The position numbers and the translations under genes were made by a program. A DNA stretch of 64,000 nucleotides, from positions 62,001-126,000 of IMG/VR virus record IMGVR_UViG_3300017991_005548; one strand, given 5' to 3'. Below, in pieces: positions 1 to 64,000 of this stretch. Under the pieces are notes generated by a model. That model searched no databases, was not told the origin of the DNA, and was given only the letters and a program-made list of their open reading frames with translations. This stretch comes from a virus. Within the stretch, counting starts at the first letter, position 1. Every line of letters begins with the position of its first letter.

Positions 1-600
1 GCTTTCATCTGGACTTTGGACCATTAGGTAGTAATTGCCCCAAGGAATGTCATCATCATCAAATACCCACTCTACAGGACATTCATCCTTTAGTTTAATT
101 TCAGCATATGTTTTTCTATTAACCTCAACAGTACGGAATCCTTCATCAAGAATAACACTTTCGCATACTCTGGTTGCTTCATAGCATTCAGCCCTGATCC
201 CAAGAGCATTCGCTTTCAGTCTAACGTTAATATCTCTTGAAATAACTATACACTCATTCTCTGGCTCTTGAGCCTTCATAATATCTGCAATATGAAGTAC
301 ATGAAAATCGACATCCTTCTCCTTTCTATAGGTTCCTAAGTTGCCATTATAAATAACTCTTATTTGACCTTCCCTATCATCTCCTAATCTAACCCCTTTT
401 CTTAAATCCCCCAATTCTCTGAATTTGTCGAGTGATCTAGAAACTTGACGGGAGTTTCGCCCTAACGCCCCATTGTCTCTTTTGAATGTGTCTAGCTCTT
501 CAATCACTCCGATTGGAATAATCACAGTATGTTCCTCAAAACTGAATATCGCTTCAGGATCTTGCAACAGAACATTTGTGTCAATAACGAAATTTTTCAT
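1..600 (-). CDS. PhoH-like protein, N-terminal PIN domain (partial)
   Basis: The reading frame starts at ATG 600-598 behind a strong AGGAGG site and runs off the left edge. The N-terminus (MKNFVIDTNVLLQDPEAIF, then FEEHTVIIPIGVIEELDTFK) is typical of the PIN nuclease-like domain that precedes the PhoH ATPase domain in PhoH2/YlaK proteins. The acidic DTN and EE pairs fit PIN metal-binding residues. The ATPase half would lie outside the window, so whether it exists is inference. PhoH genes are common in large phages and are usually linked to RNA metabolism. Confidence 0.75.
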   Translation of the reverse strand, partial: MKNFVIDTNVLLQDPEAIFSFEEHTVIIPIGVIEELDTFKRDNGALGRNSRQVSRSLDKFRELGDLRKGVRLGDDREGQIRVIYNGNLGTYRKEKDVDFHVLHIADIMKAQEPENECIVISRDINVRLKANALGIRAECYEATRVCESVILDEGFRTVEVNRKTYAEIKLKDECPVEWVFDDDDIPWGNYYLMVQSPDES

Positions 601-618
601 TATTCCTCCTTTATGGAT

Positions 619-981
619 TTATTTTGGCGTGTTCTTCTTTTTCTCTTCTTTCTGGGAAGCCTTCACTTCATCCATAGAAGAGTAAACTTTTGTGACTTTG
701 CCAAAAACTTTTTTGGTCCAACCATTGATTCGACCATGATTGTTTCCAATTAAACAACCACGTTTATCGTTTTTAGCTTTAACTAGGTGAGTATATAGGT
801 TCCCTCGAACCTTGCAGTATACCATATCCCCGACTTCGGTATCCTGCCATGTGGTGGGTACAAGCTTTACTGGTTGCTTGCTTTTGATGAGTGGAGTCAT
901 GCTGTTTCCAGGTTCTCGACTGATGATCGACTCCCCTTCCAACAACTTATTGACTTTCCAATTATGCATCCATTCTTCCAT
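619..981 (-). CDS. S24/S26-like peptidase-fold protein
   Basis: 120 residues. The segment SREPGNSMTPLIKSKQPVKL followed by EVGDMVYCKVRGNLYTHLVKA resembles the LexA/signal-peptidase S24/S26 fold, with the Ser of NSM in the nucleophile position. The general-base Lys is not obvious: a His (THLV) sits near its usual place, so it may be inactive or modified. The basic C-terminal tail (EEKKKNTPK) is unlike a protease. No transmembrane segment is seen. It lies directly upstream of the PhoH-like gene on the same strand. ATG 969 behind GGAAG is an alternative start. Confidence 0.55.
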   Translation of the reverse strand: MEEWMHNWKVNKLLEGESIISREPGNSMTPLIKSKQPVKLVPTTWQDTEVGDMVYCKVRGNLYTHLVKAKNDKRGCLIGNNHGRINGWTKKVFGKVTKVYSSMDEVKASQKEEKKKNTPK

Positions 982-1092
982 TCAGTGACTTTTGTTGGTC
1001 ATTAATTCAATAATGATCCGACCTTTTCCTACCGACACTATTTTAGGAAAATAAAATCAACATTTAAATCACTGTTCTACAACAAAATAGAA

Positions 1093-1296
1093 CTAAGAAT
1101 CCTTCTTCTCCTGTTCCCTTTGTTTCTTTGCATATGCTAAACGTTTATTCCAAGCCTTTCTTCTTCTTTCGCAAGCTTCACAAGGCTTTATGCCAAACGT
1201 CTTTGTAATTTTGGCGAATGTATCTCCGAAACCTTCAGAAGGTTGAGACCAAATCTTTTTTGTCCTATTCCAAAACCATTTTATCCACTTAATCAT
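1093..1296 (-). CDS. Small basic protein with CxxC, unknown function
   Basis: 67 residues, strongly basic at both ends. The core GFGDTFAKITKTFGIKPCEACERR carries one CxxC pair, a pattern found in small phage proteins of unknown role. The ATG overlaps the TGA of the upstream phosphatase gene (ATGA), so the two are translationally coupled. I cannot assign a function. Confidence 0.6.
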   Translation of the reverse strand: MIKWIKWFWNRTKKIWSQPSEGFGDTFAKITKTFGIKPCEACERRRKAWNKRLAYAKKQREQEKKDS

Positions 1297-1763
1297 AACT
1301 TCAAAAACCTCGAAAATAATTCCCTTGCCTTAGGGTCTTTTACAATCTCCAAACCGTGATCTATTATCATCCCATTCGGTCTATGTTTATTTCTGTCAAG
1401 TAAGTGAATAGCCCTTTCTGGACCCAAGAATTTGCAACCAACGATATAAGCAGTAGCAGAGCTTCTGGAAATGCCAGCCCAACAATGAACCATAAGATTT
1501 TTTGGGTTAACTTCTTTTACCCACTGAATAATCTCCTCAACATCCTCTTTCTTTGGAGAATGGTATCCCCAATCGTCATATCTCTTATATGGAACATCAT
1601 CCATATATTTGATCAGGATGTCTTTAGCATGCTTTTCTAAACCATTCAGTGGATGGTTATCCATTCTGTACTTACAATCCCTTAAAGAAATTACATGCCA
1701 TCTTTTAGAGTGTTGCTTCAACTCTTTTGCGGCTTCTTCTGCACTGAAAATTTGAATGTTCAT
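1293..1763 (-). CDS. Dual-specificity / tyrosine phosphatase-like protein
   Basis: 156 residues. The signature HCWAGISRSSA (about residues 93-103) matches the HCx5R P-loop of the cysteine-dependent protein phosphatase superfamily: Cys nucleophile, Arg phosphate binder, Ser after Arg. An upstream Asp-rich stretch (YMDDVPYKRYDDWGYHSP) may supply the general acid. The length fits a minimal dual-specificity domain. The substrate is unknown and could be phosphoprotein, phospho-RNA or lipid. It is coupled to the small CxxC gene downstream. Confidence 0.8.
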   Translation of the reverse strand: MNIQIFSAEEAAKELKQHSKRWHVISLRDCKYRMDNHPLNGLEKHAKDILIKYMDDVPYKRYDDWGYHSPKKEDVEEIIQWVKEVNPKNLMVHCWAGISRSSATAYIVGCKFLGPERAIHLLDRNKHRPNGMIIDHGLEIVKDPKARELFSRFLKL

Positions 1764-1781
1764 AATTACTTCCCTTATACT
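1752..1781 (+). promoter_or_regulatory. Possible plus-strand promoter
   Basis: TTGAAT at 1752-1757 and TATACT at 1776-1781 are separated by 18 bp, ahead of the plus-strand gene at 1800. The wider spacing differs from the 16 bp seen at the other promoters here, so this is tentative. Confidence 0.3.
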
Positions 1782-1799
1782 TAATTATACAAAGGCTTT

Positions 1800-2711
1800 T
1801 TGCCACTTTTACTTGAACAAAAACAAAAACGGCTTACTAATATGGATCTAATAGACTTCGGTTCTGGACACCCAAAACATTCAAAGTTTTTTGAATACTT
1901 TATCTCACAAACAGAGAATATTAAAATCAAACGATATCTAAGTATCGGTTCTTATAACCCAAAGAAACTCATTGATAAAAAAGTAGGATACTTTCAATTC
2001 AGAATCAATGAAGTGCTATGCTCCATGGATAATGGAGATTTCATAAACATAGATCTCGACACCCTTAGAGAACTTAATACCGAAATACTTTTTATCTCTC
2101 AAATAAGAAAAGATCAGAAAGAACAGCTATATGAGCTTAACAGAAATTATGGGTATCGAATATATCCATTCATCCTGATACCGAGATATCACAAAACGAT
2201 ATATCCCATTTTTGCAAAATATGCTAAAGAATACACATACATGCTATCCAAAAACAAAAAATATGTAGCCCATATGAGATATGGACTCAGACATAGGTGG
2301 CATAGAACTCCTTGGGTTCGATTTACTAATCAACATAACACCCATTTTCCTCGCGAAAAACTAATAGGAGAACCTTTCTTCCAAAGATTATGTGACTGCG
2401 ATTGGGGAGTCAGTCTAAAAGGCTCTGGTGATGATTACAAATGTATGAGAGAAACTGAGTTTGCAAACTTTGGCATACCAATGGCCCTAAACTTCGAACC
2501 ATATTATCCTTTCAAATTTGAAAAAAACGTTCACTATAAATTGCTACATAAGCCAGAAGACCTCCAGGACTTAATTTACTCAGAATACTCTGAGCTTTAT
2601 AAATTCTCACAAGCGTCTAAAAAACTTGGAGAAAAATACTTCTCCCCACAAGGTTGTCTTGGATTAATGAAGTCTCTTTTGAATCAAAAGAAGTACAACA
2701 TAGAATTTTAA
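1800..2711 (+). CDS. Glycosyltransferase/exostosin-like protein, uncertain
   Basis: 303 residues from TTG 1800; the first ATG is at 1842 (residue 15) and may be the true start. The C-terminal part (DCDWGVSLKGSGDDYKCMRE, then TEFANFGIPMALNFEPYYPF) resembles the nucleotide-sugar binding end of exostosin-type and GT-B glycosyltransferases: a conserved Gly, Arg-Glu, then a preferred-position segment. It is an isolated plus-strand gene among minus-strand genes and ends just before the tRNA-Phe pair. The assignment rests on weak motifs only. Confidence 0.45.
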   Translation: MPLLLEQKQKRLTNMDLIDFGSGHPKHSKFFEYFISQTENIKIKRYLSIGSYNPKKLIDKKVGYFQFRINEVLCSMDNGDFINIDLDTLRELNTEILFISQIRKDQKEQLYELNRNYGYRIYPFILIPRYHKTIYPIFAKYAKEYTYMLSKNKKYVAHMRYGLRHRWHRTPWVRFTNQHNTHFPREKLIGEPFFQRLCDCDWGVSLKGSGDDYKCMRETEFANFGIPMALNFEPYYPFKFEKNVHYKLLHKPEDLQDLIYSEYSELYKFSQASKKLGEKYFSPQGCLGLMKSLLNQKKYNIEF

Positions 2712-2712
2712 T

Positions 2713-2789
2713 TGGTGGCAACGAGAGGAGTCGAACCTCCGACGCTCTGCTCTTCAGGCAGACGCTCTTCCACACTGAGCTACGTTGCC
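2713..2789 (-). tRNA. tRNA-Phe(GAA) copy 1
   Basis: Cloverleaf with acceptor GGCAACG/CGTTGCC, discriminator A and encoded CCA. Anticodon arm TCTGC-CTGAAGA-GCAGA gives GAA. Position 37 is G rather than the usual A. It is the distal gene of the array controlled by the Phe-containing leader at 2974. Confidence 0.9.
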
Positions 2790-2792
2790 ATT

Positions 2793-2868
2793 TGGTGGGA
2801 TGCCTCGGTATCGAACCGAGTTCTCTGGTTTTTCAGACCAGCGCAATGACCTCACCTGCTCACATCCC
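2793..2868 (-). tRNA. tRNA-Phe(GAA) copy 2
   Basis: Acceptor GGGATGT/GCATCCC, encoded CCA, anticodon arm CTGGT-CTGAAAA-ACCAG giving GAA. The D-stem (GCAG/TTGC) ends in a G-T pair. The body differs widely from copy 1, so these are two distinct tRNAs and not a recent duplication. Confidence 0.85.
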
Positions 2869-2877
2869 AATAAAAAA

Positions 2878-2896
2878 CCCCGACCAGAAGTCGGGG
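2878..2896 (-). terminator. Intrinsic terminator 2 of tRNA-Phe attenuator
   Basis: Stem CCCCGAC/GTCGGGG followed on the minus strand by TTTTTT. It lies between the leader peptide and the first tRNA-Phe gene. Confidence 0.85.
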
Positions 2897-2914
2897 CCAA
2901 AATACACGAAAAAA

Positions 2915-2935
2915 ACCCCGACGAATGTCGAGGTT
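2915..2935 (-). terminator. Intrinsic terminator 1 (attenuator) of tRNA-Phe array
   Basis: Minus-strand stem AACCTCGAC-ATTC-GTCGGGGTT followed by a T-run. Its 5' arm CCTCGAC (2933-2927) is a perfect complement of GTCGAGG (2974-2968), which directly follows the leader stop codon. The terminator and an antiterminator are therefore mutually exclusive. Confidence 0.85.
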
Positions 2936-2973
2936 AAAAAGATCTAAACAACACTTTGATCTAACTACCTCGA

Positions 2974-3018
2974 CTAGAGGTGGCTAAAAAATCGAAAGAT
3001 GTTGTTTAAGTTGTTCAT
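2974..3018 (-). CDS. Leader peptide of tRNA-Phe array (14 aa)
   Basis: The ORF encodes MNNLNNIFRFFSHL and is preceded by AAAAGGA 9 nt before the ATG. Three of the 14 codons are Phe (TTT), clustered as F-R-F-F, and the array downstream consists of two tRNA-Phe genes. The stop codon lies in the loop of a hairpin (ACCTC/GAGGT) whose 3' side also pairs with the terminator. A regulatory leader peptide is inferred from this layout. Confidence 0.75.
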   Translation of the reverse strand: MNNLNNIFRFFSHL

Positions 3019-3043
3019 AATGTAAAATCCTTTTGTTGCCCCT

Positions 3044-3071
3044 ATTATAGGGTATCATCCATGCTTTTCAA
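3044..3071 (-). promoter_or_regulatory. sigma70-type promoter, tRNA-Phe leader
   Basis: Minus-strand TTGAAA, 16-bp spacer, TATAAT. The spacer length is the same as at the other promoters in the window. Confidence 0.85.
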
Positions 3072-3086
3072 GTCAGAACTGCAAAA

Positions 3087-3338
3087 TTAATCCAATTCAA
3101 GCATATCAATAAGATCAGCCTTACTTCTATATCCTGCAAACTTCAACTGAGGATCATCCACAAAAGACATAGGAACGGCCATAATGCCGAGTCTTTGAGC
3201 TTCTTTGAGGTTATCTGGATCTTCAGTCGGCTTAAGCTCTACTTTTACTTCTGGGTACTCTTCTACCAGTTTGTCAAGCTCTTTCTTGAGTCTCTTACAT
3301 GGGATACAGTGCTCTCCTGTAAAAACTGTTACTTTCAT
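3087..3338 (-). CDS. Glutaredoxin/thioredoxin-fold protein
   Basis: 83 residues. The N-terminal MKVTVFTGEHCIPCKRLKKE has the CxxC redox pair (CIPC) after the first beta strand, and GIMAVPMSFVDD supplies the cis-Pro segment (AVP) that packs against the active site. This is the size of a glutaredoxin or NrdH-like redoxin. Such phage proteins often reduce ribonucleotide reductase, but no RNR gene lies in the window, so the partner is unknown. It follows the ADP-ribosylglycohydrolase gene after 12 nt. Confidence 0.85.
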   Translation of the reverse strand: MKVTVFTGEHCIPCKRLKKELDKLVEEYPEVKVELKPTEDPDNLKEAQRLGIMAVPMSFVDDPQLKFAGYRSKADLIDMLELD

Positions 3339-3350
3339 TTTCTTTCTCCT

Positions 3351-4133
3351 TTAGGTTAAAAAATCTTTGTCAACGTAATGCACCATGAACTTACATACAG
3401 TATCGATAAGTTCATCAGGCATTCTTTTAAAACATTCGTTCACAAACTCATCTGGAACGTTTTTGTAATATGCATGAGCAATTGAGCCAGCCATAGCCGC
3501 AATGGTATCGCTGTCTCCACCCATCATTACTGCTTCTCTTATTGTACTCTCAAAATCCTCAGAATACAAGAAAGCGTATACAGCTTGCGGAACTGTCTCC
3601 TGGCAACTACAATTAAATCCTAGATGCTCAGAGGTCAAAATAAGGTCCGTTCTGTATCCAAACGACTCTACTGCTTCTCTAATTTCTTGCTTTGTCCCTC
3701 CATGCCAAGCTATGAATGTTGCCAAAGCAATTGCTTGAGCACCTTTAACTCCCTCTTCATGATTATGAGTCGCATCAGCACTCTTTTTGGCCTCTGCTAG
3801 AACATCCTTTTTAGATCTGCAATAGAAAGCAACAGGGCTAACTCTCATCGCAGACCCATTGCCATAACTATTATACCCTTCTTCTTGCTCACTTAAAGCC
3901 CACTCTTTGAAAGCACTACCATACCCTCTATCTTTGTAATTTCTATAGTATTCACGAATAGATTGTGAATAGTTTCCTGAATTCATCAAAACATCTGCTA
4001 CTGCGCAGGTTAGAACAGTATCGTCAGTAAAAATACACTTCTTGTTGAATAGAAGAAAATTTTTGGTTTTGGGGTGTCTTTTTGGGCCTTCCCAACGAGA
4101 GCCTATTATGTCTCCTAAAATCGCGCCTATCAC
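3351..4133 (-). CDS. ADP-ribosylglycohydrolase family protein (DraG-like)
   Basis: The family signatures are GAILGDIIGSRWEG at the N-terminus, FTDDTVLT for the metal site, and GGDSDTIAAMAGSIAHA near the C-terminus, all expected of a binuclear Mg ADP-ribosylhydrolase. I place the start at GTG 4133, which has AAAGGAG 8 nt upstream and overlaps the upstream endonuclease stop as GTGA; longer ATG starts would lie inside the endonuclease gene. The likely role is removal of ADP-ribose from host or phage targets. A second copy of its N-terminus lies at 5179-5247. Confidence 0.85.
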   Translation of the reverse strand: MIGAILGDIIGSRWEGPKRHPKTKNFLLFNKKCIFTDDTVLTCAVADVLMNSGNYSQSIREYYRNYKDRGYGSAFKEWALSEQEEGYNSYGNGSAMRVSPVAFYCRSKKDVLAEAKKSADATHNHEEGVKGAQAIALATFIAWHGGTKQEIREAVESFGYRTDLILTSEHLGFNCSCQETVPQAVYAFLYSEDFESTIREAVMMGGDSDTIAAMAGSIAHAYYKNVPDEFVNECFKRMPDELIDTVCKFMVHYVDKDFLT

Positions 4134-5149
4134 AATCTTTCTCCTTTTACTCTTTCCTTTTCGTACCCTAACCAAACTTTCCAACTTTTCCAGCCTCTAT
4201 CTTTATAAGTCCTATCTGGCACACTTGGTAAACAAACAGGTCTAGTATTTTCTTTCCAATATAAACACCATTCTGTTTTGCTTCTTATTCCCAATTTATG
4301 AACGAATTTTTCTGCTTCTTTATAAGGCATAAACCCACTTTTTGCAACTTTTATACTCCCCAAATCATAAAATTTGTTCTTTTTCCTTATTAAAAATAAA
4401 TTCGAAGGAGTGTTATACATATATTCTCTTAAAAGTATCGAACTGTTCTTAGCCACCCTAACTCTATAATACTTCTCTTTTAAACTTCTAACATTCCCCC
4501 TAAAACCATTTATATTTTCTTTTAATTTTAATAACAAACCATATGAGAACTTCTCACTTCCACTAGTAAGAGATGATTCTATGGAGTTCCTAGATATAGA
4601 TACATTACCGTCTCCGTCCCATAGCCCTCGTATAAAATCTGGCAGAAATTCTTCTGGAACATTAGGCATTTCACATGTCAGGCTTTTTCTCTCAGTTCCA
4701 CCTATTTTTTTAATTGATTCAACTAAATTTCTACAATAAATGTTCAAATGACAATATTTGCTTCTTGTCTCTTTAATGGGTCCATCAAAACCCATCGTTT
4801 TTGCGATTAACTCTAATAGATATTTATCTTTATTACTTTGCGTAATTGAAAACAAACTTTCATAAATACACCCATCTGCCCACCAAAAACCCAAAATATA
4901 CGCCATATCATGAGTCCATATCTCAAAGAAATCCTCATTTATCGAATATTTATCTCTTTTATAGGACATCTTTTTATACCCCATCCAATCCATGTACGAA
5001 ACCCATTCCGACTTATATACTTGATGAGGACTGCGAGGAATGAATGGAGGTCTGTTGTTTTTACACCAATCTTCCCATTCTGACTGCTTTTTAAGACCTA
5101 ATTGACGTACATATTGTCTTGCTTCTTCAAATAACAGGAATTTACTCAT
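4130..5149 (-). CDS. LAGLIDADG homing endonuclease with flanking integrase-repeat units
   Basis: 339 residues. Two LAGLIDADG helices are visible: AYILGFWWADGCI (about residue 84) and DFIRGLWDGDGNV (about residue 170). The ends carry two related repeats, FEEARQYVRQLGLKKQSEW and YKEAEKFVHKLGIRSKTEW, each followed by a P-x-x-P-x-x-x-Y-K and W-x-x-W-x-GY segment, as in small DNA-binding integrase-repeat modules. The gene lies exactly at the 5' end of the ADP-ribosylglycohydrolase gene and its own 3' end supplies that gene with a new ribosome-binding site and start codon. It is inferred to be a free-standing mobile endonuclease. Confidence 0.85.
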   Translation of the reverse strand: MSKFLLFEEARQYVRQLGLKKQSEWEDWCKNNRPPFIPRSPHQVYKSEWVSYMDWMGYKKMSYKRDKYSINEDFFEIWTHDMAYILGFWWADGCIYESLFSITQSNKDKYLLELIAKTMGFDGPIKETRSKYCHLNIYCRNLVESIKKIGGTERKSLTCEMPNVPEEFLPDFIRGLWDGDGNVSISRNSIESSLTSGSEKFSYGLLLKLKENINGFRGNVRSLKEKYYRVRVAKNSSILLREYMYNTPSNLFLIRKKNKFYDLGSIKVAKSGFMPYKEAEKFVHKLGIRSKTEWCLYWKENTRPVCLPSVPDRTYKDRGWKSWKVWLGYEKERVKGERL

Positions 5150-5178
5150 TTCTTACTCTCCTTAAATGTTTTCGTCAT

Positions 5179-5247
5179 TTAATTCAAATAATTATGCACT
5201 TTATCCTGCGATTGACCCAACATTTTTCCGATGATTGCTCCGATCAT
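5179..5247 (-). pseudogene. Displaced N-terminal fragment of the ADP-ribosylglycohydrolase gene (22 aa)
   Basis: ATG 5247, preceded by AAGGACAAAGACT, encodes MIGAIIGKMLGQSQDKV and stops after 22 codons. It aligns with the functional gene's N-terminus VIGAILGDIIGS. It reads as the original 5' end, severed when the endonuclease gene inserted. It keeps its ribosome-binding site and may still be translated. Confidence 0.65.
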
Positions 5248-5274
5248 AGTCTTTGTCCTTGTATTAAATCGATA

Positions 5275-5589
5275 TTACCAAGCGGCTTTTATTGTATGAT
5301 TTCCCTCGGCATCATATGTGATTTGTTGCCAATAACCAGATGAGTCTGTATGGAGAATAATCCTACCCAAAACATCGTATGACCAATACTGCCATGCTCC
5401 ATTATAGAAATCAATCCTTACGCATTGTTTCTTATCATTATATGATCTTCTGTGCCATTCCCCTTTGGAATTATTGTAGGCTATCCAAAGCCCTGCTTTA
5501 TCATACTCTTTGGTTTCCCAAACTCCATTATCATGGACATCTCGTATGATTTGCCCCCCATCTTTCGTTCTTGTTACAAATGAAGGCAT
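5275..5589 (-). CDS. YD-repeat (RHS-like) small protein
   Basis: 104 residues from ATG 5589, chosen for AGAGG 7 nt upstream over the in-frame GTG at 5619. Repeats of the form (N/S)G-x-W-x4-YD-x2-G appear four times (DNGVWETKEYDKAGLW, SKGEWHRRSYNDKKQC, YNGAWQYWSYDVLGRI, SSGYWQQITYDAEGN). These are short YD repeats as in RHS proteins, but without a toxin or core domain. A related protein is at 12176. Function unknown. Confidence 0.7.
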   Translation of the reverse strand: MPSFVTRTKDGGQIIRDVHDNGVWETKEYDKAGLWIAYNNSKGEWHRRSYNDKKQCVRIDFYNGAWQYWSYDVLGRIILHTDSSGYWQQITYDAEGNHTIKAAW

Positions 5590-5651
5590 GTTGTTACCTC
5601 TTTCGTAAAGGCGTTGCACATCATTATTCTAAAAGCCGAATAGGGAATCCT

Positions 5652-6755
5652 TTATCGGTGATCAGCCATCTCTTTCAGAATTCTTGAGAACCAAAGTTTT
5701 CTTGAAAATTCCCAAGCTTCATTTTGGGTTTCTTCGTTCTCATCTTTAACAGAAAAAGAACCCATTGGTATCCTTGCGGCTCCTGCACCCATTTTTCCGC
5801 CACCATGTTCTTTCCCAAAAATCTTTTTACAGATCTTATCAACATCAATGGCCAGTCCGCTACTTCTAACACTGACTTCCAGGTTATCTCCGACAATAGC
5901 AACAATAAAAGAAGTGTCAATACCCTCGACTCTAGCTCTTTCTTCAGCTATACTTGGAAGGGCATCTCTTTTTGCAGGGGTTATGTAACCAATTCCTCCA
6001 AGAAACACTCCATTCTCTGAAATAGCATGTCCGTCATGGTCCAATCTTTTTCTAAGATCAAAATGATATGGTGGAATTGGATAGTTGATGATTTTAGCAA
6101 GCATTTTTTGATCTGTAACAACAATCAAGCTCTTATACGCATCAAAATCGAGATCTGTAACGACATCTGTAACTAAATCGCACGTATCTGTCTTAATGCC
6201 AATTAACAATGCTGTTGCAACATTAGAATCTTCTTCTGACATTTTGTCGAACTCTATTTTAGCCTGCATCATGTATTCCCATACAATCGTGGAAGCAGAG
6301 CCGACACTTCTAATGTCTTTTAATTTTGCCTTCTTTGTATCACCTTTATGATGATCAATAACCAAAGTGTAGACTGCATTGGGTATTGCGCTCCTTTCTG
6401 GAATGGTATCTACACAAACATATATGTCGGCAAAATTCTCAACATCTTCAGGAGTTTGAAGTTCCCCCTCAACCTCATCAACATGCGTTAACTGAAGATT
6501 AAGAACATTAATCATAGTTTTGTTTTGGGGATGGGAAATCTCTCCACTATAAATCAAAGAAACTCTAGCTTCTGGAAGCCAACTTCTGATAAGTCTTTTG
6601 AGTCCATATGCAGATCCGATACAGTCTGGGTCTGGACAGGAATGCATTGTTATTGCAATATGAAGTTGATGATTTGCCTCAAAAACCTCAAAAAGTTCAT
6701 CTTTGAACTGATCTGCAATATGGTCAACATTCTTTACTTCTTCTTTTTCATCCAT
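5652..6755 (-). CDS. DHH-family phosphoesterase (NrnA-like)
   Basis: 367 residues. The N-terminal half has the DHH motifs SCPDPDCIGSAYGLK, VCVDTIPERS and VIDHHKGD. The C-terminal DHHA1 substrate domain ends in GGGKMGAGAARIPMG (usually GGGH). This fits the nanoRNase/pAp phosphatase and cyclic-dinucleotide phosphodiesterase group, which uses two Mn ions. In a phage it could recycle short RNAs or degrade signalling dinucleotides; I cannot tell which. It has its own promoter at 6798-6825. Confidence 0.85.
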   Translation of the reverse strand: MDEKEEVKNVDHIADQFKDELFEVFEANHQLHIAITMHSCPDPDCIGSAYGLKRLIRSWLPEARVSLIYSGEISHPQNKTMINVLNLQLTHVDEVEGELQTPEDVENFADIYVCVDTIPERSAIPNAVYTLVIDHHKGDTKKAKLKDIRSVGSASTIVWEYMMQAKIEFDKMSEEDSNVATALLIGIKTDTCDLVTDVVTDLDFDAYKSLIVVTDQKMLAKIINYPIPPYHFDLRKRLDHDGHAISENGVFLGGIGYITPAKRDALPSIAEERARVEGIDTSFIVAIVGDNLEVSVRSSGLAIDVDKICKKIFGKEHGGGKMGAGAARIPMGSFSVKDENEETQNEAWEFSRKLWFSRILKEMADHR

Positions 6756-6780
6756 CTTCTTCTCCTTAATAAATAGAAAA

Positions 6781-6810
6781 CGACTCCTACATTGGTTAAT
6801 ATAGGAGTCG
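6781..6810 (-). terminator. Intrinsic terminator overlapping a promoter
   Basis: Inverted repeat CGACTCCTA/TAGGAGTCG followed on the minus strand by TTTTC. It should end transcripts from the 6828 gene. The promoter -10 for the DHH gene lies inside the loop. Confidence 0.7.
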
Positions 6811-6825
6811 TTTAGGATAAGTCAA
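6798..6825 (-). promoter_or_regulatory. sigma70-type promoter for DHH gene
   Basis: Minus-strand TTGACT, 16-bp spacer, TATATT. The -10 is in the loop of the terminator hairpin 6781-6810. Confidence 0.75.
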
Positions 6826-6827
6826 GC

Positions 6828-7025
6828 TCAGGAAACAACTAAATTTTCAGATTCTTCTGACTCGTTTTCAGCCAGTAAATTCTCTTTACACTCTTCGCAA
6901 ATTCCATGCGACAGCATAATTAGTCGATCCTCTACATAATGATCCACTTCATGCGTAGAAATGCTGATAGTTTTTCTGCACCAAGCGCATCCAACTACAA
7001 TCGTTTGTAAGTATATGTCTTTCAT
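6828..7025 (-). CDS. Small zinc-binding protein (two CxxC)
   Basis: 65 residues with CAWCRK and, 26 residues later, HGICEEC, a four-Cys knuckle of the type found in short phage and regulator-linked zinc proteins. The tail is acidic (ENESEESEN). It has its own promoter at 7072-7099 and terminator at 6781-6810, so it is a monocistronic unit. Function unknown; nucleic-acid or protein binding is likely. Confidence 0.7.
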   Translation of the reverse strand: MKDIYLQTIVVGCAWCRKTISISTHEVDHYVEDRLIMLSHGICEECKENLLAENESEESENLVVS

Positions 7026-7071
7026 TTTTATTCCTACACATAGTGGGGTTAGTTTTCTTCCATTAGGGTAT

Positions 7072-7099
7072 ATTATACTACATATTCTGAGGAAGTCAA
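7072..7099 (-). promoter_or_regulatory. sigma70-type promoter, minus strand
   Basis: Minus-strand TTGACT, 16-bp spacer, TATAAT, driving the small zinc protein. It forms a divergent pair with the plus promoter at 7131. Confidence 0.85.
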
Positions 7100-7130
7100 G
7101 TTAAGAAACTTATTTTTTTATAAGTTCGGC

Positions 7131-7158
7131 TTGACTTTGGCCAGAAAAGCCTTATACT
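7131..7158 (+). promoter_or_regulatory. sigma70-type promoter, plus strand (divergent)
   Basis: TTGACT at 7131, 16-bp spacer, TATACT at 7153-7158. An inverted repeat at 7171-7191 follows just downstream of the expected start site. Confidence 0.8.
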
Positions 7159-7170
7159 AAATATTAAGTA

Positions 7171-7191
7171 ATTGTTAACTTGATTAACAAT
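7171..7191. promoter_or_regulatory. Operator-like inverted repeat
   Basis: ATTGTTAA-CTTGA-TTAACAAT, perfect 8-bp arms, placed about 13 bp after the plus-strand -10. It could be a repressor site or a 5' stabilising hairpin. Confidence 0.5.
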
Positions 7192-7222
7192 CAGTTTGGA
7201 AAATTTCTAAAGGATGTGAAAA

Positions 7223-7315
7223 ATGAAACGTTTAGAAGACATGTTCATGACCATGATGGAGAAGTCAACAGAGATCATTATCTTTGCTATCTTCTTGTTA
7301 ATCATCTTGGCTTAA
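7223..7315 (+). CDS. 30-aa membrane miniprotein
   Basis: ATG 7223 follows AAAGGATGTGAAAA. The product begins MKRLEDMFMTMMEKSTE and continues into a hydrophobic helix (IIIFAIFLLIILA) that ends the protein: a single membrane segment with a charged amphipathic N-terminus. A consensus promoter 65 bp upstream supports expression. Its 3' end runs toward the opposing Pro tRNA. It resembles phage membrane-active peptides in form only; the function is unknown. Confidence 0.65.
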   Translation: MKRLEDMFMTMMEKSTEIIIFAIFLLIILA

Positions 7316-7331
7316 TACCACTCATCAGATT

Positions 7332-7409
7332 TGGTCGGGATAGCTGGATTCGAACCAGCGACTCCTTGACCCCCAGTCAAGTGCTCTAACCAGGCTGAGC
7401 TACATCCCG
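7332..7409 (-). tRNA. tRNA-Pro(GGG)
   Basis: Acceptor CGGGATG/TATCCCG, discriminator A, encoded CCA; anticodon arm CTTGA-CTGGGGG-TCAAG. Last gene of array 2. Confidence 0.9.
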
Positions 7410-7458
7410 ACAATTATTCCGACACTTATCCCGACATTTTGTCGGGATTCAGAAAAAC

Positions 7459-7574
7459 GCCAGTGTATTGCTCATTTATACTACCTCACAAAGTTTAGAA
7501 TGCTGAATAGAACCTTATTCAAGTTCACTTTTAATAGTACTGTATGGGTGGGATTCGAACCCACATCTCTGGCT
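7459..7574 (-). tRNA. Circularly permuted tRNA candidate P1
   Basis: Read on the minus strand, a 3' half comes first: anticodon strand GCCAG, AGAT, T-arm GTGGG-TTCGAAT-CCCAC, acceptor CCATACA. After 50 nt comes a 5' half: acceptor TGTGAGG, D-arm GTAT/ATAC, anticodon strand CTGGC. CTGGC pairs perfectly with GCCAG, and the acceptor strands pair at 6 of 7 positions. The 3' half begins one nucleotide after the CCA of tRNA-Glu. The conserved stem-loop motif found in other tRNA genes lies between the halves. Sequence after CTGGC is GTTTTT, so Lys(TTT) is possible but unproven. Confidence 0.5.
7501..7528 (-). repeat. tRNA-associated stem-loop motif, copy E1
   Basis: Minus-strand stem GAACTT-GAATA-AGGTTC, then TATT and CAGCA. 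It lies between the two halves of P1. TATT complements AATA next to the D-stem of that tRNA. Confidence 0.7.
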
Positions 7575-7650
7575 TGGTATCCCCAACGGGAATTGAACCC
7601 GTATCTGTTGGTTGAGAACCAACTATCCTAGACCGTTAGACGATGGGGAC
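7575..7650 (-). tRNA. tRNA-Glu(CTC)
   Basis: Acceptor GTCCCCA/TGGGGAT, discriminator A, encoded CCA; anticodon arm GTTGG-TTCTCAA-CCAAC. Confidence 0.9.
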
Positions 7651-7657
7651 ATTAAAA

Positions 7658-7785
7658 ATGAGTCGGAAGGAATCGAACCTTCATTCCCTGGTTGATTTAT
7701 TAAACATCAAATAGTTGCTGGAACGAAACTTATACAGTTTCACTTGGTTTTATGTCCAGGAGTTCTACCATTAAACTACGACCCA
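7658..7785 (-). tRNA. Interrupted tRNA (Gln-like body) with E2 insert
   Basis: Acceptor TGGGTCG/CGACTCA pairs over 7 bp, the D-arm is GTTT/GAAC and the T-arm is AAGG-TTCGATT-CCTT. Anticodon stem CCTGG/CCAGG encloses 64 nt instead of 7. U1:A72 and the D-arm look Gln-like, but no anticodon with U33 can be read without knowing the splice points. CCA is not encoded. It could be an intron-bearing tRNA or one inactivated by insertion. Confidence 0.6.
7716..7743 (-). repeat. tRNA-associated stem-loop motif, copy E2
   Basis: Stem GAAACT-GTATA-AGTTTC keeps pairing while changing bases relative to the other copies. It is followed by GTTC, complementary to the D-stem strand GAAC of the same tRNA, and CAGCA. 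Confidence 0.75.
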
Positions 7786-7805
7786 AGTTGTATCTCTAAT
7801 GAGAT

Positions 7806-7882
7806 TGGTCGGGTATGCAGGATTCGAACCTGCGATCTCATCATCCCAAATGATGCGCCTTACCAGACTAGGCTAATACCCG
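7806..7882 (-). tRNA. tRNA-Pro(TGG) copy 1
   Basis: Acceptor CGGGTAT/ATACCCG, encoded CCA; anticodon arm CATCA-TTTGGGA-TGATG. Confidence 0.9.
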
Positions 7883-8055
7883 ATACAGAAGTGTTTTATC
7901 CTGTTAAACTATCCCCAACAAGATCGTACTTTAAGTCATCTGACACTAACTCATTTCTGACCCCAGAATATATTTTATTGTTTTGAATGTCAGTTCGTAA
8001 CAACTACTTTACACTCTTAAGCCGAGGCTGGGACTCGAACCCAGATCTCTCCTTT
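7883..8055 (-). tRNA. Circularly permuted tRNA candidate P2
   Basis: Minus strand, 3' half first: AA, anticodon strand AGGAG, AGAT, T-arm CTGGG-TTCGAGT-CCCAG, acceptor CCTCGGC. About 100 nt later comes the 5' half: acceptor GTTGGGG, D-arm GTTT/AAAC, anticodon strand CTTCT, then GTAT. All 7 acceptor positions (with wobbles) and all 5 anticodon-stem positions pair. The 3' half starts immediately after the CCA of the upstream tRNA and the 5' half stops immediately before the first base of tRNA-Pro. Processing of the neighbours would thus create both ends. Only six loop bases are accounted for, so the anticodon is unresolved. Confidence 0.5.
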
Positions 8056-8146
8056 TGGTGACGCAGACGGGATTCGAACCCGCAAAGGAATCTCTTCCTA
8101 CCAGATTGAAAGTCTGGTTACTTCAGGCCAATTTGTATACTGCGCC
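8056..8146 (-). tRNA. tRNA with UUC (Glu) anticodon, long variable arm
   Basis: Acceptor GGCGCAG/CTGCGTC, discriminator A, encoded CCA. Anticodon arm CCAGA-CTTTCAA-TCTGG gives TTC. The variable arm GGAA-GAGA-TTCC and the 3-bp D-stem are type II features, normally confined to Leu, Ser and bacterial Tyr tRNAs. Its charging identity is therefore uncertain. Confidence 0.75.
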
Positions 8147-8155
8147 ATTTTTTAG

Positions 8156-8273
8156 TCAGGACGGCTGGATTCGAACCAACTCCTTTAGCTCCTCAAGCTA
8201 AAATAAATATTGCTGTAGCGAACCTTATTGTCAAGTTCATGTTTATAACGTGCTACCATTACACTACGTCCTG
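8156..8273 (-). tRNA. Interrupted tRNA, anticodon GAG, with E3 insert
   Basis: Acceptor CAGGACG/CGTCCTG pairs over 7 bp. The D-arm GTGT/GCAC is complete. About 45 extra nt follow before anticodon arm TTAGC-TTGAGGA-GCTAA (GAG, Leu), a 4-nt variable loop and the T-arm GTTGG/CCAGC. The short variable loop is not Leu-like. No CCA is encoded. Confidence 0.6.
8211..8240 (-). repeat. tRNA-associated stem-loop motif, copy E3
   Basis: Stem GAACTT-GACAATA-AGGTTC followed by GCTA and CAGCA. GCTAC complements GTAGC in the D-arm of the host tRNA. Confidence 0.75.
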
Positions 8274-8318
8274 ATGGTCTGACCCTCAAAAATCATAAGT
8301 CTGATTCTCGAAAAGTCA

Positions 8319-8397
8319 TGGTCTGGATGGTAGGATTCGAACCTACGCTACTCCTCAGTCCAAGTGAGGCGGGATGACCAGACTTCCCCACATCCAG
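8319..8397 (-). tRNA. tRNA-Pro(TGG) copy 2
   Basis: Acceptor CTGGATG/CATCCAG, encoded CCA; anticodon arm CCTCA-CTTGGAC-TGAGG. The body is unlike copy 1. Confidence 0.85.
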
Positions 8398-8427
8398 ATT
8401 AAGTCTTCTAAATTTTCAAAGATCATT

Positions 8428-8503
8428 TGGTGACCCCAGTGGGAATCGAACCCAACCTTCCCAGGATGAAAACCTGGTGTCCTAGCCGATAGACGATGGG
8501 GCC
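8428..8503 (-). tRNA. tRNA-Glu(TTC)
   Basis: Acceptor GGCCCCA/TGGGGTC, encoded CCA; anticodon arm CCAGG-TTTTCAT-CCTGG. First gene of array 2, directly behind the attenuator terminators. Confidence 0.9.
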
Positions 8504-8518
8504 ATGGACAATAAAAAA

Positions 8519-8544
8519 GCCCTCCTAACGCAAGCTAAGAGGGC
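8519..8544 (-). terminator. Second terminator before tRNA array 2
   Basis: Minus-strand stem GCCCTCTTAGC/GTTAGGAGGGC with TTTTTT. It stands between the leader and the tRNA genes. Confidence 0.85.
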
Positions 8545-8553
8545 ACAAAAAAA

Positions 8554-8578
8554 GCCCTCCCGCTCATGGCAGAAGGGC
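8554..8578 (-). terminator. Attenuator terminator of tRNA array 2
   Basis: Minus-strand stem GCCCTTCTGC/GCGGGAGGGC (10 bp with wobbles) and a 7-T run. Its 5' arm segment CCTTCTGCC (8576-8568) can pair over 9 bp with GGCAGGAGG (8624-8616) inside the leader ORF, one pair being G-U. Confidence 0.85.
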
Positions 8579-8600
8579 CAAAATCATAGTTATGATCTAA

Positions 8601-8678
8601 CTACAGATCGGCTGACCTCCTGCCAAAGGCTGGCGGTTCTTCTCGTTCTGGTTCTCGAATGTACATGTAGTTGTTCAT
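8601..8678 (-). CDS. Leader peptide of tRNA array 2 (25 aa)
   Basis: The ORF begins MNNYMYIREPEREEPPAFG and stops after 25 codons; GAAAGGA precedes the ATG. The stretch E-P-E-R-E-E-P-P uses four GAA and three CCA/CCG codons, and the array has three tRNA-Pro genes and three Glu-anticodon tRNA genes. The codons GGC AGG AGG just after it form the antiterminator strand. The role is inferred from layout. Confidence 0.75.
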   Translation of the reverse strand: MNNYMYIREPEREEPPAFGRRSADL

Positions 8679-8703
8679 AACAAATTTTCCTTTCGTTACC
8701 CCC

Positions 8704-8731
8704 ATTATAAACCATCCTAGAGACTTTTCAA
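8704..8731 (-). promoter_or_regulatory. sigma70-type promoter, tRNA array 2
   Basis: Minus-strand TTGAAA, 16-bp spacer, TATAAT, 26 bp upstream of the leader ORF start. Confidence 0.85.
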
Positions 8732-8815
8732 GTCGAATTTGAAAATTTTTAGCAAAGTAATAAAAATAAAACGATTATGGCGACTTCCATATATACTGGA
8801 TTACACCAGAAACAA

Positions 8816-9076
8816 CTAGTCTTGCTTAGAAATTGTCTCAACATCTATATAATTCTTCCCCGTTAAAATCCAATTCTTCACTAACTTTTGCAAACATCTT
8901 GAGCAAAGAGCCGCTTCCTCATCTTTGACATCAAAATTATTCAAAGAGATCTGAATACAGACTTTCTTCCCCTTATTGTCCATCTCTATAGTAAACTCTT
9001 GGTCACCAAGTACCCCCGTTTCTGGAGTTACTTGGCAACCACAAGAGTCACATAGATATTCTATCTTAATCGCCAT
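8816..9076 (-). CDS. Small zinc-ribbon protein
   Basis: 86 residues with YLCDSCGC near the N-terminus and LCSRCLQKL near the C-terminus, a split CxxC/CxxC ribbon. The middle is a short beta-rich acidic stretch. The start ATG touches the stop of the lipoprotein gene upstream. Unknown function, probably a small zinc-binding adaptor. Confidence 0.65.
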   Translation of the reverse strand: MAIKIEYLCDSCGCQVTPETGVLGDQEFTIEMDNKGKKVCIQISLNNFDVKDEEAALCSRCLQKLVKNWILTGKNYIDVETISKQD

Positions 9077-9594
9077 TACTTCTGAAAAACTCTTGCTCTT
9101 TTGGCATGAGATTGTCTAGCGGCAACCATTCGTGGATCATCATCAGCCAAACTCAATCCTTGTTCTGCTCCCAAAAGGAAAGAGTCAACGACTTCACGGG
9201 CCAATTTATGATTTTCTCCCCATTCTGGGTTTGTGGCAAATAGAAGGTCAATACCATTCAAAAGAGCCAAAGAGCCTGCTAAGGCCAAAGGGCGTTCGTT
9301 TGGCTTAATTTTACCCTCTGCAACGGCTTTATCGAGGTAATCCTCAACAACAGGGAAAAGAACCTGGGTATAGGTTGCTCCTTGAGAGGTATCAGCGGTT
9401 ACACCTTTGATAACTCCAATAACTTCTTTTACAACTGCCATTTCTTCTGGAGTTGGGTCGTCATAAGCAACCCAGGTTACTGAGGCACCTAAACCTGCGT
9501 TCAGAGCTACTACTTTTGCTTGGCTTGGTGTACAACCAGTTAATGGGATCATCAACATGGCTACGATTGCGGTGAAAAACATACTTCTTTTCAT
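9076..9594 (-). CDS. Putative lipoprotein
   Basis: 172 residues. The N-terminus MKRSMFFTAIVAMLMIPLTGC is a signal peptide with lipobox LTGC, so the mature protein should be lipidated on Cys and exported, which fits a Gram-negative host. The rest is mixed alpha helix without a known motif. Its ATG overlaps the stop of the IF-3 gene (ATGA). Possible roles include superinfection exclusion or lysis, but nothing specific is seen. Confidence 0.65.
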   Translation of the reverse strand: MKRSMFFTAIVAMLMIPLTGCTPSQAKVVALNAGLGASVTWVAYDDPTPEEMAVVKEVIGVIKGVTADTSQGATYTQVLFPVVEDYLDKAVAEGKIKPNERPLALAGSLALLNGIDLLFATNPEWGENHKLAREVVDSFLLGAEQGLSLADDDPRMVAARQSHAKRARVFQK

Positions 9595-10112
9595 TTCAAG
9601 TTCTCCTTATTTTTGGTTAATTTTACTGAAATAAATCTTGGTTCATCTTTTCTACTAGTGACAGTCGCAAAATCAGAGCATTTTTCTACAATTTCGTCCA
9701 TTTTGCTCTTCGCAACATTAATATTTACTCTACGTCTGATCTTCATGGTGAAATGAAGTTCATGGCCATGATCAATAAACTCTTGAGCGTGTTTCATTTT
9801 ATGCTCAACATCATGATCGTCAATCGAAGGAGTAAAACGTATCTCCTTCATCTCATGTTTTTGATCTTTTTGTTGCTTCTTTTGTTTTTTACCTTTTTGA
9901 TATTTCCACTTACCGTAATCAATCAACTTACATAATGGGTTGTTCTTCTCGGTTTCCCCAGAGAAACAAACTAGGTCTAAACCTTTGTCCTGAGCTATCT
10001 CAATAGCATCAAGTGTTTTGATTTCTCTGTGAAATTTGTTATTTTCATCAACCAAATCAAGAATGACGAAGCTTTTGCTGTCAACGACCAAGAACGGTTC
10101 CATGGACTTCAA
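9591..10112 (-). CDS. infC: Translation initiation factor IF-3 homologue
   Basis: 173 residues. The linker and C-domain core (IDYGKWKYQKGKKQKKQQKD, then MKEIRFTPSIDDHDVEHKM and KHAQEFIDHGHELHFTMKIR) match IF-3 closely, including the DYGK motif and the basic helix before the KEIR strand. It should bind the 30S subunit and control start-codon selection and subunit joining. The start is TTG at 10112, with AGGAGGG 8 nt upstream. Cellular infC also uses a non-AUG start, through which IF-3 represses itself, so the same feedback is plausible here. Confidence 0.85.
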   Translation of the reverse strand: MKSMEPFLVVDSKSFVILDLVDENNKFHREIKTLDAIEIAQDKGLDLVCFSGETEKNNPLCKLIDYGKWKYQKGKKQKKQQKDQKHEMKEIRFTPSIDDHDVEHKMKHAQEFIDHGHELHFTMKIRRRVNINVAKSKMDEIVEKCSDFATVTSRKDEPRFISVKLTKNKENLK

Positions 10113-10123
10113 TGGTGTCCCTC

Positions 10124-10381
10124 CTATTTTGTGTAGTAATCTTTCATTTCTTTGATTAAGACTTCCAATTTCTCCTGATAAGCCTTCATTTCGACTATGT
10201 TGTTCCTCAGAAGAACGGCGTTGCCTTTATCTAAATACAACCTATCACCCTCTTTTTCAAACGCTGGTTGCGTTAAAACAGGTTTCTCAGGCATAACCCA
10301 TGCTTTACCAACTGGATTCGTATGATGACATCCAGTGAAGACAAACAAACTAAAACATGCTATTAAGATCGTCTTGTACAT
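10124..10381 (-). CDS. Spanin-like outer-membrane lipoprotein, copy 1
   Basis: 85 residues. Signal peptide MYKTILIACFSLFVFTGC with lipobox FTGC, then HHTNPVGKAWVMPEKPVLTQ and a C-terminal helix. Small size, lipobox and overlap with the gene upstream (10350) resemble the o-spanin member of an Rz/Rz1 pair. A related protein with GCHHT and MPxxPVL is at 32023. The spanin role is inference. Confidence 0.6.
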   Translation of the reverse strand: MYKTILIACFSLFVFTGCHHTNPVGKAWVMPEKPVLTQPAFEKEGDRLYLDKGNAVLLRNNIVEMKAYQEKLEVLIKEMKDYYTK

Positions 10382-10568
10382 CGTCTAAATCCTCACTCTC
10401 TTTCTGCTCTTCCTTCTCTTCATCAATTTTATCATATTCTTCTTTCAGTGTCTCTTGAATTTCCTGGGCCTGAGCTTCTTGCTCTTCTTTCTCTTCCTTC
10501 TTCTTAGTAAAGAAGTAATCGAGAATAGTTTTGATAAGATCCCATAAACTCGTTCCTTTTTTACCCAT
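10350..10568 (-). CDS. Acidic coiled-coil protein overlapping lipoprotein gene
   Basis: 72 residues. A hydrophobic N-terminal stretch (SLWDLIKTILDYFF) leads into a long, highly charged Glu/Lys/Gln coiled coil. The C-terminal 32 bp overlap the lipoprotein gene in another frame. It could be the inner partner of a spanin-like pair, though the membrane segment is weak. Confidence 0.5.
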   Translation of the reverse strand: MGKKGTSLWDLIKTILDYFFTKKKEEKEEQEAQAQEIQETLKEEYDKIDEEKEEQKESEDLDDVQDDLNSMF

Positions 10569-10618
10569 GATATAGTCCCTCCAAATAGTTCTACCAGACT
10601 CTTTCTGAAAAATTGTTT

Positions 10619-10930
10619 TTAATCCTCTGCATTTTCCGACAATTTATTCACCTGAAGAACTACAGTATGTCTAGGTCTCCACCCAACAGTTTTTGCCGCC
10701 AGAATAGCTGATTTAGCTTTCACTTCAACTATTTGATCAGTTCTTTTATTTCTAATAACATAAGAGGTATCTATTTCATCCTTCTTATTATCGTATTTGC
10801 TTTTCTTCATGGCTTTGAATTCTTTGGCCCCTACGTGGACTTCAGGTTCCTTATCGACCTTTTTCGTAGCGTCAAGCAAATCGTTTTTTCTGAGAGAGTC
10901 AACAAGTTTTTTCGATACATTCTTATCCAT
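10619..10930 (-). CDS. Unknown basic protein
   Basis: 103 residues from ATG 10930 (MDKNVSKKLVDSL), chosen because GAGG lies 8 nt upstream and the ATG overlaps the stop of the previous gene. The C-terminal half (TSYVIRNKRTDQIVEVKAKS, then AILAAKTVGWRPRHTVVLQV) reads as a small alpha/beta domain. Not recognised. Confidence 0.6.
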   Translation of the reverse strand: MDKNVSKKLVDSLRKNDLLDATKKVDKEPEVHVGAKEFKAMKKSKYDNKKDEIDTSYVIRNKRTDQIVEVKAKSAILAAKTVGWRPRHTVVLQVNKLSENAED

Positions 10931-11348
10931 CGGTATAAGCCTCAAAATTAAGATCTTCAAAGCAGAAGCCAAGAAGGGGTTCAATTAGCTCATCCAGAGG
11001 AACATTATTTTTTCTAGCTTTTTCTCTGATGTTATGAGCAAACATATTAGCGGACTCAACGAAGTTTTTTAATTCTTCGATATTATTGGATTCCAAAGTG
11101 CCAATCCATGTTGCTATTGGCTGATTGCAGGAACATTTGATTACACAACTTCCATGAACATGATCTACTTCCAATTCAAGGAACTCAAACTCAGTGCAAT
11201 CTTCTAAATGTTGTTTAATATCTTCTTCGAAACTCATGAGAATTGAACTTTTTTCTTTGAAATAATAGACTTTGTGCAAAAATGTATTTATATCGATAAT
11301 CCCTTCTGCACGTAATTTAATAAGACGATCTAATTCTTTAGAGTCCAT
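10923..11348 (-). CDS. Unknown protein with SCNQP cysteine cluster
   Basis: 141 residues, acidic, mainly helical. HVHGSCVIKCSCNQP contains three Cys and two His that could bind a metal. The 3' end overlaps the next gene by 8 bp. Not recognised. Confidence 0.6.
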   Translation of the reverse strand: MDSKELDRLIKLRAEGIIDINTFLHKVYYFKEKSSILMSFEEDIKQHLEDCTEFEFLELEVDHVHGSCVIKCSCNQPIATWIGTLESNNIEELKNFVESANMFAHNIREKARKNNVPLDELIEPLLGFCFEDLNFEAYTDG

Positions 11349-11370
11349 TATAGCTGTTTTGAAAATGTTT

Positions 11371-11712
11371 TCAAGTTTCGTTGCTTCTTACCCATTCAGG
11401 CACTTCGCCTTCTTCCCAACGGATAGCTCTGTCCAAATCTTCTTGAGTGGGCATCAGAATATTGTTTGATATCATATAATTCTGCCAATCTTCCCCAAAC
11501 TGTTCTCGGCATAAAGCTTGACCCCAATCAAACAACTCTCCTGAAATTGAGTAAACGGTATTCCCATGTTTCTCATTCATTCTCTTGACCCATTCAAAAA
11601 CACCTAATACTACTTGTTTTTGCTGTTCTTCGAGACTCATTTGATCTACTGCTTCTTCTACTACCTCATTTGATTCTTGAGTAATGTCCATTTTTTCCTC
11701 AATGGTTTTCAA
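11371..11712 (-). CDS. Unknown acidic protein
   Basis: 113 residues. Acidic N-terminus, then a helical domain with many Trp (FEWVKRMNEKHGNTVYSISG, FDWGQALCREQFGEDWQNYM, RWEEGEVPEWV). First gene after the structured region 11749-12175; a TATAAT at 11731-11726 lies just upstream of its ATG. Not recognised. Confidence 0.6.
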   Translation of the reverse strand: MKTIEEKMDITQESNEVVEEAVDQMSLEEQQKQVVLGVFEWVKRMNEKHGNTVYSISGELFDWGQALCREQFGEDWQNYMISNNILMPTQEDLDRAIRWEEGEVPEWVRSNET

Positions 11713-11748
11713 ATCAATTTGTTTTTTATTATACAGTCGATTTTCTCC

Positions 11749-11780
11749 AAAACAGTTTTTAAACGGTTTTAAACTGTTTA
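11749..11780. promoter_or_regulatory. Inverted repeat upstream of TATAAT
   Basis: AAACAGTTT and AAACTGTTT are perfect inverted 9-bp arms separated by 12 bp, lying where a -35 box would be for the minus-strand TATAAT at 11731-11726. An operator or activator site is plausible. Confidence 0.45.
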
Positions 11781-12175
11781 TAAATGCAATTTCAGGTCGG
11801 TTGGTAAGTGTACACTCCCCCTATAGCAGGAAGGAGGAGTAATACACTTACCAGAGGCAGTTTATAACTGCAATTTCCAGTATAGGCAGTTTCATGTCAC
11901 GATAGTGTTGAGGACTGGATTACCTCGGGTAGGTTAGCGGTCACCACTACACTATACTCCCAGAATAAAATTCTCTAACGGTCGGCTTAAAGCTCGGTCA
12001 CTTTTCGTTTTAGCGCCATATTCATTGCTTCCTGGGCTTTACCCGTCTCGGAACCCAGCCCCTAGCCAACTAACCTAGAATAGTCAATCTGACTGGGGTA
12101 CAGCGCCCTACCGTATCAATCCATTTCGGTAGGATTTTGAATATTTCTGCTGATTTTAGTCTGGTAGTATTTTAG
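11781..12175 (-). other. Non-coding, strongly structured region
   Basis: No convincing protein gene is present. On the minus strand I see a long rod (GGTAAGTGTA/TACACTTACC plus an inner CTCC/GGAG stem, 11798-11853), a hairpin CCTACCG/CGGTAGG near 12106-12133, and a tRNA 5'-half-like segment starting GGGAGTATAGTGTAGTGG near 11963. A segment beginning GGGGCTGGGTTCCGAGACGG at about 12064 recalls the 5' end of tmRNA, but no matching T-arm, CCA end or ALAA-type tag was found. It probably holds one or more structured RNAs of unknown class. Confidence 0.45.
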
Positions 12176-12601
12176 TTATTCAGTTTCTTTGAATAAAAAT
12201 TTATGTTCAGAAAAGTATTCGTTAATACAACAACATGTTTTTGGATGTTTGTTGTTCCCATTTCCATGATGAGTCATGATTTTTTTATCATCAAGTAAAT
12301 ATATCCATTCGGCCCAGTACCCATCACTATCGTCATATCTTATTACTCTTCCTAAATCATCATACTTGTACTCTTCCCAAAGCTGATCCCCATTTTTGTC
12401 AATATCGCTGTTCCATCTGGTTAATAAGCCTTTTGTGTAATGCTTTTCATCCCATGAACCATCGTCATAATCAGTCCTGACAACGCATGCATGAGTTGTC
12501 ATCTCGGCCCCTTGGAAGTTTACTCGGATCTCTTTGCCGCACCTCTTGCAAATTTTGGCATAATAGCTCTGGACCTTTCCATTGGGCAGTATTTCACCCA
12601 T
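12176..12601 (-). CDS. YD-repeat protein with zinc knuckle
   Basis: 141 residues. The N-terminus has AKICKRCGKE (CxxC), followed by YD-type repeats (DYDDGSWDEKHYTKGLLTRW, GDQLWEEYKYDDLGRVIRYD, SDGYWAEWIYL) like the protein at 5275. The C-terminus has a CCCINEYF cysteine cluster. Function unknown; the pair suggests a small phage family. Confidence 0.65.
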   Translation of the reverse strand: MGEILPNGKVQSYYAKICKRCGKEIRVNFQGAEMTTHACVVRTDYDDGSWDEKHYTKGLLTRWNSDIDKNGDQLWEEYKYDDLGRVIRYDDSDGYWAEWIYLLDDKKIMTHHGNGNNKHPKTCCCINEYFSEHKFLFKETE

Positions 12602-12609
12602 AATTTACC

Positions 12610-13545
12610 TCACTCAAACAGTGGATCTTTAAATTCACAAACTCTTCCATCATGATAGAAAACTCTGTCATATGGATGGACTTCTTGTCCCCAGAGATGT
12701 CTCAGTACTTCTAATGTATAGCTTCCCTGACAGCATTTCAAGTCAAAATTTCCGTCAGGGTATCTTTTTACAAAAGCACAGGATGATTTCATCTTAATTG
12801 GCTCAATCACAAAGTCTTGAACTCTTGTCTTTATCTCGTAACCATTTACGTTACAATTTTCCAGTATTTTTCGCATATCTTGTACTGGCATCGGAATAAG
12901 ATGGTCTGATTGACGTAAAATAAGCTCATCGGAAGAGATCATACTAAGATCATAGTTGGCGTTATGGACTGTCAGATGACCCCAAACAGCCCACATGATC
13001 TTTTTAGTGATGGTTTGTTGCTTTTTTGGGGACAAATTGCCGAAAATTATCTGTCGAATCTTTTTTGATTTCTTGAAGTATTCTAAATCTGTAAAATTCG
13101 AGACGAATTCGTCATAACTATCACAATTTTGAACTAACTCAGGGAAAGTCATCCGAAAAGTTTGAAAATTTGCCGAAACCAGGTCTACAGAGACCATTTG
13201 CTTCCCTACATTGTCATGTTTATAGACACATTTATCTGGAACTTTGCGGTTCAAACTAGTTTGGTGGATCGCATGGTCCTCATCTGTAACAAAATCCTGA
13301 TATTTACTGTGATCTTTGACTGAATCAATGATACTTTCGCGAGTGGCCTTCATATATGCCAAGAAATCGCCCTCATTTCCAAATCGAGCCAATGCCTCAC
13401 CAAGCATATCAACTTTACATAAAGTTTCATACTGCCTATTCAGGGCAAGTATCTGGTGTTCGAAATAGGGGTCTTGCACCACAGAAATAGGAAGACTGTA
13501 GTCTTTGACGAAACTGCGTCTTAGTGAATGAGACCAGTTTTTCAT
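12610..13545 (-). CDS. Large-phage protein with VSVDLVSANFQ motif, unknown
   Basis: 311 residues. KQMVSVDLVSANFQTFRMTF is the most distinctive segment. It recalls the metal-binding Asp followed by a substrate loop in polymerase palm domains, but no second catalytic motif is clear. The C-terminus ends with a compact domain (GSYTLEVLRHLWGQEVHPYD). I do not recognise the family; the polymerase resemblance is only suggestive. Confidence 0.6.
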   Translation of the reverse strand: MKNWSHSLRRSFVKDYSLPISVVQDPYFEHQILALNRQYETLCKVDMLGEALARFGNEGDFLAYMKATRESIIDSVKDHSKYQDFVTDEDHAIHQTSLNRKVPDKCVYKHDNVGKQMVSVDLVSANFQTFRMTFPELVQNCDSYDEFVSNFTDLEYFKKSKKIRQIIFGNLSPKKQQTITKKIMWAVWGHLTVHNANYDLSMISSDELILRQSDHLIPMPVQDMRKILENCNVNGYEIKTRVQDFVIEPIKMKSSCAFVKRYPDGNFDLKCCQGSYTLEVLRHLWGQEVHPYDRVFYHDGRVCEFKDPLFE

Positions 13546-13571
13546 TGTGTTGCTCCGATAAAATCAGATGA

Positions 13572-13958
13572 TTAGTCGAACAGATCTTGTAAAAAGCCTT
13601 TCTCAGGTATATCTTCAGGGTTCTTCTTGGCCCTGGTCATACCGTTGTTTATTACTGTACTGTTTAATCTAACGACCTTTTCTCGTTTGTCAAGGTCTTT
13701 TATCTTAACAAAGTAACTTTTTGCATTTCCAAGTCTGTAGAGCTTACCTAAATCCATTACATCTTCAAAATCACAGTATTTGACTTCTTGAATCTTGTTT
13801 AGATCACTTTGGGAGAAGAGGAAACATCTTTCATTCTCATCATATTTGTTCTCAACCCAAAGTGCATAGTAGAATTCGCTTTCTACAGCTTTTTTGTTTT
13901 TATTAGGCAGTTTCACCATTTTTCCGTGAACTGCATTGGCATTTCTAAAGAGTCCCAT
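13572..13958 (-). CDS. Unknown protein
   Basis: 128 residues from ATG 13958, preceded by GGAGG at 5 nt; an upstream in-frame ATG lacks a ribosome-binding site. Beta-rich with a basic N-terminus (KMVKLPNKNKKAVESEFYYA). It lies in a run of small minus-strand genes. Not recognised. Confidence 0.6.
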   Translation of the reverse strand: MGLFRNANAVHGKMVKLPNKNKKAVESEFYYALWVENKYDENERCFLFSQSDLNKIQEVKYCDFEDVMDLGKLYRLGNAKSYFVKIKDLDKREKVVRLNSTVINNGMTRAKKNPEDIPEKGFLQDLFD

Positions 13959-14018
13959 AATAGCCTCCATTGTTTTAATCAATGGATTTATTCTGGAAAA
14001 CTTTTTCAACTACCTTTA

Positions 14019-14360
14019 TTAGTCAGCCAAAACAACCAGCATGTGGTCATCATCAAAAATCTCAACATTATCTATGACAATATAGTGAGTATCTTGTTTG
14101 ATAAACTCTTCTAATAATTGAGAAGCGATGTGATGTAGTCCATCGTCAGTAATGAAATAGGAAAATTCCTGTATTGATCTCACTACATCAATTTCATCTG
14201 AGAATTGGATGAGAATTTGGAATAATTTCGGGACATCTTCATGAGAGATGTCGAATTCTTGAGTGAGATTTTTCGTTCTGACCCATTTTAGGAACTCAAC
14301 TTTGAAATTTTCGTCCCTTTTGTGTTTAAGTATGGTGACATGAGGCATTTTACCACTCAA
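14019..14360 (-). CDS. Unknown protein
   Basis: 113 residues, helical and acidic (DEIDVVRSIQEFSYFITDDG). It overlaps the FkbM-like methyltransferase gene upstream by 11 bp, so the two are coupled. Not recognised. Confidence 0.55.
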   Translation of the reverse strand: MSGKMPHVTILKHKRDENFKVEFLKWVRTKNLTQEFDISHEDVPKLFQILIQFSDEIDVVRSIQEFSYFITDDGLHHIASQLLEEFIKQDTHYIVIDNVEIFDDDHMLVVLAD

Positions 14361-14898
14361 TCGCTTTCGTAAACTTAACGTTGGTCTCTGATTTCAGTCT
14401 TTTCCGTAGTTTTGAAAAATCTTCTCTGCCAGTCCCAGGTCTTCTTTCATAATGATATTCCACAAACATCAAATCGACATAATGAATTGATCCTTCGTTT
14501 AGCATATGGTAGAGGATATCGTATTCAGCACCCTCTATATCCATTTTTACGACAATGTAGTCATCTGGAGAGAAATTATCTTTAATCCATTTGTCAAAAT
14601 CGATACACTCAATAGTTCGTTTCTTCTCTCTTCTTGGTTTACTTGGGTTAGGAAAGACACTATTGGCCTGACCATATACCCTTCCGCTTGCATAAAAAGA
14701 AATTTCGCCATCAAAAGTCCATAGTGCTTTATTAAAGAAGGTAATATTCTTCTTTTTCATCTCTTCATCGTGATTATCTGGCATTTTATTTGGGTCAAAT
14801 GCAAAGAATTCAAAAGAGTCATCGTATTCTGGCCTTTTTTTAAAAAGCCTAATACCTTTACCTCTATAATATCCACAATCTATAAAAATTTTTCTCAT
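14350..14898 (-). CDS. FkbM-family methyltransferase-like protein
   Basis: 182 residues. IFIDCGYYRGKGIRLF is the SAM-binding loop, FAFDPNKMP the acidic strand end, and VVKMDIEGAEYDILYHML the FkbM signature with the conserved Asp and Glu. These enzymes O-methylate sugars. It overlaps the glycosyltransferase gene by 4 bp, so the pair may decorate virion or host glycans. The protein is compact but complete. Confidence 0.8.
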   Translation of the reverse strand: MRKIFIDCGYYRGKGIRLFKKRPEYDDSFEFFAFDPNKMPDNHDEEMKKKNITFFNKALWTFDGEISFYASGRVYGQANSVFPNPSKPRREKKRTIECIDFDKWIKDNFSPDDYIVVKMDIEGAEYDILYHMLNEGSIHYVDLMFVEYHYERRPGTGREDFSKLRKRLKSETNVKFTKAIEW

Positions 14899-16304
14899 TG
14901 TTTCACCTCTACCTCATTATACAAAAGGTCTTTATATGCCCTCAAAAGCTTCAGTTTATTTTCTTTGCCTATTGTCCAGTTTGCATGAAACGTTTTTATT
15001 GGGTAATCGGGCAAAGGTATTTTACCTCCATCATAATGAACTTCATTTGTGACTCTCCATACGGAAAAATACTCTTTGGGAAGCTGACAGATTTTAAATT
15101 TAGTCTTCATTTTTTTTCGAAAAGTTCTCAAAGCATTATCCATGTTATCTTGGTCATCTCTACTGGAATCATAAACCTGTTCATAGTAATCAAAGAAACT
15201 CCGAACTCTATCGGTAACTCTTGCGGCGAACAAACCAGTACAATGTATGTAGTTAGAATCCATTTGAAACACCATATCACTACCCGTTAAATGTTTTTCA
15301 ATATCTTTGCGAATACTATTGAGAAATAGTACATCTACGTCTGAAAACAATACATAATCATTTTTTGATGACCTGAACTCTTCTATTATTTTTGAAGCTT
15401 TTAGCCGAGTAACATCAAACCACCCAGATTTATAATAGTCACCACATGAACCTTTTTGATCTATTTCAACAAATTTTAAGTCATATTCATTCGCCAGGAA
15501 TTTATCGAACGATGGTTTGAAGAAATTTTTATAATAATCTAAATGTGATTTTGATGCAACGGCGAATAATATAGGTTTTATTATCTCTCCATCTGAGGTC
15601 CTCCTAAAAACGATCCTATGACGGTCCAAGATGCCCTGAGTTCTATACTTTTTGCCACAAATATCCTCTTTAATCAATGCCGCTGGCCCTTTATACGAAT
15701 CGCTCAGCCCTCTATAGTTTCTTATATTGGAAGCATGATGGTGTATGGCTTTAATATGTGGGTAACCGTTTTTCATTTCTAAACCAGCGAACTGCGCCTC
15801 ATATGCAAAGGAACTTTCGCAGTTTCCTTTACCAAGAAGAAAGTCACAATCGAATTTTATCATGGGAGTCTTAAAAGCCCATGCGTCATGAGAATATCTA
15901 GGGTCAACTCGGAAAAGTGAACCTTCTGGAGTTCGATAGTTTTTGGGGCTGGAAATTTTACCGTTTTTTAACATGTCATGTCTAGTGATAACAACAATCA
16001 GATTATTCCAATCCATTTTTTCAAGAAAGTTTAGTGATTGATCAAAGAAGATGTCATTATTTGCTAACAGGAAGATGTCATTTGTACCCATTTCGTTAGC
16101 GAACTTGATAGCATCAGAATATTGCAACCTTTGGCCTATAATTATTTGACATATCTTGTCTGAGCTAAAGGAATATTTTGTTTCATTTAGCAAATATATC
16201 TTTGATATAAATGGATTATCAACATTTCGTTGCAATGTCTCGTCAATTTCTTTTTGACGATCAGGATCTTTATCCACATAGTATTGGCAAATGAGATTAA
16301 TCAT
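14895..16304 (-). CDS. Two-domain glycosyltransferase
   Basis: 469 residues. The N-terminal half (ICQYYVDKDPDRQKEIDETL, DIFLLANNDIFF) is a GT-A-like domain with a ND-x-x-F acceptor of the nucleotide-sugar type. The C-terminal half, from about residue 240, carries FSDVDVLFLNSI with a DxD metal site, GLFAARVTDRV, and TFHANWTIG, resembling nucleotide-diphospho-sugar transferases of the GT77 type. Fusion of two transferases suggests synthesis of a short glycan, completed by the coupled methyltransferase. Target unknown. Confidence 0.75.
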   Translation of the reverse strand: MINLICQYYVDKDPDRQKEIDETLQRNVDNPFISKIYLLNETKYSFSSDKICQIIIGQRLQYSDAIKFANEMGTNDIFLLANNDIFFDQSLNFLEKMDWNNLIVVITRHDMLKNGKISSPKNYRTPEGSLFRVDPRYSHDAWAFKTPMIKFDCDFLLGKGNCESSFAYEAQFAGLEMKNGYPHIKAIHHHASNIRNYRGLSDSYKGPAALIKEDICGKKYRTQGILDRHRIVFRRTSDGEIIKPILFAVASKSHLDYYKNFFKPSFDKFLANEYDLKFVEIDQKGSCGDYYKSGWFDVTRLKASKIIEEFRSSKNDYVLFSDVDVLFLNSIRKDIEKHLTGSDMVFQMDSNYIHCTGLFAARVTDRVRSFFDYYEQVYDSSRDDQDNMDNALRTFRKKMKTKFKICQLPKEYFSVWRVTNEVHYDGGKIPLPDYPIKTFHANWTIGKENKLKLLRAYKDLLYNEVEVKQ

Positions 16305-16406
16305 ACGTTTTTATTCAAAACTGGATGCAGTTCTTCCTATTGTGTTTGGTAGGGTTTCCGGTTTTGGGAAGAGAATTATTTGTGAGGATTAAATAGAGTT
16401 TGAATT

Positions 16407-17366
16407 ATGGCAGATAAAATATTTGATGATTATCATGGACCATCTATTAAAATAAATGGAGTTTGCTATAAGTGGATAGGCGAAACAACTGCTTCAAAGA
16501 ATGCAGAACCATCTGATATTGGTGGTTTTTATGATTCCTGTTTAGAATGTAATTTAGAATCAAGTTCTTCAAGTTCTGAGGGTCCACCTGCGCAACGGTC
16601 AGTAAGGCTTGGACCGTCGCAAACTGGCTGGGGTGGTTATCTGGGATACTCAGGAGGGATTATTTCCCCATATGACGAGCCAGACGATTTGAGCGGCCAG
16701 CAGGTTGCATATTCTATTTGGCTTAAGGTTGATGGAGGGGTTGGGTATGTAATGAGTGAGTTCGACAGTAGCTCTAATTTTGTCAATGGGATATACGGTG
16801 CTGGTAACGGTTGGGGGCCGAGATGGGCATGGCCAGGAAATCTTGATAGCGGTATTGGCGGAATCGCTGATAATCTGCCAGGGAACTGGAAACACGTTTT
16901 CTGTGGGTTTTTGCCAGACCAACCCCCAGATGTAGACAACAACGCACGAAAAGTCTATCTATGGGAAGATGGTGTCCGAAAAACCCGACCTGCACATCAG
17001 TATTTTGGGGATGACCAACCTGAAGCCGCCAACTCCTACTTGGGAAATTGGGGAGGAAAAGTGATAGCGTGTTGTTTTGGTGTTTGGAAGTTCGCCACTC
17101 AATTGACACTGTCTGAGATGGATGACATGGCGAGTTATCTCCGAAACAGTGGTGACGCTTTCTTATATGAGGACATGGTTTCAGATGGCGGTTCAGATTT
17201 ACATCTAACTGATTTAGTCCACTTTTACAATCTGAATGAGTATAGTGATGGAAGTACTGCGGTAACAAGAGAAGATAAGGTTGGAAACAAAGATTATATT
17301 GCATATGAGGGAGGTGGGTCTATAGAAGGCTATCCAGTATCTTCAACCGACTTCCCATCATCTTAA
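16407..17366 (+). CDS. Modular adhesin/tail-fibre-like protein 1 with LamG-like domain
   Basis: 319 residues. The N-terminal module of about 50 residues (IFDDYHGPSIKINGVCYKWI, then CxxC as SCLEC) is shared by six genes in this block. It is followed by a poly-Ser linker and a C-terminal lectin-like domain of LamG/concanavalin shape (YSIWLKVDGGVGYVMSEF, ACCFGVWKFATQLTLSEMDD, VHFYNLNEYSDG). First gene of the plus-strand block. The shared module probably docks onto the virion and the variable domain binds the host surface; both are inference. Confidence 0.65.
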   Translation: MADKIFDDYHGPSIKINGVCYKWIGETTASKNAEPSDIGGFYDSCLECNLESSSSSSEGPPAQRSVRLGPSQTGWGGYLGYSGGIISPYDEPDDLSGQQVAYSIWLKVDGGVGYVMSEFDSSSNFVNGIYGAGNGWGPRWAWPGNLDSGIGGIADNLPGNWKHVFCGFLPDQPPDVDNNARKVYLWEDGVRKTRPAHQYFGDDQPEAANSYLGNWGGKVIACCFGVWKFATQLTLSEMDDMASYLRNSGDAFLYEDMVSDGGSDLHLTDLVHFYNLNEYSDGSTAVTREDKVGNKDYIAYEGGGSIEGYPVSSTDFPSS

Positions 17367-17376
17367 GGAGTAAATC

Positions 17377-18690
17377 ATGGCAAACAGAATATTTGACGAT
17401 TATCAGGGACCATCTGTAAAAGTAAATGGTGTCTGTTATAAATTTATAGGAGAAACAACTTCTTCTGTAAATTCATACCCAACTCAAATCCAAGGAACTT
17501 TTGACTCTTGCCTAGAGTGTGCTTTAGAAAGTTCATCTTCTGAAAGTACTGTATCTTCGTCTTCAGAATCATTTGATAATGTAAGTACATCTTCAGAATC
17601 AATCAACAATAATTCATCTTCAAGTTCATATATTTGTGAGAACGCAGAAGTTAATCAAGTTGTTCCAGCTTTTAATCAAATAACAATTACACCTCCAACT
17701 TTATGGAGTTCTCAGTTCCCAACAGGTAAAGTTTGTGTTGATGAAACTCATGAAGGAAATTATGAAAACCATGGTGCAGTTGATTTAATCACTTTTGATA
17801 ATGAGGGAGCGGCAAGTACTTTTTCTTCTGGACAATCCATTCAAGTGTGTGAGGGACCATGCCCTCCTGTTTCCAGTAGTTCAAGTTCTGAAGGATATTC
17901 TGAATCAAGTTCTTCAAGTTATGTTCCACCTGATTTAACAGGAAGGTCGATATATGTGGGCAACGGCAACTCTCTTACCCAATTAGATCCAGTTGTTGGA
18001 GATCTTTTGGAAGATCCAGCTACTCAAGGAAATCAAATCGTCTGGGGTGGATGGTTCCAAGGGTTACAGGGTTCAAGTGGAGCATATTGGTTTTGGATAG
18101 AGAATGAATGGAGATTAGGAAAAGATGTCGCTGGAAACTCTCAATCATATGTTCGTTTAAATGGAGAGTGGCAATGGTCAAGACCTGCAAGTGGCCCCGC
18201 AAGAGGTGGTTGGCAACACTTAATGTGGTCATGGACCCCTTATTCCAATGAAGATGGTGGAATAGCTCAATATGCTTCTTATTGGAATGGGCTTGCATGG
18301 ACCCCATATAGAACTTTTAATGGAACTTTCTCATTCACGAATCCTGGTGGAGGAACAATATTCTATGATACAGAACCCAATTTTGGGATAAGGGCTACTG
18401 GTGTAGGAGTTTGGTCATTTCCTTATGAAAGTCAAATGACCAGAGCACAGATAGCCTCTTGGTGTACTAGTATGAAAAACGATTATACAACTATAAATTA
18501 CTATAATATGAATGAAGCAACTTACAAGAAAAGCAATATTATTCATTTTTGGAATTTTAACGAACCTAGTGATGGAAGTTCTCCAGTAACAAGATATGAT
18601 GTTGTAGGAGAAAAACATTGGACAGATAATGACAATGGTAGTGGATATGTAACTAGTGCTACAGTAATCCCAACAGAAGTTCCATCTTAA
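17377..18690 (+). CDS. Modular adhesin-like protein 2
   Basis: 437 residues. The shared N-terminal module is followed by Ser/Glu-rich linkers (SSSSESTVSSSSESF), a middle beta domain (QVVPAFNQITITPPTLWSSQ, ending VCEGPCP) found again in three other members, a second Ser linker and a LamG-like C-terminus (IVWGGWFQGLQGSSGAYWFW). The ribosome-binding site AAGGAG is part of a conserved intergenic sequence before each member. Same inferred role as protein 1. Confidence 0.65.
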   Translation: MANRIFDDYQGPSVKVNGVCYKFIGETTSSVNSYPTQIQGTFDSCLECALESSSSESTVSSSSESFDNVSTSSESINNNSSSSSYICENAEVNQVVPAFNQITITPPTLWSSQFPTGKVCVDETHEGNYENHGAVDLITFDNEGAASTFSSGQSIQVCEGPCPPVSSSSSSEGYSESSSSSYVPPDLTGRSIYVGNGNSLTQLDPVVGDLLEDPATQGNQIVWGGWFQGLQGSSGAYWFWIENEWRLGKDVAGNSQSYVRLNGEWQWSRPASGPARGGWQHLMWSWTPYSNEDGGIAQYASYWNGLAWTPYRTFNGTFSFTNPGGGTIFYDTEPNFGIRATGVGVWSFPYESQMTRAQIASWCTSMKNDYTTINYYNMNEATYKKSNIIHFWNFNEPSDGSSPVTRYDVVGEKHWTDNDNGSGYVTSATVIPTEVPS

Positions 18691-18700
18691 GGGGTAAATT

Positions 18701-20044
18701 ATGGCTAACAGAATATTTGATGACTATCAAGGAGCATCCGTTAAAATAAACGGCATTTGCTACAAATTTATAGGGGAAACTACACGTTCTGTAAATTCTC
18801 AACCTCAAGAAATTGAAGAAACTTATGATAGTTGTTTAGCTTGTGCTATTGAGTCAAGTTCATCAGAAAGTACTCAGTCTTCCAGTTCAGAATCAATTGG
18901 AAATACTAGTTCATCTTCTGAATCATTTGGTAATGAGTCATCTTCAAGCTCTCAACCATGTGTTGATTGCGAGATATCTATTATTTCAATTGCGGGGAAT
19001 AAATTGTGGATTTCTCCTCCAACAATTTTTATCTCTGGAACGATCCCCTCACCTAGCCCAGTTTGTGTTGATGATATTTATGAAGCAAATTATAGAAACA
19101 TGGGAAATGAAGATGAGATTGAATTTGTAGGTGCTGGAGTGGCGAGTAAATTTTCTGTTGGACAAATTATTGAAGTTTGCGAAGGTAATTGTGTTGGAAC
19201 TAGTTCTTCAAGCTCTGAAGGATATTCTGAATCAAGTTCTTCAAGTTATGAGCCACCTGCACAACGTAGCGTCAATGTTGTAAGAACGGATGGCTCTACA
19301 GTCAATCGTGGCAGGATTATATATGATGGTGGACCACTCGCATCACCGACAGAACATTGGACACAGCAAGGAACGCAGAAGATCTATTCAATATGGTCTC
19401 GCTGGACTTACGTATCCAATGTTTGGAACTACACAGAAAGCGGCTCAGCCCCTTTAGTCAATTTTGGGACTGGAAACTTCTCAGCCCGTCAGATGCGCGT
19501 TGGCTTAGCCAACCTTACGATGTATAACTCAGTAAGGATAAGTGGTGATAATAGTTTCCAGTGGTATCATGCTCTTTATGCATGGACACCAATAGGCGTT
19601 TGGCATGATGACTACATGTTGGCCTACCGTGATGGCAATGTAGGCTTCAAGTTCCCAGACAGCAGAAATACAGAACTTACATCTCCTGCCGCTACTACGT
19701 GTATATTGGGGGCAGGAGGAGGACCTAGTCACTACTGTTGTATGGGCATGTGGGACTTTCCATATGGTGATCACCTTTCTAAGGCAGAAGTTCAGGCTTT
19801 AGCTGTTTACCTTTATAATGGCGGCACTGCATTACAATATGAGAATCTGAGTGATGTTCCAGCGTATTTAGACAACATGACACATTTCTGGAATTTAAAT
19901 GAGTATTCTGATGGCACATCGCCTGTGACTTACGAAGATAAAGTTGGAAATGCCGACTTCATAGGTGACCTATCGCCAGCATCCCCTGAGTATGGCCCCT
20001 TTAGCACCTACCCGATATCAACAACAGACTTCCCATCATCTTAA
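18701..20044 (+). CDS. Modular adhesin-like protein 3
   Basis: 447 residues with the full architecture: shared N-module, Ser linker, middle domain with VCVDDIYEANYRNMG, Ser linker, and a LamG-like C-terminal domain (SIWSRWTYVSNVWNYTESGS, CCMGMWDFPYGDHLSKAEVQ). The C-terminus HFWNLNEYSDGTSPVTYEDK closely resembles that of protein 1. The terminal domain is less A/T-rich than the N-module, which hints at domain swapping. Confidence 0.65.
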   Translation: MANRIFDDYQGASVKINGICYKFIGETTRSVNSQPQEIEETYDSCLACAIESSSSESTQSSSSESIGNTSSSSESFGNESSSSSQPCVDCEISIISIAGNKLWISPPTIFISGTIPSPSPVCVDDIYEANYRNMGNEDEIEFVGAGVASKFSVGQIIEVCEGNCVGTSSSSSEGYSESSSSSYEPPAQRSVNVVRTDGSTVNRGRIIYDGGPLASPTEHWTQQGTQKIYSIWSRWTYVSNVWNYTESGSAPLVNFGTGNFSARQMRVGLANLTMYNSVRISGDNSFQWYHALYAWTPIGVWHDDYMLAYRDGNVGFKFPDSRNTELTSPAATTCILGAGGGPSHYCCMGMWDFPYGDHLSKAEVQALAVYLYNGGTALQYENLSDVPAYLDNMTHFWNLNEYSDGTSPVTYEDKVGNADFIGDLSPASPEYGPFSTYPISTTDFPSS

Positions 20045-20073
20045 GGAATAAATTATGACAAAAGGAATAAATT

Positions 20074-20766
20074 ATGGCTAACAAAATATTTGATGATTAC
20101 CAAGGGCCATCTATTAAAATAAATGGAGTGTGCTACAAGTTTATAGGTGAAACTACAGAACCCTTCGACTCTAACCCAAGTGAAATTGAAGGAGAATTTG
20201 ACTCATGCCTTGCTTGTGCTTTAGAATCTAGTTCTTCAAATTCATCTGAAAGTATAGGTAACTTTTCAACATCAAGTTCAAGTAGCTCAAGCGAAGTGCC
20301 TGTTGTTCTTGGAAATGGAGAAACAGTAGATGTTGATGAAGTCCTTGGTGCAGGACATTATGGAAGGGTTCAAATCACTTATACTGGAGATCCTACTCCA
20401 CCCAACGCCGCTGGTGTTGTGACAGTAAACAATGTCAGCTACAACATAGCCAATGAAGATCCTGATTTTGCTTGGGATTACGACGATGCACAAAATGGTA
20501 GGCATGTGTTCACAGTTATTGGAGAGACTATCCACAGAACGGCTGATGGTAAAGAGTTTTCGGTAACTTGGGATGGTACTGGTAGTATAATCTTTACGGT
20601 AGATGTTGAAGACATTAACAAGTCAAGCAGTAGCTCAAGTTCTTCAAGTTTTGATGATTTTAAAGCGTGGAATGATTTCGCTACTGATGGGCCAAAACCT
20701 AAGACTTGGGCAGACATGAGTAATAGTGGTGACTATCCAAGAACCTGGTCTGAACTACAAAGTTAA
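20074..20766 (+). CDS. Modular adhesin-like protein 4 (short)
   Basis: 230 residues: shared N-module, Ser linker, a beta domain of about 110 residues without the middle domain, and a second Ser linker before a short Trp-rich tail (DFKAWNDFATDGPKPKTWAD). About 30 bp before the start there is a partial duplicate of the intergenic ribosome-binding-site sequence. Confidence 0.6.
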   Translation: MANKIFDDYQGPSIKINGVCYKFIGETTEPFDSNPSEIEGEFDSCLACALESSSSNSSESIGNFSTSSSSSSSEVPVVLGNGETVDVDEVLGAGHYGRVQITYTGDPTPPNAAGVVTVNNVSYNIANEDPDFAWDYDDAQNGRHVFTVIGETIHRTADGKEFSVTWDGTGSIIFTVDVEDINKSSSSSSSSSFDDFKAWNDFATDGPKPKTWADMSNSGDYPRTWSELQS

Positions 20767-20775
20767 GGAGTAAAA

Positions 20776-21480
20776 ATGGCACAAATATTAGATACAGATT
20801 ATGTTGGTGATAGTTTAGATAAACTATTATTGAATTCAAATACAACAGTAAATTTAACAAGTTCTCAAACTGCTACTCAAATACAAGCTGAGATTAATGC
20901 ACAACCTAAGAATTTGAATGGTTACGACCTGACATTTCAGTTTGCAGATGGGACTTATGCGCTGGATGCGGCATTGACGTTTAAGGGATTCCATGGTGGG
21001 ACATTTAAAATATATGGTAATGCTTCTGATAATAGTCTATCAACTTCGAAATCGGTTGATTTAACTTTCAACAACAACACTAGCGGGATAATTGTGGACT
21101 CATGTTCGCGAGTAGAAATCTACTACTGTGATATCAGTCATAACACAGATGTTAATACAACATATGGTGTGCATGCTACAGATATCCCAGATATATATGT
21201 CAGGTATTGTTACATTCATGGGAACAGCAATGTTCGTGGCTCAAATGCTCAGTTTTTACGATCACTCGGCGTATTTCGTGATAACTATGTCAGCAACGTT
21301 CAGTATGCCTTATTTGTAGCAAATTCAGCAACAATATACTGTCAAAATTGTGACGATACTGGAACTCAGCCTGCGTATGGTTTGTATTCAGTCGGAGCTT
21401 CAACAATTGGAAAAAACGGTACTCAACCATCTGGAAGCACCGCCAATGAAAGTTCTGCATCTGGCGGCGTAATCCGATAA
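20776..21480 (+). CDS. Beta-helix-like repeat protein A
   Basis: 234 residues. It starts MAQILDTDYVGDSLDKLLLN and ends GTQPSGSTANESSASGGVIR, both shared with three full-length neighbours. The middle has short beta-strand repeats ending in small residues (GVHATDIPDIYVRYCYIHGN), typical of a right-handed parallel beta-helix. N- and C-terminal blocks are conserved while the middle varies, as in receptor-binding or depolymerase-like spikes. Confidence 0.65.
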   Translation: MAQILDTDYVGDSLDKLLLNSNTTVNLTSSQTATQIQAEINAQPKNLNGYDLTFQFADGTYALDAALTFKGFHGGTFKIYGNASDNSLSTSKSVDLTFNNNTSGIIVDSCSRVEIYYCDISHNTDVNTTYGVHATDIPDIYVRYCYIHGNSNVRGSNAQFLRSLGVFRDNYVSNVQYALFVANSATIYCQNCDDTGTQPAYGLYSVGASTIGKNGTQPSGSTANESSASGGVIR

Positions 21481-21498
21481 ATAAGGAGATTTTTTCAA

Positions 21499-22200
21499 AT
21501 GGCAGTTATACAAGATAGTGATTATGTTGGAGATTCATTGGGGAAGTTGTTGTTAAATGAGAATACTACAGTAAATCTCAATTCTTCAATGAGTGCTAGT
21601 GAAATTCAGGGGTTAATTGATGGTCAGCCTAAGAATTTGAATGGATTTAATTTAAATTTTCAATTTGGTGATGGAACATATACGTTGGATAGTCAGCTTT
21701 TATTTACTGGATTTTTTGGAGGAACTGTTCGTGCATATGGTAACTCATCTGACAATTCTTTGAGTACCAGTAAGAATGTAGTGCTTAACTTCAACAGCAA
21801 TTCAGAAGGTGTTATTGCAAGTAAATGTATGGATTTTGATGTTCGATATATGGAAATCTCAGTACAATCAAGTTCCAATTTTCGCAGATGCACTTATGGG
21901 ATTGCTTGTCCTAGATTCAATGTTTTGTATTGTTATTTGCGAGGGAATTCTACATCTTTAGGTGCCTCAATATATGTAAGTCATGGCACATCATATACTT
22001 CAGGCAACTATGTGTCGAATATCCAGAATGGTATTTATGCGGGTTGGTGTTCGAAAATTGGCAGTGATGGGAATGATGATACAGGTACTCAACCAGCATA
22101 TGGGTTGTATGCTCTTGGTGGTGGTGTTATAGCAAAAAATGGGACACAGCCTTCAGGTAGCACAAATGAAGGAACAGCAACTGGTGGGGAGATTCGATAA
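21499..22200 (+). CDS. Beta-helix-like repeat protein B
   Basis: 233 residues, same plan as protein A: conserved head (QDSDYVGDSLGKLLLNENTT), variable beta-helix-like centre, conserved tail (GTQPSGSTNEGTATGGEIR). Its last base is the first base of the next gene's ATG (ATAATG), so the cassette is translationally coupled. Confidence 0.65.
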   Translation: MAVIQDSDYVGDSLGKLLLNENTTVNLNSSMSASEIQGLIDGQPKNLNGFNLNFQFGDGTYTLDSQLLFTGFFGGTVRAYGNSSDNSLSTSKNVVLNFNSNSEGVIASKCMDFDVRYMEISVQSSSNFRRCTYGIACPRFNVLYCYLRGNSTSLGASIYVSHGTSYTSGNYVSNIQNGIYAGWCSKIGSDGNDDTGTQPAYGLYALGGGVIAKNGTQPSGSTNEGTATGGEIR

Positions 22201-22898
22201 TGGCTACAATTTCAGAAAGTGATTATGTAGGGGATTCGTTAAGTAAGTTGCTCTTAAATGAGAATACAACAGTAAATTTAAATAGTTCGATGAGTGCTAC
22301 TCAAATACAAGCAGAGATAGATGCTCAACCTAAGAATTTGAATGGTTTTGATTTAACGTTCAAGTTTGCGGATGGTACATACACGCTGGCTTCTGGTTTG
22401 ACTTTTAGCGGATTTCATGGGGGGCAAACACTCATCAACGGAAATGCTTCTGACAATACCCTGTCTACCACCAAATCTGTATTTTTGGATGCAGATGGTG
22501 CTACTGGGGAGAATGCTATTACAGTTGAAGAGTGTGACCTCGTTTACATCCAGTACTTAAAAATAGAATTTGATAGTGCTACTGGTAGGGGCGTTAGGCT
22601 AAGGTCTTCGAATTTCTATGTTGATGCGTGTTACATTTTAGGAGATAGCACATCAAATGGTGAATGCATACAGGCTGATTATGGCGCAGGAGCGGTAAGG
22701 CGTTGCTATTTAAGTAACGCGGAAAATGGAATCAGGGCAACTTATGGATCTTGTGGATCAATTGACAACGATGATACAGGTACGGCTCCAGCATACGGTT
22801 TATATGCCTTGTATGGAGCAACGATTGGGAAAAGTGGTACGCAACCCTCTGGATCGACTGCAAACGAGCAAGCTTTCGGTGGCGGCGCAATCCGATAA
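22200..22898 (+). CDS. Beta-helix-like repeat protein C
   Basis: 232 residues, same plan as A and B with head ESDYVGDSLSKLLLNENTTV and tail GTQPSGSTANEQAFGGGAIR. The centre differs in sequence, as expected if the exposed spike face is diversifying. Confidence 0.65.
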   Translation: MATISESDYVGDSLSKLLLNENTTVNLNSSMSATQIQAEIDAQPKNLNGFDLTFKFADGTYTLASGLTFSGFHGGQTLINGNASDNTLSTTKSVFLDADGATGENAITVEECDLVYIQYLKIEFDSATGRGVRLRSSNFYVDACYILGDSTSNGECIQADYGAGAVRRCYLSNAENGIRATYGSCGSIDNDDTGTAPAYGLYALYGATIGKSGTQPSGSTANEQAFGGGAIR

Positions 22899-22916
22899 AT
22901 TTAAGGAGATTTTCAA

Positions 22917-23024
22917 ATGGCACAAATATTAGATACAGATTATGTAGGTGATAGTTTAGACAAATTGTTATTGAATCCGAATACAACAGTAAAAGGAACA
23001 GCAACTGGAGGAGTAATAAGATAA
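22917..23024 (+). pseudogene. Internal-deletion derivative of the beta-helix gene family (35 aa)
   Basis: An in-frame ORF with AAGGAG ribosome-binding site. It joins the family head (MAQILDTDYVGDSLDKLLLN) directly to the family tail (GTATGGVIR), losing about 200 residues. This is what recombination between head and tail of neighbouring genes would leave. It may be a remnant or a cassette slot. Confidence 0.75.
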
Positions 23025-23746
23025 TGGGTGGACCAAATATTCAAACAAGCGATTATGTAGGTGATAGTCTTGATAAGTTGATCCTTTCAAATAACAAGAC
23101 TGTCAATCTCGACAACTCAATGAGTACAAGTGAGATTCTGGCGTTAGTGAATGATCAACCTCGCAATCTTAATGGCTACACTCTGACGTTTCAGTTTGCA
23201 GATGGCACCTACAATTTGAGCAATACATTGGACTTCCGAGGGTTTCATGGCGGAACTTTGTATATCCATGGGAATACAAGTGAAACTGATGCAACCGTTA
23301 AGCATACTACTCAGCAAGTCCATCTTAATGGCGCTTCAGTTGATGGGAATGTCATATTTGTATTTAGTTGTCAAAGTTACATCCAGATAAGGAATTTGAA
23401 GGTAACAGTTAAGGATTACAACAATGCAGGTGGGATCGTTGTACAAGGCTGTTGTCAAATTTTCATCCAATACAATTATGTTGTTGGTAGTGGGAAGTCA
23501 AATGCGAGGGCGGCAATTAGAGTTGATACATCGATTGGTGGAGTTTATTCGAATTATGTGAGCAATATTCCTTATGGGATTGATTGTAATTTCGGAAAAA
23601 TTTATTCTTATGACAATGATGACACTGGGACTCAACCTAACTATGGGCTGTTAGCTGGCTCTGGTGCAACAATTGGAAAAGGAAGTACTCAACCAACTGG
23701 TTCAATATCCAATGAAACAACAGGAAATGGAGCAGTGATAAGATAA
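23024..23746 (+). CDS. Beta-helix-like repeat protein D
   Basis: 240 residues with head QTSDYVGDSLDKLILSNNKT and tail GSTQPTGSISNETTGNGAVIR shortened here in description. The start overlaps the deletion derivative's stop (ATAATG) and its own stop overlaps the next ATG. Same inferred spike role. Confidence 0.65.
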   Translation: MGGPNIQTSDYVGDSLDKLILSNNKTVNLDNSMSTSEILALVNDQPRNLNGYTLTFQFADGTYNLSNTLDFRGFHGGTLYIHGNTSETDATVKHTTQQVHLNGASVDGNVIFVFSCQSYIQIRNLKVTVKDYNNAGGIVVQGCCQIFIQYNYVVGSGKSNARAAIRVDTSIGGVYSNYVSNIPYGIDCNFGKIYSYDNDDTGTQPNYGLLAGSGATIGKGSTQPTGSISNETTGNGAVIR

Positions 23747-23856
23747 TGACACAGATATTAGATACAGATTACGTTGGTGATAGTTTAGATAAGTTGTTAT
23801 TGAATTCAAATACAACAGTCAATTTAACATTAAAAGCAAAAAGGGAAAAGACATGA
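23746..23856 (+). pseudogene. Truncated head of the beta-helix gene family (36 aa)
   Basis: Starts MTQILDTDYVGDSLDKLLLN like the full genes, then diverges after residue 28 (LKAKREKT) and stops. The break provides the ribosome-binding site AAGGG for the gene at 23853. It marks the 3' boundary of the beta-helix cassette array. Confidence 0.7.
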
Positions 23857-24041
23857 ATACATTTATAGCACGAAAGGATAACGGTGATAAAATTTCCTTC
23901 TTAGAAGGAAATTTTAAACTTGGTGGATTAAATCCAGAATATGAAGCAAAGTATTGTGATTGTGATGAGAACACAACCAATACTTCGGAAATCGCAGATT
24001 GGGACACCGCTTTGGATGTGTCATATGTAATTGATGAATAA
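23853..24041 (+). CDS. Small unknown protein
   Basis: 62 residues with an acidic C-terminus (EYEAKYCDCDENTTNTSEIA). AAGGG precedes the start, which overlaps the truncated beta-helix ORF. Not recognised. Confidence 0.55.
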   Translation: MNTFIARKDNGDKISFLEGNFKLGGLNPEYEAKYCDCDENTTNTSEIADWDTALDVSYVIDE

Positions 24042-24058
24042 GAAGGAGAGACAATAAA

Positions 24059-24220
24059 ATGGGCGCTTTTATTATTTGTTTATTGTTAATTGGTCTCCTA
24101 ATACTAATTTGTAATTTATTAACACCAAAACTCATTGTTGTTACAAAAGCGGCAAAACTAGAAAGACGTTTTAATAATTATAGGCAAATTATTTTTCTTT
24201 TAGAGATAGAAGATAATTAA
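24059..24220 (+). CDS. 53-aa single-span membrane protein
   Basis: GAAGGAGAG lies 9 nt before the ATG. The product has one hydrophobic helix (FIICLLLIGLLILICNLL) followed by a short basic/amphipathic tail. It lies between the beta-helix cassette and adhesin 5. A holin-like role is possible but nothing specific supports it. Confidence 0.6.
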   Translation: MGAFIICLLLIGLLILICNLLTPKLIVVTKAAKLERRFNNYRQIIFLLEIEDN

Positions 24221-24233
24221 TTAGGAATAAATT

Positions 24234-25706
24234 ATGGTAAACAGAATATTTGACGATTATCAAGGACCATCCATTAAAATAAATGGAGTCTGTTATAAAT
24301 GGGCTGGGGAAACAACTGAACCCTTTAATTCTCACCCCAGTGAAATTGAAGGAACTTTTGATACTTGCTTGGAATGTGCAATAGAAAGTTCTTCAAGTTT
24401 GTCTTCTGAATCTGAGTCCTCTGAATCAATTAATAACTTTAGCTCTTCTTCTGAATCAATTGAAAATACTTCATCAAGTGAATCAATTGCATGTCAAGAA
24501 GGAGATATCCAATTTGTGCTAAGTCAAGCAAACGCATTACAATTCTCTCCCCCAGTATTTCAAGGAGCCATTGACGAAGGAATTGTTTGTATTGATGGAA
24601 TTCGAGAGGGAACTTACACAAACTATGGGCAGGAAGATCTTATTGTTTTGAGTGACCCAGGAGCTTATGTGAATTATACTGCTGGACAAACTGTTGAAGT
24701 TTGTGAAGGGCAATGTCCTCAAGTTTCAAGTTCTTCAAGTTCTGAAGCATATAGTTCAGAGAGTTCAAGTAGTTCGTTCCCTGAAGGTATATTCTTAAAA
24801 ATGGAATACGATGCAAGTACGAGTCTTACAACACAGCTTCGATTCGATAATGTAATTGATTACGGAGATGCTATTATATATTGGGGAGATGGAGATACTA
24901 CTGATATTAGTGGTACTGGGAACGGTACAGAAAACCATGTTTATGATTCTAGTGGAACCTATGAGGTTAAAATAAGTGCTACTGGCAATTTTTGGTTAGG
25001 ACAATCTACCACTACTTCATATCGAACAGGGTATAAAAAAATTACCCAATGGGGAGATGTAAAATGGTCCAGATGTGATTTCTCCTTTGCCAACCTTCCA
25101 GACCTAGAGGTGACAGCAACAGATTATCCTGATTTATCAAATGTAACAGATGTTAGATATATGCTTGCTGGTTGTACGAATATGGTTGGAGACCAGCATG
25201 ACTGGGCATGGGATATGACAGGAGTAACTGATTTAAGCCACATGTTTCAGAATTCTCTTGCTTTTAACGGCACTGTTCAAAACTTTAGCAACATGGGAGA
25301 TGCAGAGAACCTGTCGTTCATGTTTGTGGGGAATGGCAGAAGTAATCCTGGTTCGTTCAATCAACCGATTGGAGTTTGGGATACATCTAGTGTAACAGAT
25401 ATAACTCAAATGTTACAATATCAGCCTGATTTTGATCAGGATTTATCAAACTGGGATGTTAGTAACGTGACAGATACTGCTCAATTTATGGAGAATTTTG
25501 GTGTTGAAGAGTTATCAAATGCAAACTATAACGCACTTCTGATTTCATGGGGTGGACAATCATTAATCTCTCATGGCGATACTATTTCTTTTGGAAAAAG
25601 TAAGTATACAGATGACAGCGGAGATTGCCCAAGTTGTCCTATTACAACAGGCAGAAGTGCTATAGCGGCGGCATGGGGTACATTACGAGATGGTGGGTCT
25701 GTTTAA
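24234..25706 (+). CDS. Modular adhesin-like protein 5 with BspA-type repeats
   Basis: 490 residues: shared N-module, Ser linker, middle domain, Ser linker, a PKD-like beta domain (IYWGDGDTTDISGTGNGTEN) and then BspA/DUF285 repeats (NMSFMF-like: MTGVTDLSHMFQNSLAFNG, WDTSSVTDITQMLQYQPDFD, WDVSNVTDTAQFME). DUF285 repeats are surface adhesion modules of bacteria and their presence on the shared phage module suggests capture of a bacterial adhesin domain. Confidence 0.7.
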   Translation: MVNRIFDDYQGPSIKINGVCYKWAGETTEPFNSHPSEIEGTFDTCLECAIESSSSLSSESESSESINNFSSSSESIENTSSSESIACQEGDIQFVLSQANALQFSPPVFQGAIDEGIVCIDGIREGTYTNYGQEDLIVLSDPGAYVNYTAGQTVEVCEGQCPQVSSSSSSEAYSSESSSSSFPEGIFLKMEYDASTSLTTQLRFDNVIDYGDAIIYWGDGDTTDISGTGNGTENHVYDSSGTYEVKISATGNFWLGQSTTTSYRTGYKKITQWGDVKWSRCDFSFANLPDLEVTATDYPDLSNVTDVRYMLAGCTNMVGDQHDWAWDMTGVTDLSHMFQNSLAFNGTVQNFSNMGDAENLSFMFVGNGRSNPGSFNQPIGVWDTSSVTDITQMLQYQPDFDQDLSNWDVSNVTDTAQFMENFGVEELSNANYNALLISWGGQSLISHGDTISFGKSKYTDDSGDCPSCPITTGRSAIAAAWGTLRDGGSV

Positions 25707-25716
25707 GGAGTAAATT

Positions 25717-26307
25717 ATGGCTAACAGAATATTTGATGATTATCAAGGAGCATCCGTTAAAATAAACGGTATTTGCTATAAATTTATTGGAGAAACAACA
25801 AGACCATTTGATTCTCATCCAAGTGAAATTGAAGGAACTTTTGATACTTGTTTGGCATGTGCTGTTGAAAGTTCATCTTCAGAAAGTACCCAGTCTTCCA
25901 GTTCTGAATCAATTAATAACTTTAGCTCTTCTTCTGAATCAATTGAAAATACTTCATCAAGTGAATCAATTGCATGTCAAGAAGGAGATATCCAATTTGT
26001 GCTAAGTCAAGCAAACGCTTTGCAATTTTCTCCCCCAGTATTTTTCGGAGTTATTCCAGAAGGAACCGTTTGTGTTGATGGGGTACATGAAGGAACTTAT
26101 ACAAATTATGGTGGAGAAGATTTAATTGTTTTTAGTGATTCAGGAGCTTATCAAAGCTATACTGATGGACAAACCATTGAAGTTTGTGAAGGGGTTTGTT
26201 TGCCACAAGCAGTTTATAAGTATAGCAATCTACAACTGAATGTATCACCAAACACATATAGATATACTCCAGTTATAATTGAGTCAAGTTCATCAAGTTC
26301 AGGATAA
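25717..26307 (+). CDS. Modular adhesin-like protein 6 (short)
   Basis: 196 residues: shared N-module, Ser linkers and middle domain, nearly identical in places to protein 5 (EGDIQFVLSQANALQFSPPV), ending soon after in VIIESSSSSSG. No variable C-terminal domain remains. Either a short structural form or a C-terminal truncation. Confidence 0.6.
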   Translation: MANRIFDDYQGASVKINGICYKFIGETTRPFDSHPSEIEGTFDTCLACAVESSSSESTQSSSSESINNFSSSSESIENTSSSESIACQEGDIQFVLSQANALQFSPPVFFGVIPEGTVCVDGVHEGTYTNYGGEDLIVFSDSGAYQSYTDGQTIEVCEGVCLPQAVYKYSNLQLNVSPNTYRYTPVIIESSSSSSG

Positions 26308-26322
26308 ATTTTAGGAGGATTT

Positions 26323-26805
26323 ATGGATTTATATTTTTTACAAGACCAAGGAGACGCTTTGGTTTATAATGACGGAATTGCATATGAGTTTGTTGAGCAA
26401 ACAGTTCAAGTCCCAAATGCAAGTGGAGCGCAAGTTATTGAAGGAAACATCTCTTCATTTAATTTCAGCATTGCTGACGCACAATTAAAAACAGCTTACA
26501 CTGCTGGTGAACATGCTTTGGCTTTTTATGTTGATGAAAATAAAATTGAAGTTGACATGCCCCTTGCCAACACTTGGTATACTTTCCCCGATGTTCCAGT
26601 TGCAGGAGTTATTCGGGTTTGGCAAACGGGAGCATTTTACCCAAACATAAAAATTAATGGTATTGATCAGGCCGTTAACGCAGGAACAAGCAAAGCTAGT
26701 GCAATGCCATACAATGTTGCTGTTGGAGATGTAATCGAAATACGAGAACCAACTACTAGTGGAAACACTGGGTACGGATATATATTGCCATTTGTTTATC
26801 CATAA
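26323..26805 (+). CDS. Unknown virion-associated protein
   Basis: 160 residues, beta-rich without Ser linkers or the shared module. AGGAGG precedes the ATG at 6 nt. Last gene of the plus-strand block and followed by a bidirectional terminator, so probably co-transcribed with the adhesins. Not recognised. Confidence 0.55.
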   Translation: MDLYFLQDQGDALVYNDGIAYEFVEQTVQVPNASGAQVIEGNISSFNFSIADAQLKTAYTAGEHALAFYVDENKIEVDMPLANTWYTFPDVPVAGVIRVWQTGAFYPNIKINGIDQAVNAGTSKASAMPYNVAVGDVIEIREPTTSGNTGYGYILPFVYP

Positions 26806-26828
26806 ATTGGGCGCAAGGATTGAATTAA

Positions 26829-26855
26829 AAAAGGGTGGACTAAGTCCACCCTTTA
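26829..26855. terminator. Bidirectional terminator
   Basis: GGGTGGAC/GTCCACCC stem flanked by A-run on one side and T-run on the other, between convergent genes. Confidence 0.8.
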
Positions 26856-26864
26856 ACATTTACT

Positions 26865-27194
26865 TCATTCAGTTAGTACAGGGATCTTCTTCGGTTTGCC
26901 CCTACTAGACTTCGGCAAACTAATTTTAAGAACTCCATTGTCTAAAGCACTTTTTATCTTACTTACCGCAACATCATTTGGAAGTCTGAAGGATAAATCT
27001 TTTTTGCCATAAGCTCTCTTCCTATATCCACCTTCTTTATCTCGTTCCCAAGAAATGTCCAAATAATTGTCCTTTGCATAAACCTCTACTTTGTCCTTCT
27101 CGACACCTGGCATATCAACTCTTACTTCATAGCTTTCATCATTTGTCCAAGTGTCATACTCAACGTCTCTGTTAAAAAAGAAATCAGAATACAT
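26865..27194 (-). CDS. Hsp20/alpha-crystallin small heat-shock protein
   Basis: 109 residues. The alpha-crystallin domain is clear: YEVRVDMPGVEKDKVEVYAK, the beta strands around DKEGGYRKRAYGKKDLSFRL, and DNGVLKISLPKSS with the GVL motif. It lacks a long N-terminal arm and the C-terminal IxI is KKIPVLTE. It should form oligomers that hold unfolding proteins. With DnaJ and Clp at 46-49 kb it adds to a phage chaperone set. GGAGG precedes the ATG. Confidence 0.85.
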   Translation of the reverse strand: MYSDFFFNRDVEYDTWTNDESYEVRVDMPGVEKDKVEVYAKDNYLDISWERDKEGGYRKRAYGKKDLSFRLPNDVAVSKIKSALDNGVLKISLPKSSRGKPKKIPVLTE

Positions 27195-27329
27195 AACTTG
27201 TTCCTCCTTTAGTTAGTTTGTTATGCAATTTTACTAAAAAGCAAAACACATGCCAACTCTATTTAAGCAGGAATCTAGGTAAGAAAAGGGACAGTTTGAC
27301 ACATATAAGTGAGACAAATGGGCGCAAAA

Positions 27330-27351
27330 AAGCGCCATCCTAAAATGGCGC
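27330..27351 (-). terminator. Terminator of tRNA array 3
   Basis: Minus-strand stem GCGCCAT/ATGGCGC followed by TTTTTT, downstream of the last tRNA-His. Confidence 0.8.
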
Positions 27352-27358
27352 TTGAGTT

Positions 27359-27450
27359 TGGGCGCAAGGACGGAATTCGAATCCGTAGGGGAGATTACCT
27401 CCAACAGGGTCACAACCTGTCACGCTAAGCCAATTACGTTCTACCTTGCG
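27359..27450 (-). tRNA. tRNA-His(GTG) with long variable arm
   Basis: Acceptor CGCAAGG/CCTTGCG, C73, encoded CCA; anticodon arm ACAGG-TTGTGAC-CCTGT. C73 is a His identity base, but the variable arm GGAG-GTAAT-CTCC is type II, not normal for His. Confidence 0.75.
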
Positions 27451-27451
27451 A

Positions 27452-27526
27452 TGGGCTACTCGACGGATCTTGAAACCGCAACCTCCAGGGCCACAACCTA
27501 GCGCTCTGCCTTTGAGCTACGAGTAG
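27452..27526 (-). tRNA. tRNA-His(GTG), canonical
   Basis: Acceptor CTACTCG/CGAGTAG, C73 with encoded CCA, and G at -1 in the transcript, the two standard His identity elements. Anticodon arm CTAGG-TTGTGGC-CCTGG. Confidence 0.9.
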
Positions 27527-27538
27527 CATCAAATTGGT

Positions 27539-28210
27539 CTATCCCAACCATTTGTCTCTTTTAAATCCACCTATTTCTTGAATGCCTCCCATAATTTTTT
27601 GTTTTATTTCAACGCTGTGTAATCTTACTGTGCAAATTCCGTATTTTAGTTTACCCTGAAATTCGCTAGATTTAAAATAACATTTTCTCAAATTTTCTTT
27701 CGTCAAACTAAGTGCATTAAGCCAAAATTCAACAATCTCTTGTTCAGAAACTCCATTGTTTGTATAGGCATTTATAGAAAGAGCAAATCTTTTTTCTTCA
27801 AACTCAAAGTGTTCTCTAAGGAACTTCATAAAAAGAATCATCATGTCAATATCGCTATTGCAGAATGTCACTCCTTTATTGGATTCTTTTGTTCCTTCTG
27901 CCCAATAAAGAATACAGCCAACCCGAAAACTTTCAGATATTTTAGCAAGTGCTCTTCCATCAGTTTGCCACTTCCTTCTTTTTCTTCTGAATTTTTCCGA
28001 ATATTTCTCCTGTTTACCAAAATAACCACCTTTTCTTGTTTTTGTCCTGTGCCGCAATTTTAGGTTTTCTATTTGTTCTTTCGTTAGTTGAATATCTCGA
28101 ACCCATAAACTAACAGACGATTGAGACACATCTAGAATCTTGGCTATTTTCTTTATAGATTGTCCACTTTTTCTTAGTTCTCTTGCTTTGTTTCTTTCGA
28201 CTTTTTTCAT
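27539..28210 (-). CDS. HTH protein, possible homing endonuclease, inside tRNA array
   Basis: 224 residues from ATG 28210 (MKKVERNKARELRKSGQSIK), preceded by GGGGG. Residues 8-32 form a helix-turn-helix (GQSIKKIAKILDVSQSSVSL). The rest (VGCILYWAEGTKESNKGVTF, NSDIDMMILFMKFL) resembles LAGLIDADG-like prophage proteins found near mobile endonucleases. Two palindromes flank its -10 box, suggesting self-repression. Its position between tRNA-His and tRNA-Met fits a mobile gene. Function is inferred. Confidence 0.6.
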   Translation of the reverse strand: MKKVERNKARELRKSGQSIKKIAKILDVSQSSVSLWVRDIQLTKEQIENLKLRHRTKTRKGGYFGKQEKYSEKFRRKRRKWQTDGRALAKISESFRVGCILYWAEGTKESNKGVTFCNSDIDMMILFMKFLREHFEFEEKRFALSINAYTNNGVSEQEIVEFWLNALSLTKENLRKCYFKSSEFQGKLKYGICTVRLHSVEIKQKIMGGIQEIGGFKRDKWLG

Positions 28211-28225
28211 TTTCGAACCCCCATA

Positions 28226-28266
28226 GTTATATGTGATATAACATATTATACAGCAAGTTCGAACTT
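28226..28266 (-). promoter_or_regulatory. Promoter region with two palindromes
   Basis: TATAAT at 28250-28245 lies between GTTATAT-GTG-ATATAAC (28226-28242) and AAGTTCGAACTT (28255-28266). The upstream palindrome covers the expected -35 area. Likely operators for the HTH protein. Confidence 0.55.
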
Positions 28267-28268
28267 TT

Positions 28269-28343
28269 TGGTAGCAGTATCGGGACTTGAACCCGAACGG
28301 CACTCCTTATGAAAGAGTCGCACTACCATTATGCTATACTGCT
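28269..28343 (-). tRNA. tRNA-Met(CAT)
   Basis: Acceptor AGCAGTA/TACTGCT, encoded CCA; anticodon arm ACTCT-TTCATAA-GGAGT. Elongator Met or an Ile2 (lysidine) form cannot be separated by eye. Confidence 0.85.
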
Positions 28344-28397
28344 ATGAAAGTCTTGGGCTAACCATTGCCCAACCTAGCGTCATTTATCGTATCCAAT

Positions 28398-28472
28398 TGG
28401 CGGTGATAAGGGGAATCGAACCCCTGTCCTCTGGGCGACAACCAGAAATCCTAGCCATTAAACGATATCACC
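28398..28472 (-). tRNA. tRNA-Asp(GTC) copy 1
   Basis: Acceptor GGTGATA/TATCACC, G73, encoded CCA; anticodon arm TCTGG-TTGTCGC-CCAGA. G73 fits Asp. Confidence 0.9.
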
Positions 28473-28478
28473 GATAAG

Positions 28479-28552
28479 CGGAACCGAAGGGACTCGAACC
28501 CTCAATCTCCTGATCGACAGTCAGGGGCACTAACCAATTGCGCTACGGCTCC
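28479..28552 (-). tRNA. tRNA-Asp(GTC) copy 2
   Basis: Acceptor GGAGCCG/CGGTTCC, G73, CCA not encoded; anticodon arm CCTGA-CTGTCGA-TCAGG. Body unlike copy 1. Confidence 0.85.
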
Positions 28553-28670
28553 ATAAAACTGAAAGCTCTAAAGTTTTCGTTAGTCTTTTTGCTTTCGCTC
28601 ATACTCCTATACTCTTTATTGTCCAATCCAGTTGTCAATTGGCTCTAAGGAACGATACGAACTTTCAGTT

Positions 28671-28747
28671 TGGTGACGACAGTTGGACTTGAACCAACGC
28701 TCTCCAGTGTGTCGAACTGGCGATTTATCCATCTAATCTATGCCGTC
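28671..28747 (-). tRNA. tRNA-Val(GAC)
   Basis: Acceptor GACGGCA/TGTCGTC, encoded CCA; anticodon arm CCAGT-TCGACAC-ACTGG. Position 33 is C instead of the near-universal U. Confidence 0.75.
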
Positions 28748-28751
28748 AATT

Positions 28752-28829
28752 TGGTTCTGCGAGAGGGACTTGAACCCCCGACCTCCTCCTTATCAGGGAG
28801 GCGCTACTTACCATCTGAGCTACCGCAGA
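28752..28829 (-). tRNA. tRNA-Ile(GAT), canonical
   Basis: Acceptor TCTGCGG/TCGCAGA, encoded CCA; anticodon arm CCTCC-CTGATAA-GGAGG. Confidence 0.9.
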
Positions 28830-28834
28830 ATCAT

Positions 28835-28925
28835 TGGTGGGAGTAGCAGGACTTGAACCTGCGTTTACCTTTCGGCCTCCTGTGTATCAGACAGGCGCTC
28901 TAACCAAATACTGAGCTATACTCCC
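28835..28925 (-). tRNA. tRNA-Ile(GAT) with long variable arm
   Basis: Acceptor GGGAGTA/TACTCCC, encoded CCA; anticodon arm CCTGT-CTGATAC-ACAGG. The variable region of about 16 nt contains GCC-GAAA-GGT, a type II arm unexpected for Ile. Confidence 0.8.
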
Positions 28926-28985
28926 ATAACATTCTTTTTGCATTGTAACATCATCAATGTTATCGTGCAAATTTGATGTTACAAT
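28926..28985. repeat. Two interleaved inverted repeats between tRNA genes
   Basis: ATAACATT (28926-28933) pairs with AATGTTAT (28956-28963), and ATTGTAACATCA (28942-28953) pairs with TGATGTTACAAT (28974-28985). The two cross, so they are alternative hairpins or a pseudoknot. Confidence 0.6.
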
Positions 28986-29060
28986 TGGCAGGGACGAAAG
29001 GATTTGAACCCTTACCGCATGGTTTTGGAGACCAGCAGGCTACCATTACAACACGCCCCT
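28986..29060 (-). tRNA. tRNA-Trp(CCA)
   Basis: Acceptor AGGGGCG/CGTCCCT, G73, encoded CCA; loop CTCCAAA on stem TGGT/ACCA. G73 fits Trp. Confidence 0.9.
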
Positions 29061-29065
29061 GTTAG

Positions 29066-29141
29066 TGGTACTCCTACCAGAACTCGAACCTGGATCTTCG
29101 ACTTCGAAGGCCGTTATTCTAATCCATTGAACTATAGGAGC
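29066..29141 (-). tRNA. tRNA-Arg(TCG)
   Basis: Acceptor GCTCCTA/TAGGAGT, encoded CCA; anticodon arm CGGC-CTTCGAA-GTCG. Confidence 0.85.
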
Positions 29142-29175
29142 ATCTACATATAAATTTTCAAAGAACTCTAATTCT

Positions 29176-29252
29176 TGGTACACCCAGCAGGATTTGAACC
29201 TGCAACCTCCTGGTTCGTAGCCAGACGCTCTATCCAATTGAGCTATGAGTGC
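29176..29252 (-). tRNA. tRNA-Arg(ACG)
   Basis: Acceptor GCACTCA/TGGGTGT, encoded CCA; anticodon arm TCTGG-CTACGAA-CCAGG. A34 would need deamination to inosine by the host. Confidence 0.85.
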
Positions 29253-29257
29253 AACTT

Positions 29258-29334
29258 TGGTACTCCTGGCGGGACTCGAACCCACATAGACCTGTTTAGA
29301 AGACAGGTGCCTGATCCAGTTAGACTACAGGAGC
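29258..29334 (-). tRNA. tRNA-Arg(TCT)
   Basis: Acceptor GCTCCTG/CAGGAGT, encoded CCA; anticodon arm CCTGT-CTTCTAA-ACAGG. Confidence 0.9.
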
Positions 29335-29342
29335 ATCTAAAA

Positions 29343-29498
29343 TTATTTCAACTTTTCTTTCGCTTTTTTCAAATCCTCAATTAACTGTTTCTTTGAGTAG
29401 TTTCTGCCTACCCAAACTAATTCATACATTTTCTCGTCTTTTTGATTCTGAACACTGTTCAGAACTCGTTCTAAAATCTCTTGTGCTGTTTCTTTCAT
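29343..29498 (-). CDS. 51-aa charged protein inside tRNA array 3
   Basis: AGGAGAGG precedes the ATG; part of it belongs to the tRNA-Arg(CCT) 3' end. The product (MKETAQEILERVLNSVQNQK, ending KKQLIEDLKKAKEKLK) is helical and charged. The central WVGRNYSKKQLIEDL looks like a small folded segment. Not recognised; too short for a domain call. Confidence 0.6.
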   Translation of the reverse strand: MKETAQEILERVLNSVQNQKDEKMYELVWVGRNYSKKQLIEDLKKAKEKLK

Positions 29499-29501
29499 TT
29501 T

Positions 29502-29576
29502 TGGCCTCTCCTATAGGACTCGAACCTATATCTGCGGTTTAGGAAACCGATATTCTATCCCTTGAACTAAGGAGAG
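29502..29576 (-). tRNA. tRNA-Arg(CCT)
   Basis: Acceptor CTCTCCT/AGGAGAG, G73, encoded CCA; anticodon arm CGGT-TTCCTAA-ACCG. First gene of array 3. Confidence 0.9.
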
Positions 29577-29590
29577 TCAGGCACAAAAAA

Positions 29591-29616
29591 AGCCCAAGCT
29601 CCTTAGAGCCTGGGCT
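29591..29616 (-). terminator. Attenuator terminator of tRNA array 3
   Basis: Minus-strand stem AGCCCAGGCTC-TAAG-GAGCTTGGGCT and a 7-T run. The segment GAAGCCC-A-GGCTC (29618-29606) can instead pair over 12 bp with GAGCC-ACA-GGGCTTC (29675-29661) in the leader ORF. Confidence 0.9.
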
Positions 29617-29635
29617 TCGTAAATCTGCTTATCTA

Positions 29636-29716
29636 TCAGAACATGCGATAGCGCAGATCAGAAGCCCTGTGGCTCCAATCGCGTCTAATAATATGCATGT
29701 CTCTAACAACGTTCAT
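29636..29716 (-). CDS. Leader peptide of tRNA array 3 (26 aa)
   Basis: The product starts MNVVRDMHIIRRDW. Residues 3-14 (VVRDMHIIRRDW) are drawn only from Val, Arg, Asp, Met, His, Ile and Trp. That set is exactly the amino-acid set of the 13 tRNA genes downstream. AAGGA precedes the ATG at about 10 nt. The codons immediately after (AGC CAC AGG GCT TCT) form the antiterminator strand. I infer ribosome stalling here when these tRNAs run short. Confidence 0.85.
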   Translation of the reverse strand: MNVVRDMHIIRRDWSHRASDLRYRMF

Positions 29717-29761
29717 TTTTCTTAAATCCTTATTCGATTTAGTTTTTCAACTTACCCTCAT

Positions 29762-29798
29762 TAGTCACATTTGATTTGAGTTTTTCTCAGATCTGTAC
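29762..29798 (-). repeat. 37-nt leader element, copy 1
   Basis: Shares TAGTCACATTTGAT and AGATCTGTAC with 30377-30413. Between them lies a small hairpin that keeps pairing in both copies with different bases. It is in the 5' leader of array 3. Confidence 0.6.
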
Positions 29799-29813
29799 CA
29801 AGAAGTTATTATC

Positions 29814-29841
29814 ATTATAAGCCTTATTCAGAGTATTTCAA
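29814..29841 (-). promoter_or_regulatory. sigma70-type promoter, tRNA array 3
   Basis: Minus-strand TTGAAA, 16-bp spacer, TATAAT, about 100 bp upstream of the leader ORF. Confidence 0.85.
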
Positions 29842-29867
29842 GTCGTCTTTGAAGATTTTCTTGAATT

Positions 29868-30383
29868 TTATCTGAGGGTATCGTACAAGTCCTCATACCT
29901 AGCTCTCCACCAGTAAGCTTTAGGTACATTGCCAATGCAGAAATAATCCCCTGCATCCTTGGCCTTTAAATAAAAATTATGTGCTTCCTCATATAAGCCA
30001 AAGATCCTGGCAGAACGAATAATCCTGGTAATTCTAAGTAAGTTATGGTTGAACTCTTTACACCAAACCCTTTGTTTATCTTTGTCATCAACATCCAGGC
30101 CATAGAAATCGAGCATACGTTCAACAGCATTGGTCATATTCTCTGTGATTTCTGGGATATCTCTGCATTCTTCCACTATCATTGGGTTAATAACTGGATA
30201 TGTCATTGCCCAATTAGATGTTTCGTGCAAAGGGAAGATCCATTGAACCTGATCATGACACTTTTCCATTTCTTCATCACTACAATAAAGAATGTCCTCA
30301 TAAATCCTTCCTTTGTAATCAGCGTGATTGCCTGACAAGAATTTTACAATCCAATCTTTATCTGTAATGATCATTTTAGTCAC
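29868..30383 (-). CDS. Unknown protein
   Basis: 171 residues, alpha/beta, Trp-rich (DKDWIVKFLSGNHADYKGRI, QVQWIFPLHETSNWAMTYPV). EDILYCSDEEMEKCHDQVQW suggests a compact helical domain. Its start is preceded by the 37-nt element also found in the array 3 leader. Not recognised. Confidence 0.6.
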   Translation of the reverse strand: MTKMIITDKDWIVKFLSGNHADYKGRIYEDILYCSDEEMEKCHDQVQWIFPLHETSNWAMTYPVINPMIVEECRDIPEITENMTNAVERMLDFYGLDVDDKDKQRVWCKEFNHNLLRITRIIRSARIFGLYEEAHNFYLKAKDAGDYFCIGNVPKAYWWRARYEDLYDTLR

Positions 30384-30413
30384 ATTTGATCCAGGTTTTT
30401 CCTAGATCTGTAC
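30377..30413 (-). repeat. 37-nt leader element, copy 2
   Basis: Second copy of the element at 29762-29798, filling the gap between two genes and ending at the ATG of the gene at 29868-30383. Confidence 0.6.
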
Positions 30414-30415
30414 TG

Positions 30416-31162
30416 TTAGAAAAGACCCAAGGCTCTCCCCTGATCCCTGAAAGCAATTTCGATAACAAGTGAGAACCCTTCTGGAACCAAATATTGCTTG
30501 ATTACTTGTTTCTCACATTCTTCGCTCATATCCTGTTCTATTCCCATTTGACCTTCAAGAACTTTTACAGCCACATTGAATGCTTCATATTCAAATTCCA
30601 CAATATCAACTTCTCCTTCAAGATCTCGAAGAAGCGCCTGACCTTCATTCAAACCAATCATCTCATAGAAATAGATCATAGCTTTATAAAGTTCATGTAA
30701 TTTATCTGACTCACGCATCTGATCGTGAATCTCAAATGATATATTGTCCAAAGCCTCTCTACATTCTACAAGTTTCTTGAAGTCTTCGTCTTCAAAAGCA
30801 TCGTTAAGATTTCCACTTGCCATGATCTCTGCGATCTTATCTCCAGAAACATATTCGTCGTCGTCAGGAATAGCTCGATACAAATCTTGTAGAAGTTTGA
30901 TGTTTTCCATTTTTTCTCCACTATTTTCATCAATAACAAGCTCAATTCTGAATTCGCGCTCTTTATTGTCGATAAAGTGAGATACATTTTCGATCAACCA
31001 AGTTAAAACTTCTTCTGCGGCTTTATCAGCATCTACATTTTTACTTAGTTCATGGATTTCTTGAAGGGTCTTTTTCTCGAATGTCATTTTGACTTCTTCA
31101 AATTCGAATTTACCTTCAGCAAGGTTTTGGAATGCTTCAATAATTTTCTCTTCATCACTCAT
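30416..31162 (-). CDS. Unknown acidic helical protein
   Basis: 248 residues from ATG 31162 (MSDEEKIIEAFQNLAEGKFE), chosen for AAGGAG upstream; the longer frame lacks one. Strongly acidic and helical throughout, with no motif I recognise. Its start lies 2 bp from the stop of the zinc protein upstream, so they are in one operon. Confidence 0.6.
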   Translation of the reverse strand: MSDEEKIIEAFQNLAEGKFEFEEVKMTFEKKTLQEIHELSKNVDADKAAEEVLTWLIENVSHFIDNKEREFRIELVIDENSGEKMENIKLLQDLYRAIPDDDEYVSGDKIAEIMASGNLNDAFEDEDFKKLVECREALDNISFEIHDQMRESDKLHELYKAMIYFYEMIGLNEGQALLRDLEGEVDIVEFEYEAFNVAVKVLEGQMGIEQDMSEECEKQVIKQYLVPEGFSLVIEIAFRDQGRALGLF

Positions 31163-31163
31163 T

Positions 31164-31622
31164 TTATTTCTCCTTAGTAAACCATCTACATTGGTGTAAT
31201 TTTTCACTACATTTGGGACATTGGATTCCTTTTTGGATAGCTTCTTGGAAATTTAGCATACTGGAACCAGTAGTTGGGCATTTTTTTGGAAGTCCAGCCT
31301 TTTTGATTGCTTCATCTAAAGAATCTAAATCGTCTAAGAACACATCATATTGCCATAGACATTCTGCACCAATACTCCAGAGATTTACTCTATAGCATTT
31401 GGTTTTGATTCCTTCCTTGTTCGGGAAAGTAATTAGGGCGTATTCTCTGCCAGTGTTTTTGAGTTCCTGGATTTGTTGTTTTAGCTCAGGAAGTTCTTTA
31501 ATACGTTCAGAGTTAATAATATCATCAATATCCCCCATAGGCCAGGGGGCAGTAATAGTGAAACCAGTCCCACAGTATTCGCAGTCGTCGTTTCTACAGG
31601 TAAAATCGCATCCAGCAGGCAT
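31164..31622 (-). CDS. Zinc-ribbon protein
   Basis: 152 residues. Cysteine clusters are at the N-terminus (CDFTCRNDDCEYCG) and C-terminus (KKCPTTG, then QCPKCSEKLHQC), with a central alpha/beta part. It may be two zinc ribbons around one core. Function unknown. Confidence 0.6.
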   Translation of the reverse strand: MPAGCDFTCRNDDCEYCGTGFTITAPWPMGDIDDIINSERIKELPELKQQIQELKNTGREYALITFPNKEGIKTKCYRVNLWSIGAECLWQYDVFLDDLDSLDEAIKKAGLPKKCPTTGSSMLNFQEAIQKGIQCPKCSEKLHQCRWFTKEK

Positions 31623-31655
31623 AATATAACCTCTTTTGTTTTTAGAGATTATACA

Positions 31656-31943
31656 TTATTTTTTCTTGTTATTCTTCCTTTGCTCTTTCTTCTGTGCTTC
31701 AAGGGCCTTGCGATCCCTTTCGTACATCTCTTGCCTGTTCTGAATTCTTTTATTTCTTGCTTCAATTCGTTTCTTGCGTTGCTGAACTCTTTCTTGTCTT
31801 AGACGAATACGTTTTTGTCGAGGAGTCATCCCTTCAAGCTCTTTCTCAAGCCTCTCTTTTTCACGTTTCTCAATAATACGTCTACGTCTTTCAGCGACTT
31901 CTTGTTTGAATTTTGCTTTACTTCTTTTACATTTACATCCCAT
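31656..31943 (-). CDS. Highly charged basic helical protein
   Basis: 95 residues, almost entirely Arg, Lys, Glu and Gln (RQKRIRLRQERVQQRKKRIE). It should form one long charged helix or coiled coil and could bind nucleic acid. The start MGCKCKRSK has two Cys. No family recognised. Confidence 0.55.
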   Translation of the reverse strand: MGCKCKRSKAKFKQEVAERRRRIIEKREKERLEKELEGMTPRQKRIRLRQERVQQRKKRIEARNKRIQNRQEMYERDRKALEAQKKEQRKNNKKK

Positions 31944-32022
31944 TTCTCAGTCTTCCAAGTTAGAACCGATATATATTTCTTCTTGAAATTATACCTGATT
32001 TCCTTGCAAATTTGTAGTGGGA

Positions 32023-32280
32023 TTACCGATTTTCAAAATGTTCTTCAATTTTTTTATTCTGTTCGGTAGCGTACTCATTATAAGCCTTTATTCCAATCTC
32101 AAGCTTGGTAGCATACTTGACCATGGACTCAAAGTCTTTCTTGTCCAGAGCAGGGCTTAAAACGGGCCTATCAGGCATCGGGATTATTGGATACCTCTGA
32201 TTTATCATCGTCGTGTGATGACACCCCGTTAGAACCGTCAATCCAATCGTCAAGATTAACATCATCTTTATCCACTGCAT
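32023..32280 (-). CDS. Spanin-like outer-membrane lipoprotein, copy 2
   Basis: 85 residues. Signal peptide with lipobox LTGC, then HHTTMINQRYPIIPMPDRPV and a C-terminal helix (AYNEYATEQNKKIEEHFE). It is the same length as the protein at 10124, and the GCHHT and MPxxPVL motifs are shared, so they are paralogues. It overlaps the gene upstream by 110 bp in another frame, as Rz1-type genes do. Confidence 0.6.
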   Translation of the reverse strand: MQWIKMMLILTIGLTVLTGCHHTTMINQRYPIIPMPDRPVLSPALDKKDFESMVKYATKLEIGIKAYNEYATEQNKKIEEHFENR

Positions 32281-32470
32281 TTTGGGCCTCCTGGATTCTT
32301 CTTTCTAGTTCGATTGCTTTTTTCATGCTCTGTAACACTTCTTCCATTGCTTCAATGTCAGAGCCTTCGGCATGGTCAAGTTTATTGGCAATCATCTTCA
32401 GAAGAGATTTGATGATCTCAAGTGCAGTAGTTGCCAATAGCATTTCTGTTCCTGTAAAACGTGCAGACAT
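32171..32470 (-). CDS. Helical partner of spanin-like lipoprotein
   Basis: 99 residues from ATG 32470, behind AAGGAG. A moderately hydrophobic N-terminal helix (FTGTEMLLATTALEIIKSLL) is followed by a charged coiled coil and an acidic disordered tail. Overlap with the lipoprotein gene parallels the 10350/10124 pair. Inner spanin is one reading, but the membrane helix is not strong. Confidence 0.5.
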   Translation of the reverse strand: MSARFTGTEMLLATTALEIIKSLLKMIANKLDHAEGSDIEAMEEVLQSMKKAIELERRIQEAQNAVDKDDVNLDDWIDGSNGVSSHDDDKSEVSNNPDA

Positions 32471-32521
32471 AATTGATCTCCTTCGTTGCAGAAACATTAT
32501 TCTATATAGAAAAAGAAAAAC

Positions 32522-32548
32522 CCTAGAGCGGGGAACTCTAGGGCTTTT
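32522..32548 (-). terminator. Terminator after Ro-like gene
   Basis: Minus-strand stem CCCTAGAG/CTCTAGGG followed by TTTTTC. Confidence 0.85.
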
Positions 32549-32563
32549 CAGGTGGGCCGAATC

Positions 32564-33997
32564 TTAGACGGTGACCCCTTCTGGGACTACGATTTCATAC
32601 TTCTCGATTGCTCGATCAAGTACTGCCATTGGCGAGAAATCAGTGCCTCCGAGAACTGCGCCTAAGATTGAAGGACTGAAGCCACTTACAAGAGCAACAT
32701 TCTCATGCGTACCTCTTGCAGGACTTCCTGCATATCCAGCAGTATTCCAATATACAATCTTTGGACGACTGTATCCATTTGCTTCCCACTCTTCCATGCA
32801 TCTTTCAATAGTGGTCTTATCGCAGTTACTAGCGCCAGAGCACCAGCCTCCACCATTATCGAACTGCATGTCTGAAATGATCAACAGACAGTTTGGAATC
32901 TGTTCATCAGTTACGTTGAACATCTTTGCAGAGTTCAGGATCTGATCAAGAGCCGCCTTGACGTTCGTTGATCCACAATATCCTTCTCTTCTGCAACGCT
33001 GAATTCCCTGAACAAAAGTCTTTCCCTTCCAATCGACAAGGTGACTGTCGTTTGAGAATGGAATGAACTTCCTGTAGAAAGGGTTATCCTTTCCAACCCT
33101 GTCAGAGCAGTACAATCCCAAACTGGTTGAGATATCAATAGCTCTGATAGAACCAGAGACAGTAACTCCCATAGATCCAGAGAAGTCACAAATTGGCATG
33201 ATTCTCATGTTGCAGTCTTCCATGAAGTTTGGAAGAGCTTCAAACTGAGCATTTGCCAACTTACCATCCTTGTTAGCAGTACGAAGAACGTCATGTGGGA
33301 ACAAAGCACTTGCGTTAACCTTGTTGTCAGAGTCCTCGTCAGTCAAAGACTCTCTCCACTGATCGTATCTTGCAGGATCATGCTTCAAGAATGCGTTAGC
33401 AGATCTTGCCATTGCGACAGAAGGAACAGTGTTGTAGTCAATGTCATGCCAGTCGCCTGAGCACATTGCAGTCTCTACAACATTAGTGTACTCAGCCAAG
33501 TGCTTTCTGAATACCTTTGGAGACATTCCGAGAGCCTTTCTAAGCTTTGCGAAAACAACCTTGTTCTTCTTCTCTCTTGGTGCCCACTTGCAAGCAAGAC
33601 CATGCTTATCAGCAATAGCTCTTGCCCAGTACTGGATTGCAGTATCTTCGCAAGGAGTATCGATACATGCAGTCAAGTCATCCCAACGTCCAGTCTCTGG
33701 AATAAGATGAATATTGACAGTAATCCACTCAGGATGCTTCTCAGCCATCCACTTCAATACAGAACGGAATCCGCTTCTGTTACCTGCTCCACCTCTAGCA
33801 TCACGAAGCCAGAAAGCAAGCTTTGCGGCACGAAGTTGATCGGACTTGAACGCAGGCTTAAACAAGTTCAGAGCACCTGCCTCCGAACCGTAGTAGCTAC
33901 CACGCTTCTCGAAAAGTGATCCTGCCTTGGAGAAGAACTCCAAAAGTGCGTTTCCAGTTGAGTCATACAGAAAGTCGTTGTTGTGTCCTCTTGCCAT
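32564..33997 (-). CDS. DUF2828/Ro60-like RNA-binding protein with vWA domain
   Basis: 477 residues. The N-terminal two thirds are a helical-repeat region with LAFWLRDARGGAGNRSGFRS and IPETGRWDDLTACI, signatures of DUF2828 that resemble the HEAT-like ring of TROVE/Ro60 proteins. The C-terminal vWA domain has an intact MIDAS (ICDFSGSMGVTVSG, later ISDMQFDNGGG). Ro60 proteins bind Y RNAs and defective RNAs. The gene has a leader of about 480 nt holding a promoter and a terminator, so a partner RNA may be encoded there. AGGAGG precedes the ATG. Confidence 0.75.
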   Translation of the reverse strand: MARGHNNDFLYDSTGNALLEFFSKAGSLFEKRGSYYGSEAGALNLFKPAFKSDQLRAAKLAFWLRDARGGAGNRSGFRSVLKWMAEKHPEWITVNIHLIPETGRWDDLTACIDTPCEDTAIQYWARAIADKHGLACKWAPREKKNKVVFAKLRKALGMSPKVFRKHLAEYTNVVETAMCSGDWHDIDYNTVPSVAMARSANAFLKHDPARYDQWRESLTDEDSDNKVNASALFPHDVLRTANKDGKLANAQFEALPNFMEDCNMRIMPICDFSGSMGVTVSGSIRAIDISTSLGLYCSDRVGKDNPFYRKFIPFSNDSHLVDWKGKTFVQGIQRCRREGYCGSTNVKAALDQILNSAKMFNVTDEQIPNCLLIISDMQFDNGGGWCSGASNCDKTTIERCMEEWEANGYSRPKIVYWNTAGYAGSPARGTHENVALVSGFSPSILGAVLGGTDFSPMAVLDRAIEKYEIVVPEGVTV

Positions 33998-34028
33998 CGT
34001 ACCATCCTCCTATTGTTGGTTTTGTGTC

Positions 34029-34475
34029 AAAAAAAAGACCAGTCAAACTTGGTTCCGAGTCCCATCTCGCGTATGGAACAAAGTCTAACTGGTCAAAGTT
34101 AAAAATCGGAACAGGTTAGCAATTTTGGTTTTCATTTCAAGTGAAAGTTTTGGTTGCTGTAACTAACCTTCTATCCTAAATTAAAAATTTGAACAGACTG
34201 ACTTGTTTTTTTTAGCATAAAAAATTTTGAGTTGCTGAATGCAGTCTTATATCAAATTGTTTTTCTAAATTTTCCTTTTTCTTGTTTTCAAAGAAACAAG
34301 TGAAACAGCTTGGGTTTTCCATCCTTTATTTCAGACCTCGATGAATTTGGGTCCTCAAATTTATTTTTAAAACCCTCTCGACTGGGTTCTCGTTTTATTT
34401 CTGTCAGGGCGACTCTGACGCTCGTTTTATCGTGTTTTTTGGTTGCAGTAACCAAGCTTTATTCAGTTGTTGGTT
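34029..34475 (-). ncRNA. Transcribed leader of Ro-like gene, candidate Y-RNA-like RNA
   Basis: A consensus promoter (34478-34505) and a strong terminator (stem GACCAGTT.../...TTTGACTGGTC, 34037-34094, then eight Ts) bracket about 440 nt upstream of the Ro-like gene. No convincing protein is present; a 36-codon ORF at 34212-34322 has a poorly spaced ribosome-binding site. Internal structure includes GGTTAG/CTAACC (34168-34163 with 34119-34114), with an anticodon-arm-like hairpin TTTCA-CTTGAAA-TGAAA. Bacterial Y RNAs are often encoded beside Ro genes and have tRNA-like parts. It could also be an attenuator only. Confidence 0.5.
34037..34094 (-). terminator. Long-stem terminator before Ro-like gene
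   Basis: Arms of 20 nt pair with one mismatch and a few wobbles; followed by eight Ts. It ends the leader RNA about 30 bp before the Ro-like ATG. Confidence 0.8.
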
Positions 34476-34477
34476 CC

Positions 34478-34505
34478 ATTATAAGGATTACGAAAAACTT
34501 TTCAA
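34478..34505 (-). promoter_or_regulatory. sigma70-type promoter of Ro-like unit
   Basis: Minus-strand TTGAAA, 16-bp spacer, TATAAT. Confidence 0.85.
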
Positions 34506-34534
34506 GTCGGTTTTGAATATTTTTTTTGAATTTT

Positions 34535-35407
34535 TTATTTTTCGATTTCGAACGGTGGATCTCCGAATAGGATTCTGGAGTATTCAAGCATCCTTTTATC
34601 AAGTGTAAGAACTTTCATTAAATGCTTTTTTGCCTTTTCTTCCTTGAAACTCCTTTCCCATCTATCAAGTGTCTTTAGATTTTGGCCCCTTTTTTTGTTC
34701 TCAAAAGTGCTACCACCACCATATTGGGTAATAACATTGAGTCTCCTGTCAGTGAACTCAACATCTAATTGTTTACAGATATTTTTCCTGTAATCAATGT
34801 CAACAAACCATTGGTCATATATAATAGGAATGAAGTTTTCAGGGATATGATTTGTGATCCCTAGAAACTCTTCCGCATAACCTATCCAAAGAGATGAAAA
34901 CGTTTTGGGGCCATTTATGCGGTGCCTCAGACTTCTCCAGAAGAATGCGCTTGTTATATGATTCCAAGGAGATCTTAGGATAAAGATAAAGAAGCTTTTA
35001 GGGCTAATTGAGCGTAAGTTCTCATATTCAGGGTTAGTTTGCTTCAATCTTTCTAAAAGACCCTTTTCTTCATCTTTGTAAAACTTATCGTAGATCCTGG
35101 CAAAGGATTCTGGAGATGAATTTTCTGATCCAAGAACGATAGCCTGTCTTTTATCCCTGTAATGATAGTCAAGAACTTCGATATCGCTCTTCTTTTTTTC
35201 ACCTTTAGCAAAGTGTTGGTATCTCCACTTTCTTCCTGGAGGGTTATGGTTAATTTTAAATGACGAGTTCGATGGCTTACAACAACTCAAATTATTTTTG
35301 TAGATAGCATGATCAAAAGTTCCTAAAAGCCAAGAGCTAATTCCATGTTGTCCACATCTATTCATGCCACAAACATGAATGGTTTTTTCAGTCAGATATT
35401 CTGTCAT
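34535..35407 (-). CDS. Sulfotransferase-like protein
   Basis: 290 residues. GMNRCGQHGISSWLLG at the N-terminus is in the position of the PAPS 5'-phosphosulfate loop, and FILRSPWNHITSAFFWRSL resembles the 3'-phosphate motif (R-x-P-x-x-x-x-x-S). The rest has the alpha/beta mix expected of this family. It would transfer sulfate from PAPS to a sugar or lipid. Some key residues are atypical, so activity is uncertain. Confidence 0.6.
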   Translation of the reverse strand: MTEYLTEKTIHVCGMNRCGQHGISSWLLGTFDHAIYKNNLSCCKPSNSSFKINHNPPGRKWRYQHFAKGEKKKSDIEVLDYHYRDKRQAIVLGSENSSPESFARIYDKFYKDEEKGLLERLKQTNPEYENLRSISPKSFFIFILRSPWNHITSAFFWRSLRHRINGPKTFSSLWIGYAEEFLGITNHIPENFIPIIYDQWFVDIDYRKNICKQLDVEFTDRRLNVITQYGGGSTFENKKRGQNLKTLDRWERSFKEEKAKKHLMKVLTLDKRMLEYSRILFGDPPFEIEK

Positions 35408-35409
35408 TC

Positions 35410-35997
35410 TTAGCCCTCTACTATAGATATCTTTGCTACTCTGTCAGGCTGTGTTAACGCCATTCCAATCTTACCCCTGGAATCATAAATGATTCCAATG
35501 TACTCAGCATCTTCTAATGCGTAGATCTCTTTCTGTGGAATTTTATCACTCCAAAAAATCCTAGCACCCTCAAATGATCCTACCGAAGTCACTCCATCAA
35601 TGATCTCCAGATCCCAGCTAAAGAACTTTCCTGAGGGATCTACTTCTTTTTTAATGAACATACCCATCATTGGGTTCATGATGATAGCTTTCGGGTCTTC
35701 TAAAAGCTTACAAAGCTCATACACACCTTGTATAGTAAAGCCTCCGACAGATAAAGCATGTTTCTTTGGTAAAATACTTGCTTCTAGTAAAAGAAAAAAT
35801 AGTTCATCTTCTTTTTCTTGTCCGACTTGCTCTAAAGGAGGGATCAAAGCGGAATCTCTGCCAGTTACATGATCAACAGTATGATCAGGCATCATTAGAT
35901 ATCCACCAAGCTCTCTGTTTATTTCATAAACTGGATGAAGTCCACCTAAGTCATCATTAATTAATAGGATTCTTGCAAGGTTGTTTAATTTTTTCAT
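35410..35997 (-). CDS. Unknown protein
   Basis: 195 residues, alpha/beta, without recognised motif. Segments MPDHTVDHVTGRDSALIPPL and NPMMGMFIKKEVDPSGKFFS suggest a folded single domain. It ends 3 bp before the sulfotransferase-like gene. Function unknown. Confidence 0.6.
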   Translation of the reverse strand: MKKLNNLARILLINDDLGGLHPVYEINRELGGYLMMPDHTVDHVTGRDSALIPPLEQVGQEKEDELFFLLLEASILPKKHALSVGGFTIQGVYELCKLLEDPKAIIMNPMMGMFIKKEVDPSGKFFSWDLEIIDGVTSVGSFEGARIFWSDKIPQKEIYALEDAEYIGIIYDSRGKIGMALTQPDRVAKISIVEG

Positions 35998-36010
35998 TAT
36001 TTTCCTCCAC

Positions 36011-36038
36011 TAAAAAAGCCCCCGAATTTAATCAGGGG
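36011..36038 (-). terminator. Intrinsic terminator
   Basis: Minus-strand stem AGCCCC/GGGGCT followed by TTTTTT, just after the DUF458 gene. Confidence 0.8.
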
Positions 36039-36045
36039 CTTGAGT

Positions 36046-36537
36046 TTAACATCTCTTGTCTGCGGCCCAGGTTGCGGCCCATGAGTGAGGCTTGTGTTCG
36101 CAGTGGAACCCTTGAGCGGCAACCATACCAACCAACTCTGGTAGGTATTTTGAGCTTTTGTACTTAAGATTTGGATTAACATCCAAGTGAATGGTGATGA
36201 TCTTCGCAGGGTCAATCTTACCATTTAGGAACCATCCTACCTCAAGAGACCTAAAGGCTTCAATCATCAATCTCTGTCTCAAATTACTGATTCTCTCAGT
36301 TCTTTCTGAAGATAGGATTGCGCATCCACCTAATCCAAGGGTATATGCTACGAGGCAAGTAGTAAAGGTGCAGTACTTTTTGCCTTTTCTGGAATAGTTC
36401 TGGCTATCTGTACCAATGTAGAACTCCGCATTGGGATGTTCTCCCATAAAGTCTATCACTTCGATAGCTGTCCTATCCCCAAACCTTTTCCACTTCCAGT
36501 TAATAAAAGGCGTGTACTTCCCCTCGTAGAATCCCAT
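36046..36537 (-). CDS. DUF458 / RNase H-like protein (YkuK type)
   Basis: 163 residues. FYIGTDSQNYSRKGKKYCTF gives the first catalytic Asp, and IITIHLDVNPNLKYKSSKYL the second, with a C-terminal segment on alternating Gly (VGMVAAQGFHCEHKPHSWAA). This is the DUF458 pattern, predicted to adopt an RNase H fold. Nucleic-acid cleavage is therefore possible but unproven. Confidence 0.7.
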   Translation of the reverse strand: MGFYEGKYTPFINWKWKRFGDRTAIEVIDFMGEHPNAEFYIGTDSQNYSRKGKKYCTFTTCLVAYTLGLGGCAILSSERTERISNLRQRLMIEAFRSLEVGWFLNGKIDPAKIITIHLDVNPNLKYKSSKYLPELVGMVAAQGFHCEHKPHSWAATWAADKRC

Positions 36538-36554
36538 AATATGTCTCTCCTATT

Positions 36555-36872
36555 CTATGGTATGATGATCCCTCCTTTTCTTTTGTCGTTAGGAGTGACT
36601 ATCGTACTCTGTTGTTCTTTCAATTTTTCGATAGCTTCTTGTTGAGCCTCGTCTCTCAACCGATCATACTCTTCTTCAGCGAATTTCTGAAAATCTTCGA
36701 AGCACTGCTCAAGAGTATACCCTTCTGGGAATTCAAAGTTTTGTGGATCTCCCCCATATGGAGTTGGAATGATGAACATCCCGATGAACTGAGGTTCACC
36801 TTCTCCAACGGGGAATTTGCCAACTAACTGCTTCCCGTCGTCGTCCACGAATTGTTTAATTTCGTAGATCAT
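36555..36872 (-). CDS. Unknown protein
   Basis: 105 residues. Beta-rich N-terminal half, then an acidic helix (EEYDRLRDEAQQEAIEKLKE). The ATG overlaps the stop of the gene upstream. Not recognised. Confidence 0.55.
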   Translation of the reverse strand: MIYEIKQFVDDDGKQLVGKFPVGEGEPQFIGMFIIPTPYGGDPQNFEFPEGYTLEQCFEDFQKFAEEEYDRLRDEAQQEAIEKLKEQQSTIVTPNDKRKGGIIIP

Positions 36873-37222
36873 ACCCCAATCCCCAGAGTCTCTTCAAGAT
36901 CCATGACAACGTCTCCACTGTCATTCCAGGAATTGACGACTTTGCTCTGGATGTTTCTCAGAGCAGGCAACGGAAGGTTCTCAATGTTGACCATATGAGG
37001 AACAACCATTACCTTAACCCCAGTTACTCCTTCGAAAAGTTCGTTTACCGTTTCGGCAACTCTTTCCATGTCGGACTTTGTTGCTGGAGTCTTTTCATTG
37101 CCAACCGTGACAATCAAAAGAGATCCGTCTTCGACATTTGGGAACACCTGGGTTTTGAGTGTTTCCAGATCTCGATCCATCTGTCCACTCGTTTCTTTTT
37201 TTACAGTCTCTTTCTTTGACAT
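36869..37222 (-). CDS. Unknown protein
   Basis: 117 residues. LLIVTVGNEKTPATKSDMER and VTGVKVMVVPHMVNIENLPL suggest an alpha/beta fold. It follows a promoter at 37264-37291 and begins a short operon. Not recognised. Confidence 0.55.
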   Translation of the reverse strand: MSKKETVKKETSGQMDRDLETLKTQVFPNVEDGSLLIVTVGNEKTPATKSDMERVAETVNELFEGVTGVKVMVVPHMVNIENLPLPALRNIQSKVVNSWNDSGDVVMDLEETLGIGV

Positions 37223-37263
37223 TGTCTTGCTCCTTAGTTAGACTTAAGAACGATGATATTTAT

Positions 37264-37291
37264 AGTATAGACCGAAAAAACAATAAATCAA
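37264..37291 (-). promoter_or_regulatory. sigma70-type promoter
   Basis: Minus-strand TTGATT, 16-bp spacer, TATACT, overlapping the 3' end of the gene at 37288. Confidence 0.7.
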
Positions 37292-37773
37292 GGGCGAGTA
37301 TGCAAAATAACTTGTTCGATCAACCTTTCTATGGAAGTTTCTGGCAACCTTCTCCTTTCCTTTTTATAAAGAAAATCAAGGTATCTCGTTTTTGGTGCAT
37401 TATCTGGACGACCATAAAAGAAGTTCTCAGATCCTACATGTAACCCAAATTCAACATTGGTTGTAAACGCTGGCATTGTTTTAAGTTCTCTAGGAACCCA
37501 CGCAAGTATGGCTCCAAATTCTCGACAATGCGCTAAAGCCCTATATTCCCAATAAACTTGTTTGTGATAGTCAAAGGTGTCATCACCCTCTTTTTCTCGT
37601 GGTTCAGGGACATAGAGAACTCCATCGAATTCATGCTGTTTAAAAATATCGATAGCATTTGGCCTCCATGACTGCACATCAATGCTTCTTGGAGATGGCC
37701 CGACTAAAAACACAGGTTTTGATATACCTCTGATATCCTCTTGAATTGGTTCTCTTGCATAAACTACTTTCAT
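37288..37773 (-). CDS. Nucleoside 2-deoxyribosyltransferase-like protein
   Basis: 161 residues. PVFLVGPSPRSIDVQSWRPN at the N-terminus, VYWEYRALAHCREFGAILAW in the middle, and PAFTTNVEFG match the phage/actinobacterial nucleoside 2-deoxyribosyltransferase-like family (Glu of the WEYRAL strand as candidate nucleophile). It may exchange bases between deoxynucleosides in nucleotide salvage. Confidence 0.75.
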   Translation of the reverse strand: MKVVYAREPIQEDIRGISKPVFLVGPSPRSIDVQSWRPNAIDIFKQHEFDGVLYVPEPREKEGDDTFDYHKQVYWEYRALAHCREFGAILAWVPRELKTMPAFTTNVEFGLHVGSENFFYGRPDNAPKTRYLDFLYKKERRRLPETSIERLIEQVILHTRP

Positions 37774-38093
37774 TGTATCTCTCCTTTATTCTTACACTCC
37801 ATGTTTTTAACAGTGAAGATTTCATATCTAATGCTAAGGATGATGTTAAACTGGCTACAAACGTCTATTAATTCTTCATCCATTGGAAAGTCAGGAATTT
37901 CTTCCCCTTCTGGCAATGCACTTATCCAATCTTCTGCTTTTTTGACCCATTCATTCGCCATATGTAAGTTTGTAAATGTTCCCACTTTCCAAGTAGTGAA
38001 GCTATTAGTACCAGAAACGGTGCCCTCAACAAGATAGACATTATTAACGTCTTCAAGATTATGGTGACTTAATAGAGTGGGTTTAATTTTCAT
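37770..38093 (-). CDS. Unknown protein
   Basis: 107 residues, overlapping the deoxyribosyltransferase-like gene by 4 bp. Small alpha/beta (VYLVEGTVSGTNSFTTWKVG). Last gene before the RNase P RNA region in the direction of reading from 37288. Not recognised. Confidence 0.55.
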   Translation of the reverse strand: MKIKPTLLSHHNLEDVNNVYLVEGTVSGTNSFTTWKVGTFTNLHMANEWVKKAEDWISALPEGEEIPDFPMDEELIDVCSQFNIILSIRYEIFTVKNMECKNKGEIQ

Positions 38094-38119
38094 TGTAATA
38101 CTCTAAATTTTATTGCAAA

Positions 38120-38328
38120 ACTCCAAGCTCATAGGCAGGATTCTGTTTAATATTTTCCATCATTTATCTATTGGCATCAACCCGACCATTATAGAGTAGC
38201 TCACCCTCTAGGTCTGTTTGAATTGCAACCTCGGTAGTGCAAACGAATCTCTTCTCCTACCTTAAGCTAAGTTGTCCTGACCTTCCTCTCATGAGCATTA
38301 CCTCGTAGAGCGATGGATCGGCTTGAAA
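38120..38328 (-). ncRNA. rnpB: RNase P RNA (minimal, phage-encoded)
   Basis: Minus strand. GAGAGGAAGGTC (38290-38279) matches the universal GAGGAAAGTC of conserved region I, ATAGATAAATGAT (38171-38159) matches region IV, and ACAGAATCCTGCCTATGAG (38146-38128) matches region V of bacterial RNase P RNA. Helix P4 is kept as CAGGA/TCCTG where E. coli has CCGGG/CCCGG, a compensated change. P2 (GCTCAT/ATGAGC) and P1 (CAAGC/GCTTG) close the ends. At about 210 nt it is much shorter than the bacterial RNA. It should cleave tRNA 5' leaders, presumably with the host protein. Confidence 0.85.
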
Positions 38329-38333
38329 ATGTT

Positions 38334-38765
38334 TTATCCTGGCCAAGGCCAAGACATAGTTAAGTGTATTGAATACATAAATCCGCCACCATCCTTAACG
38401 GCGGAATATATAAAGGGGAAAGGCTTCTTTTTAATGTCTGCGATGGCTTCCTCAAGATAAGCGATAACCTCTTCCTCAGCCTTATTATCTCCAAGTTCTT
38501 TCCGCTTTTCGTGCCAACGAATCTGATCCCTATTTGGAACAATCCGAATAAACATGTCAGCAGGAATCCTGTCCTCATTACTACAGAACTCAGTCTTAAC
38601 CCCAATTTTCTTTTCGTTGGCTTTCTTAATAAAATCTAGGATTTCTGCTTCAGTCATCTCCATAACTTCAGACATCCCAAAATCTTCTTCTGGAATGCCA
38701 AGTGACTCTAGGATATGGACATCCTCTGCAATTGCGTGAAAAACGACTTTCATTGATGGCTCCAA
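38334..38765 (-). CDS. Unknown protein
   Basis: 143 residues, alpha/beta (MKVVFHAIAEDVHILESLGI, EAEILDFIKKANEKKIGVKT). It ends 6 bp before the RNase P RNA, which may be processed from the same transcript. Not recognised. Confidence 0.55.
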   Translation of the reverse strand: MEPSMKVVFHAIAEDVHILESLGIPEEDFGMSEVMEMTEAEILDFIKKANEKKIGVKTEFCSNEDRIPADMFIRIVPNRDQIRWHEKRKELGDNKAEEEVIAYLEEAIADIKKKPFPFIYSAVKDGGGFMYSIHLTMSWPWPG

Positions 38766-39155
38766 TTATTTCTGTTTTCTACCAAGCAGTTTTTTAGTCT
38801 TCTTTTCCAAATCGTTGAGTTCAGAGAGCATTTTATCTCTTTCTTTACCTTTTTTGTTGGCTCTAACCTCACGTTTCATCCTACGGATTTCAGCAAGTGC
38901 TGATTTGAGTCTGTCTTCATTGGTTTTTTCTTCAGGCTCTTCGTCAAGAGCTTCGTCTATATCATCCAAAAATTTATCAATGATATGTTCAGTATCTCCT
39001 GCCTTGTTAGCCCACTGTATAACGAGTTCTGTTGCAGTGAAGTTGAATTCATCCATAATTCCATCTATGCCAAACTCGTTGTAAGTTTCTTCTATGTTTT
39101 GGGCAATTTTCGGAGAGCATTCGTTTTTGATCAAGAATTTATATAAGCTTTTCAT
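38766..39155 (-). CDS. Unknown charged helical protein
   Basis: 129 residues, acidic N-terminal two thirds and a very basic C-terminal third (EIRRMKREVRANKKGKERDK), likely coiled coil. Next to its neighbour with a 4-bp overlap. Not recognised. Confidence 0.55.
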   Translation of the reverse strand: MKSLYKFLIKNECSPKIAQNIEETYNEFGIDGIMDEFNFTATELVIQWANKAGDTEHIIDKFLDDIDEALDEEPEEKTNEDRLKSALAEIRRMKREVRANKKGKERDKMLSELNDLEKKTKKLLGRKQK

Positions 39156-39607
39156 CTGTTTTGCTCAATGTATTTTTTCTTGTATCTCAGTGCTACTTCG
39201 CGAGTAGTAGGAATTATTTCCCTGTTCCCTTCATTCTTTAATTTCTTGTATCCTGTTCCCCATCCCTCTTCTGCGAGGCCACATTCTCTGCAAGATCTAA
39301 AAGGAGGTCTATGAGAATGATAATCACTGCTTTTCGCTTCAGCTTCTAAAACTAATTCATGAGGACATTTGTCCATATAAGCTTCTTCAGCTTTTATTCT
39401 GAGTTCAGTCAAGGATTTTAATCTGCGTCCCACTTGGTCAATTTTGTCTTGGACTTGTTGAATGAGAGCCTTTTCAACTGCACCATCACTGATTGCTTCT
39501 TGAACAGTCGATCCTAAGTCTGCAATACTTTGGATTTCTTCTGCTTCTTCGTCTTCGCACCACATTGGGTCAGGATCTGTATCAATCATTTCATTATTTA
39601 TGGACAT
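39152..39607 (-). CDS. Unknown protein with cysteine knuckle
   Basis: 151 residues. KCPHELVLEAEAKSSDYHSH followed by PFRSCRECGLAEEGWG looks like a Cys/His zinc knuckle; it is preceded by a coiled coil. Function unknown. Confidence 0.55.
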   Translation of the reverse strand: MSINNEMIDTDPDPMWCEDEEAEEIQSIADLGSTVQEAISDGAVEKALIQQVQDKIDQVGRRLKSLTELRIKAEEAYMDKCPHELVLEAEAKSSDYHSHRPPFRSCRECGLAEEGWGTGYKKLKNEGNREIIPTTREVALRYKKKYIEQNR

Positions 39608-39637
39608 AGTCTACCTCATCGATTGTTGGTTAGACTT

Positions 39638-39729
39638 TGGCGGAAGGAGAGGGATTTGAACCCTCGTGCCCCTTTCAGGACCAACCGCTTTCCAGGCGGT
39701 GACGATTAACCAGACTCCGTCATCCTTCC
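39638..39729 (-). tRNA. tRNA-Ser(GGA)
   Basis: Acceptor GGAAGGA/TCCTTCC, G73, encoded CCA; anticodon arm ACCGC-CTGGAAA-GCGGT; long variable arm, as expected for Ser. It lies alone between protein genes. Confidence 0.9.
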
Positions 39730-39735
39730 ATATTT

Positions 39736-39993
39736 TTATTTTTCATCTTGGGTTTTCGTTTCCCCTACTTTGATCAGATGTCTTGGGTTAACTAAAACAA
39801 GATAATTTTTAAGTACACAATATCCATTATCCAACATATACTCAATTTCATACATGGTGTTTATACTCATACTCCAAATACCTGCACCATGCCAGTCTTG
39901 ATATTTTTGGGGGCGTTTAACAACATCCCCAATTTTCAAGCCGTTAGGATTGCAAACATCTGCCAGTTCAAGATCCGTTCTTTTCATCTTCAA
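39736..39993 (-). CDS. Unknown small protein
   Basis: 85 residues, beta-rich (VVKRPQKYQDWHGAGIWSMS). It overlaps the next gene by 26 bp. Not recognised. Confidence 0.5.
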   Translation of the reverse strand: MKMKRTDLELADVCNPNGLKIGDVVKRPQKYQDWHGAGIWSMSINTMYEIEYMLDNGYCVLKNYLVLVNPRHLIKVGETKTQDEK

Positions 39994-40246
39994 GTTCCTT
40001 GTTGATGAAATTCTTTAACACTGCATTGAACCCAATAGAGACAAGTTCTGAAAGCTCGTCCTCTGTTAAATCATGGGTTCTGACCCCCTCAATATTTTCT
40101 GATGCTTTTACAGCAACAACAGGAAGTCCACTCTCTTTTATTAAATCTTTTAGTGCAATAAGTATTAACGTATCGATCTCTCCTTCAGTAAGATCGATCT
40201 TAAATGGTTCGCCTGCTTCAAGTTTTTCTGGTTCAAGAATTTTCAT
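39968..40246 (-). CDS. Unknown acidic protein
   Basis: 92 residues, helical and acidic (DLTEGEIDTLILIALKDLIK). Overlapping starts and stops link it to its neighbours in a coupled run. Not recognised. Confidence 0.5.
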   Translation of the reverse strand: MKILEPEKLEAGEPFKIDLTEGEIDTLILIALKDLIKESGLPVVAVKASENIEGVRTHDLTEDELSELVSIGFNAVLKNFINKELEDEKNGS

Positions 40247-40443
40247 CGTTTAATTACCTTCTCAGGCATTTCATCTCTTTTGTTCACAACCATGTACTTC
40301 CCATTGCCCTCAAAAATAACAGAAAGACCGCCATTTATTAGCTTAGCTGTTTCGCATTTGATCATTTCTGCCCCATCTTTTCTTTTGATCATCTCCCCAA
40401 CATACTCTTCCTGTACTTTTTGATTGATAAAATCTGTTAGATT
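40243..40443 (-). CDS. Unknown small protein
   Basis: 66 residues from ATG 40443 (MNLTDFINQKVQEEYVGEMI), selected for AAAGGTAG upstream. A small beta-rich fold (LSVIFEGNGKYMVVNKRDEM). Not recognised. Confidence 0.5.
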   Translation of the reverse strand, partial: NLTDFINQKVQEEYVGEMIKRKDGAEMIKCETAKLINGGLSVIFEGNGKYMVVNKRDEMPEKVIKR

Positions 40444-40450
40444 CATATAT

Positions 40451-40663
40451 CTACCTTTTATTTGGCTCTTCAATCACCATTATACAGCCAAGATTAGTAT
40501 CAAAGTAACTAAGTCCATATTCTTCCAGAACTTCTAGGACCAGTTCCCTCATTTTAAGGGAATTTCCTGTAACAACCTCAAAAGGAGGGTCATAATTAAA
40601 AATATGAGAGTCAAGTAAAGACCGAACATCTTGATGCTTAACCCCATGTAAATCTAACTTCAT
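40451..40663 (-). CDS. Small Smr-domain-like protein
   Basis: 70 residues from ATG 40663. It starts MKLDLHGVKHQDVRSLLDSH and contains FEVVTGNSLKMRELVLEVLE. LDLHG and TGNSxxM are the two signature segments of Smr (small MutS-related) domains, which nick DNA or cleave RNA. In recent work on ribosome rescue, Smr domains cleave mRNA at stalled ribosomes, so a translation link is possible. The protein is a minimal single domain. Confidence 0.6.
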   Translation of the reverse strand: MKLDLHGVKHQDVRSLLDSHIFNYDPPFEVVTGNSLKMRELVLEVLEEYGLSYFDTNLGCIMVIEEPNKR

Positions 40664-41313
40664 TTTCCGTGTAACCAACCCTTCCGATTATGAGTCTCTT
40701 TCATTTGAACCTCTTCGGAAGGGACATAAAGACAGTGGTCCTGGATATATCGTTGAACTTCTTCGTCCAAATATGGCAAAAAGTCTGATCTGCCATGTTT
40801 TTTGAAGTGATCTCTTGCCATAGTAGACGAACATTCGGTAATTTTGTCTTCTACGTCCAAGAAAAGATGGGGAGGATTCTTATACCATCGATATTTCTTC
40901 TTCAATTCGATTCCACTTCTTGTTACAACAACAAATTTGGCAATTTCCCGTAATTTTTTGAAATTATGCCAGTTAATGAAGTTGTTTACGTTGTCAGCAC
41001 CAATGATAAAACTGATATCAACATCAAGTTGTGGGTCTTTGAGGAGGGTTTGGACTAATTCGAAGGTCGAACCACTCAGTTCATGTCTAATTTCGTAATC
41101 AAATACATGAAGTTTCGGATTTTTTCTGCAAGCGATAGCGCACATCCTGAGTCTGTGTAAATTAAGCTCTAAATTCTTACCAAATCGATGTTTATTGCAA
41201 GGCAAGAGCCAAACTTCATCAAATTTTCCTTTTTCAAGGACAAATTCAGCTACTTGTATATGAGCAAGTGTTGGGGGATTGAAAGCCCCGCCAAGAATGG
41301 CAATTTTAGTCAT
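40660..41313 (-). CDS. nadD: Nicotinate-nucleotide adenylyltransferase (NadD-like)
   Basis: 217 residues from ATG 41313 behind GGAG. ILGGAFNPPTLAHIQVAEFV holds the GxFxPxHxAH nucleotidyltransferase motif with a Leu-Ala-His variant, and IIGADNVNNFINWHNFKKLR is the NaMN site. The C-terminal SSTMARDHF corresponds to the ISxTxxR motif. It should form NaAD or NAD from the mononucleotide and ATP. Large phages sometimes rebuild NAD after host depletion systems act; no second NAD gene is visible here. Confidence 0.85.
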   Translation of the reverse strand: MTKIAILGGAFNPPTLAHIQVAEFVLEKGKFDEVWLLPCNKHRFGKNLELNLHRLRMCAIACRKNPKLHVFDYEIRHELSGSTFELVQTLLKDPQLDVDISFIIGADNVNNFINWHNFKKLREIAKFVVVTRSGIELKKKYRWYKNPPHLFLDVEDKITECSSTMARDHFKKHGRSDFLPYLDEEVQRYIQDHCLYVPSEEVQMKETHNRKGWLHGK

Positions 41314-41331
41314 AGTTTTCTCCAATGATTT

Positions 41332-41419
41332 TGGCGGAAGAGGTGGGATTCGAACCCACGGATGCTCTCACATCAACGGTTTTCAAGACCGCCGCCTTCG
41401 ACCTCTCAGCCACTCTTCC
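41332..41419 (-). tRNA. tRNA-Ser(TGA) copy 1
   Basis: Acceptor GGAAGAG/CTCTTCC, G73, encoded CCA; anticodon loop CTTGAAA on CGGT/ACCG; long variable arm. Confidence 0.9.
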
Positions 41420-41431
41420 AAATTTTGATGG

Positions 41432-41572
41432 ACAAGACGGGATTCGAACCCGCAAATCGAGATGCCTCACCCATTGCTTAGGAGAAAAATAACTCCTGCC
41501 CATGGTAGCGACATTACTCTTAAGACCAGAGCCTCAACTTTGCCAATTTAAGTTACTTGCCCGTCTTGTCAA
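41432..41572 (-). tRNA. Aberrant tRNA-like gene, possibly Leu(TAA)
   Basis: T-arm GCGGG-TTCGAAT-CCCGT and an acceptor of the type ACAAG/CTTGT frame about 140 nt. A CTGGT-CTTAAGA segment looks like a Leu(TAA) anticodon half, with ACCA 11 nt further on, but an inserted hairpin (GGAG-TTATTTTT-CTCC) separates it from a variable arm GAGGCATCTC. Boundaries and identity are uncertain; it could be an interrupted tRNA or a remnant. Confidence 0.4.
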
Positions 41573-41576
41573 ATTT

Positions 41577-41698
41577 TGGCGGATGAGGTAGGATTCGAAC
41601 CTACACTGTAGCGGTTTCTGTTTTTTGGTTGCTGAAGAGAACCTTTTTGTCAAGTTCATTTTTTGGACCGCCGTCTCTGCCAGTTGGACTACTCATCC
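41577..41698 (-). tRNA. Interrupted tRNA with E4 insert
   Basis: Acceptor GGATGAG/CTCATCC, G73 and encoded CCA are intact, as is the T-arm GTAGG-TTCGAAT-CCTAC. Anticodon stem GCGGT/ACCGC encloses 51 nt. Direct repeats CCAAAAAA flank the stem-loop motif inside. No U33-containing anticodon is readable without knowing the splice sites. Confidence 0.6.
41630..41659 (-). repeat. tRNA-associated stem-loop motif, copy E4
   Basis: Stem GAACTT-GACAAAA-AGGTTC followed by TCTT and CAGCA. TCTT can pair with GAGA of the host tRNA D-arm (one G-U). Confidence 0.75.
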
Positions 41699-41709
41699 AT
41701 ATTTATAGT

Positions 41710-41737
41710 AATATAGCCTTAAAATAAGAGATTGCAA
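41710..41737 (-). promoter_or_regulatory. sigma70-type promoter for Ser/odd tRNA group
   Basis: Minus-strand TTGCAA, 16-bp spacer, TATATT, 12 bp before the first tRNA. No leader ORF or terminator here. Confidence 0.6.
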
Positions 41738-41756
41738 GTTAAATATAAAGAAAAAT

Positions 41757-41843
41757 TGGAGGAAGATTGAGGGTTCGAACCCCATCCCTTTCGGAACCAT
41801 CTGTTTTCGAAACAGTGACAGGAGCCATCCTGCATAATCTTCC
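41757..41843 (-). tRNA. tRNA-Ser(CGA)
   Basis: Acceptor GGAAGAT/ATCTTCC, T73, encoded CCA; anticodon loop TTCGAAA on CTGT/ACAG; long variable arm. T73 is unusual for Ser. Confidence 0.8.
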
Positions 41844-41851
41844 ATAGAAAT

Positions 41852-41941
41852 TGGCGGAAGGGGAGGGATTCGAACCCTCGGACCCCTTGCGGGGTCGCAG
41901 GTTTAGCAAACCTGTACTTTCGGCCACTCAGTCACCCTTCC
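41852..41941 (-). tRNA. tRNA-Ser(GCT) copy 1
   Basis: Acceptor GGAAGGG/CCCTTCC, G73, encoded CCA; anticodon arm CAGGT-TTGCTAA-ACCTG; long variable arm. Confidence 0.9.
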
Positions 41942-41951
41942 ATAGGGGGCA

Positions 41952-42689
41952 TTATACCCCAAAAATCAATAATTCAAAATCGCCATTCTCATGTTCTACG
42001 ATTGCAGAGCAATGCTCTACCCAATCTCCGCAGTTATAGTAGTCAATCCCATCAATTTTTTTGATTATAGGAGAATGAACATGACCACATATAACTCCAT
42101 CGCAATGATTCTCTTTGGCATACTCTGAAAGGAGACCTTCAAACTCTCCAACATAAGTAACAGCTTTTTTAAAATTTTCCCTGGCAAACTTTGATAAACG
42201 AACTCTTTTCACTCCGAACATCCTTAAACATCTTGCCAGGAACTCATTCATTGAAACAAGAGTGTCATAACCCCAACTTCCAACCTTTGAGATCATGACT
42301 CCAATTCTTGAAAAAAGAATGAAATCAAACTTATCTCCATGAGTGATGTAATACTTCTTTCCAAAACTGTGATAATATGTTTCTTTACAAATTTCCAGGT
42401 TCGGATAATGAAAACTGTCCAAAAGTTCCATCATACCATGATCATGATTTCCTAAAACATAATGGACGTTACAGTGTTTTGACATTTTTAGAAGTCTTCT
42501 AATGACTTCTGTTTGGTTTTTATCCCATTTAGTTCTGTCTAATCTCCAAAGATCAAAGATATCTCCGATAAGATATAAATTGTCACATTCAGTCTCTTTT
42601 AGGAATTTAAGTAGTTCTTTAGATTTGCATCCAACACTGGCCATGTGGCAGTCTGAGATGAATACTGCTCGGTACTTAGTTTTACTCAT
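41952..42689 (-). CDS. Metallophosphoesterase (LpxH-like)
   Basis: 245 residues from ATG 42689, preceded by AGGAGG at 6 nt. Calcineurin-like motifs in order: FISDCHM, LIGDIFDLW, LGNHDHGM, THGDKFD and CGHVHSPII, all metal ligands present. GDIFDLW and the C-terminal GDWVEHC are typical of UDP-2,3-diacylglucosamine hydrolase relatives. The substrate could be a lipid A precursor, nucleotide or other phosphodiester. It lies inside the tRNA region between Ser(TGA) and Ser(GCT). Confidence 0.8.
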   Translation of the reverse strand: MSKTKYRAVFISDCHMASVGCKSKELLKFLKETECDNLYLIGDIFDLWRLDRTKWDKNQTEVIRRLLKMSKHCNVHYVLGNHDHGMMELLDSFHYPNLEICKETYYHSFGKKYYITHGDKFDFILFSRIGVMISKVGSWGYDTLVSMNEFLARCLRMFGVKRVRLSKFARENFKKAVTYVGEFEGLLSEYAKENHCDGVICGHVHSPIIKKIDGIDYYNCGDWVEHCSAIVEHENGDFELLIFGV

Positions 42690-42777
42690 ATTTTTCCTCC
42701 TATAAGTAGTAAGGAATAATACTGAGAAAACAGGATAAAACCTACTCAATAATGAGTTGTTAACCAAGTATTAATAT

Positions 42778-42868
42778 TGGCAGAGGGAGTGGGACTCGAA
42801 CCCACAAACCGCATTTCTACAGCTTACATGATTTCAAATCAAGCTCTTCATCCAGCCAGATTCCCTCC
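42778..42868 (-). tRNA. tRNA-Ser(TGA) copy 2
   Basis: Acceptor GGAGGGA/TCCCTCT, G73, encoded CCA; loop TTTGAAA on a stem with one mismatch; long variable arm. Last gene of array 4. Confidence 0.8.
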
Positions 42869-42874
42869 ATTGAT

Positions 42875-42960
42875 TGGTAGCTAGGAGGGGGGTCGAACCC
42901 CTACGCCTTTCGGCATTAGTTTCTAAGACTAACATGTCTACCAAGTTCCATCACCTAGCC
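42875..42960 (-). tRNA. tRNA-Leu(TAG), type II
   Basis: Acceptor GGCTAGG/CCTAGCT, A73, encoded CCA; anticodon arm TTAGT-CTTAGAA-ACTAA; variable arm TGCC-GAAA-GGCG. Confidence 0.9.
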
Positions 42961-42965
42961 ATCTT

Positions 42966-43042
42966 TGGTAGCCTCGCTGGGAGTCGAACCCAGAACATAC
43001 AGTTTCTAAGACTGCCCTCTCTGCCAATTGGAGTACGAGACC
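42966..43042 (-). tRNA. tRNA-Leu(TAG), short variable loop
   Basis: Acceptor GGTCTCG/CGAGGCT, A73, encoded CCA; anticodon arm GCAGT-CTTAGAA-ACTGT; variable loop only ATGTT. Leu tRNAs normally have a long variable arm. Confidence 0.8.
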
Positions 43043-43050
43043 ATTAAATT

Positions 43051-43136
43051 TGGCGGAAGGTAGGAGATTCGAACTCCTATGCCCGTGAGGACGACAGTTT
43101 AGCAAACTGCTGGCTTACCATTCGCCACAACCTTCC
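43051..43136 (-). tRNA. tRNA-Ser(GCT) copy 2
   Basis: Acceptor GGAAGGT/ACCTTCC, G73, encoded CCA; anticodon arm GCAGT-TTGCTAA-ACTGT; long variable arm. Confidence 0.9.
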
Positions 43137-43138
43137 AT

Positions 43139-43225
43139 TGGTAGCCAGGGAGGGCCTCGAACCCTTACTCCCTTTCGGGAACTGGATTTTGAATCCAGCG
43201 CGTCTGCCAATTTCACCACCTGGCC
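43139..43225 (-). tRNA. tRNA-Leu(CAA)
   Basis: Acceptor GGCCAGG/CCTGGCT, A73, encoded CCA; anticodon arm CTGGA-TTCAAAA-TCCAG; variable arm CCC-GAAA-GGG. Confidence 0.9.
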
Positions 43226-43236
43226 AATAAATTTAA

Positions 43237-43306
43237 TGGAGCTAATGAGATTCGAACTCATCCCCCTGCCTCTATGGGCAGTTCGGCTACCGTCTAGTAA
43301 CCCCAA
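43237..43306 (-). tRNA. Degenerate tRNA-like gene
   Basis: Acceptor GGGGTTA/TAGCTCC pairs at all 7 positions with wobbles and the T-arm ATGAG-TTCGAAT-CTCAT is good. The D-arm is very short, and the anticodon stem CTGCC/GGCAG encloses only CATAGA. No CCA and no readable anticodon; probably a decayed or unusual tRNA. Confidence 0.4.
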
Positions 43307-43336
43307 TTGGTTGCGTATAAACATATAAACAATATT

Positions 43337-43424
43337 TGGTAGTCTCGGGGAGATTCGAACTCCCACCTCCTTCGCGGAGACAACGACCTCAACGTTGCGT
43401 GTCTGCCAGTTCCACCACGAGACC
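43337..43424 (-). tRNA. tRNA-Leu(GAG)
   Basis: Acceptor GGTCTCG/CGAGACT, A73, encoded CCA; anticodon arm CAACG-TTGAGGT-CGTTG; variable arm CTCC-GCGAA-GGAG. Confidence 0.9.
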
Positions 43425-43471
43425 ATTATAAGTGGCCATAACTGACGAATTAACCCCAGTTTTGGCCGTTT

Positions 43472-43491
43472 ATTCGTAATATATTACGAAT
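43472..43491. repeat. 20-bp perfect palindrome
   Basis: ATTCGTAATATATTACGAAT between tRNA-Leu genes; possible protein-binding site or hairpin. Confidence 0.6.
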
Positions 43492-43494
43492 TAT

Positions 43495-43570
43495 TGGTAG
43501 CCCTGGTCGGATTCGAACCGACACTTTACGGATTTTAAGTCCGCTCCCTCTGCCGTTGGAGTACAGGGCC
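43495..43570 (-). tRNA. tRNA-Leu(TAA), short variable loop
   Basis: Acceptor GGCCCTG/CAGGGCT, A73, encoded CCA; anticodon arm GCGGA-CTTAAAA-TCCGT; variable loop AAAGT. Short loop unexpected for Leu. Confidence 0.8.
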
Positions 43571-43575
43571 ATTTT

Positions 43576-43641
43576 TAACTGTTTTTCTCGTTATAGTGGA
43601 AAATATAACTGTTTTTCCAGTTTTGTAACTGTTTTTCCAGT
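43576..43641. repeat. Three direct repeats of TAACTGTTTTTC
   Basis: TAACTGTTTTT occurs three times; the last two extend to TAACTGTTTTTCCAGT, whose ends are self-complementary. They fill the gap between tRNA-Leu and tRNA-Tyr. Confidence 0.7.
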
Positions 43642-43645
43642 AAAA

Positions 43646-43737
43646 TGGTGAGCAGGGAGGGATTCGAACCCCCAATGTTTACCCAAAGGGGACAGATTTA
43701 CAGTCTGCCGCAACACCACCATCGTTGCCGCCTACCC
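43646..43737 (-). tRNA. tRNA-Tyr(GTA) copy 1
   Basis: Acceptor GGGTAGG/CCTGCTC, A73, encoded CCA; anticodon arm GCAGA-CTGTAAA-TCTGT; long variable arm as in bacterial Tyr. Confidence 0.9.
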
Positions 43738-43741
43738 ATTT

Positions 43742-43829
43742 TGGTCCTGGTGGTAGGTAACGATCCTACTTGATGCGCAATGATGATAGTTTTACAGACT
43801 ACCCCGTCTCCTTAACGGTCTACACCAGG
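43742..43829 (-). tRNA. tRNA-Tyr(GTA) copy 2, divergent T-loop
   Basis: Acceptor CCTGGTG/CACCAGG, encoded CCA; anticodon arm GTAGT-CTGTAAA-ACTAT. The T-arm is GTAGG-ATCGTTA-CCTAC, lacking the TTCGA loop. C1:G72 resembles archaeal/eukaryotic Tyr rather than bacterial. Confidence 0.75.
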
Positions 43830-43834
43830 ATAAA

Positions 43835-43854
43835 AAGGTGACTTAAGTCACCTA
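43835..43854 (-). terminator. Internal terminator in array 4
   Basis: Minus-strand palindrome AGGTGACTTAAGTCACCT followed by TTTTTA, splitting the Cys tRNAs from the rest. Confidence 0.65.
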
Positions 43855-43940
43855 ATGCCTCTGGGTCAGACTTACCAATACCGTCATATTGGGTCCGATA
43901 GCCCAGTAAGGACTTTAAGCGTCTGGTTTTCCCCAGACCC
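43855..43940 (-). other. Structured spacer between tRNA-Cys and the internal terminator
   Basis: Hairpins GTCTGG/CCAGAC and CTGGG/CCCAG with an inner CCAATA/TATTGG are visible. No ORF or T-arm was found. It may be a small RNA or a processing spacer. Confidence 0.4.
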
Positions 43941-44028
43941 TGGAGCGCGGTGAGGGATTCGAACCCTCGCGGACATAAGTCCCATCAGTTTTGCAGACTG
44001 TGCCATTAAACCACTCTGGCAACCGCGC
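43941..44028 (-). tRNA. tRNA-Cys(GCA) with long variable arm
   Basis: Acceptor GCGCGGT/ACCGCGC, T73 (a Cys identity base), encoded CCA; loop CTGCAAA on CAGT/ACTG; variable arm GGGAC-TTAT-GTCC is type II, unusual for Cys. Confidence 0.8.
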
Positions 44029-44034
44029 ATATTA

Positions 44035-44105
44035 AGCACGATGTCGGAATCGAACCGACTTCTGCGGGTTTGCAATCCGCCGCCTCACCATCTGGCTCAT
44101 CGTGC
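44035..44105 (-). tRNA. tRNA-Cys(GCA), short variable loop
   Basis: Acceptor GCACGAT/ATCGTGC, T73, no encoded CCA; anticodon loop TTGCAAA on GCGG/CCGC. First gene of array 4. Confidence 0.85.
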
Positions 44106-44240
44106 ATGGCAATAAAATTTCAAAGATCTCTTGATGTTTTAAATATTCCCGTTCGGTAACATTCGAAACACTCTGAAGTTCAAAACCTTAGAATATTACC
44201 GCTCGGTAACATTTTGGCTATCAATTAAGCCATAAAAAAA

Positions 44241-44264
44241 CCCCGTTCGGAAAACCGAACGGGG
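44241..44264 (-). terminator. Attenuator terminator of tRNA array 4
   Basis: Minus-strand stem CCCCGTTCGG-TTTT-CCGAACGGGG and a T-run. Its 5' side CAACCCCGT (44267-44259) is a perfect 9-bp complement of ACGGGGTTG (44311-44303) within the leader ORF. Confidence 0.9.
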
Positions 44265-44284
44265 TTGAAAACCGAGTTAAGAAC

Positions 44285-44362
44285 TTACGTTCTCTGGACG
44301 CACAACCCCGTCCATCTCAAACTGAGATATGATGAACATAGGCTGAGCGATAAAGATTTCAT
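44285..44362 (-). CDS. Leader peptide of tRNA array 4 (25 aa)
   Basis: The product starts MKSLSLSLCSSYLSLRW. Residues 3-15 (SLSLSLCSSYLSL) are 13 residues in a row made only of Ser, Leu, Cys and Tyr, which is the amino-acid set of array 4. Ser codons TCT, TCG, AGC, TCA, AGT and Leu codons TTA, CTC, CTA, TTG are all sampled. AGGAAAG precedes the ATG. The next codons ACG GGG TTG form the antiterminator strand. Confidence 0.85.
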   Translation of the reverse strand: MKSLSLSLCSSYLSLRWTGLCVQRT

Positions 44363-44401
44363 TATAAGTTCTTTCCTGTTAAAAATTCAAATTACAACCC
44401 T

Positions 44402-44429
44402 ATTATAAACTGGATCTGAAGCTTTTCAA
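44402..44429 (-). promoter_or_regulatory. sigma70-type promoter, tRNA array 4
   Basis: Minus-strand TTGAAA, 16-bp spacer, TATAAT. Confidence 0.85.
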
Positions 44430-44731
44430 GTTGAAAACGCAATTATTTCAAATTTTTCTTTTTCTTTCAGCCATTCGTACTCATGAAGGTAAGGGTTATC
44501 GTAGAAAATAATTGGATACTTTCCACCACCAGTACATATTGGGACAACATTATAGGATAGCCATTCAGTCGCCTCTTCAAAATCCATCCCTTCTCCCATG
44601 AACTTCTGCAACATAAGTTCATAAGAATAAATAAGTTCATCTCTTATGGTGATGCCAACAACACAATTGTCCAAATCATCTAGTTTAATGGTCCCATCAT
44701 CACATTCTTCCAATATTTTTTGAATATCCAT
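44426..44731 (-). CDS. Unknown acidic protein
   Basis: 101 residues, mostly helical and acidic (MDIQKILEECDDGTIKLDDL), with IRDELIYSYELMLQKFMGEG in the middle. Its stop lies in the -35 region of the array 4 promoter. Not recognised. Confidence 0.55.
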   Translation of the reverse strand: MDIQKILEECDDGTIKLDDLDNCVVGITIRDELIYSYELMLQKFMGEGMDFEEATEWLSYNVVPICTGGGKYPIIFYDNPYLHEYEWLKEKEKFEIIAFST

Positions 44732-44986
44732 TTATGGGCCAACCCAAATAATTCCAATGTTTTTACCAACAGTTACTTTTAATTTAACCATATTATTGCC
44801 GATTGCAACGATTCTGTTGAATTTGTAGGTAATAATCTCTCTGGCTTGGATCATGGAGTTACATACGCCTGTTGAAACGGTAAAACAGGTATCAGGACAT
44901 TCTATGCTTGCTTGAATGCCACGGGGATGAATATTCTCAAATATTATGTGAGCTTCTTCTCCACAAACTGGGCATTTCATACTCAT
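44732..44986 (-). CDS. Zinc-ribbon protein
   Basis: 84 residues. MKCPVCGEEAHIIFENIHPR and ECPDTCFTVSTG give two Cys pairs. No clear ribosome-binding site; the structured RNA at 44990-45106 ends immediately before the start, so expression may depend on it. Function unknown. Confidence 0.55.
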   Translation of the reverse strand: MSMKCPVCGEEAHIIFENIHPRGIQASIECPDTCFTVSTGVCNSMIQAREIITYKFNRIVAIGNNMVKLKVTVGKNIGIIWVGP

Positions 44987-44989
44987 GGC

Positions 44990-45106
44990 ACAAAAAAAGT
45001 GCGATACATCTCAACATCAACAACTCGAAATAATCGTACAGGCCGCTAAACCTAACAACTACGCCCCATGGTAGCTAGAATCGCCAACGTTAAAACATAC
45101 CGCACT
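44990..45106 (-). ncRNA. Structured RNA closed by a 12-bp helix
   Basis: On the minus strand AGTGCGGTATGT (45106-45095) pairs along its length with the end segment that includes ATCGCACT (to 44998), with two or three wobbles, followed by seven Ts. The inside is about 85 nt with a CTAC/GTAG hairpin. It ends like a terminator and starts like a tRNA acceptor, but no T-arm is clear. Either a small RNA or a leader/attenuator for the zinc-ribbon gene. Confidence 0.5.
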
Positions 45107-45110
45107 AAAG

Positions 45111-45710
45111 CTATTTTATCTTACCTTTCATGATTTTCTTGGCGATATCCAAAATATTCTCGTCAATGGGGAATACATCTTTTTTCTGGTCGATCTGACC
45201 AAGATGATCTTCAAGTTCATCACTTTCGAACTCATCATCTTCAGGAATTACTCCAAAATGCTCTGGAAGAAGTTTCCTTAACAAATCAGTGCTAATCATA
45301 ATATCCATGTTTTCCAACACAGAGATAATTATGGCATCAATGAACCCTACTCTACTGATCGCATCAATAATTCCGTCTGAAACTGACGACAACATGATAT
45401 TAACGTTGATTACTTCATCCCCTATTTCAGGATCATAATGCAAGTCAATATAAATACCGCTCAAGAATCGGTCTCCAGCCCTCCAAGTATTTACCATAGT
45501 TTTGTATACTTCTACCATATTTGGTGCGTGTGGGTCATCTTCGTTCACTTCCAAAACATAATTAATGGATTGGGCAACTTCATCAGATACTGGGAAAAAC
45601 AATATGCAATTGTTCTGAATCTCTGAAGCTAAAGGCAATACGAGTCCCCCAGAACTATCTTCGTTGATCTGTGATTGATCAACGCATGGCATTACGTGGA
45701 ATCTGTTCAT
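45111..45710 (-). CDS. Unknown protein
   Basis: 199 residues, alpha/beta in the first 130 and acidic at the C-terminus (DDEFESDELEDHLGQIDQKK). Not recognised. First gene of the minus-strand group after DnaJ/neighbour genes. Confidence 0.55.
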   Translation of the reverse strand: MNRFHVMPCVDQSQINEDSSGGLVLPLASEIQNNCILFFPVSDEVAQSINYVLEVNEDDPHAPNMVEVYKTMVNTWRAGDRFLSGIYIDLHYDPEIGDEVINVNIMLSSVSDGIIDAISRVGFIDAIIISVLENMDIMISTDLLRKLLPEHFGVIPEDDEFESDELEDHLGQIDQKKDVFPIDENILDIAKKIMKGKIK

Positions 45711-45745
45711 GTGAAAACCTCAAAATCTTGATACCTTATTATACA

Positions 45746-46000
45746 TTATCTTCTGCAAATTGGTAGCTGAACATACAATTGATTTGAAGAAGGCTGTTCT
45801 GTTGTGTTACCTGGGTTACCCCGAAAATGTTTTCCAGCATATCTGTAAACAGGTTGTTGCCAATACTGAGGTTGATTGATGTAATATGGATGAGTGTAGA
45901 ACTTCAACCAATATGCTGGTCCAGTACTGTCTAATTGGATCAACGGAGGTGGATATCCGCTAAATCTATACTGATACTTGTCTTTATCGTATTCTGTCAT
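45746..46000 (-). CDS. Tyr/Pro/Gln-rich small protein
   Basis: 84 residues, low complexity (YPPPLIQL, YINQPQYWQQPVYRYAGKHF). Probably disordered. The start overlaps the stop of the gene upstream. Not recognised. Confidence 0.5.
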   Translation of the reverse strand: MTEYDKDKYQYRFSGYPPPLIQLDSTGPAYWLKFYTHPYYINQPQYWQQPVYRYAGKHFRGNPGNTTEQPSSNQLYVQLPICRR

Positions 46001-46257
46001 ATGATATCCAAAGTGTTTTGGGTTCTTTTGGCGACAGTTCCGTATTTGGAACCGTATCGAGTGGCAGAGAAACGATAATAATCTTTAATCTTCTGCTGAT
46101 AATCTTCGTCAAAAGAATTGATGTCAACCCTACCTTCTAACACATTAACTGCATCAATTCGGAGTTGTTGGACATCGGGAGGAACCCCAAGTACATCATC
46201 ACCTATCTGCTCAGGCCCAATAGGTTCTTGGGGATACAGTTGATTTTGATTCGCCAT
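45997..46257 (-). CDS. Unknown small protein
   Basis: 86 residues ([20 protein letters not shown], then [20 protein letters not shown]). Overlaps the 3' end of dnaJ by 47 bp in another frame. Not recognised. Confidence 0.5.
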
Positions 46258-47269
46258 ATGCCTCTCTCAAAGCTTTTACCAAGCCTTCCCTTTTATCTTT
46301 ACCAATATACTTCGAGGGAATCTGAGGCAATACCTTCACAAAAATAGTCCCACCATTCAAGAAGTCAACTTTGATCTCATAGAATTTTTCAGTGTCCCAA
46401 TCTGACTTTAGTTGAAACGTGACATCCTTCTTCTTGAACAGTTTAACGGTAATGTTTTCTTCAGCTAAAATCTTATCAATTGTAACTTGAACAGATAGAA
46501 AAAGATCCGATCCTTTCTGAACAACCCCATCTTGCTCAGAAGGATAATTAACAACAACGTAATGAGACCCAGTATAAGTAGAGTCATCCGACTGATAAAT
46601 CGTATTTCCCTTGTCTTTGAGTCTCATACTGGCATTATGATTGATGTTTGGGGGGATCTGTATTCTCGTTTTTGAACGAGTTTGCATGTAGCCAACTCCT
46701 TTGCATTTCTCGCAAGGCTTGAATCTTTTTCCACTTCCACCACAGGCTCCACAAATGTTTATATATTGGAACCCAGGTTGATTTACGTGTTGTTGCCCTT
46801 GACCATTACAAGTAGGGCAAACAATTTCTTTTCCAAGAAATGCCCCAGTTGTTTTGCAAGCATCGCAAGCAACAACCTGTTGTATAGTGTGGTTTTTCTT
46901 ACAACCAAATATCGCTTCTGCTAGAGTAATGCTAATAGATGATCTCGAATCTGGATTGATCCGTTTTCTGGAAGGCTGATTGCTTCGTTGTCCCCCAAAG
47001 AAGTCTTTGAAAACACTCCAAGTTCTTGAAGTCCCAGAATGCGGATGTGGTTGTTGATTTCCTATCGTACCAAACCTGTCATATTGAGCTTTCTTTTGGG
47101 CATCCGAAAGGACTTCGTAAGCTAAAGAGATCTCTTTAAACTTCTCTTCTTTTGCCTCATCGCCAGCATTTTTATCAGGATGGTATTCCTTAGCTAATTT
47201 TCGATAAGCTTTCTTAATCTCATCCTGTGAAGCTTCTCGCCCCACCCCTAATACTTCATATGGATTCAT
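46211..47269 (-). CDS. dnaJ: DnaJ co-chaperone
   Basis: 352 residues. The J domain carries HPD ([15 protein letters not shown]). The zinc region has four Cys motifs ([32 protein letters not shown]), matching type I DnaJ. A Gly/Phe linker is short and the C-terminal substrate domains follow. It should stimulate host DnaK. It overlaps the Clp gene by 4 bp, so the two chaperones are made together. Confidence 0.9.
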
Positions 47270-49578
47270 CTGGAACGCTTTCTCTTTCTTTTTCTAATGA
47301 CAATGTCGCCACTTTTATCAGCAGTTATAGTCAGAGTATAACTGTACTGATCGATATCCTCAATTTCAAGGATTGTGTCTGCAACAAGTGGCTCAACTTG
47401 TTTTGAAATAATTCGATCAAGTGACATGGCATTCATACCATGTTCAGAGTCATGATATTTAACAATAGCTTCAGCTATCTTCGCCCCAATCTTAATACTA
47501 ATGTATTTGTGATTAACGCGCTGAGCGAATTCTGTAAGTCTCATTTCTACAATGTCTTGAAGATTCTCTTTCGTCAGTTCCACAAATGGTACGAAGGCAT
47601 CGACACGATTAACGAATTCTTCACCATAAGATTTCTTACAGAAGTCAATTAAACGAGTTCTCTCATTTTCCACAAGGCTTTTTTTACCTTTTGAATTAAA
47701 ACCCATGGAAGCTGACTTAGAAATATTCAAACCGAAGTTACCTGTCATGATGAAGAAGATATTTTTGCAGTCAACCTTTTCACCTACTGCACTAGTAATG
47801 GTTCCTTCTGACATAACTTGTAAAAACAGCCTCATGACTTGTGGATGAGCTTTCTCAATTTCATCGAGCAGTAGGATGCAATAAGGTCTTCTTTTGATTT
47901 TGTCAACTACAACATCAACATCCTTGAAACCCACATATCCTGGTGGACTCCCAATTATTTTGCTAATTGAGTGTTTTTCAGAGTATTCTGACATATCAAT
48001 CTTAATCAGATTTTTCTCGCTTCCAAAAATTGCTTGAGATAACTGTTTGGCGGTATAAGTTTTCCCTGTTCCACTTTGCCCTCCAAAAGTAAGAACTCCA
48101 ATGGGTCTGTCAGGGTTTCTAACTCCGCTATAAGCATTTCTAAGTACCCTACAAACGCTTGTAACGGCTTCTTCTTGTCCAATTACTCTTTTCTTCAGAA
48201 ATTCCTCAGTCTTTTTAATTCTTTCATGTGTATCCCACATGATAACTTCTAAAGGAACTCCGCATTGTTTACTGATGACTTTGGCAACATCATCTGAGGT
48301 AATTATGGGAGTGTGTTCGTCATTTTCCGACCAAGCGTTTTGAGCACATGCAGTATCCATACAGTCAATTGCTTTATCTGGGAAGTATTTGGTTGGTCTG
48401 TATCGTTTGGTCAGATTGATAATGGAGTCAATAGCATCGTTTGAGATCGTGCATTCATGATACTTTTCAAAACGATCTTTGATTCCCATCAAGATTTTTT
48501 TGACATCTTCATCTGATGGTTCATCAATATTGACAACTCCAAAGCGTCTTGATAATGCCCCATCGTCAACAAAATGTTTTTTATATTCTTGATGAGTTGT
48601 GGCCCCAATACACTTCAACTTCCTTGCAAGAGCAGGTTTAAGAATGTTTGCGGCATCCATAGCGGAGCCAGCACCTCCTGCACCTACAATCGTATGAATT
48701 TCATCAATAAACAGAATGACATCTGGATCATCTTCAACGGCCTTGATTAGATCCTGTATCCTTTTTTCAAAATCTCCACGATATTTTGTCCCTGCAACCA
48801 TTCCTGCCATATTGAGGGAATAAATCCTACACCCTCTGAGTTTGGGAGGGACAGCATTACTGATGATTCTTTGAGCGATGCCCTCAACAATAGCAGTCTT
48901 CCCGACTCCAGCTTCACCAACTAAAATTGGATTTGATTTTGTTCTTCTGCAAAGGATTGTAATTGTTTCTTCGATTTCTGAATCTCTTGAAATTATCGGA
49001 TCAAATTCTCCGTTGTTTGCCAACTCTGTCATATCAGTGCAGTATTGGTCAATAATAGAGTCTTTGGTCTTTTTCTTCGAACTTCTTGAAGTTTTAACTG
49101 TGCTTTTGTGAGATTTGCTACTTAAGATCTCTTCAATGCAACTCTTGAACTCCTTGCATTCTTTGGAAATGATTCTCTTAAGATTCAGGTGAAGATCCAT
49201 GATAGATATGAACAGATGTCCAAGTCCAACGATTTTGTGGCCATTATCGCGAGATAACTTATCTGCCGCTTTGCACACTTCAACGATTTCTTTTGAAATA
49301 TTAATTTCGTCAAAGGTAACCCCAGAGTCCCCACTCTCATTTTCCTTTTGTCTATTGGAAAGGAGTCTCTTAAACTTCTTAACGCAAGTGTCTAAATCAA
49401 CTCCATGCTCGTGCAACGCTAATGTTACAACGTTTTCTCCAGTGAGCAATGTTCCAATCAAGAATGACTCTGGATATAGGCAATCCACATGAGCATCAAT
49501 ACTTGCGGCTTTAGCAAATACGATCATGTGTAGAACATCGTTACTAAACCTGTCATACATCTTCTGGTTTTCTGACAT
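47266..49578 (-). CDS. ClpA/ClpC-type AAA+ unfoldase
   Basis: 770 residues. Clp N domain at 8-150, then two AAA+ modules: Walker [15 protein letters not shown] with Walker [11 protein letters not shown], and Walker [15 protein letters not shown] with Walker [21 protein letters not shown] is the pore loop of the second module. No ClpP tripeptide (LGF/IGL) is evident, and there is no ClpB middle domain, so a Hsp100 of the ClpA/C type. Probably remodels host or virion proteins with DnaJ. Confidence 0.9.
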
Positions 49579-49596
49579 ATCTTAATCCTTTCTAAT

Positions 49597-49803
49597 TTAG
49601 GAGCAAAAAACTTCCTCTTCTTCTTCAAAACGTAAAAAACTTAACACTTCATCAAGATCATCTCCAGACAATTCCTGGTAGATCTTTGCGATACCATTAA
49701 TCTCATCATCAGACAGGTCGGGATAACGAGACAACGCCAACTTCCCCTTCTTGTTCATGCTAATCAGGGGTCTTCCTTTTTTATCTCTTATTTCGAATGA
49801 CAT
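49597..49803 (-). CDS. Unknown acidic small protein
   Basis: 68 residues, MSFEIRDKKGRPLISMNKKG then an acidic helix (DDEINGIAKIYQELSGDDLD). First gene behind the promoter at 49829-49856, leading into clp and dnaJ. Not recognised. Confidence 0.55.
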   Translation of the reverse strand: MSFEIRDKKGRPLISMNKKGKLALSRYPDLSDDEINGIAKIYQELSGDDLDEVLSFLRFEEEEEVFCS

Positions 49804-49828
49804 AGCTACCTCCTAAAATGTCTACCTT

Positions 49829-49856
49829 AATATACTCAGGTTTCTACTCAAGTCAA
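49829..49856 (-). promoter_or_regulatory. sigma70-type promoter of the Clp/DnaJ operon
   Basis: Minus-strand TTGACT, 16-bp spacer, TATATT. Confidence 0.75.
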
Positions 49857-49872
49857 GCTAAGGTAGCTAATA

Positions 49873-50952
49873 TTATTCGATGTCTACAAAATTGACAATT
49901 GGGTTGTAATCTTCGGGCATATACTCGTCTTCAGCGAGAGCCACTAATTTCCTCAAACTGTCCTTAATAACCTTTTTGTCTCGTTCGCCTTTATACTTGC
50001 TGACTTCGTTATCCAATTCTTCTAGAGTCTTCTTGATTTCTTCGTCATTATAAAAATTCAAATTGTTAATATGCTTGATCATCTTTTTGATTTTTCTGAC
50101 ATGCATCTTATTCACATCTCTGTCATGACGTTGTAGAACTTTGTAAGTATTATCTGCCAACTCAGCGATTTGATGCCTCAAGAAAGAAACCGTGGAATCT
50201 AGGAACGAATCTACTAGTTCTTTCTTTTTGTCTTGATATTCTTGAGCAACAACTTGCTTCATTTCAAGTTCCAAACGGTGGTCAAGAGCTTTTTGCTCAC
50301 TGTCTCTTGCAATCTGTTCGGCCTTAGCGATATCACTCTGAATAAAGGATGGTAACGGGATGGACAGAAATGTAACTTCATACTTGAATGAAGCCACTAT
50401 TTTTTCTCTGTCGGGGATTTTATCTATGATTCTTGAAGTGAAACTTTCAGTAAACGATACTGGAGGGGATTTGTCATCATCTGGATACAAACGTTTCCAG
50501 ACTTCATGAGCCATACCCTCATAGTCTTGTTTTACTTCTTCAATAATTGAATCGTATCGCATCCCTATGCTTTTGGCAAGATCTAAGAACTCATCTCGGA
50601 GATCATCACTTTCTGCTTTCCAGTTCTTGAAGGCAGAATATGGGACGAATTTTCCCCAAACAGTGTTGAAGCTATGTGATGTCAGGGTTTGTCTGGCTCG
50701 TCTTTCAACTGATGCGATTTCAGCAAGAACACTTGGAGGTAAAAGCTTCTCATGCCCTAGATCGATATAGTTGAGCATGAAATCTTTGTGATCTGAATTG
50801 TTAAAATCAATACCAAGTTCTTCATATTTTAGACGACTAATTGCTCTCCATCTGGAAAGGGTCAGTTTGACAATGACTCCTTGTTCCATTAAAGCAAGTG
50901 CCCAATCGTCCCTGAACTGTTTGATTTCAACTTCCTGTCCATTAATTTCCAT
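49873..50952 (-). CDS. Unknown phage protein
   Basis: 359 residues from ATG 50952 (MEINGQEVEIKQFRDDWALA), chosen for AAGGAACC 8 nt upstream over a TTG at 50991. Mostly helical, with coiled coil near 230-340. The charged C-terminal part is rich in Lys/Glu. Not recognised; size and position do not decide a role. Confidence 0.6.
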   Translation of the reverse strand: MEINGQEVEIKQFRDDWALALMEQGVIVKLTLSRWRAISRLKYEELGIDFNNSDHKDFMLNYIDLGHEKLLPPSVLAEIASVERRARQTLTSHSFNTVWGKFVPYSAFKNWKAESDDLRDEFLDLAKSIGMRYDSIIEEVKQDYEGMAHEVWKRLYPDDDKSPPVSFTESFTSRIIDKIPDREKIVASFKYEVTFLSIPLPSFIQSDIAKAEQIARDSEQKALDHRLELEMKQVVAQEYQDKKKELVDSFLDSTVSFLRHQIAELADNTYKVLQRHDRDVNKMHVRKIKKMIKHINNLNFYNDEEIKKTLEELDNEVSKYKGERDKKVIKDSLRKLVALAEDEYMPEDYNPIVNFVDIE

Positions 50953-51658
50953 CTTCAGGTTCCTTAGTGCAATTCTTCCTAAAGAACTCAACTAATCGTT
51001 CTGGACAGAATTGATTTACTGTTGCTCTGGTGTCAATCCCTGGCAACCCCGCATATTTCCTAAGGAAATTATACATAAGTCTGTCATCATTGTATTCTTC
51101 AGTGTTTCGATAGAGACATGCCGCAGATACTCCATACTTTCTTTTAAAGATCATACAGTTGTTGTCAACCATCTTGTATGGAGTTTTTGCATCCTCTCCA
51201 ACACTCTCGAACTCATCAATGCCAATACATTCATATTGGTCGTCTGAAGTCGTTGTCCAGATCCTTCGTCTGCAAAACCCCCATTCTTTCCCACCAAGGA
51301 CTTCCATAATGTTGTCAACATGGTCAGCATCCCACATTGCGTCATCATCTAGGAAAGTAACCCATTCAGTGTTAGCAATCATCAAGCCAACAGCCCTTAA
51401 TGCAGATCCAGCGGCCTTCGAGTTGATAAGATTGTCCTTAATCACAATACTATTTACAGAATAATTCGCTCCTTCTCGTTCCATGTCATATGGAGACCTA
51501 ACTTTCCCCGCATCATTTGGGAACAGGAATTCATCTTCTCTCTTATTGTCCCACAACAGAAGATGTTTTATGGGAATAACCGATTTCTGGTTCTGCACTG
51601 ATTGCATTGTAAGCTTAAGACTGTCTCTGCCTGTTGTCGGTGTAATTACAGTGATCAT
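50942..51658 (-). CDS. Family 2-like glycosyltransferase
   Basis: 238 residues. MITVITPTTGRDSLKLTMQS is the GT-A start, WVTFLDDDAMWD gives the DxD metal site, and DRLMYNFLRKYAGLPGIDTR the acceptor end. The N-terminus overlaps the next glycosyltransferase's stop by 4 bp. Together with 51655 and the 14-16 kb pair it points to glycan synthesis or decoration. Confidence 0.8.
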   Translation of the reverse strand: MITVITPTTGRDSLKLTMQSVQNQKSVIPIKHLLLWDNKREDEFLFPNDAGKVRSPYDMEREGANYSVNSIVIKDNLINSKAAGSALRAVGLMIANTEWVTFLDDDAMWDADHVDNIMEVLGGKEWGFCRRRIWTTTSDDQYECIGIDEFESVGEDAKTPYKMVDNNCMIFKRKYGVSAACLYRNTEEYNDDRLMYNFLRKYAGLPGIDTRATVNQFCPERLVEFFRKNCTKEPEDGN

Positions 51659-52491
51659 AGTTGTCCTCCTAAATCAAAACCCGCTTCTGGCAAATCCAGA
51701 ACGTTTGGCATTTCTGGCATTTCTGACATTTCTGGGTTCATTAACTCTTGTTGAGGTCCGTTGTCTTCTGGAACGCTCTTTGGCACCTTTTTCTGAACAA
51801 CAACTTCAAAATTCCAAAGAGCATGAGATTTTTCACCATAATGTCTCAGAACAATACTGGTGTCTGCGAAAATCTGCCCCCCGATATCTCTCCATCTTTG
51901 GCAAAAGCTCCAATCTTCAGAGAGATATTTCTTCTTTTCTCCATCTTTGAGATGCAAAGTCTGGAGCATTGGGATGTAAAGGCCGTAAATCTTCTTGTCT
52001 GACATATTGTCATCGCCATCATAGATTAGGTCTGGGTATGCATCGATCATTTTCTCAACTGCGCTTCTGTGCAAGCACCAACATCCGCTAGACATCCAAA
52101 GCATTGGAAGTAAGCCCTGATCGAAGTTTGGTTGTCTATTCCTGTCCATCGGAACAGATGAACAAATCGTTTCTTCATCATTCTTCAACGCATACAGTCC
52201 ACCAACAAACTTTGCTTCATGAGAAACAAGTTTGGTAAAAATGTTATTGCTGGAGAATTTGTTAATGATTTCTAAGTCAGAATCAATAGAAATGAAATAG
52301 TCACACTCCTCATATTCATGCATAAATGCGCTAAGATGTACGTTCCTGACTCTAGAAATCATTGAGTCGTTTTCACTGTAATAAATCTGTATGTCATGCT
52401 CTTTACAACTATGGATGGCGCTATATAAGCTTTGCATCATTTTTAGGTGAGGTCTGCCCAAGACAGGGACGGATACCAAAATCTTTGCCAT
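51655..52491 (-). CDS. Glycosyltransferase-like protein
   Basis: 278 residues. ILVSVPVLGRPHLKMMQSLY begins the fold, DYFISIDSDLEII carries DSD as metal site, and FVGGLYALK and SEDWSFCQRWRDIGGQIFAD resemble GT-A acceptor/product motifs (Anp1-like). The C-terminal 45 residues are Pro/Met/Glu-rich and look disordered. Coupled to genes on both sides. Confidence 0.75.
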   Translation of the reverse strand: MAKILVSVPVLGRPHLKMMQSLYSAIHSCKEHDIQIYYSENDSMISRVRNVHLSAFMHEYEECDYFISIDSDLEIINKFSSNNIFTKLVSHEAKFVGGLYALKNDEETICSSVPMDRNRQPNFDQGLLPMLWMSSGCWCLHRSAVEKMIDAYPDLIYDGDDNMSDKKIYGLYIPMLQTLHLKDGEKKKYLSEDWSFCQRWRDIGGQIFADTSIVLRHYGEKSHALWNFEVVVQKKVPKSVPEDNGPQQELMNPEMSEMPEMPNVLDLPEAGFDLGGQL

Positions 52492-53027
52492 TATTGATTC
52501 TCCTTGTACTCAATATAATCTAAAGTTTTTTGAAGTAGCTCTTTTGTATTATCAAGGTTATTATACACGATGATTTGAGGAGGAGGGGCCATAGCCGCAA
52601 TCATTTTCTTTTTAGCCTTAATATCGTTCTCATCAATGCATTTTGACCCAATCGTACCATAAACAATTCTATGGATACCTTTTTGTAAAATCATCCGAAG
52701 GCATCTGTGGCAAGGTTCTCCAGTTACATATATCGTGGAGCTACCCAAATCAGAATAACTGCCATGATAATTAATCAAACAGTTTTCTTCTGCATGAATC
52801 ATATACCAGTACTTATCTGGGCGTTTGGATAAATCTTCGTCACTAAAAGTACCACCTTTTAATGGGCCGTTGTATCCAATTGACAAAAGTCTGTGATCGT
52901 AAGAGACTAAGCAGGCTCCATGAACAGTACTTTTATCAACAGATCTTTGGGCGACAGTAAGTGCCAATGCCATATAGTAATCGTCCCAATTTGGTTTCGT
53001 CTCTTCGCCACCTTGCCATTTACCCAT
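52491..53027 (-). CDS. dCMP deaminase-like protein
   Basis: 178 residues. HAEENCLINYHG and GEPCHRCLRMILQKGIHRIV are the zinc HAE and PCxxC motifs of the cytidine/deoxycytidylate deaminase family. The order and size fit dCMP deaminase (ComEB type). It makes dUMP and so feeds thymidylate synthesis. It overlaps the primase-like gene by 8 bp. Confidence 0.85.
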   Translation of the reverse strand: MGKWQGGEETKPNWDDYYMALALTVAQRSVDKSTVHGACLVSYDHRLLSIGYNGPLKGGTFSDEDLSKRPDKYWYMIHAEENCLINYHGSYSDLGSSTIYVTGEPCHRCLRMILQKGIHRIVYGTIGSKCIDENDIKAKKKMIAAMAPPPQIIVYNNLDNTKELLQKTLDYIEYKENQ

Positions 53028-53577
53028 TTTTCAATCTCCCAAACGCTTCATAGCCTATTTTTTGTACAGTTTGATAATTCTGATTTTCCAAAGCTTCGTT
53101 TAATCTTCTATAAGCTTTTGAAACCCATACTTTATGTTTGTGAAAGTCTTTTCTCAATAACATTCTGCATTGATTTGAGACCAGGATGTTCTCATTTTCA
53201 ATTTGTCTTTCGAAATTGATCTTTTTCGAAACGTTTTTCATCCCCTGAAGGATTAAGTCATCCACATCTTTGATGTTATAGTACTTGCAAAGATAGTTGA
53301 TCGCTTCCATCTGATTTCTTAAACCAAAGAAGTCGATGCAAAAGTGGATAATTGTTCCTTTCTTCTGACAGCCAAAACAATGATATAGCCAAACTCCGTC
53401 TATGTTATTTACATGGAAGGAAGGTTTAGTCTCGTAATGGTCTGGCAATGGACACTCACAAACTGCGCCCATTTCATCTCGGTTCCACTTGAGATCTAAT
53501 CCAGATTCAGTTTCAATGAATTCTGGAAGATCGCAAGTTTTTACGAGATGTTCTCTTAGATACCTTAGATCACTCAT
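53020..53577 (-). CDS. Stand-alone CHC2 primase zinc-domain protein
   Basis: 185 residues. CECPLPDHYETKPSFHVNNI and YHCFGCQKKGTIIHFCIDFF match the CHC2 zinc ribbon of DnaG-type primases (CPxxx(H) ... CFGC). No TOPRIM domain follows; the C-terminus is a helical tail. The catalytic part is either on another gene or missing. Overlaps the helicase gene by 4 bp, so it may serve as the template-recognition part of a split primase. Confidence 0.75.
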   Translation of the reverse strand: MSDLRYLREHLVKTCDLPEFIETESGLDLKWNRDEMGAVCECPLPDHYETKPSFHVNNIDGVWLYHCFGCQKKGTIIHFCIDFFGLRNQMEAINYLCKYYNIKDVDDLILQGMKNVSKKINFERQIENENILVSNQCRMLLRKDFHKHKVWVSKAYRRLNEALENQNYQTVQKIGYEAFGRLKNG

Positions 53578-55238
53578 TCGATGCCTAGTAGTTCTTCAAG
53601 TTCAGAGTCTGCGTCAATGATATCCTGCAATGCTTGTCCTCCATCAGATGAAGACTCATCAGGGAAAATAATGTTATCATCGTCATCGTCCCCAAGATAG
53701 ATCTGATCTTCCAGTTTCTCTTCATTAATCAATTCGTCTTCGCTGACATCACTATTGAATAGAATTTCATCAACTCCTTGGACCTGTCCTGGCTCAAAAA
53801 CTGGATCTGACACTCTACCAAGACGACCATCGAAATCAAGAACCATCGTTCTTTTTGATTCATCATCTCTGGCCTTAGTTCCAAAGACAAACATTTTGGT
53901 TGGTGGGGAGTCGCTGTTCAAAACAGCACTTAAAGCATTGTCGGCATCAGCACTGATCATATTCGAACCTGAAAGGTCTTCAGTATGAACGGCAACATCC
54001 GCATCATCTGTGCCTGTTGCTTTGTCAGATTTGTTTCTAATGTCCTTAGTGGCCGCTTTTTTGATCTGTACAGCAGATATGGTAACATAATCGTTAACTC
54101 TTCCATAAGCCTGAAGTCTTGAAGATGTATAAGCATCATCAAGATCAGGTCTGCCCTGAGTTCTTGTTTCGTTACCAATAACGCCAAGATAGTCAACAAT
54201 CAAAGTGTCAATCTTTTCGCCTTTGGCTTTCAGTTCGGCCTTAACTTCTTCGATCTTACTGATAATCTTAGACAATTTGGTTTGCTGAGCCATCTGAATG
54301 ACGTGGAAGTTAGGTTTAATCTTATCCACAAGGTCCATGGCCGCTTCTTTCAAACGGAAATAGGACTCATCATTCAAACCTTTCTCCCCTTTTCCACCTA
54401 CTTTGATTCTATTGTAGTCAGTTAAAGCATGTAGGGCCAAAAGTCTGGTGAATAATGGGATGGCTTTCTTCTCCATGGAAACATAAACAACATTGTACCC
54501 TGCCTTGGCCATATTAAAGCCAATGTTGAACATTAATGTTGTTTTTCCACCATTAACCATACCGCTAATGATAGTATAGGTCCCATATTCAAATCCATGA
54601 TAAATGTTATCAATGGCCATCAGACCTGTTGGAATAGTGGGGAGACTTTCTGGATCTTCTCTTCGTTTTTCGATATACTCTAGAGTATGTTTCATCCCTT
54701 CTTCGAAGTCCATTATGAGACTGTATGGATCTGGGTCCATGTTCTCAATCTTCAGAAAGGACTCCTGAACCTCTTTTACAAGGTCAACCTGATTGTTGGT
54801 AGCCTTAACGATTTTTTCAAGATTCTCGTTAATGATTTTAAATGCTTGCCACTGGATAAATCTGTTGTTGATGTTAGTCTTCAACAATTCATAATCTTCA
54901 AGATCTACATCTCTGTGGTAAACGTCATCCCAATAGATCCTAGCGGCCCCTTTGTCCTCATCAGTCAGTTCCTTTTTACCATAATGACTCATACCATCCA
55001 TTATGGACTCCATAGCCGTTCTGGTTAGAACTGCACCATGCTTACCGTAATACGACTTGATTACCTCAAACAGGAATCTTGGCTGATCATGCCAAAAATG
55101 CCCTTCTGGTCCACCTCTAAATCCACAAGACATTGCGTCCATGAGGATCTTTTTGTCCTTCAAAAGAAGGCATAGAAATCTTGGCTCTTCTTTAAGAGCT
55201 TGGCGCTTCAGCGCCTCGTTTTTAATCCGTTCTATCAT
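53574..55238 (-). CDS. Replicative DNA helicase (DnaB-like)
   Basis: 554 residues. RecA-fold core: ISGMVNGGKTTLMFNIGF (Walker A), VVYVSMEKKAIPLFTRLLAL, TLIVDYLGVIGNE (Walker B) and ITISAVQIKKAA-type segment (YVTISAVQIKK). The N-terminal 180 residues are helical, as in DnaB and T4 gp41, and the C-terminal tail is acidic. It should be the hexameric 5'-3' fork helicase. Embedded with primase zinc module and UvsW-like helicase. Confidence 0.85.
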   Translation of the reverse strand: MIERIKNEALKRQALKEEPRFLCLLLKDKKILMDAMSCGFRGGPEGHFWHDQPRFLFEVIKSYYGKHGAVLTRTAMESIMDGMSHYGKKELTDEDKGAARIYWDDVYHRDVDLEDYELLKTNINNRFIQWQAFKIINENLEKIVKATNNQVDLVKEVQESFLKIENMDPDPYSLIMDFEEGMKHTLEYIEKRREDPESLPTIPTGLMAIDNIYHGFEYGTYTIISGMVNGGKTTLMFNIGFNMAKAGYNVVYVSMEKKAIPLFTRLLALHALTDYNRIKVGGKGEKGLNDESYFRLKEAAMDLVDKIKPNFHVIQMAQQTKLSKIISKIEEVKAELKAKGEKIDTLIVDYLGVIGNETRTQGRPDLDDAYTSSRLQAYGRVNDYVTISAVQIKKAATKDIRNKSDKATGTDDADVAVHTEDLSGSNMISADADNALSAVLNSDSPPTKMFVFGTKARDDESKRTMVLDFDGRLGRVSDPVFEPGQVQGVDEILFNSDVSEDELINEEKLEDQIYLGDDDDDNIIFPDESSSDGGQALQDIIDADSELEELLGIE

Positions 55239-55924
55239 TTCACCCTAACCCTAAATACATTCTCATCATTTCGAATATCTGCATGAGACAACATAGCAAG
55301 ATATGATCCGCAATGATCCTCCTTGATAGCGTTCTCCTGATTAGTTAACTGTCCAGCCAAAGGAACTGTAAAAGTAATAATCGTTGGCTTGGAATAATCG
55401 TCGCGATATTCTAACAATTGATCAAAGAAAACCCCCGCATCAGTCAGATACATGCTAAATCTTTTGTGATAAAATTCACTCAGAAAAAGTATCTGCTCTT
55501 CCTTGACCTTTTTGACTAAGTCATTTCTGTTCTCAAATCCAGCCCCTTTCAGTGTTTGGAACTGACCCGCAAGATTAGAACAGTTATAGGTGTTGCCATG
55601 CTTGTCACATGCGATCATTCTAAATAAGATAGCGAATGCCGCTTTTTTTCTTGCATGAGAGTCGTGCAGACTTCCACCATCAATAATAACAAATGGTTTT
55701 TTGAATAGAACCTTTGGGTTCTTGTAAACGGTCTCAGCAAATTTATTGACATCCTTATGGTATTTGTCGCACAGCAAGTCCCTAAATTCATCTTGCTTAA
55801 CTCTGAGGTATTTATCGGGGATACCTGCCCGTTTACCTCTTTGGAGGATTGCCCTCGCCTGGACGAACATTCTCCTTCTCTTTTCCATTTCGTCCTGGTA
55901 ATCTTCTAATGTCTTGTCACCCAT
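55235..55924 (-). CDS. Unknown protein of the replication cluster
   Basis: 229 residues from ATG 55924 behind GGAG. First 60 residues are charged helix (DEMEKRRRMFVQARAILQRG), then an alpha/beta domain (VIIDGGSLHDSHARKKAAFA). It lies between the helicase and an unknown gene, overlapping the helicase by 4 bp. Function not recognised; a replication accessory role is possible. Confidence 0.55.
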   Translation of the reverse strand: MGDKTLEDYQDEMEKRRRMFVQARAILQRGKRAGIPDKYLRVKQDEFRDLLCDKYHKDVNKFAETVYKNPKVLFKKPFVIIDGGSLHDSHARKKAAFAILFRMIACDKHGNTYNCSNLAGQFQTLKGAGFENRNDLVKKVKEEQILFLSEFYHKRFSMYLTDAGVFFDQLLEYRDDYSKPTIITFTVPLAGQLTNQENAIKEDHCGSYLAMLSHADIRNDENVFRVRVK

Positions 55925-55925
55925 C

Positions 55926-57131
55926 TTATACTCCACAACCTATGTATCTGGAATTATAATCACTATATGTCTCCTGAAGAGACTTCAGTGAAGTCTTGTC
56001 TTTGCTTTTAGAGTTATGGCCTTTAAGTTTCGATTCTGCAAAGAAAAGAATCCATGACTTCAGAAATTCTTCGTCATGTCCAGACCCCTTAATCGTATCC
56101 AAGATAACCCCCGCATGACGTACTTCCACTCGATATTCATGGAACTGCGCGTCACCGTATTTTGATTTTACAACACTTCTATAAAACTGGACAAGTGATT
56201 TAGAGTCTTTCATCGGCTCTAAAGACTTGAATGTTTCGAATTTTGCTTCTACGTTTTTCTGGGGAACTCTCTTTCTCTGTTTAGTTTCCTTCACCAGATT
56301 GTCATCTTTTGGTGAGAGGTTTGCCTCAAGTTCTTTATGTTCTTCTCTGGTATTTTTTTTAGGAACCAACTTATTATAAACACCTAATGGCAAACGATCA
56401 TAAAAATGCTCATCTTCTTCCAAACCTTCATAGGCGTTCATTTTGGAAATTCTGCTGTTCAGTCCATTTAGATATTCTTTATACCCAACGCTTTCATTCC
56501 ATCTTTCTAACTTAGCCTGAACATCAGGATGCATTTTCCCAACCATTCGATCAACGAATTGGCAAAACGATTTGCGAACATCATGGATCGATGACTTATC
56601 TCCACTTTCAGAAAGGATTTTGAGCATACTCATGACCATGTTTTTGGTAGGGGCGATGATTTTTCTGATAGTTTTCGGAGTAACTACTCCTTCAGTATTG
56701 TAAAATTTCCATAAACCAATGTCCCTCTCAAGAATGAACATATAGTTTCTTGGAAAGCCACATTTCCAAACATAGAAAATGTTGTTCTCATCAAGTTCAT
56801 TGATTCGTTTGACAATATTACCAACATCTTTATTTGCCTCTTTCCCTTCCATCCTGTATTTCACTGGATGACAGTTCTCCAGAAGCAGAACAGGATTGAC
56901 AGGTATGTTTGTGTAAATCCTTCTTTCTTCTGACGCATCATAATATTTTGAATCTTTCTTGTAGTACATTTTATTAGATATGATCTGATCAAAGATGACC
57001 AAAGAAAGTTTCGTTAAGGTGGCGGGATATAAGCCAGCGTAACAACTCAGAAGATTCAAATTACATAGCTTGTAATTATTCTGATGTTCTGTTAGCTTAT
57101 TTCTCGCTTCGTTTTTCGCTTTTGTAGCCAT
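55926..57131 (-). CDS. Unknown protein of the replication cluster
   Basis: 401 residues from ATG 57131 (MATKAKNEARNKLTEHQNNY), with GAGG 6 nt upstream. Mixed alpha/beta, with a Lys-rich central region (LVKETKQRKRVPQKNVEAKF). Sits between the methylase and the helicase loader-like gene. Not recognised. Confidence 0.55.
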   Translation of the reverse strand: MATKAKNEARNKLTEHQNNYKLCNLNLLSCYAGLYPATLTKLSLVIFDQIISNKMYYKKDSKYYDASEERRIYTNIPVNPVLLLENCHPVKYRMEGKEANKDVGNIVKRINELDENNIFYVWKCGFPRNYMFILERDIGLWKFYNTEGVVTPKTIRKIIAPTKNMVMSMLKILSESGDKSSIHDVRKSFCQFVDRMVGKMHPDVQAKLERWNESVGYKEYLNGLNSRISKMNAYEGLEEDEHFYDRLPLGVYNKLVPKKNTREEHKELEANLSPKDDNLVKETKQRKRVPQKNVEAKFETFKSLEPMKDSKSLVQFYRSVVKSKYGDAQFHEYRVEVRHAGVILDTIKGSGHDEEFLKSWILFFAESKLKGHNSKSKDKTSLKSLQETYSDYNSRYIGCGV

Positions 57132-57138
57132 AGGAGCC

Positions 57139-58479
57139 TCATCTTGCAATAATAAGGTACTCTACCCCACGTTCCACATATTTGTGTCCATCATCCAAGT
57201 AGTTCTCGAAGAAATGGTTGGCATCAACTTTATTCTTGCCTTTTCTGTACTGGTAGGTAATCGGAACCTCTATTACTTTTATGTCTGTTTTTCCAGCATT
57301 CCTGATGGTCGATGTGATAGTGTCAATATCTGCATATGAAGAGTCATTGTAGCTTAAAATCCATGTTTTGAATTTCAGACATAGACTCAATAAATACTCA
57401 AACTCGGCCTGATATCCCTTCTTGTTTGAGAACCTTTTTGAACCTTTCTGTATGTGCTCTAAGTCTTCCAACTTTTCCTCATATAAATATTCTTCCAAGA
57501 ACCTGTATAAGGTGGAGTAGTCGCTACTAGCCCCACCATAAGGGGGATCTAAGTAAATCAGATCTGCATTAATAATCCCCCCTTCTAATAATTCTACAAC
57601 ATCCGAATTGAAAACCAAGCTTTCTCCAGAAGAAAGAACAGAATTAAATTTCCCCAACTGTATGTCAATGTCGGTAATTTCCTTCCCTTTGTTCTTGTCA
57701 TGCTTTAGTCTATGTTCTAGATCCGCAATGGTTTGCCCCTGATAATACCTACCGCCAAGGAAGCAATGTCGGTTGATATGATTTTCCATAGCCATCAAAG
57801 AAAATGCGCCTTTGTATTTCTCGCACATTTCGTTCATTGCGGCTTCAAACATAATCTCATTATTGTCATCCCGTCTCTTTCTGGTGGTATCTCTCCATTT
57901 CTCGGTCCAGAATGATTTTCCAACTTGATGGGTGGACCTTAATTTCTTCAGATCTTTGCCATAGACAGAGAAATTACTGTTTGGGATGCTTGCCAAAGTC
58001 GCTTTGTTAAGAAGATCAATCCCGCAGTAAAACTTCTGTCCACATAATATCTCTACATTCCTTCGATAGCGATCAAGGAATCGACATTCTTTCTCTGTAA
58101 AGAACTTGCCTTTATAGTTGTCGAGAACAAACGTTCTGCAACCTTCTGGTTGGTTTTGGCATAAGAATCGGATGTCGTCTTTGGTAACGGGCATAGTGGC
58201 GTTTTCCAAAAGACAAACTGCTGTAATGGACGAAGAAGTTAAAAGATCATTGCAGATAACTTTCTTCCCCATAGCTTTGAAAAGAAGAGATACCATAGCG
58301 CTCCCGCTGAAAGCATCGAACGCGCTGTCGAATTCAATACCTTCACTTTCTATGGTATCCCAAATATGTAACAGGAGCCTTCTCTTGCTTCCAACGTAAT
58401 TACTTGGGAGAGAAGAGATGTTTTTGACAATAGATTTTTTATCCCTGTCATTCTGCAACACTGCGAAAAAATCATCCAT
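57139..58479 (-). CDS. D12-class N6-adenine DNA methyltransferase
   Basis: 446 residues. SNYVGSKRRLLLHIWDTIES holds the SAM motif, FDAFSGSAMVSLLF the FxGxG-type loop, and LIYLDPPYGGASSDYSTLYR the DPPY catalytic motif, in the D12 class order. The C-terminal SYNDSSYADIDTI is typical. Recognition of a short sequence such as GATC is likely but unproven. Could protect phage DNA from restriction. Confidence 0.85.
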   Translation of the reverse strand: MDDFFAVLQNDRDKKSIVKNISSLPSNYVGSKRRLLLHIWDTIESEGIEFDSAFDAFSGSAMVSLLFKAMGKKVICNDLLTSSSITAVCLLENATMPVTKDDIRFLCQNQPEGCRTFVLDNYKGKFFTEKECRFLDRYRRNVEILCGQKFYCGIDLLNKATLASIPNSNFSVYGKDLKKLRSTHQVGKSFWTEKWRDTTRKRRDDNNEIMFEAAMNEMCEKYKGAFSLMAMENHINRHCFLGGRYYQGQTIADLEHRLKHDKNKGKEITDIDIQLGKFNSVLSSGESLVFNSDVVELLEGGIINADLIYLDPPYGGASSDYSTLYRFLEEYLYEEKLEDLEHIQKGSKRFSNKKGYQAEFEYLLSLCLKFKTWILSYNDSSYADIDTITSTIRNAGKTDIKVIEVPITYQYRKGKNKVDANHFFENYLDDGHKYVERGVEYLIIAR

Positions 58480-58511
58480 GAAACGCCTCGTAAAATAATG
58501 TACTTCATTGT

Positions 58512-58539
58512 ATTATACTCTGGGATCTTGGAAAAACAA
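58512..58539 (-). promoter_or_regulatory. sigma70-type promoter for the methylase operon
   Basis: Minus-strand TTGTTT, 16-bp spacer, TATAAT, 33 bp upstream of the methylase start. Confidence 0.7.
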
Positions 58540-58546
58540 GAAAGAC

Positions 58547-60097
58547 TTAGATATCAAAGATGGTAAAATTCTTACCTGTATCCATGATCTCATCTATTTC
58601 CCCCAATATATAGTCATCGCCAGCGGAATTAATGAGATTAAATCTCTCTTCAGCTTTCAGGAGTTTCTTCACCTTATTATTCTGTTTGGTAAGAAATCTG
58701 GCTTTGTGGTTATAAGTAACAACAATAGATTTGTCTCTGGGATTTGCAGAACCTCTATCTGGTCTGAGAGTCCTGCCAACTCTTTGATAGACTCTGGTTG
58801 CAGATGCACCACCTCCAGCAAGCAAAGCGGCATCAAGTGTAGGAATGTCCAAACCCTCATCTGCAAGAGTAGTTGCAATCATGCACATGATATTTTTATC
58901 TCGCAGATCTTGGATACATTGTCTACGTTTTTTCCCTGTCATCTTCCCAGTTACAAATGGAGTATTTGGGATAAGTTTCTTCAATGCCTCTCCATGATGA
59001 TAATGCTTAACAAGAATTAACGTACTGAGATCTCTGCTGATAAGATGATTGGCTGTCCTGGCTACATGAGCATGAAAAGCATCATTCTTTGTTACACATT
59101 TTGAATAAACGGACGAGAATGTTGATGGTACACTATCATGATGAATGGGATCAAATAATATATATGGAGTGAGAAGATATCCATGGTCAATTAGGTATGA
59201 TGCGCTAATGTCAACAATCTTCTTGCCAAATAAGCCCTGTAAGACGATCTCTGCGTTATCTTCCCTATAAGGGGTAGCCGTACCGCCAAAGCGCCAGTAA
59301 GCGTTTGGAGAGGCCCCTATAACGTCTCTACAGATCTTTGAACTGGCATGATGACTTTCATCAAGGTATAAGCCCTTTGTGGCTCCTAGAAGCTTTCTAA
59401 TGGCTTTATTTTTATCATGTGAGAGAATATCGTTGTCATCCCATACATCTTCATTATCAAACATATAGTCGCTGATCTTAAAAACGTCCTCTTCATGAAG
59501 ACTTCTGACCACAGATTGAATCGTACAAACATTTATATCTTTGATATCAAAATTTCCTGCACCAATTCTTCCGATTGGAACGTTCAGAGTGGAAGATAGG
59601 GTGTCGTAAGCCTGATCAAGCAAATCTCTTGTTAGAACGTAGAACATAAATGGAGCAGTTTTGATTTCGCCAATAAGCTGAGACACCATCATAGTTTTTC
59701 CGCCACCTGTAGCGACTTTAAGTATCCCTCTAGTTCTACTCAAAGCTCTGCTAATAGTGAAATCCTGATAGTCTCTTTGTTCAAAACATTTAGGGGGTTG
59801 GAATTCAAGGAATGGGATGTTCTTTTCAGGAGCAGACCTAATGTCGTCCTTTTTATGAGGAATGTTGTATTTATTCAATACATTTATCACTAGAGACAAC
59901 ATTCCCGTAAGGAATGACTGTCCTTTATTTTTGTGATAAAACCTTATACGGCCATCCCATTTCTTATCTTGATAAGATTTAGCGAATGGAGCGGCAGGAG
60001 AGAAGTACGAAAGATGTCTATGAAGTTCATCTTGTACGTAGTCTGGTAAATGTCCCACAATTTTCGAATTTGCATTTCCGATCAGTATTTTTACCAT
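58547..60097 (-). CDS. UvsW-like DEAD/DEAH helicase
   Basis: 516 residues. RGILKVATGGGKTMMVSQLI is Walker A, LYLDESHHASSKICRDVIG the DESH box, FGGTATPYRED motif III, and VYQRVGRTLRPDRGSANP motif VI. The N-terminal part (PDYVQDELHRHLSYFSPAAP) resembles T4 UvsW, a helicase that rewinds and remodels recombination and replication intermediates. All motifs are intact. Confidence 0.85.
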   Translation of the reverse strand: MVKILIGNANSKIVGHLPDYVQDELHRHLSYFSPAAPFAKSYQDKKWDGRIRFYHKNKGQSFLTGMLSLVINVLNKYNIPHKKDDIRSAPEKNIPFLEFQPPKCFEQRDYQDFTISRALSRTRGILKVATGGGKTMMVSQLIGEIKTAPFMFYVLTRDLLDQAYDTLSSTLNVPIGRIGAGNFDIKDINVCTIQSVVRSLHEEDVFKISDYMFDNEDVWDDNDILSHDKNKAIRKLLGATKGLYLDESHHASSKICRDVIGASPNAYWRFGGTATPYREDNAEIVLQGLFGKKIVDISASYLIDHGYLLTPYILFDPIHHDSVPSTFSSVYSKCVTKNDAFHAHVARTANHLISRDLSTLILVKHYHHGEALKKLIPNTPFVTGKMTGKKRRQCIQDLRDKNIMCMIATTLADEGLDIPTLDAALLAGGGASATRVYQRVGRTLRPDRGSANPRDKSIVVTYNHKARFLTKQNNKVKKLLKAEERFNLINSAGDDYILGEIDEIMDTGKNFTIFDI

Positions 60098-60110
60098 TGA
60101 AAGTCATCTT

Positions 60111-60323
60111 TTATTTATCTATTCTGCAAATTCTACCAACACAATTGCAACCTGAAGGTTTCTCTTCTGGAGGGTTGTCAACCAAAACAACAACCATAGC
60201 CCCTTCGCATTTAGGACAGATTGTTGAGGTGTTGTCTACATGTCCGCACATAGCACATTTCTTCATTGAACTGATAACAGTTGGTCTGGTTGGTTCGGAA
60301 TGTCCTCTTTTAATCATACTCAT
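60111..60323 (-). CDS. Small zinc-finger protein
   Basis: 70 residues. CAMCGHVDNTSTICPKCEG gives a classic four-Cys ribbon, and the C-terminus has GCNCVGRIC. It lies next to the helicase and a second zinc protein. Function unknown. Confidence 0.6.
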   Translation of the reverse strand: MSMIKRGHSEPTRPTVISSMKKCAMCGHVDNTSTICPKCEGAMVVVLVDNPPEEKPSGCNCVGRICRIDK

Positions 60324-60709
60324 AGTGAATTTTCCTTTAAAAACTTTTCCACTATGTTATTATACCCAAGTTTATACATTTCTTCCTCCACAACAGGATC
60401 TTTTGTAGGTATTTTACCATCGCTGATGTAATCTGTCAACTCATCCAGAGATTTCTCAATGGCTTTCTGAAAGTAGACAGTATTCATGATCCCACATTTT
60501 TTACAGTAGTATTCAACAGCGATATCACCAAAGTTCCTGGCATTCAGGCAAACAGATATTTGTCGGACCCCATTCTCTTTGATTCTCTTTCTACAGGTTG
60601 GGCATTTTACTAGCGCCCAATCTGGAATCCCCATTCCCTCTGACATTTTTTGATGGAAATCAAGAAGCCCATCCCTCATGTCCTTCTCTTCATAAAAATT
60701 ACTTTCCAT
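60320..60709 (-). CDS. Zinc-ribbon protein
   Basis: 129 residues from ATG 60709, which overlaps the TAA of the gene upstream. VKCPTCRKRIKENGVRQISV and YYCKKCGIMNTVYF make a four-Cys ribbon; the C-terminal part is helical. Not recognised beyond zinc binding. Confidence 0.6.
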   Translation of the reverse strand: MESNFYEEKDMRDGLLDFHQKMSEGMGIPDWALVKCPTCRKRIKENGVRQISVCLNARNFGDIAVEYYCKKCGIMNTVYFQKAIEKSLDELTDYISDGKIPTKDPVVEEEMYKLGYNNIVEKFLKENSL

Positions 60710-60941
60710 CTTCCTGTTTTTCGGCCCCGTTTTGAGTTTCTTCAGTTTCCCCACTGTTTTCTTCTACTTGCACTTGCGCTTCTTTGATCAACCTCTCTTT
60801 CTCTCGTTTGAGATTGGCGAGAACTCTACCCAAGTCTCTATAAGCAAGCACTTCCTGCCCATTAAGCAGTTTGCTGTCGATTTTCTCAACATCTCTTATC
60901 AGAGAGTCAAGAACGTTAACATTTTTCCATAAATCACTCAT
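60699..60941 (-). CDS. Small coiled-coil protein
   Basis: 80 residues, MSDLWKNVNVLDSLIRDVEK then a charged helix and an acidic tail. It overlaps the metalloprotease-like gene by 8 bp. Function unknown. Confidence 0.55.
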   Translation of the reverse strand: MSDLWKNVNVLDSLIRDVEKIDSKLLNGQEVLAYRDLGRVLANLKREKERLIKEAQVQVEENSGETEETQNGAEKQEDGK

Positions 60942-62904
60942 TTTTTTGTCCCTCCAGTTCTTCTATGACACTGTCAATAATATCTTTGAAAAGTATCGCA
61001 ATGTTGTAGTTCTCAGGTGTTACCTGTCCTCCGACTTTATCTCTGATCATTTCGTCAATAGAGATTCCTGACTTCAGTTCGAACTTAATTTGCTCACTAT
61101 GAGCTTGTCTTTCATCCTTATCTGTAAGATACAGATACCAATACTTATCACGATCAGTGTCTTTAAGCTTTGGATCTTTATTATACTGATTTTCGTGCTC
61201 TGGATTTGTAATTGAGAACAAATTATGCGCATATTCATGAACCAGAGTAGAAGCCTGTTCCGCAGGAGAGGGCATGTCAACCGTATCAATTGCGATCAAT
61301 GGAGGATTAACAAAGATGCCCTTGGCAATCTCATATGGAGCTTCGATTTCAGACTTCTTAAACGACTCTGCGCTCATGAATCCCCCTTTGATTCCCTGAC
61401 CAAACAACATCTCAACAGGGCCAACAACAACGTTCAGATTCTCAAATGAAACTTCCCTTTCTTTAGCCAATGGCTCAAGAAGTTCACAAGCATCATAATA
61501 ATCTTTTAGATCCCTAAGATGAAAAGAGTCTCCATCTCCAATCCTGATACTTCTGGAGTTATGATCACTACGAAATTGAGGTTTATCTTTCCCCTCTGGA
61601 ACTTCAGTTTCGTTGAAGTATCTGACTTTTGCCAATTGTGTAAGACGATCTTTATCACCTTTCACCATATTGACATAAGAATGATCATCTGACTTGATGT
61701 CAATCGTATTGGTATAACGATTGTATCTCGTAATGAGTGGGATGGTTACTGGATGGAAGAACTTCCTCCAGATTTCTTCTCTAACATAGACAGGAGTCTC
61801 GATAATAACAAACTTAGTTTTGGTATTATAATCAATGACTCTGAACCATGGGATCTGTCTATCTGCACTTAATTTTCCATTTCGAATCATAGATGAAATA
61901 TTAATAGGGAATTTATCATCGGTTTTAAATGACACATAGTATGGTGTCTTCGCAGGGTTCTCATGCCCATCCTCTTCAAATGAATAAGCAATCTTCATCA
62001 ACTCATTGGCAGACCCGATAAGCTGATGGAAGTTCCCGACATTTTTAATGAAGATGTTGCTGATCTCTTCAAAGGTCCAACCAAGTTTCAAAAACCTTTT
62101 GATAGCAAAAAGAAAAGCGTCTCTATGTGCTTGTGGTGCATCTTCGGCATAATCGCCAAAAACAGAAGGGTCAAAGAAGTATTCCCGATAACCATTCAGG
62201 ATATGCCATTCCTTTTCTGGGGCTGATGGTTGAGGATCGCTACCGATATTAATTAAAATAAAGGGAGCCTTCTGAGAGAGAAGATTCTCAGGCTTATCCC
62301 GCTTACGTCCATCAATGTCTATCTCTTCATAAAAATTAATCCCTTTGGTATCATGTGGAGAGACATAGCCCCCAAGAACAGTACCTTCTCGATCATCCTG
62401 GGTTCTCATTTTTAAGTGGGGAGGGAGGGCCTTCGCAACAGATGGCATACGATTGAGATTAACCTCAATGATTGGAATCCTGTCAACGTTTTCTCCACCA
62501 AGATCTTTATGGATTAGATCCTTGATATTTTTGAAGCCATCAAGATACCGTACTCTTAAAGATGAGAAGGGCGATCCATAAATGATAGGTTCTTTTGAGT
62601 AAGTTCCAAAAGTCTCAACGACCTTATCTTTGATCTTGTCAAAGAGTTCTTCAAACTGATAGTTAGTGAAATAATCTTTGTTGATAACATAGAACCTTCC
62701 AGAGTCGATATCATAACAGACCTGTAGAAGGTGTTTGGCATCGAATCCCTTGAACTGCTCCTTAAGAAGCTCCAAGGCGGTTTTTGCATTCATGCTGACA
62801 GGAGCACGAAAAATTCTGGATTTGTGGTTTTTAGTTGGTAATGACGCAAAATAACTAACGATTTGGTTTCTTAGATTCGAGGTAGTCTGTTGCTTCGATG
62901 TCAT
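60934..62904 (-). CDS. Large protein with HExxH metalloprotease motif
   Basis: 656 residues from ATG 62904; an upstream ATG at 62952 lies in the previous gene. ASTLVHEYAHNLFSITNPEH in the C-terminal quarter is HExxH with an acidic residue further on, typical of gluzincin-like peptidases; the rest is not recognised. Two segments (MSAESFKKSEIEAPYEIAKG) may form the substrate face. It could cleave virion precursors or host proteins. Metal binding is inferred. Confidence 0.65.
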   Translation of the reverse strand: MTSKQQTTSNLRNQIVSYFASLPTKNHKSRIFRAPVSMNAKTALELLKEQFKGFDAKHLLQVCYDIDSGRFYVINKDYFTNYQFEELFDKIKDKVVETFGTYSKEPIIYGSPFSSLRVRYLDGFKNIKDLIHKDLGGENVDRIPIIEVNLNRMPSVAKALPPHLKMRTQDDREGTVLGGYVSPHDTKGINFYEEIDIDGRKRDKPENLLSQKAPFILINIGSDPQPSAPEKEWHILNGYREYFFDPSVFGDYAEDAPQAHRDAFLFAIKRFLKLGWTFEEISNIFIKNVGNFHQLIGSANELMKIAYSFEEDGHENPAKTPYYVSFKTDDKFPINISSMIRNGKLSADRQIPWFRVIDYNTKTKFVIIETPVYVREEIWRKFFHPVTIPLITRYNRYTNTIDIKSDDHSYVNMVKGDKDRLTQLAKVRYFNETEVPEGKDKPQFRSDHNSRSIRIGDGDSFHLRDLKDYYDACELLEPLAKEREVSFENLNVVVGPVEMLFGQGIKGGFMSAESFKKSEIEAPYEIAKGIFVNPPLIAIDTVDMPSPAEQASTLVHEYAHNLFSITNPEHENQYNKDPKLKDTDRDKYWYLYLTDKDERQAHSEQIKFELKSGISIDEMIRDKVGGQVTPENYNIAILFKDIIDSVIEELEGQKNE

Positions 62905-64000
62905 ATTCAATTCTCGCTTTGAACTCGCCCAAATTCCACGAATCTGGATCAACGGGTTCGTATGTTTTGCCGTTAAGTATCAACTTATAGTTGAATATTG
63001 CTATCGTTGTTGGCCAACTCTTTCCATTGTACTGATTACACATTCCAAGACCATGAATCCAAGCGGAAGCTTCTGGTTCGTTGTATCCCTGGTCCATTAA
63101 ACCTGAGAATCCAACAGCATAACAGCCGAATCGGATTGATGGATAATGTATATGCCCAATAAATGTGTTATGACCTAACGATCTTGACGCTTTCTCCAAT
63201 TTGTTTCCATTTTGGTTGTAAAAGGTCATGTCGCCATGTATGAACTTGGCGCTACCTATTTCCAGTACATTCTTAAGATAAGTTATCTCGTATCCAGAAT
63301 TTGTCAAGTCGCAAATGAACTCAACATTGAGAATTGAGTTCAATTGAGGGTATTTTTTTATGAAATCCTGGGCAAATCGCTCATGGTTACCTGTAATCGC
63401 ATGGCGTTCCTTTGCCCATTTTGCCATTCGTTTCATAATATAGCTGGTTCTTGCCCCTTCGTTCAAATAATCACCAAAAATTACATGTCCTTTGTCCAGA
63501 TCATGGTGGTTAATTGCCTTGGCATCAAAAAAGTCTCCAACATTAACTAATACATCTGGTTTGTAATCTTTACATACTTGTTCCTGGAGATCAAGCACAT
63601 TAGCGTCATGACTTGGAGCATGCATGTCAGCCGTCACAAAAATCTTTTTACTTGGTTCATGTACGCCTTTTGAAGAAATGATTTTGTCGAAATACGAAGT
63701 GTAGTATTCGCCATTTATTTGCTGAACCAAACATGGTACAACAGTATGATCCCCATCTTCATTTACATGAACAATCAGAATCCCCTGATTCCAAATCTCA
63801 TATTTATGCTTTTGCTTTCTATACTTAGAAAACCCATCATGATAGGCGACTTTCACAGTCCTTCTGTCTTGAAAGTCAATCTGTTTGATAGTTCTAATTA
63901 TGTGTTTCTCGCATAATGATCCAGGAGACATGAAGAAATGGGAAGATCCATCAGATGCGGCTTTAGAAACAACCTCTTGTCGATGACAGTTCACAATCAT
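62855..64000 (-). CDS. Metallophosphoesterase (calcineurin-like), possibly partial
   Basis: At least 381 residues; the frame begins with ATG at the very edge, so it may extend further. FVTADMHAPSHDANVLDLQE, LVNVGDFFDAKAINHHDLDK, AITGNHERFAQ, FIHGDMTFY and FIGHIHYP supply all metal ligands of the calcineurin fold. The N-terminal third is a separate domain (YHDGFSKYRKQKHKYEIWNQ). It overlaps the HExxH gene by 50 bp. Likely a nuclease or phosphatase; substrate unknown. Confidence 0.75.
   Translation of the reverse strand: MIVNCHRQEVVSKAASDGSSHFFMSPGSLCEKHIIRTIKQIDFQDRRTVKVAYHDGFSKYRKQKHKYEIWNQGILIVHVNEDGDHTVVPCLVQQINGEYYTSYFDKIISSKGVHEPSKKIFVTADMHAPSHDANVLDLQEQVCKDYKPDVLVNVGDFFDAKAINHHDLDKGHVIFGDYLNEGARTSYIMKRMAKWAKERHAITGNHERFAQDFIKKYPQLNSILNVEFICDLTNSGYEITYLKNVLEIGSAKFIHGDMTFYNQNGNKLEKASRSLGHNTFIGHIHYPSIRFGCYAVGFSGLMDQGYNEPEASAWIHGLGMCNQYNGKSWPTTIAIFNYKLILNGKTYEPVDPDSWNLGEFKARIEYDIEATDYLESKKPNR

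Follow-up and report, generated by a model that had tools for sequence, protein, structure and literature searches.

Ribosome-mediated transcription attenuation is well known for amino-acid operons and for pheST, with leader peptides described for trp, his, leu, thr, ilvGMEDA, pheA and pheST. Some of these leader peptides are multivalent, as in thr and ilv. To our knowledge, no leader-peptide attenuator controls tRNA genes. The purpose and timing of phage tRNAs is an old open question, and phage tRNA arrays have been proposed to replace host tRNAs or to resist tRNA-cleaving defences (PMC10264068). The arrays described below are of the same type as the tRNA clusters of T4, KVP40 and the huge phages of Al-Shayeb et al. 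2020 (PMC7162821). Leader peptides or attenuation are not described in the huge-phage paper (PMC7162821) or in recent work on phage tRNAs (PMC10264068), and a literature search returned no report of a leader peptide or attenuator before phage tRNA arrays. Since most subscription papers and preprints lay outside the coverage of that search, priority is not proven.

The window analysed here is a stretch of 64,000 nucleotides (G000:C1:62001-126000) from a huge-phage record of 296,327 bp. Proteins encoded in the window have matches to phage families of helicase, DNA-methyltransferase and ATP-dependent protease. One of its tRNA arrays, array 3, lies on the minus strand behind a promoter (TTGAAA-16-TATAAT, 29814-29841), a Shine-Dalgarno-like AAGGA as ribosome-binding site (about 29727-29731), a 26-codon leader ORF encoding MNVVRDMHIIRRDWSHRASDLRYRMF (29636-29716), and an intrinsic terminator consisting of a hairpin and T-run (29589-29618), in that order. 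The 13 tRNA genes follow (27363-29576: four Arg, Trp, two Ile, Val, two Asp, Met and two His), and a terminator-like hairpin ends the array (27325-27353, minus strand). The region is very probably a ribosome-mediated transcription attenuator of a phage tRNA operon. Its anatomy, the amino-acid and codon match between leader and array, and the conservation and spread of the design are observed; stalling, readthrough and a feedback role are inferred, without expression, Term-seq or ribosome-profiling data.

The control codons of the array 3 leader are codons 3-14 (29675-29710, minus strand; GTT GTT AGA GAC ATG CAT ATT ATT AGA CGC GAT TGG), which read VVRDMHIIRRDW. A sequence-only reading of this DNA had claimed that they specify no amino acid outside the array's set of seven (V, R, D, M, H, I, W), with Arg the commonest in both leader run and array, and the sequence bears out both points. 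Outside this run, N2 and the tail SHRASDLRYRMF bring in residues beyond the array set (N, S, A, L, Y, F). Within the run, all codons for Val, Ile and Arg can be read by an array 3 anticodon, and no other array suits the leader as well as its own. That reading had also counted 13 tRNAs, including two for His. ARAGORN finds 12, and the count is nevertheless correct because a tRNA-His(GTG) lies at about 27450-27363, scoring 28.4 bits against an Rfam cut-off of 29. All tRNA identities are ARAGORN calls, and CAT anticodons may be Met, initiator or Ile-2.

The matched codons end where the antiterminator begins. Segment 2, its 5' strand (GAGCCACAGGGCTTC, 29661-29675, minus strand), starts at the last control codon, and segment 3 (GAAGCCCAGGCTC, 29606-29618, minus strand) serves both as terminator 5' arm and as antiterminator partner. 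Segment 4 (29584-29601, minus strand) is the terminator 3' arm with its T-run. The 12-bp antiterminator over the terminator arm that had been proposed, in which GAGCCacaGGGCTTC (29675-29661) pairs with GAAGCCCaGGCTC (29618-29606), is reproduced by computation, at -20.2 kcal/mol vs -22.9 for the terminator. The design meets the sequence-level criteria for a leader-peptide attenuator, namely an ORF with start codon and ribosome-binding site, enrichment in relevant codons, and an intrinsic terminator before the tRNAs, and it works like the trp type, although there are no data on the readthrough response. A further criterion, that antiterminator and terminator exclude each other according to ribosome position, is met by folding only.

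In the proposed mechanism, RNA polymerase would start at 29814 or just below, with a ribosome behind it translating the leader ORF. Scarcity of any tRNA needed by the control codons would stall the ribosome on those codons, leaving segment 2 free to pair with the terminator 5' arm, and the polymerase would continue into the tRNA genes. Unhindered reading of the control codons would instead bring the ribosome to the stop codon, where it covers segment 2; the terminator, placed just past the footprint of the stop-codon ribosome, would then form and switch the array off. Because the leader codons correspond to the tRNAs of their own array, such a circuit should supply the missing tRNAs and stop once they are restored. 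The inferred role of the attenuator is probably tRNA-supply feedback.

The same phage carries further arrays of this design, all those within the window on the minus strand. Array 4 (Cys, Tyr, Leu and Ser isoacceptors, 39638-44105) is preceded by a promoter (44402-44429), a leader ORF encoding MKSLSLSLCSSYLSLRWTGLCVQRT, in which SLSLSLCSSYLSL stands out (44285-44362), and an attenuator terminator (44234-44266). Array 2 (three Glu and three Pro, 7332-8503) has its promoter at 8704-8731, its leader ORF at 8601-8678 (MNNYMYIREPEREEPPAFGRRSADL, containing EPEREEPP) and its attenuator terminator, followed by a second terminator, at 8547-8579. Array 1 (two Phe, 2713-2868) likewise has a promoter (3044-3071), a leader ORF (MNNLNNIFRFFSHL, 2974-3018) and an attenuator terminator (2909-2935) with a second terminator behind it. 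Outside the window, the leader MYATTKTTKTTKTTKKRVASGGLLS, with the stretch TTKTTKTTKTTKK, belongs to a Thr/Lys array and the leader MKKRVEIAIAVVAVAVVADGQGFSALSG to a Val/Ala/Ile array. A near-identical 476-kb contig, which carries more of the phage genome than the 296,327-bp record, adds a Gln/Asn array with the leader MSVQVQQNNQNNQALEGFGRLFSA, including the stretch QVQQNNQNNQ.

Promoter, Shine-Dalgarno-like sequence, ORF and terminator occur in order at each of the seven leader-bearing arrays (translation itself has not been shown), with CTTGAAA-N16-TATAAT at the same spacing upstream of all, and the leader matches the array in seven of seven. The match extends to codons where Ile and Val each occur in two arrays: the leader of the Ile-GAT/Val-GAC array uses ATT and GTT, and that of the Ile-TAT/Val-TAC array uses ATA and mainly GTA. 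It had been predicted in advance that the 476-kb contig would hold extra tRNAs for Asn, Gln and Gly, each with a matching leader. This proved right for Gln/Asn, where array and leader are present, and wrong for Gly, because the Gly tRNAs sit in a leaderless Met/Gly array. Several arrays in the same phages lack a leader, including this Met/Gly array, lone tRNAs and an amber suppressor.

The Met/Gly array (L026 600-2560, minus strand) has a similar promoter directly before its first tRNA and contains many degenerate tRNA-like stretches. The amber suppressor is a lone CUA-anticodon tRNA with its own promoter and no leader (L005 1396-1470; G000:C1:197398-197469, minus strand). TAG ends three of 50 long ORFs of the window, and the leaders of arrays 1 and 2 end in TAG. 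Some tRNA-like genes carry anticodon-arm insertions of roughly 45-60 nt (window 7658-7785, 8146-8275 and 41580-41698, minus strand; L028 5195-5325, plus strand; and others), several of which share a hairpin GAACYTGAC..AAGGTTC followed by CAGCAA; whether these genes are intron-like or degenerate is unexplained. Protein genes are also found within tRNA arrays (window 40660-41325, 41952-42767 and 27539-28303, minus strand), encoding a cytidylyltransferase-like protein, a metallophosphatase and a helix-turn-helix protein. The region 34040-34506 (minus strand) holds an array-type promoter (CTTGAAAAG-N14-TATAAT) and, behind it, a non-coding stretch with repeats TTAC(A/T)GCAACCAAAA, a motif resembling one in the tRNA insertions. 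The stretch lies just upstream of a gene for a Ro-like RNA-binding protein (32564-33997) and is possibly a Ro-associated RNA. The longer contig of the phage also encodes tmRNA (L028 1-353, minus strand; Rfam, 88 bits).

Matching leaders with terminators are found well beyond this phage: in LR745206 (634 kb), in LR756501 (735 kb), in Bacillus phage G, and in further IMG/VR contigs reached via alignment of the ClpA-like protein. In phage G, the leader is the annotated gp86, which stands before Cys, Asp, Phe, Tyr, Glu, Thr and Ser tRNAs. When three leader-peptide families were used as bait in IMG/VR, all 23 loci recovered lay upstream of an array encoding the leader's amino acids, at a leader-to-array distance of 62-176 nt, and 22 had a recognised terminator. 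A few of these loci are redundant or come from contigs already sampled, and at one (L170) the match is weak. G003, the nearest relative found for the window phage, has a ClpA-like protein 52% identical and leaders beginning MHSRRQDRMWDRM before an RMMDRRWM array and MKNLSLSSSLSLSSCYLS before a CYLLLLSSSS array. The core of the former lacks V and I, and its R,M,D,W array likewise lacks Val and Ile tRNAs. Loss of the leader ORF in homologues would have refuted the sequence-only reading; the ORF is conserved, in G003 for example. The attenuator which that reading implied is supported, with the same match at seven arrays here and at dozens elsewhere among huge phages, though there are no data on stalling.

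The leader of LR756501 (L037 2919 and upstream) has no evident Shine-Dalgarno sequence, and we take the sequence upstream of it to resemble Bacteroidetes promoters. Together these features suggest that the design works in a very different host. No matching leader was found in arrays of KVP40, GAP32, XaC1, an Ochrobactrum phage or Phosso, and a search of bacterial and archaeal genomes with leader family A2 returned no matches. Searches of cultured phages with short leader peptides (tblastn) gave almost none, with the low-complexity filter and query length as the probable cause. Single-protein searches in IMG/VR matched only the near-identical 476-kb contig, and the shared promoter pattern was found only there and in an unrelated, tRNA-free hit (L012). 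No match to the terminase family PF03237 was found in the phage record.

The generality of the match was assessed with a blind rule, in which a leader is an ATG ORF of 9-60 codons that ends close to a terminator and lies at most 600 nt upstream of an array. Applied to phages sampled by the presence of a ClpA-like or Ro-like gene or a phage G-type helicase, and not by their leaders, the rule yielded 38 arrays with two or more tRNAs; most come from unrelated huge phages, and Bacillus phage G is among the sources. The summed match of leaders to their own arrays is 201 (-log10 p) vs 57 ± 8 when permuted (z = 18), the maximum among 20,000 permutations being 91. Related phages in the sample are not independent; after homologous families are thinned, z is 17.5. 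Positional leader candidates that do not match occur in KVP40, L047 and L148. Counted by codon, 89 positions in the leaders can be decoded by an anticodon of the array concerned, where phage codon usage would predict 69 (z = 4.1); for 188 of 211 isoacceptors, the leader of their array contains a matching codon.

These codon data bear on what the leaders sense. It is possible, though in our judgement unlikely, that the attenuators mainly sense amino-acid starvation, responding to uncharged tRNA and not to the loss of a tRNA. Charging state is what known leader-peptide attenuators sense, and anatomy alone cannot separate charging from tRNA abundance. However, the leader codons fit the isoacceptors of the array and not just the amino acid, and the controlled product is tRNA, which would bring no relief for an amino-acid shortage.

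In one leader family, N/S is 0.17 in the core and about 1.2 in the tail; on this comparison, leader cores are under purifying selection. Such selection, like the annotation of the phage G leader as a protein (gp86), would also be expected if the leader ORF were translated without controlling termination, whether it paces the polymerase, protects the 5' end or makes a functional peptide, with the match to the array arising otherwise. This is quite improbable, as the peptides differ widely between arrays and yet their composition tracks each array, and as an intrinsic terminator recurs at a narrow distance past the stop codon together with a position-dependent antiterminator.

The direction of the attenuator switch was inferred by placing a ribosome at each codon in turn and folding the RNA that it leaves free, as far as the terminator loop. 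These are equilibrium pairing probabilities on truncated RNA and are approximate, while real attenuation is kinetic. The mean probability that the terminator 5' arm is sequestered is 0.72 with the ribosome on the control codons vs 0.18 at the stop codon, and sequestration is higher on the core than at the stop in 29 of 31 leaders. The two exceptions are arrays 1 and 2 of the window phage, which were scored with the distal (second) terminator; with the first terminator, array 2 shows a sharp switch (0.83 to 0.00) and array 1 a weak one (0.88 to 0.43-0.62). In array 3, predicted sequestration falls from 0.92 with the ribosome on the early control codons to 0.00 once it is at the stop. With shuffled spacers, sequestration is 0.44, compared with 0.76 observed. 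The stop codon and the terminator are 13-47 nt apart (median 24), a distance at which a ribosome terminating at the stop does not obstruct the terminator. When the ribosome is left out of the folding, the terminator arm of most leaders is still predicted to be sequestered (mean 0.65), and it would consequently be the finished ribosome that switches the array off; a few leaders, among them that of array 4, show low ribosome-free sequestration (0.01-0.23).

Direction is unmeasured in the present data, and it remains conceivable that the switch has the opposite sign, with stalling on control codons raising termination and so limiting tRNA output during slow translation. We consider this highly improbable, since stalled ribosomes leave the antiterminator free in those same 29 leaders, the control codons lying upstream of the point where a ribosome begins to cover segment 2. 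Lastly, although the 12-codon run was picked by eye and about 30% of the residues in an average proteome belong to its seven amino acids, a chance origin of the match, or post hoc choice of a residue run in a random short ORF, can be rejected, as no 12-residue run of array amino acids appeared in a short ORF in 3000 shuffles of the array 3 upstream region, the true leader-array pairing in the window phage is the single best of 5040 permutations, z under the blind rule is about 18, and all 23 bait loci match.

On balance, we favour the broader proposal that codon-specific feedback operates in several unrelated lineages of huge phages: each tRNA operon would use a leader peptide to test whether its own tRNA set is available, and would make tRNAs only when decoding fails, for example after host or defence nucleases have destroyed tRNAs; this would be the first leader-peptide-regulated tRNA supply. 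In that case, the lack of a tRNA would itself prompt its resupply, through a tiny leader gene built from the amino acids of the array. The leaders would spell out which tRNA shortages the phage responds to, making the question of phage tRNA purpose directly testable with reporters, and regulated tRNA arrays could be predicted from the leader design by a simple rule. For such work a phage in culture is available, because the leader of Bacillus phage G is already annotated.

Among described systems, T-box riboswitches likewise respond to tRNA and control termination, but they bind tRNA directly and have no leader peptide. A T-box riboswitch was rejected for lack of any covariance-model match in the window or the sampled arrays. 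The window leaders match no Rfam leader family, tRNAs being the only matches in the window above gathering thresholds, and the additional sampled arrays gave only tRNA and tmRNA matches. The closest likeness is to the attenuators of amino-acid operons and pheST, which share a leader ORF rich in control codons, an overlapping antiterminator and terminator, and ribosome position as the switch; the array 1 peptide (IFRFF), in our view, resembles phenylalanine leaders. Unlike trp, where absence of translation leads to termination, most phage leaders are predicted to be open without a ribosome. Known attenuators govern bacterial biosynthesis or synthetase genes, whereas the phage leaders would control the phage's own tRNA arrays, and leader-peptide attenuation would then reach beyond amino-acid genes to tRNA supply, in phages whose hosts differ widely. 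Again unlike the known examples, one phage leader may cover about seven to ten amino acids, with codons that match the isoacceptors of the array it precedes.
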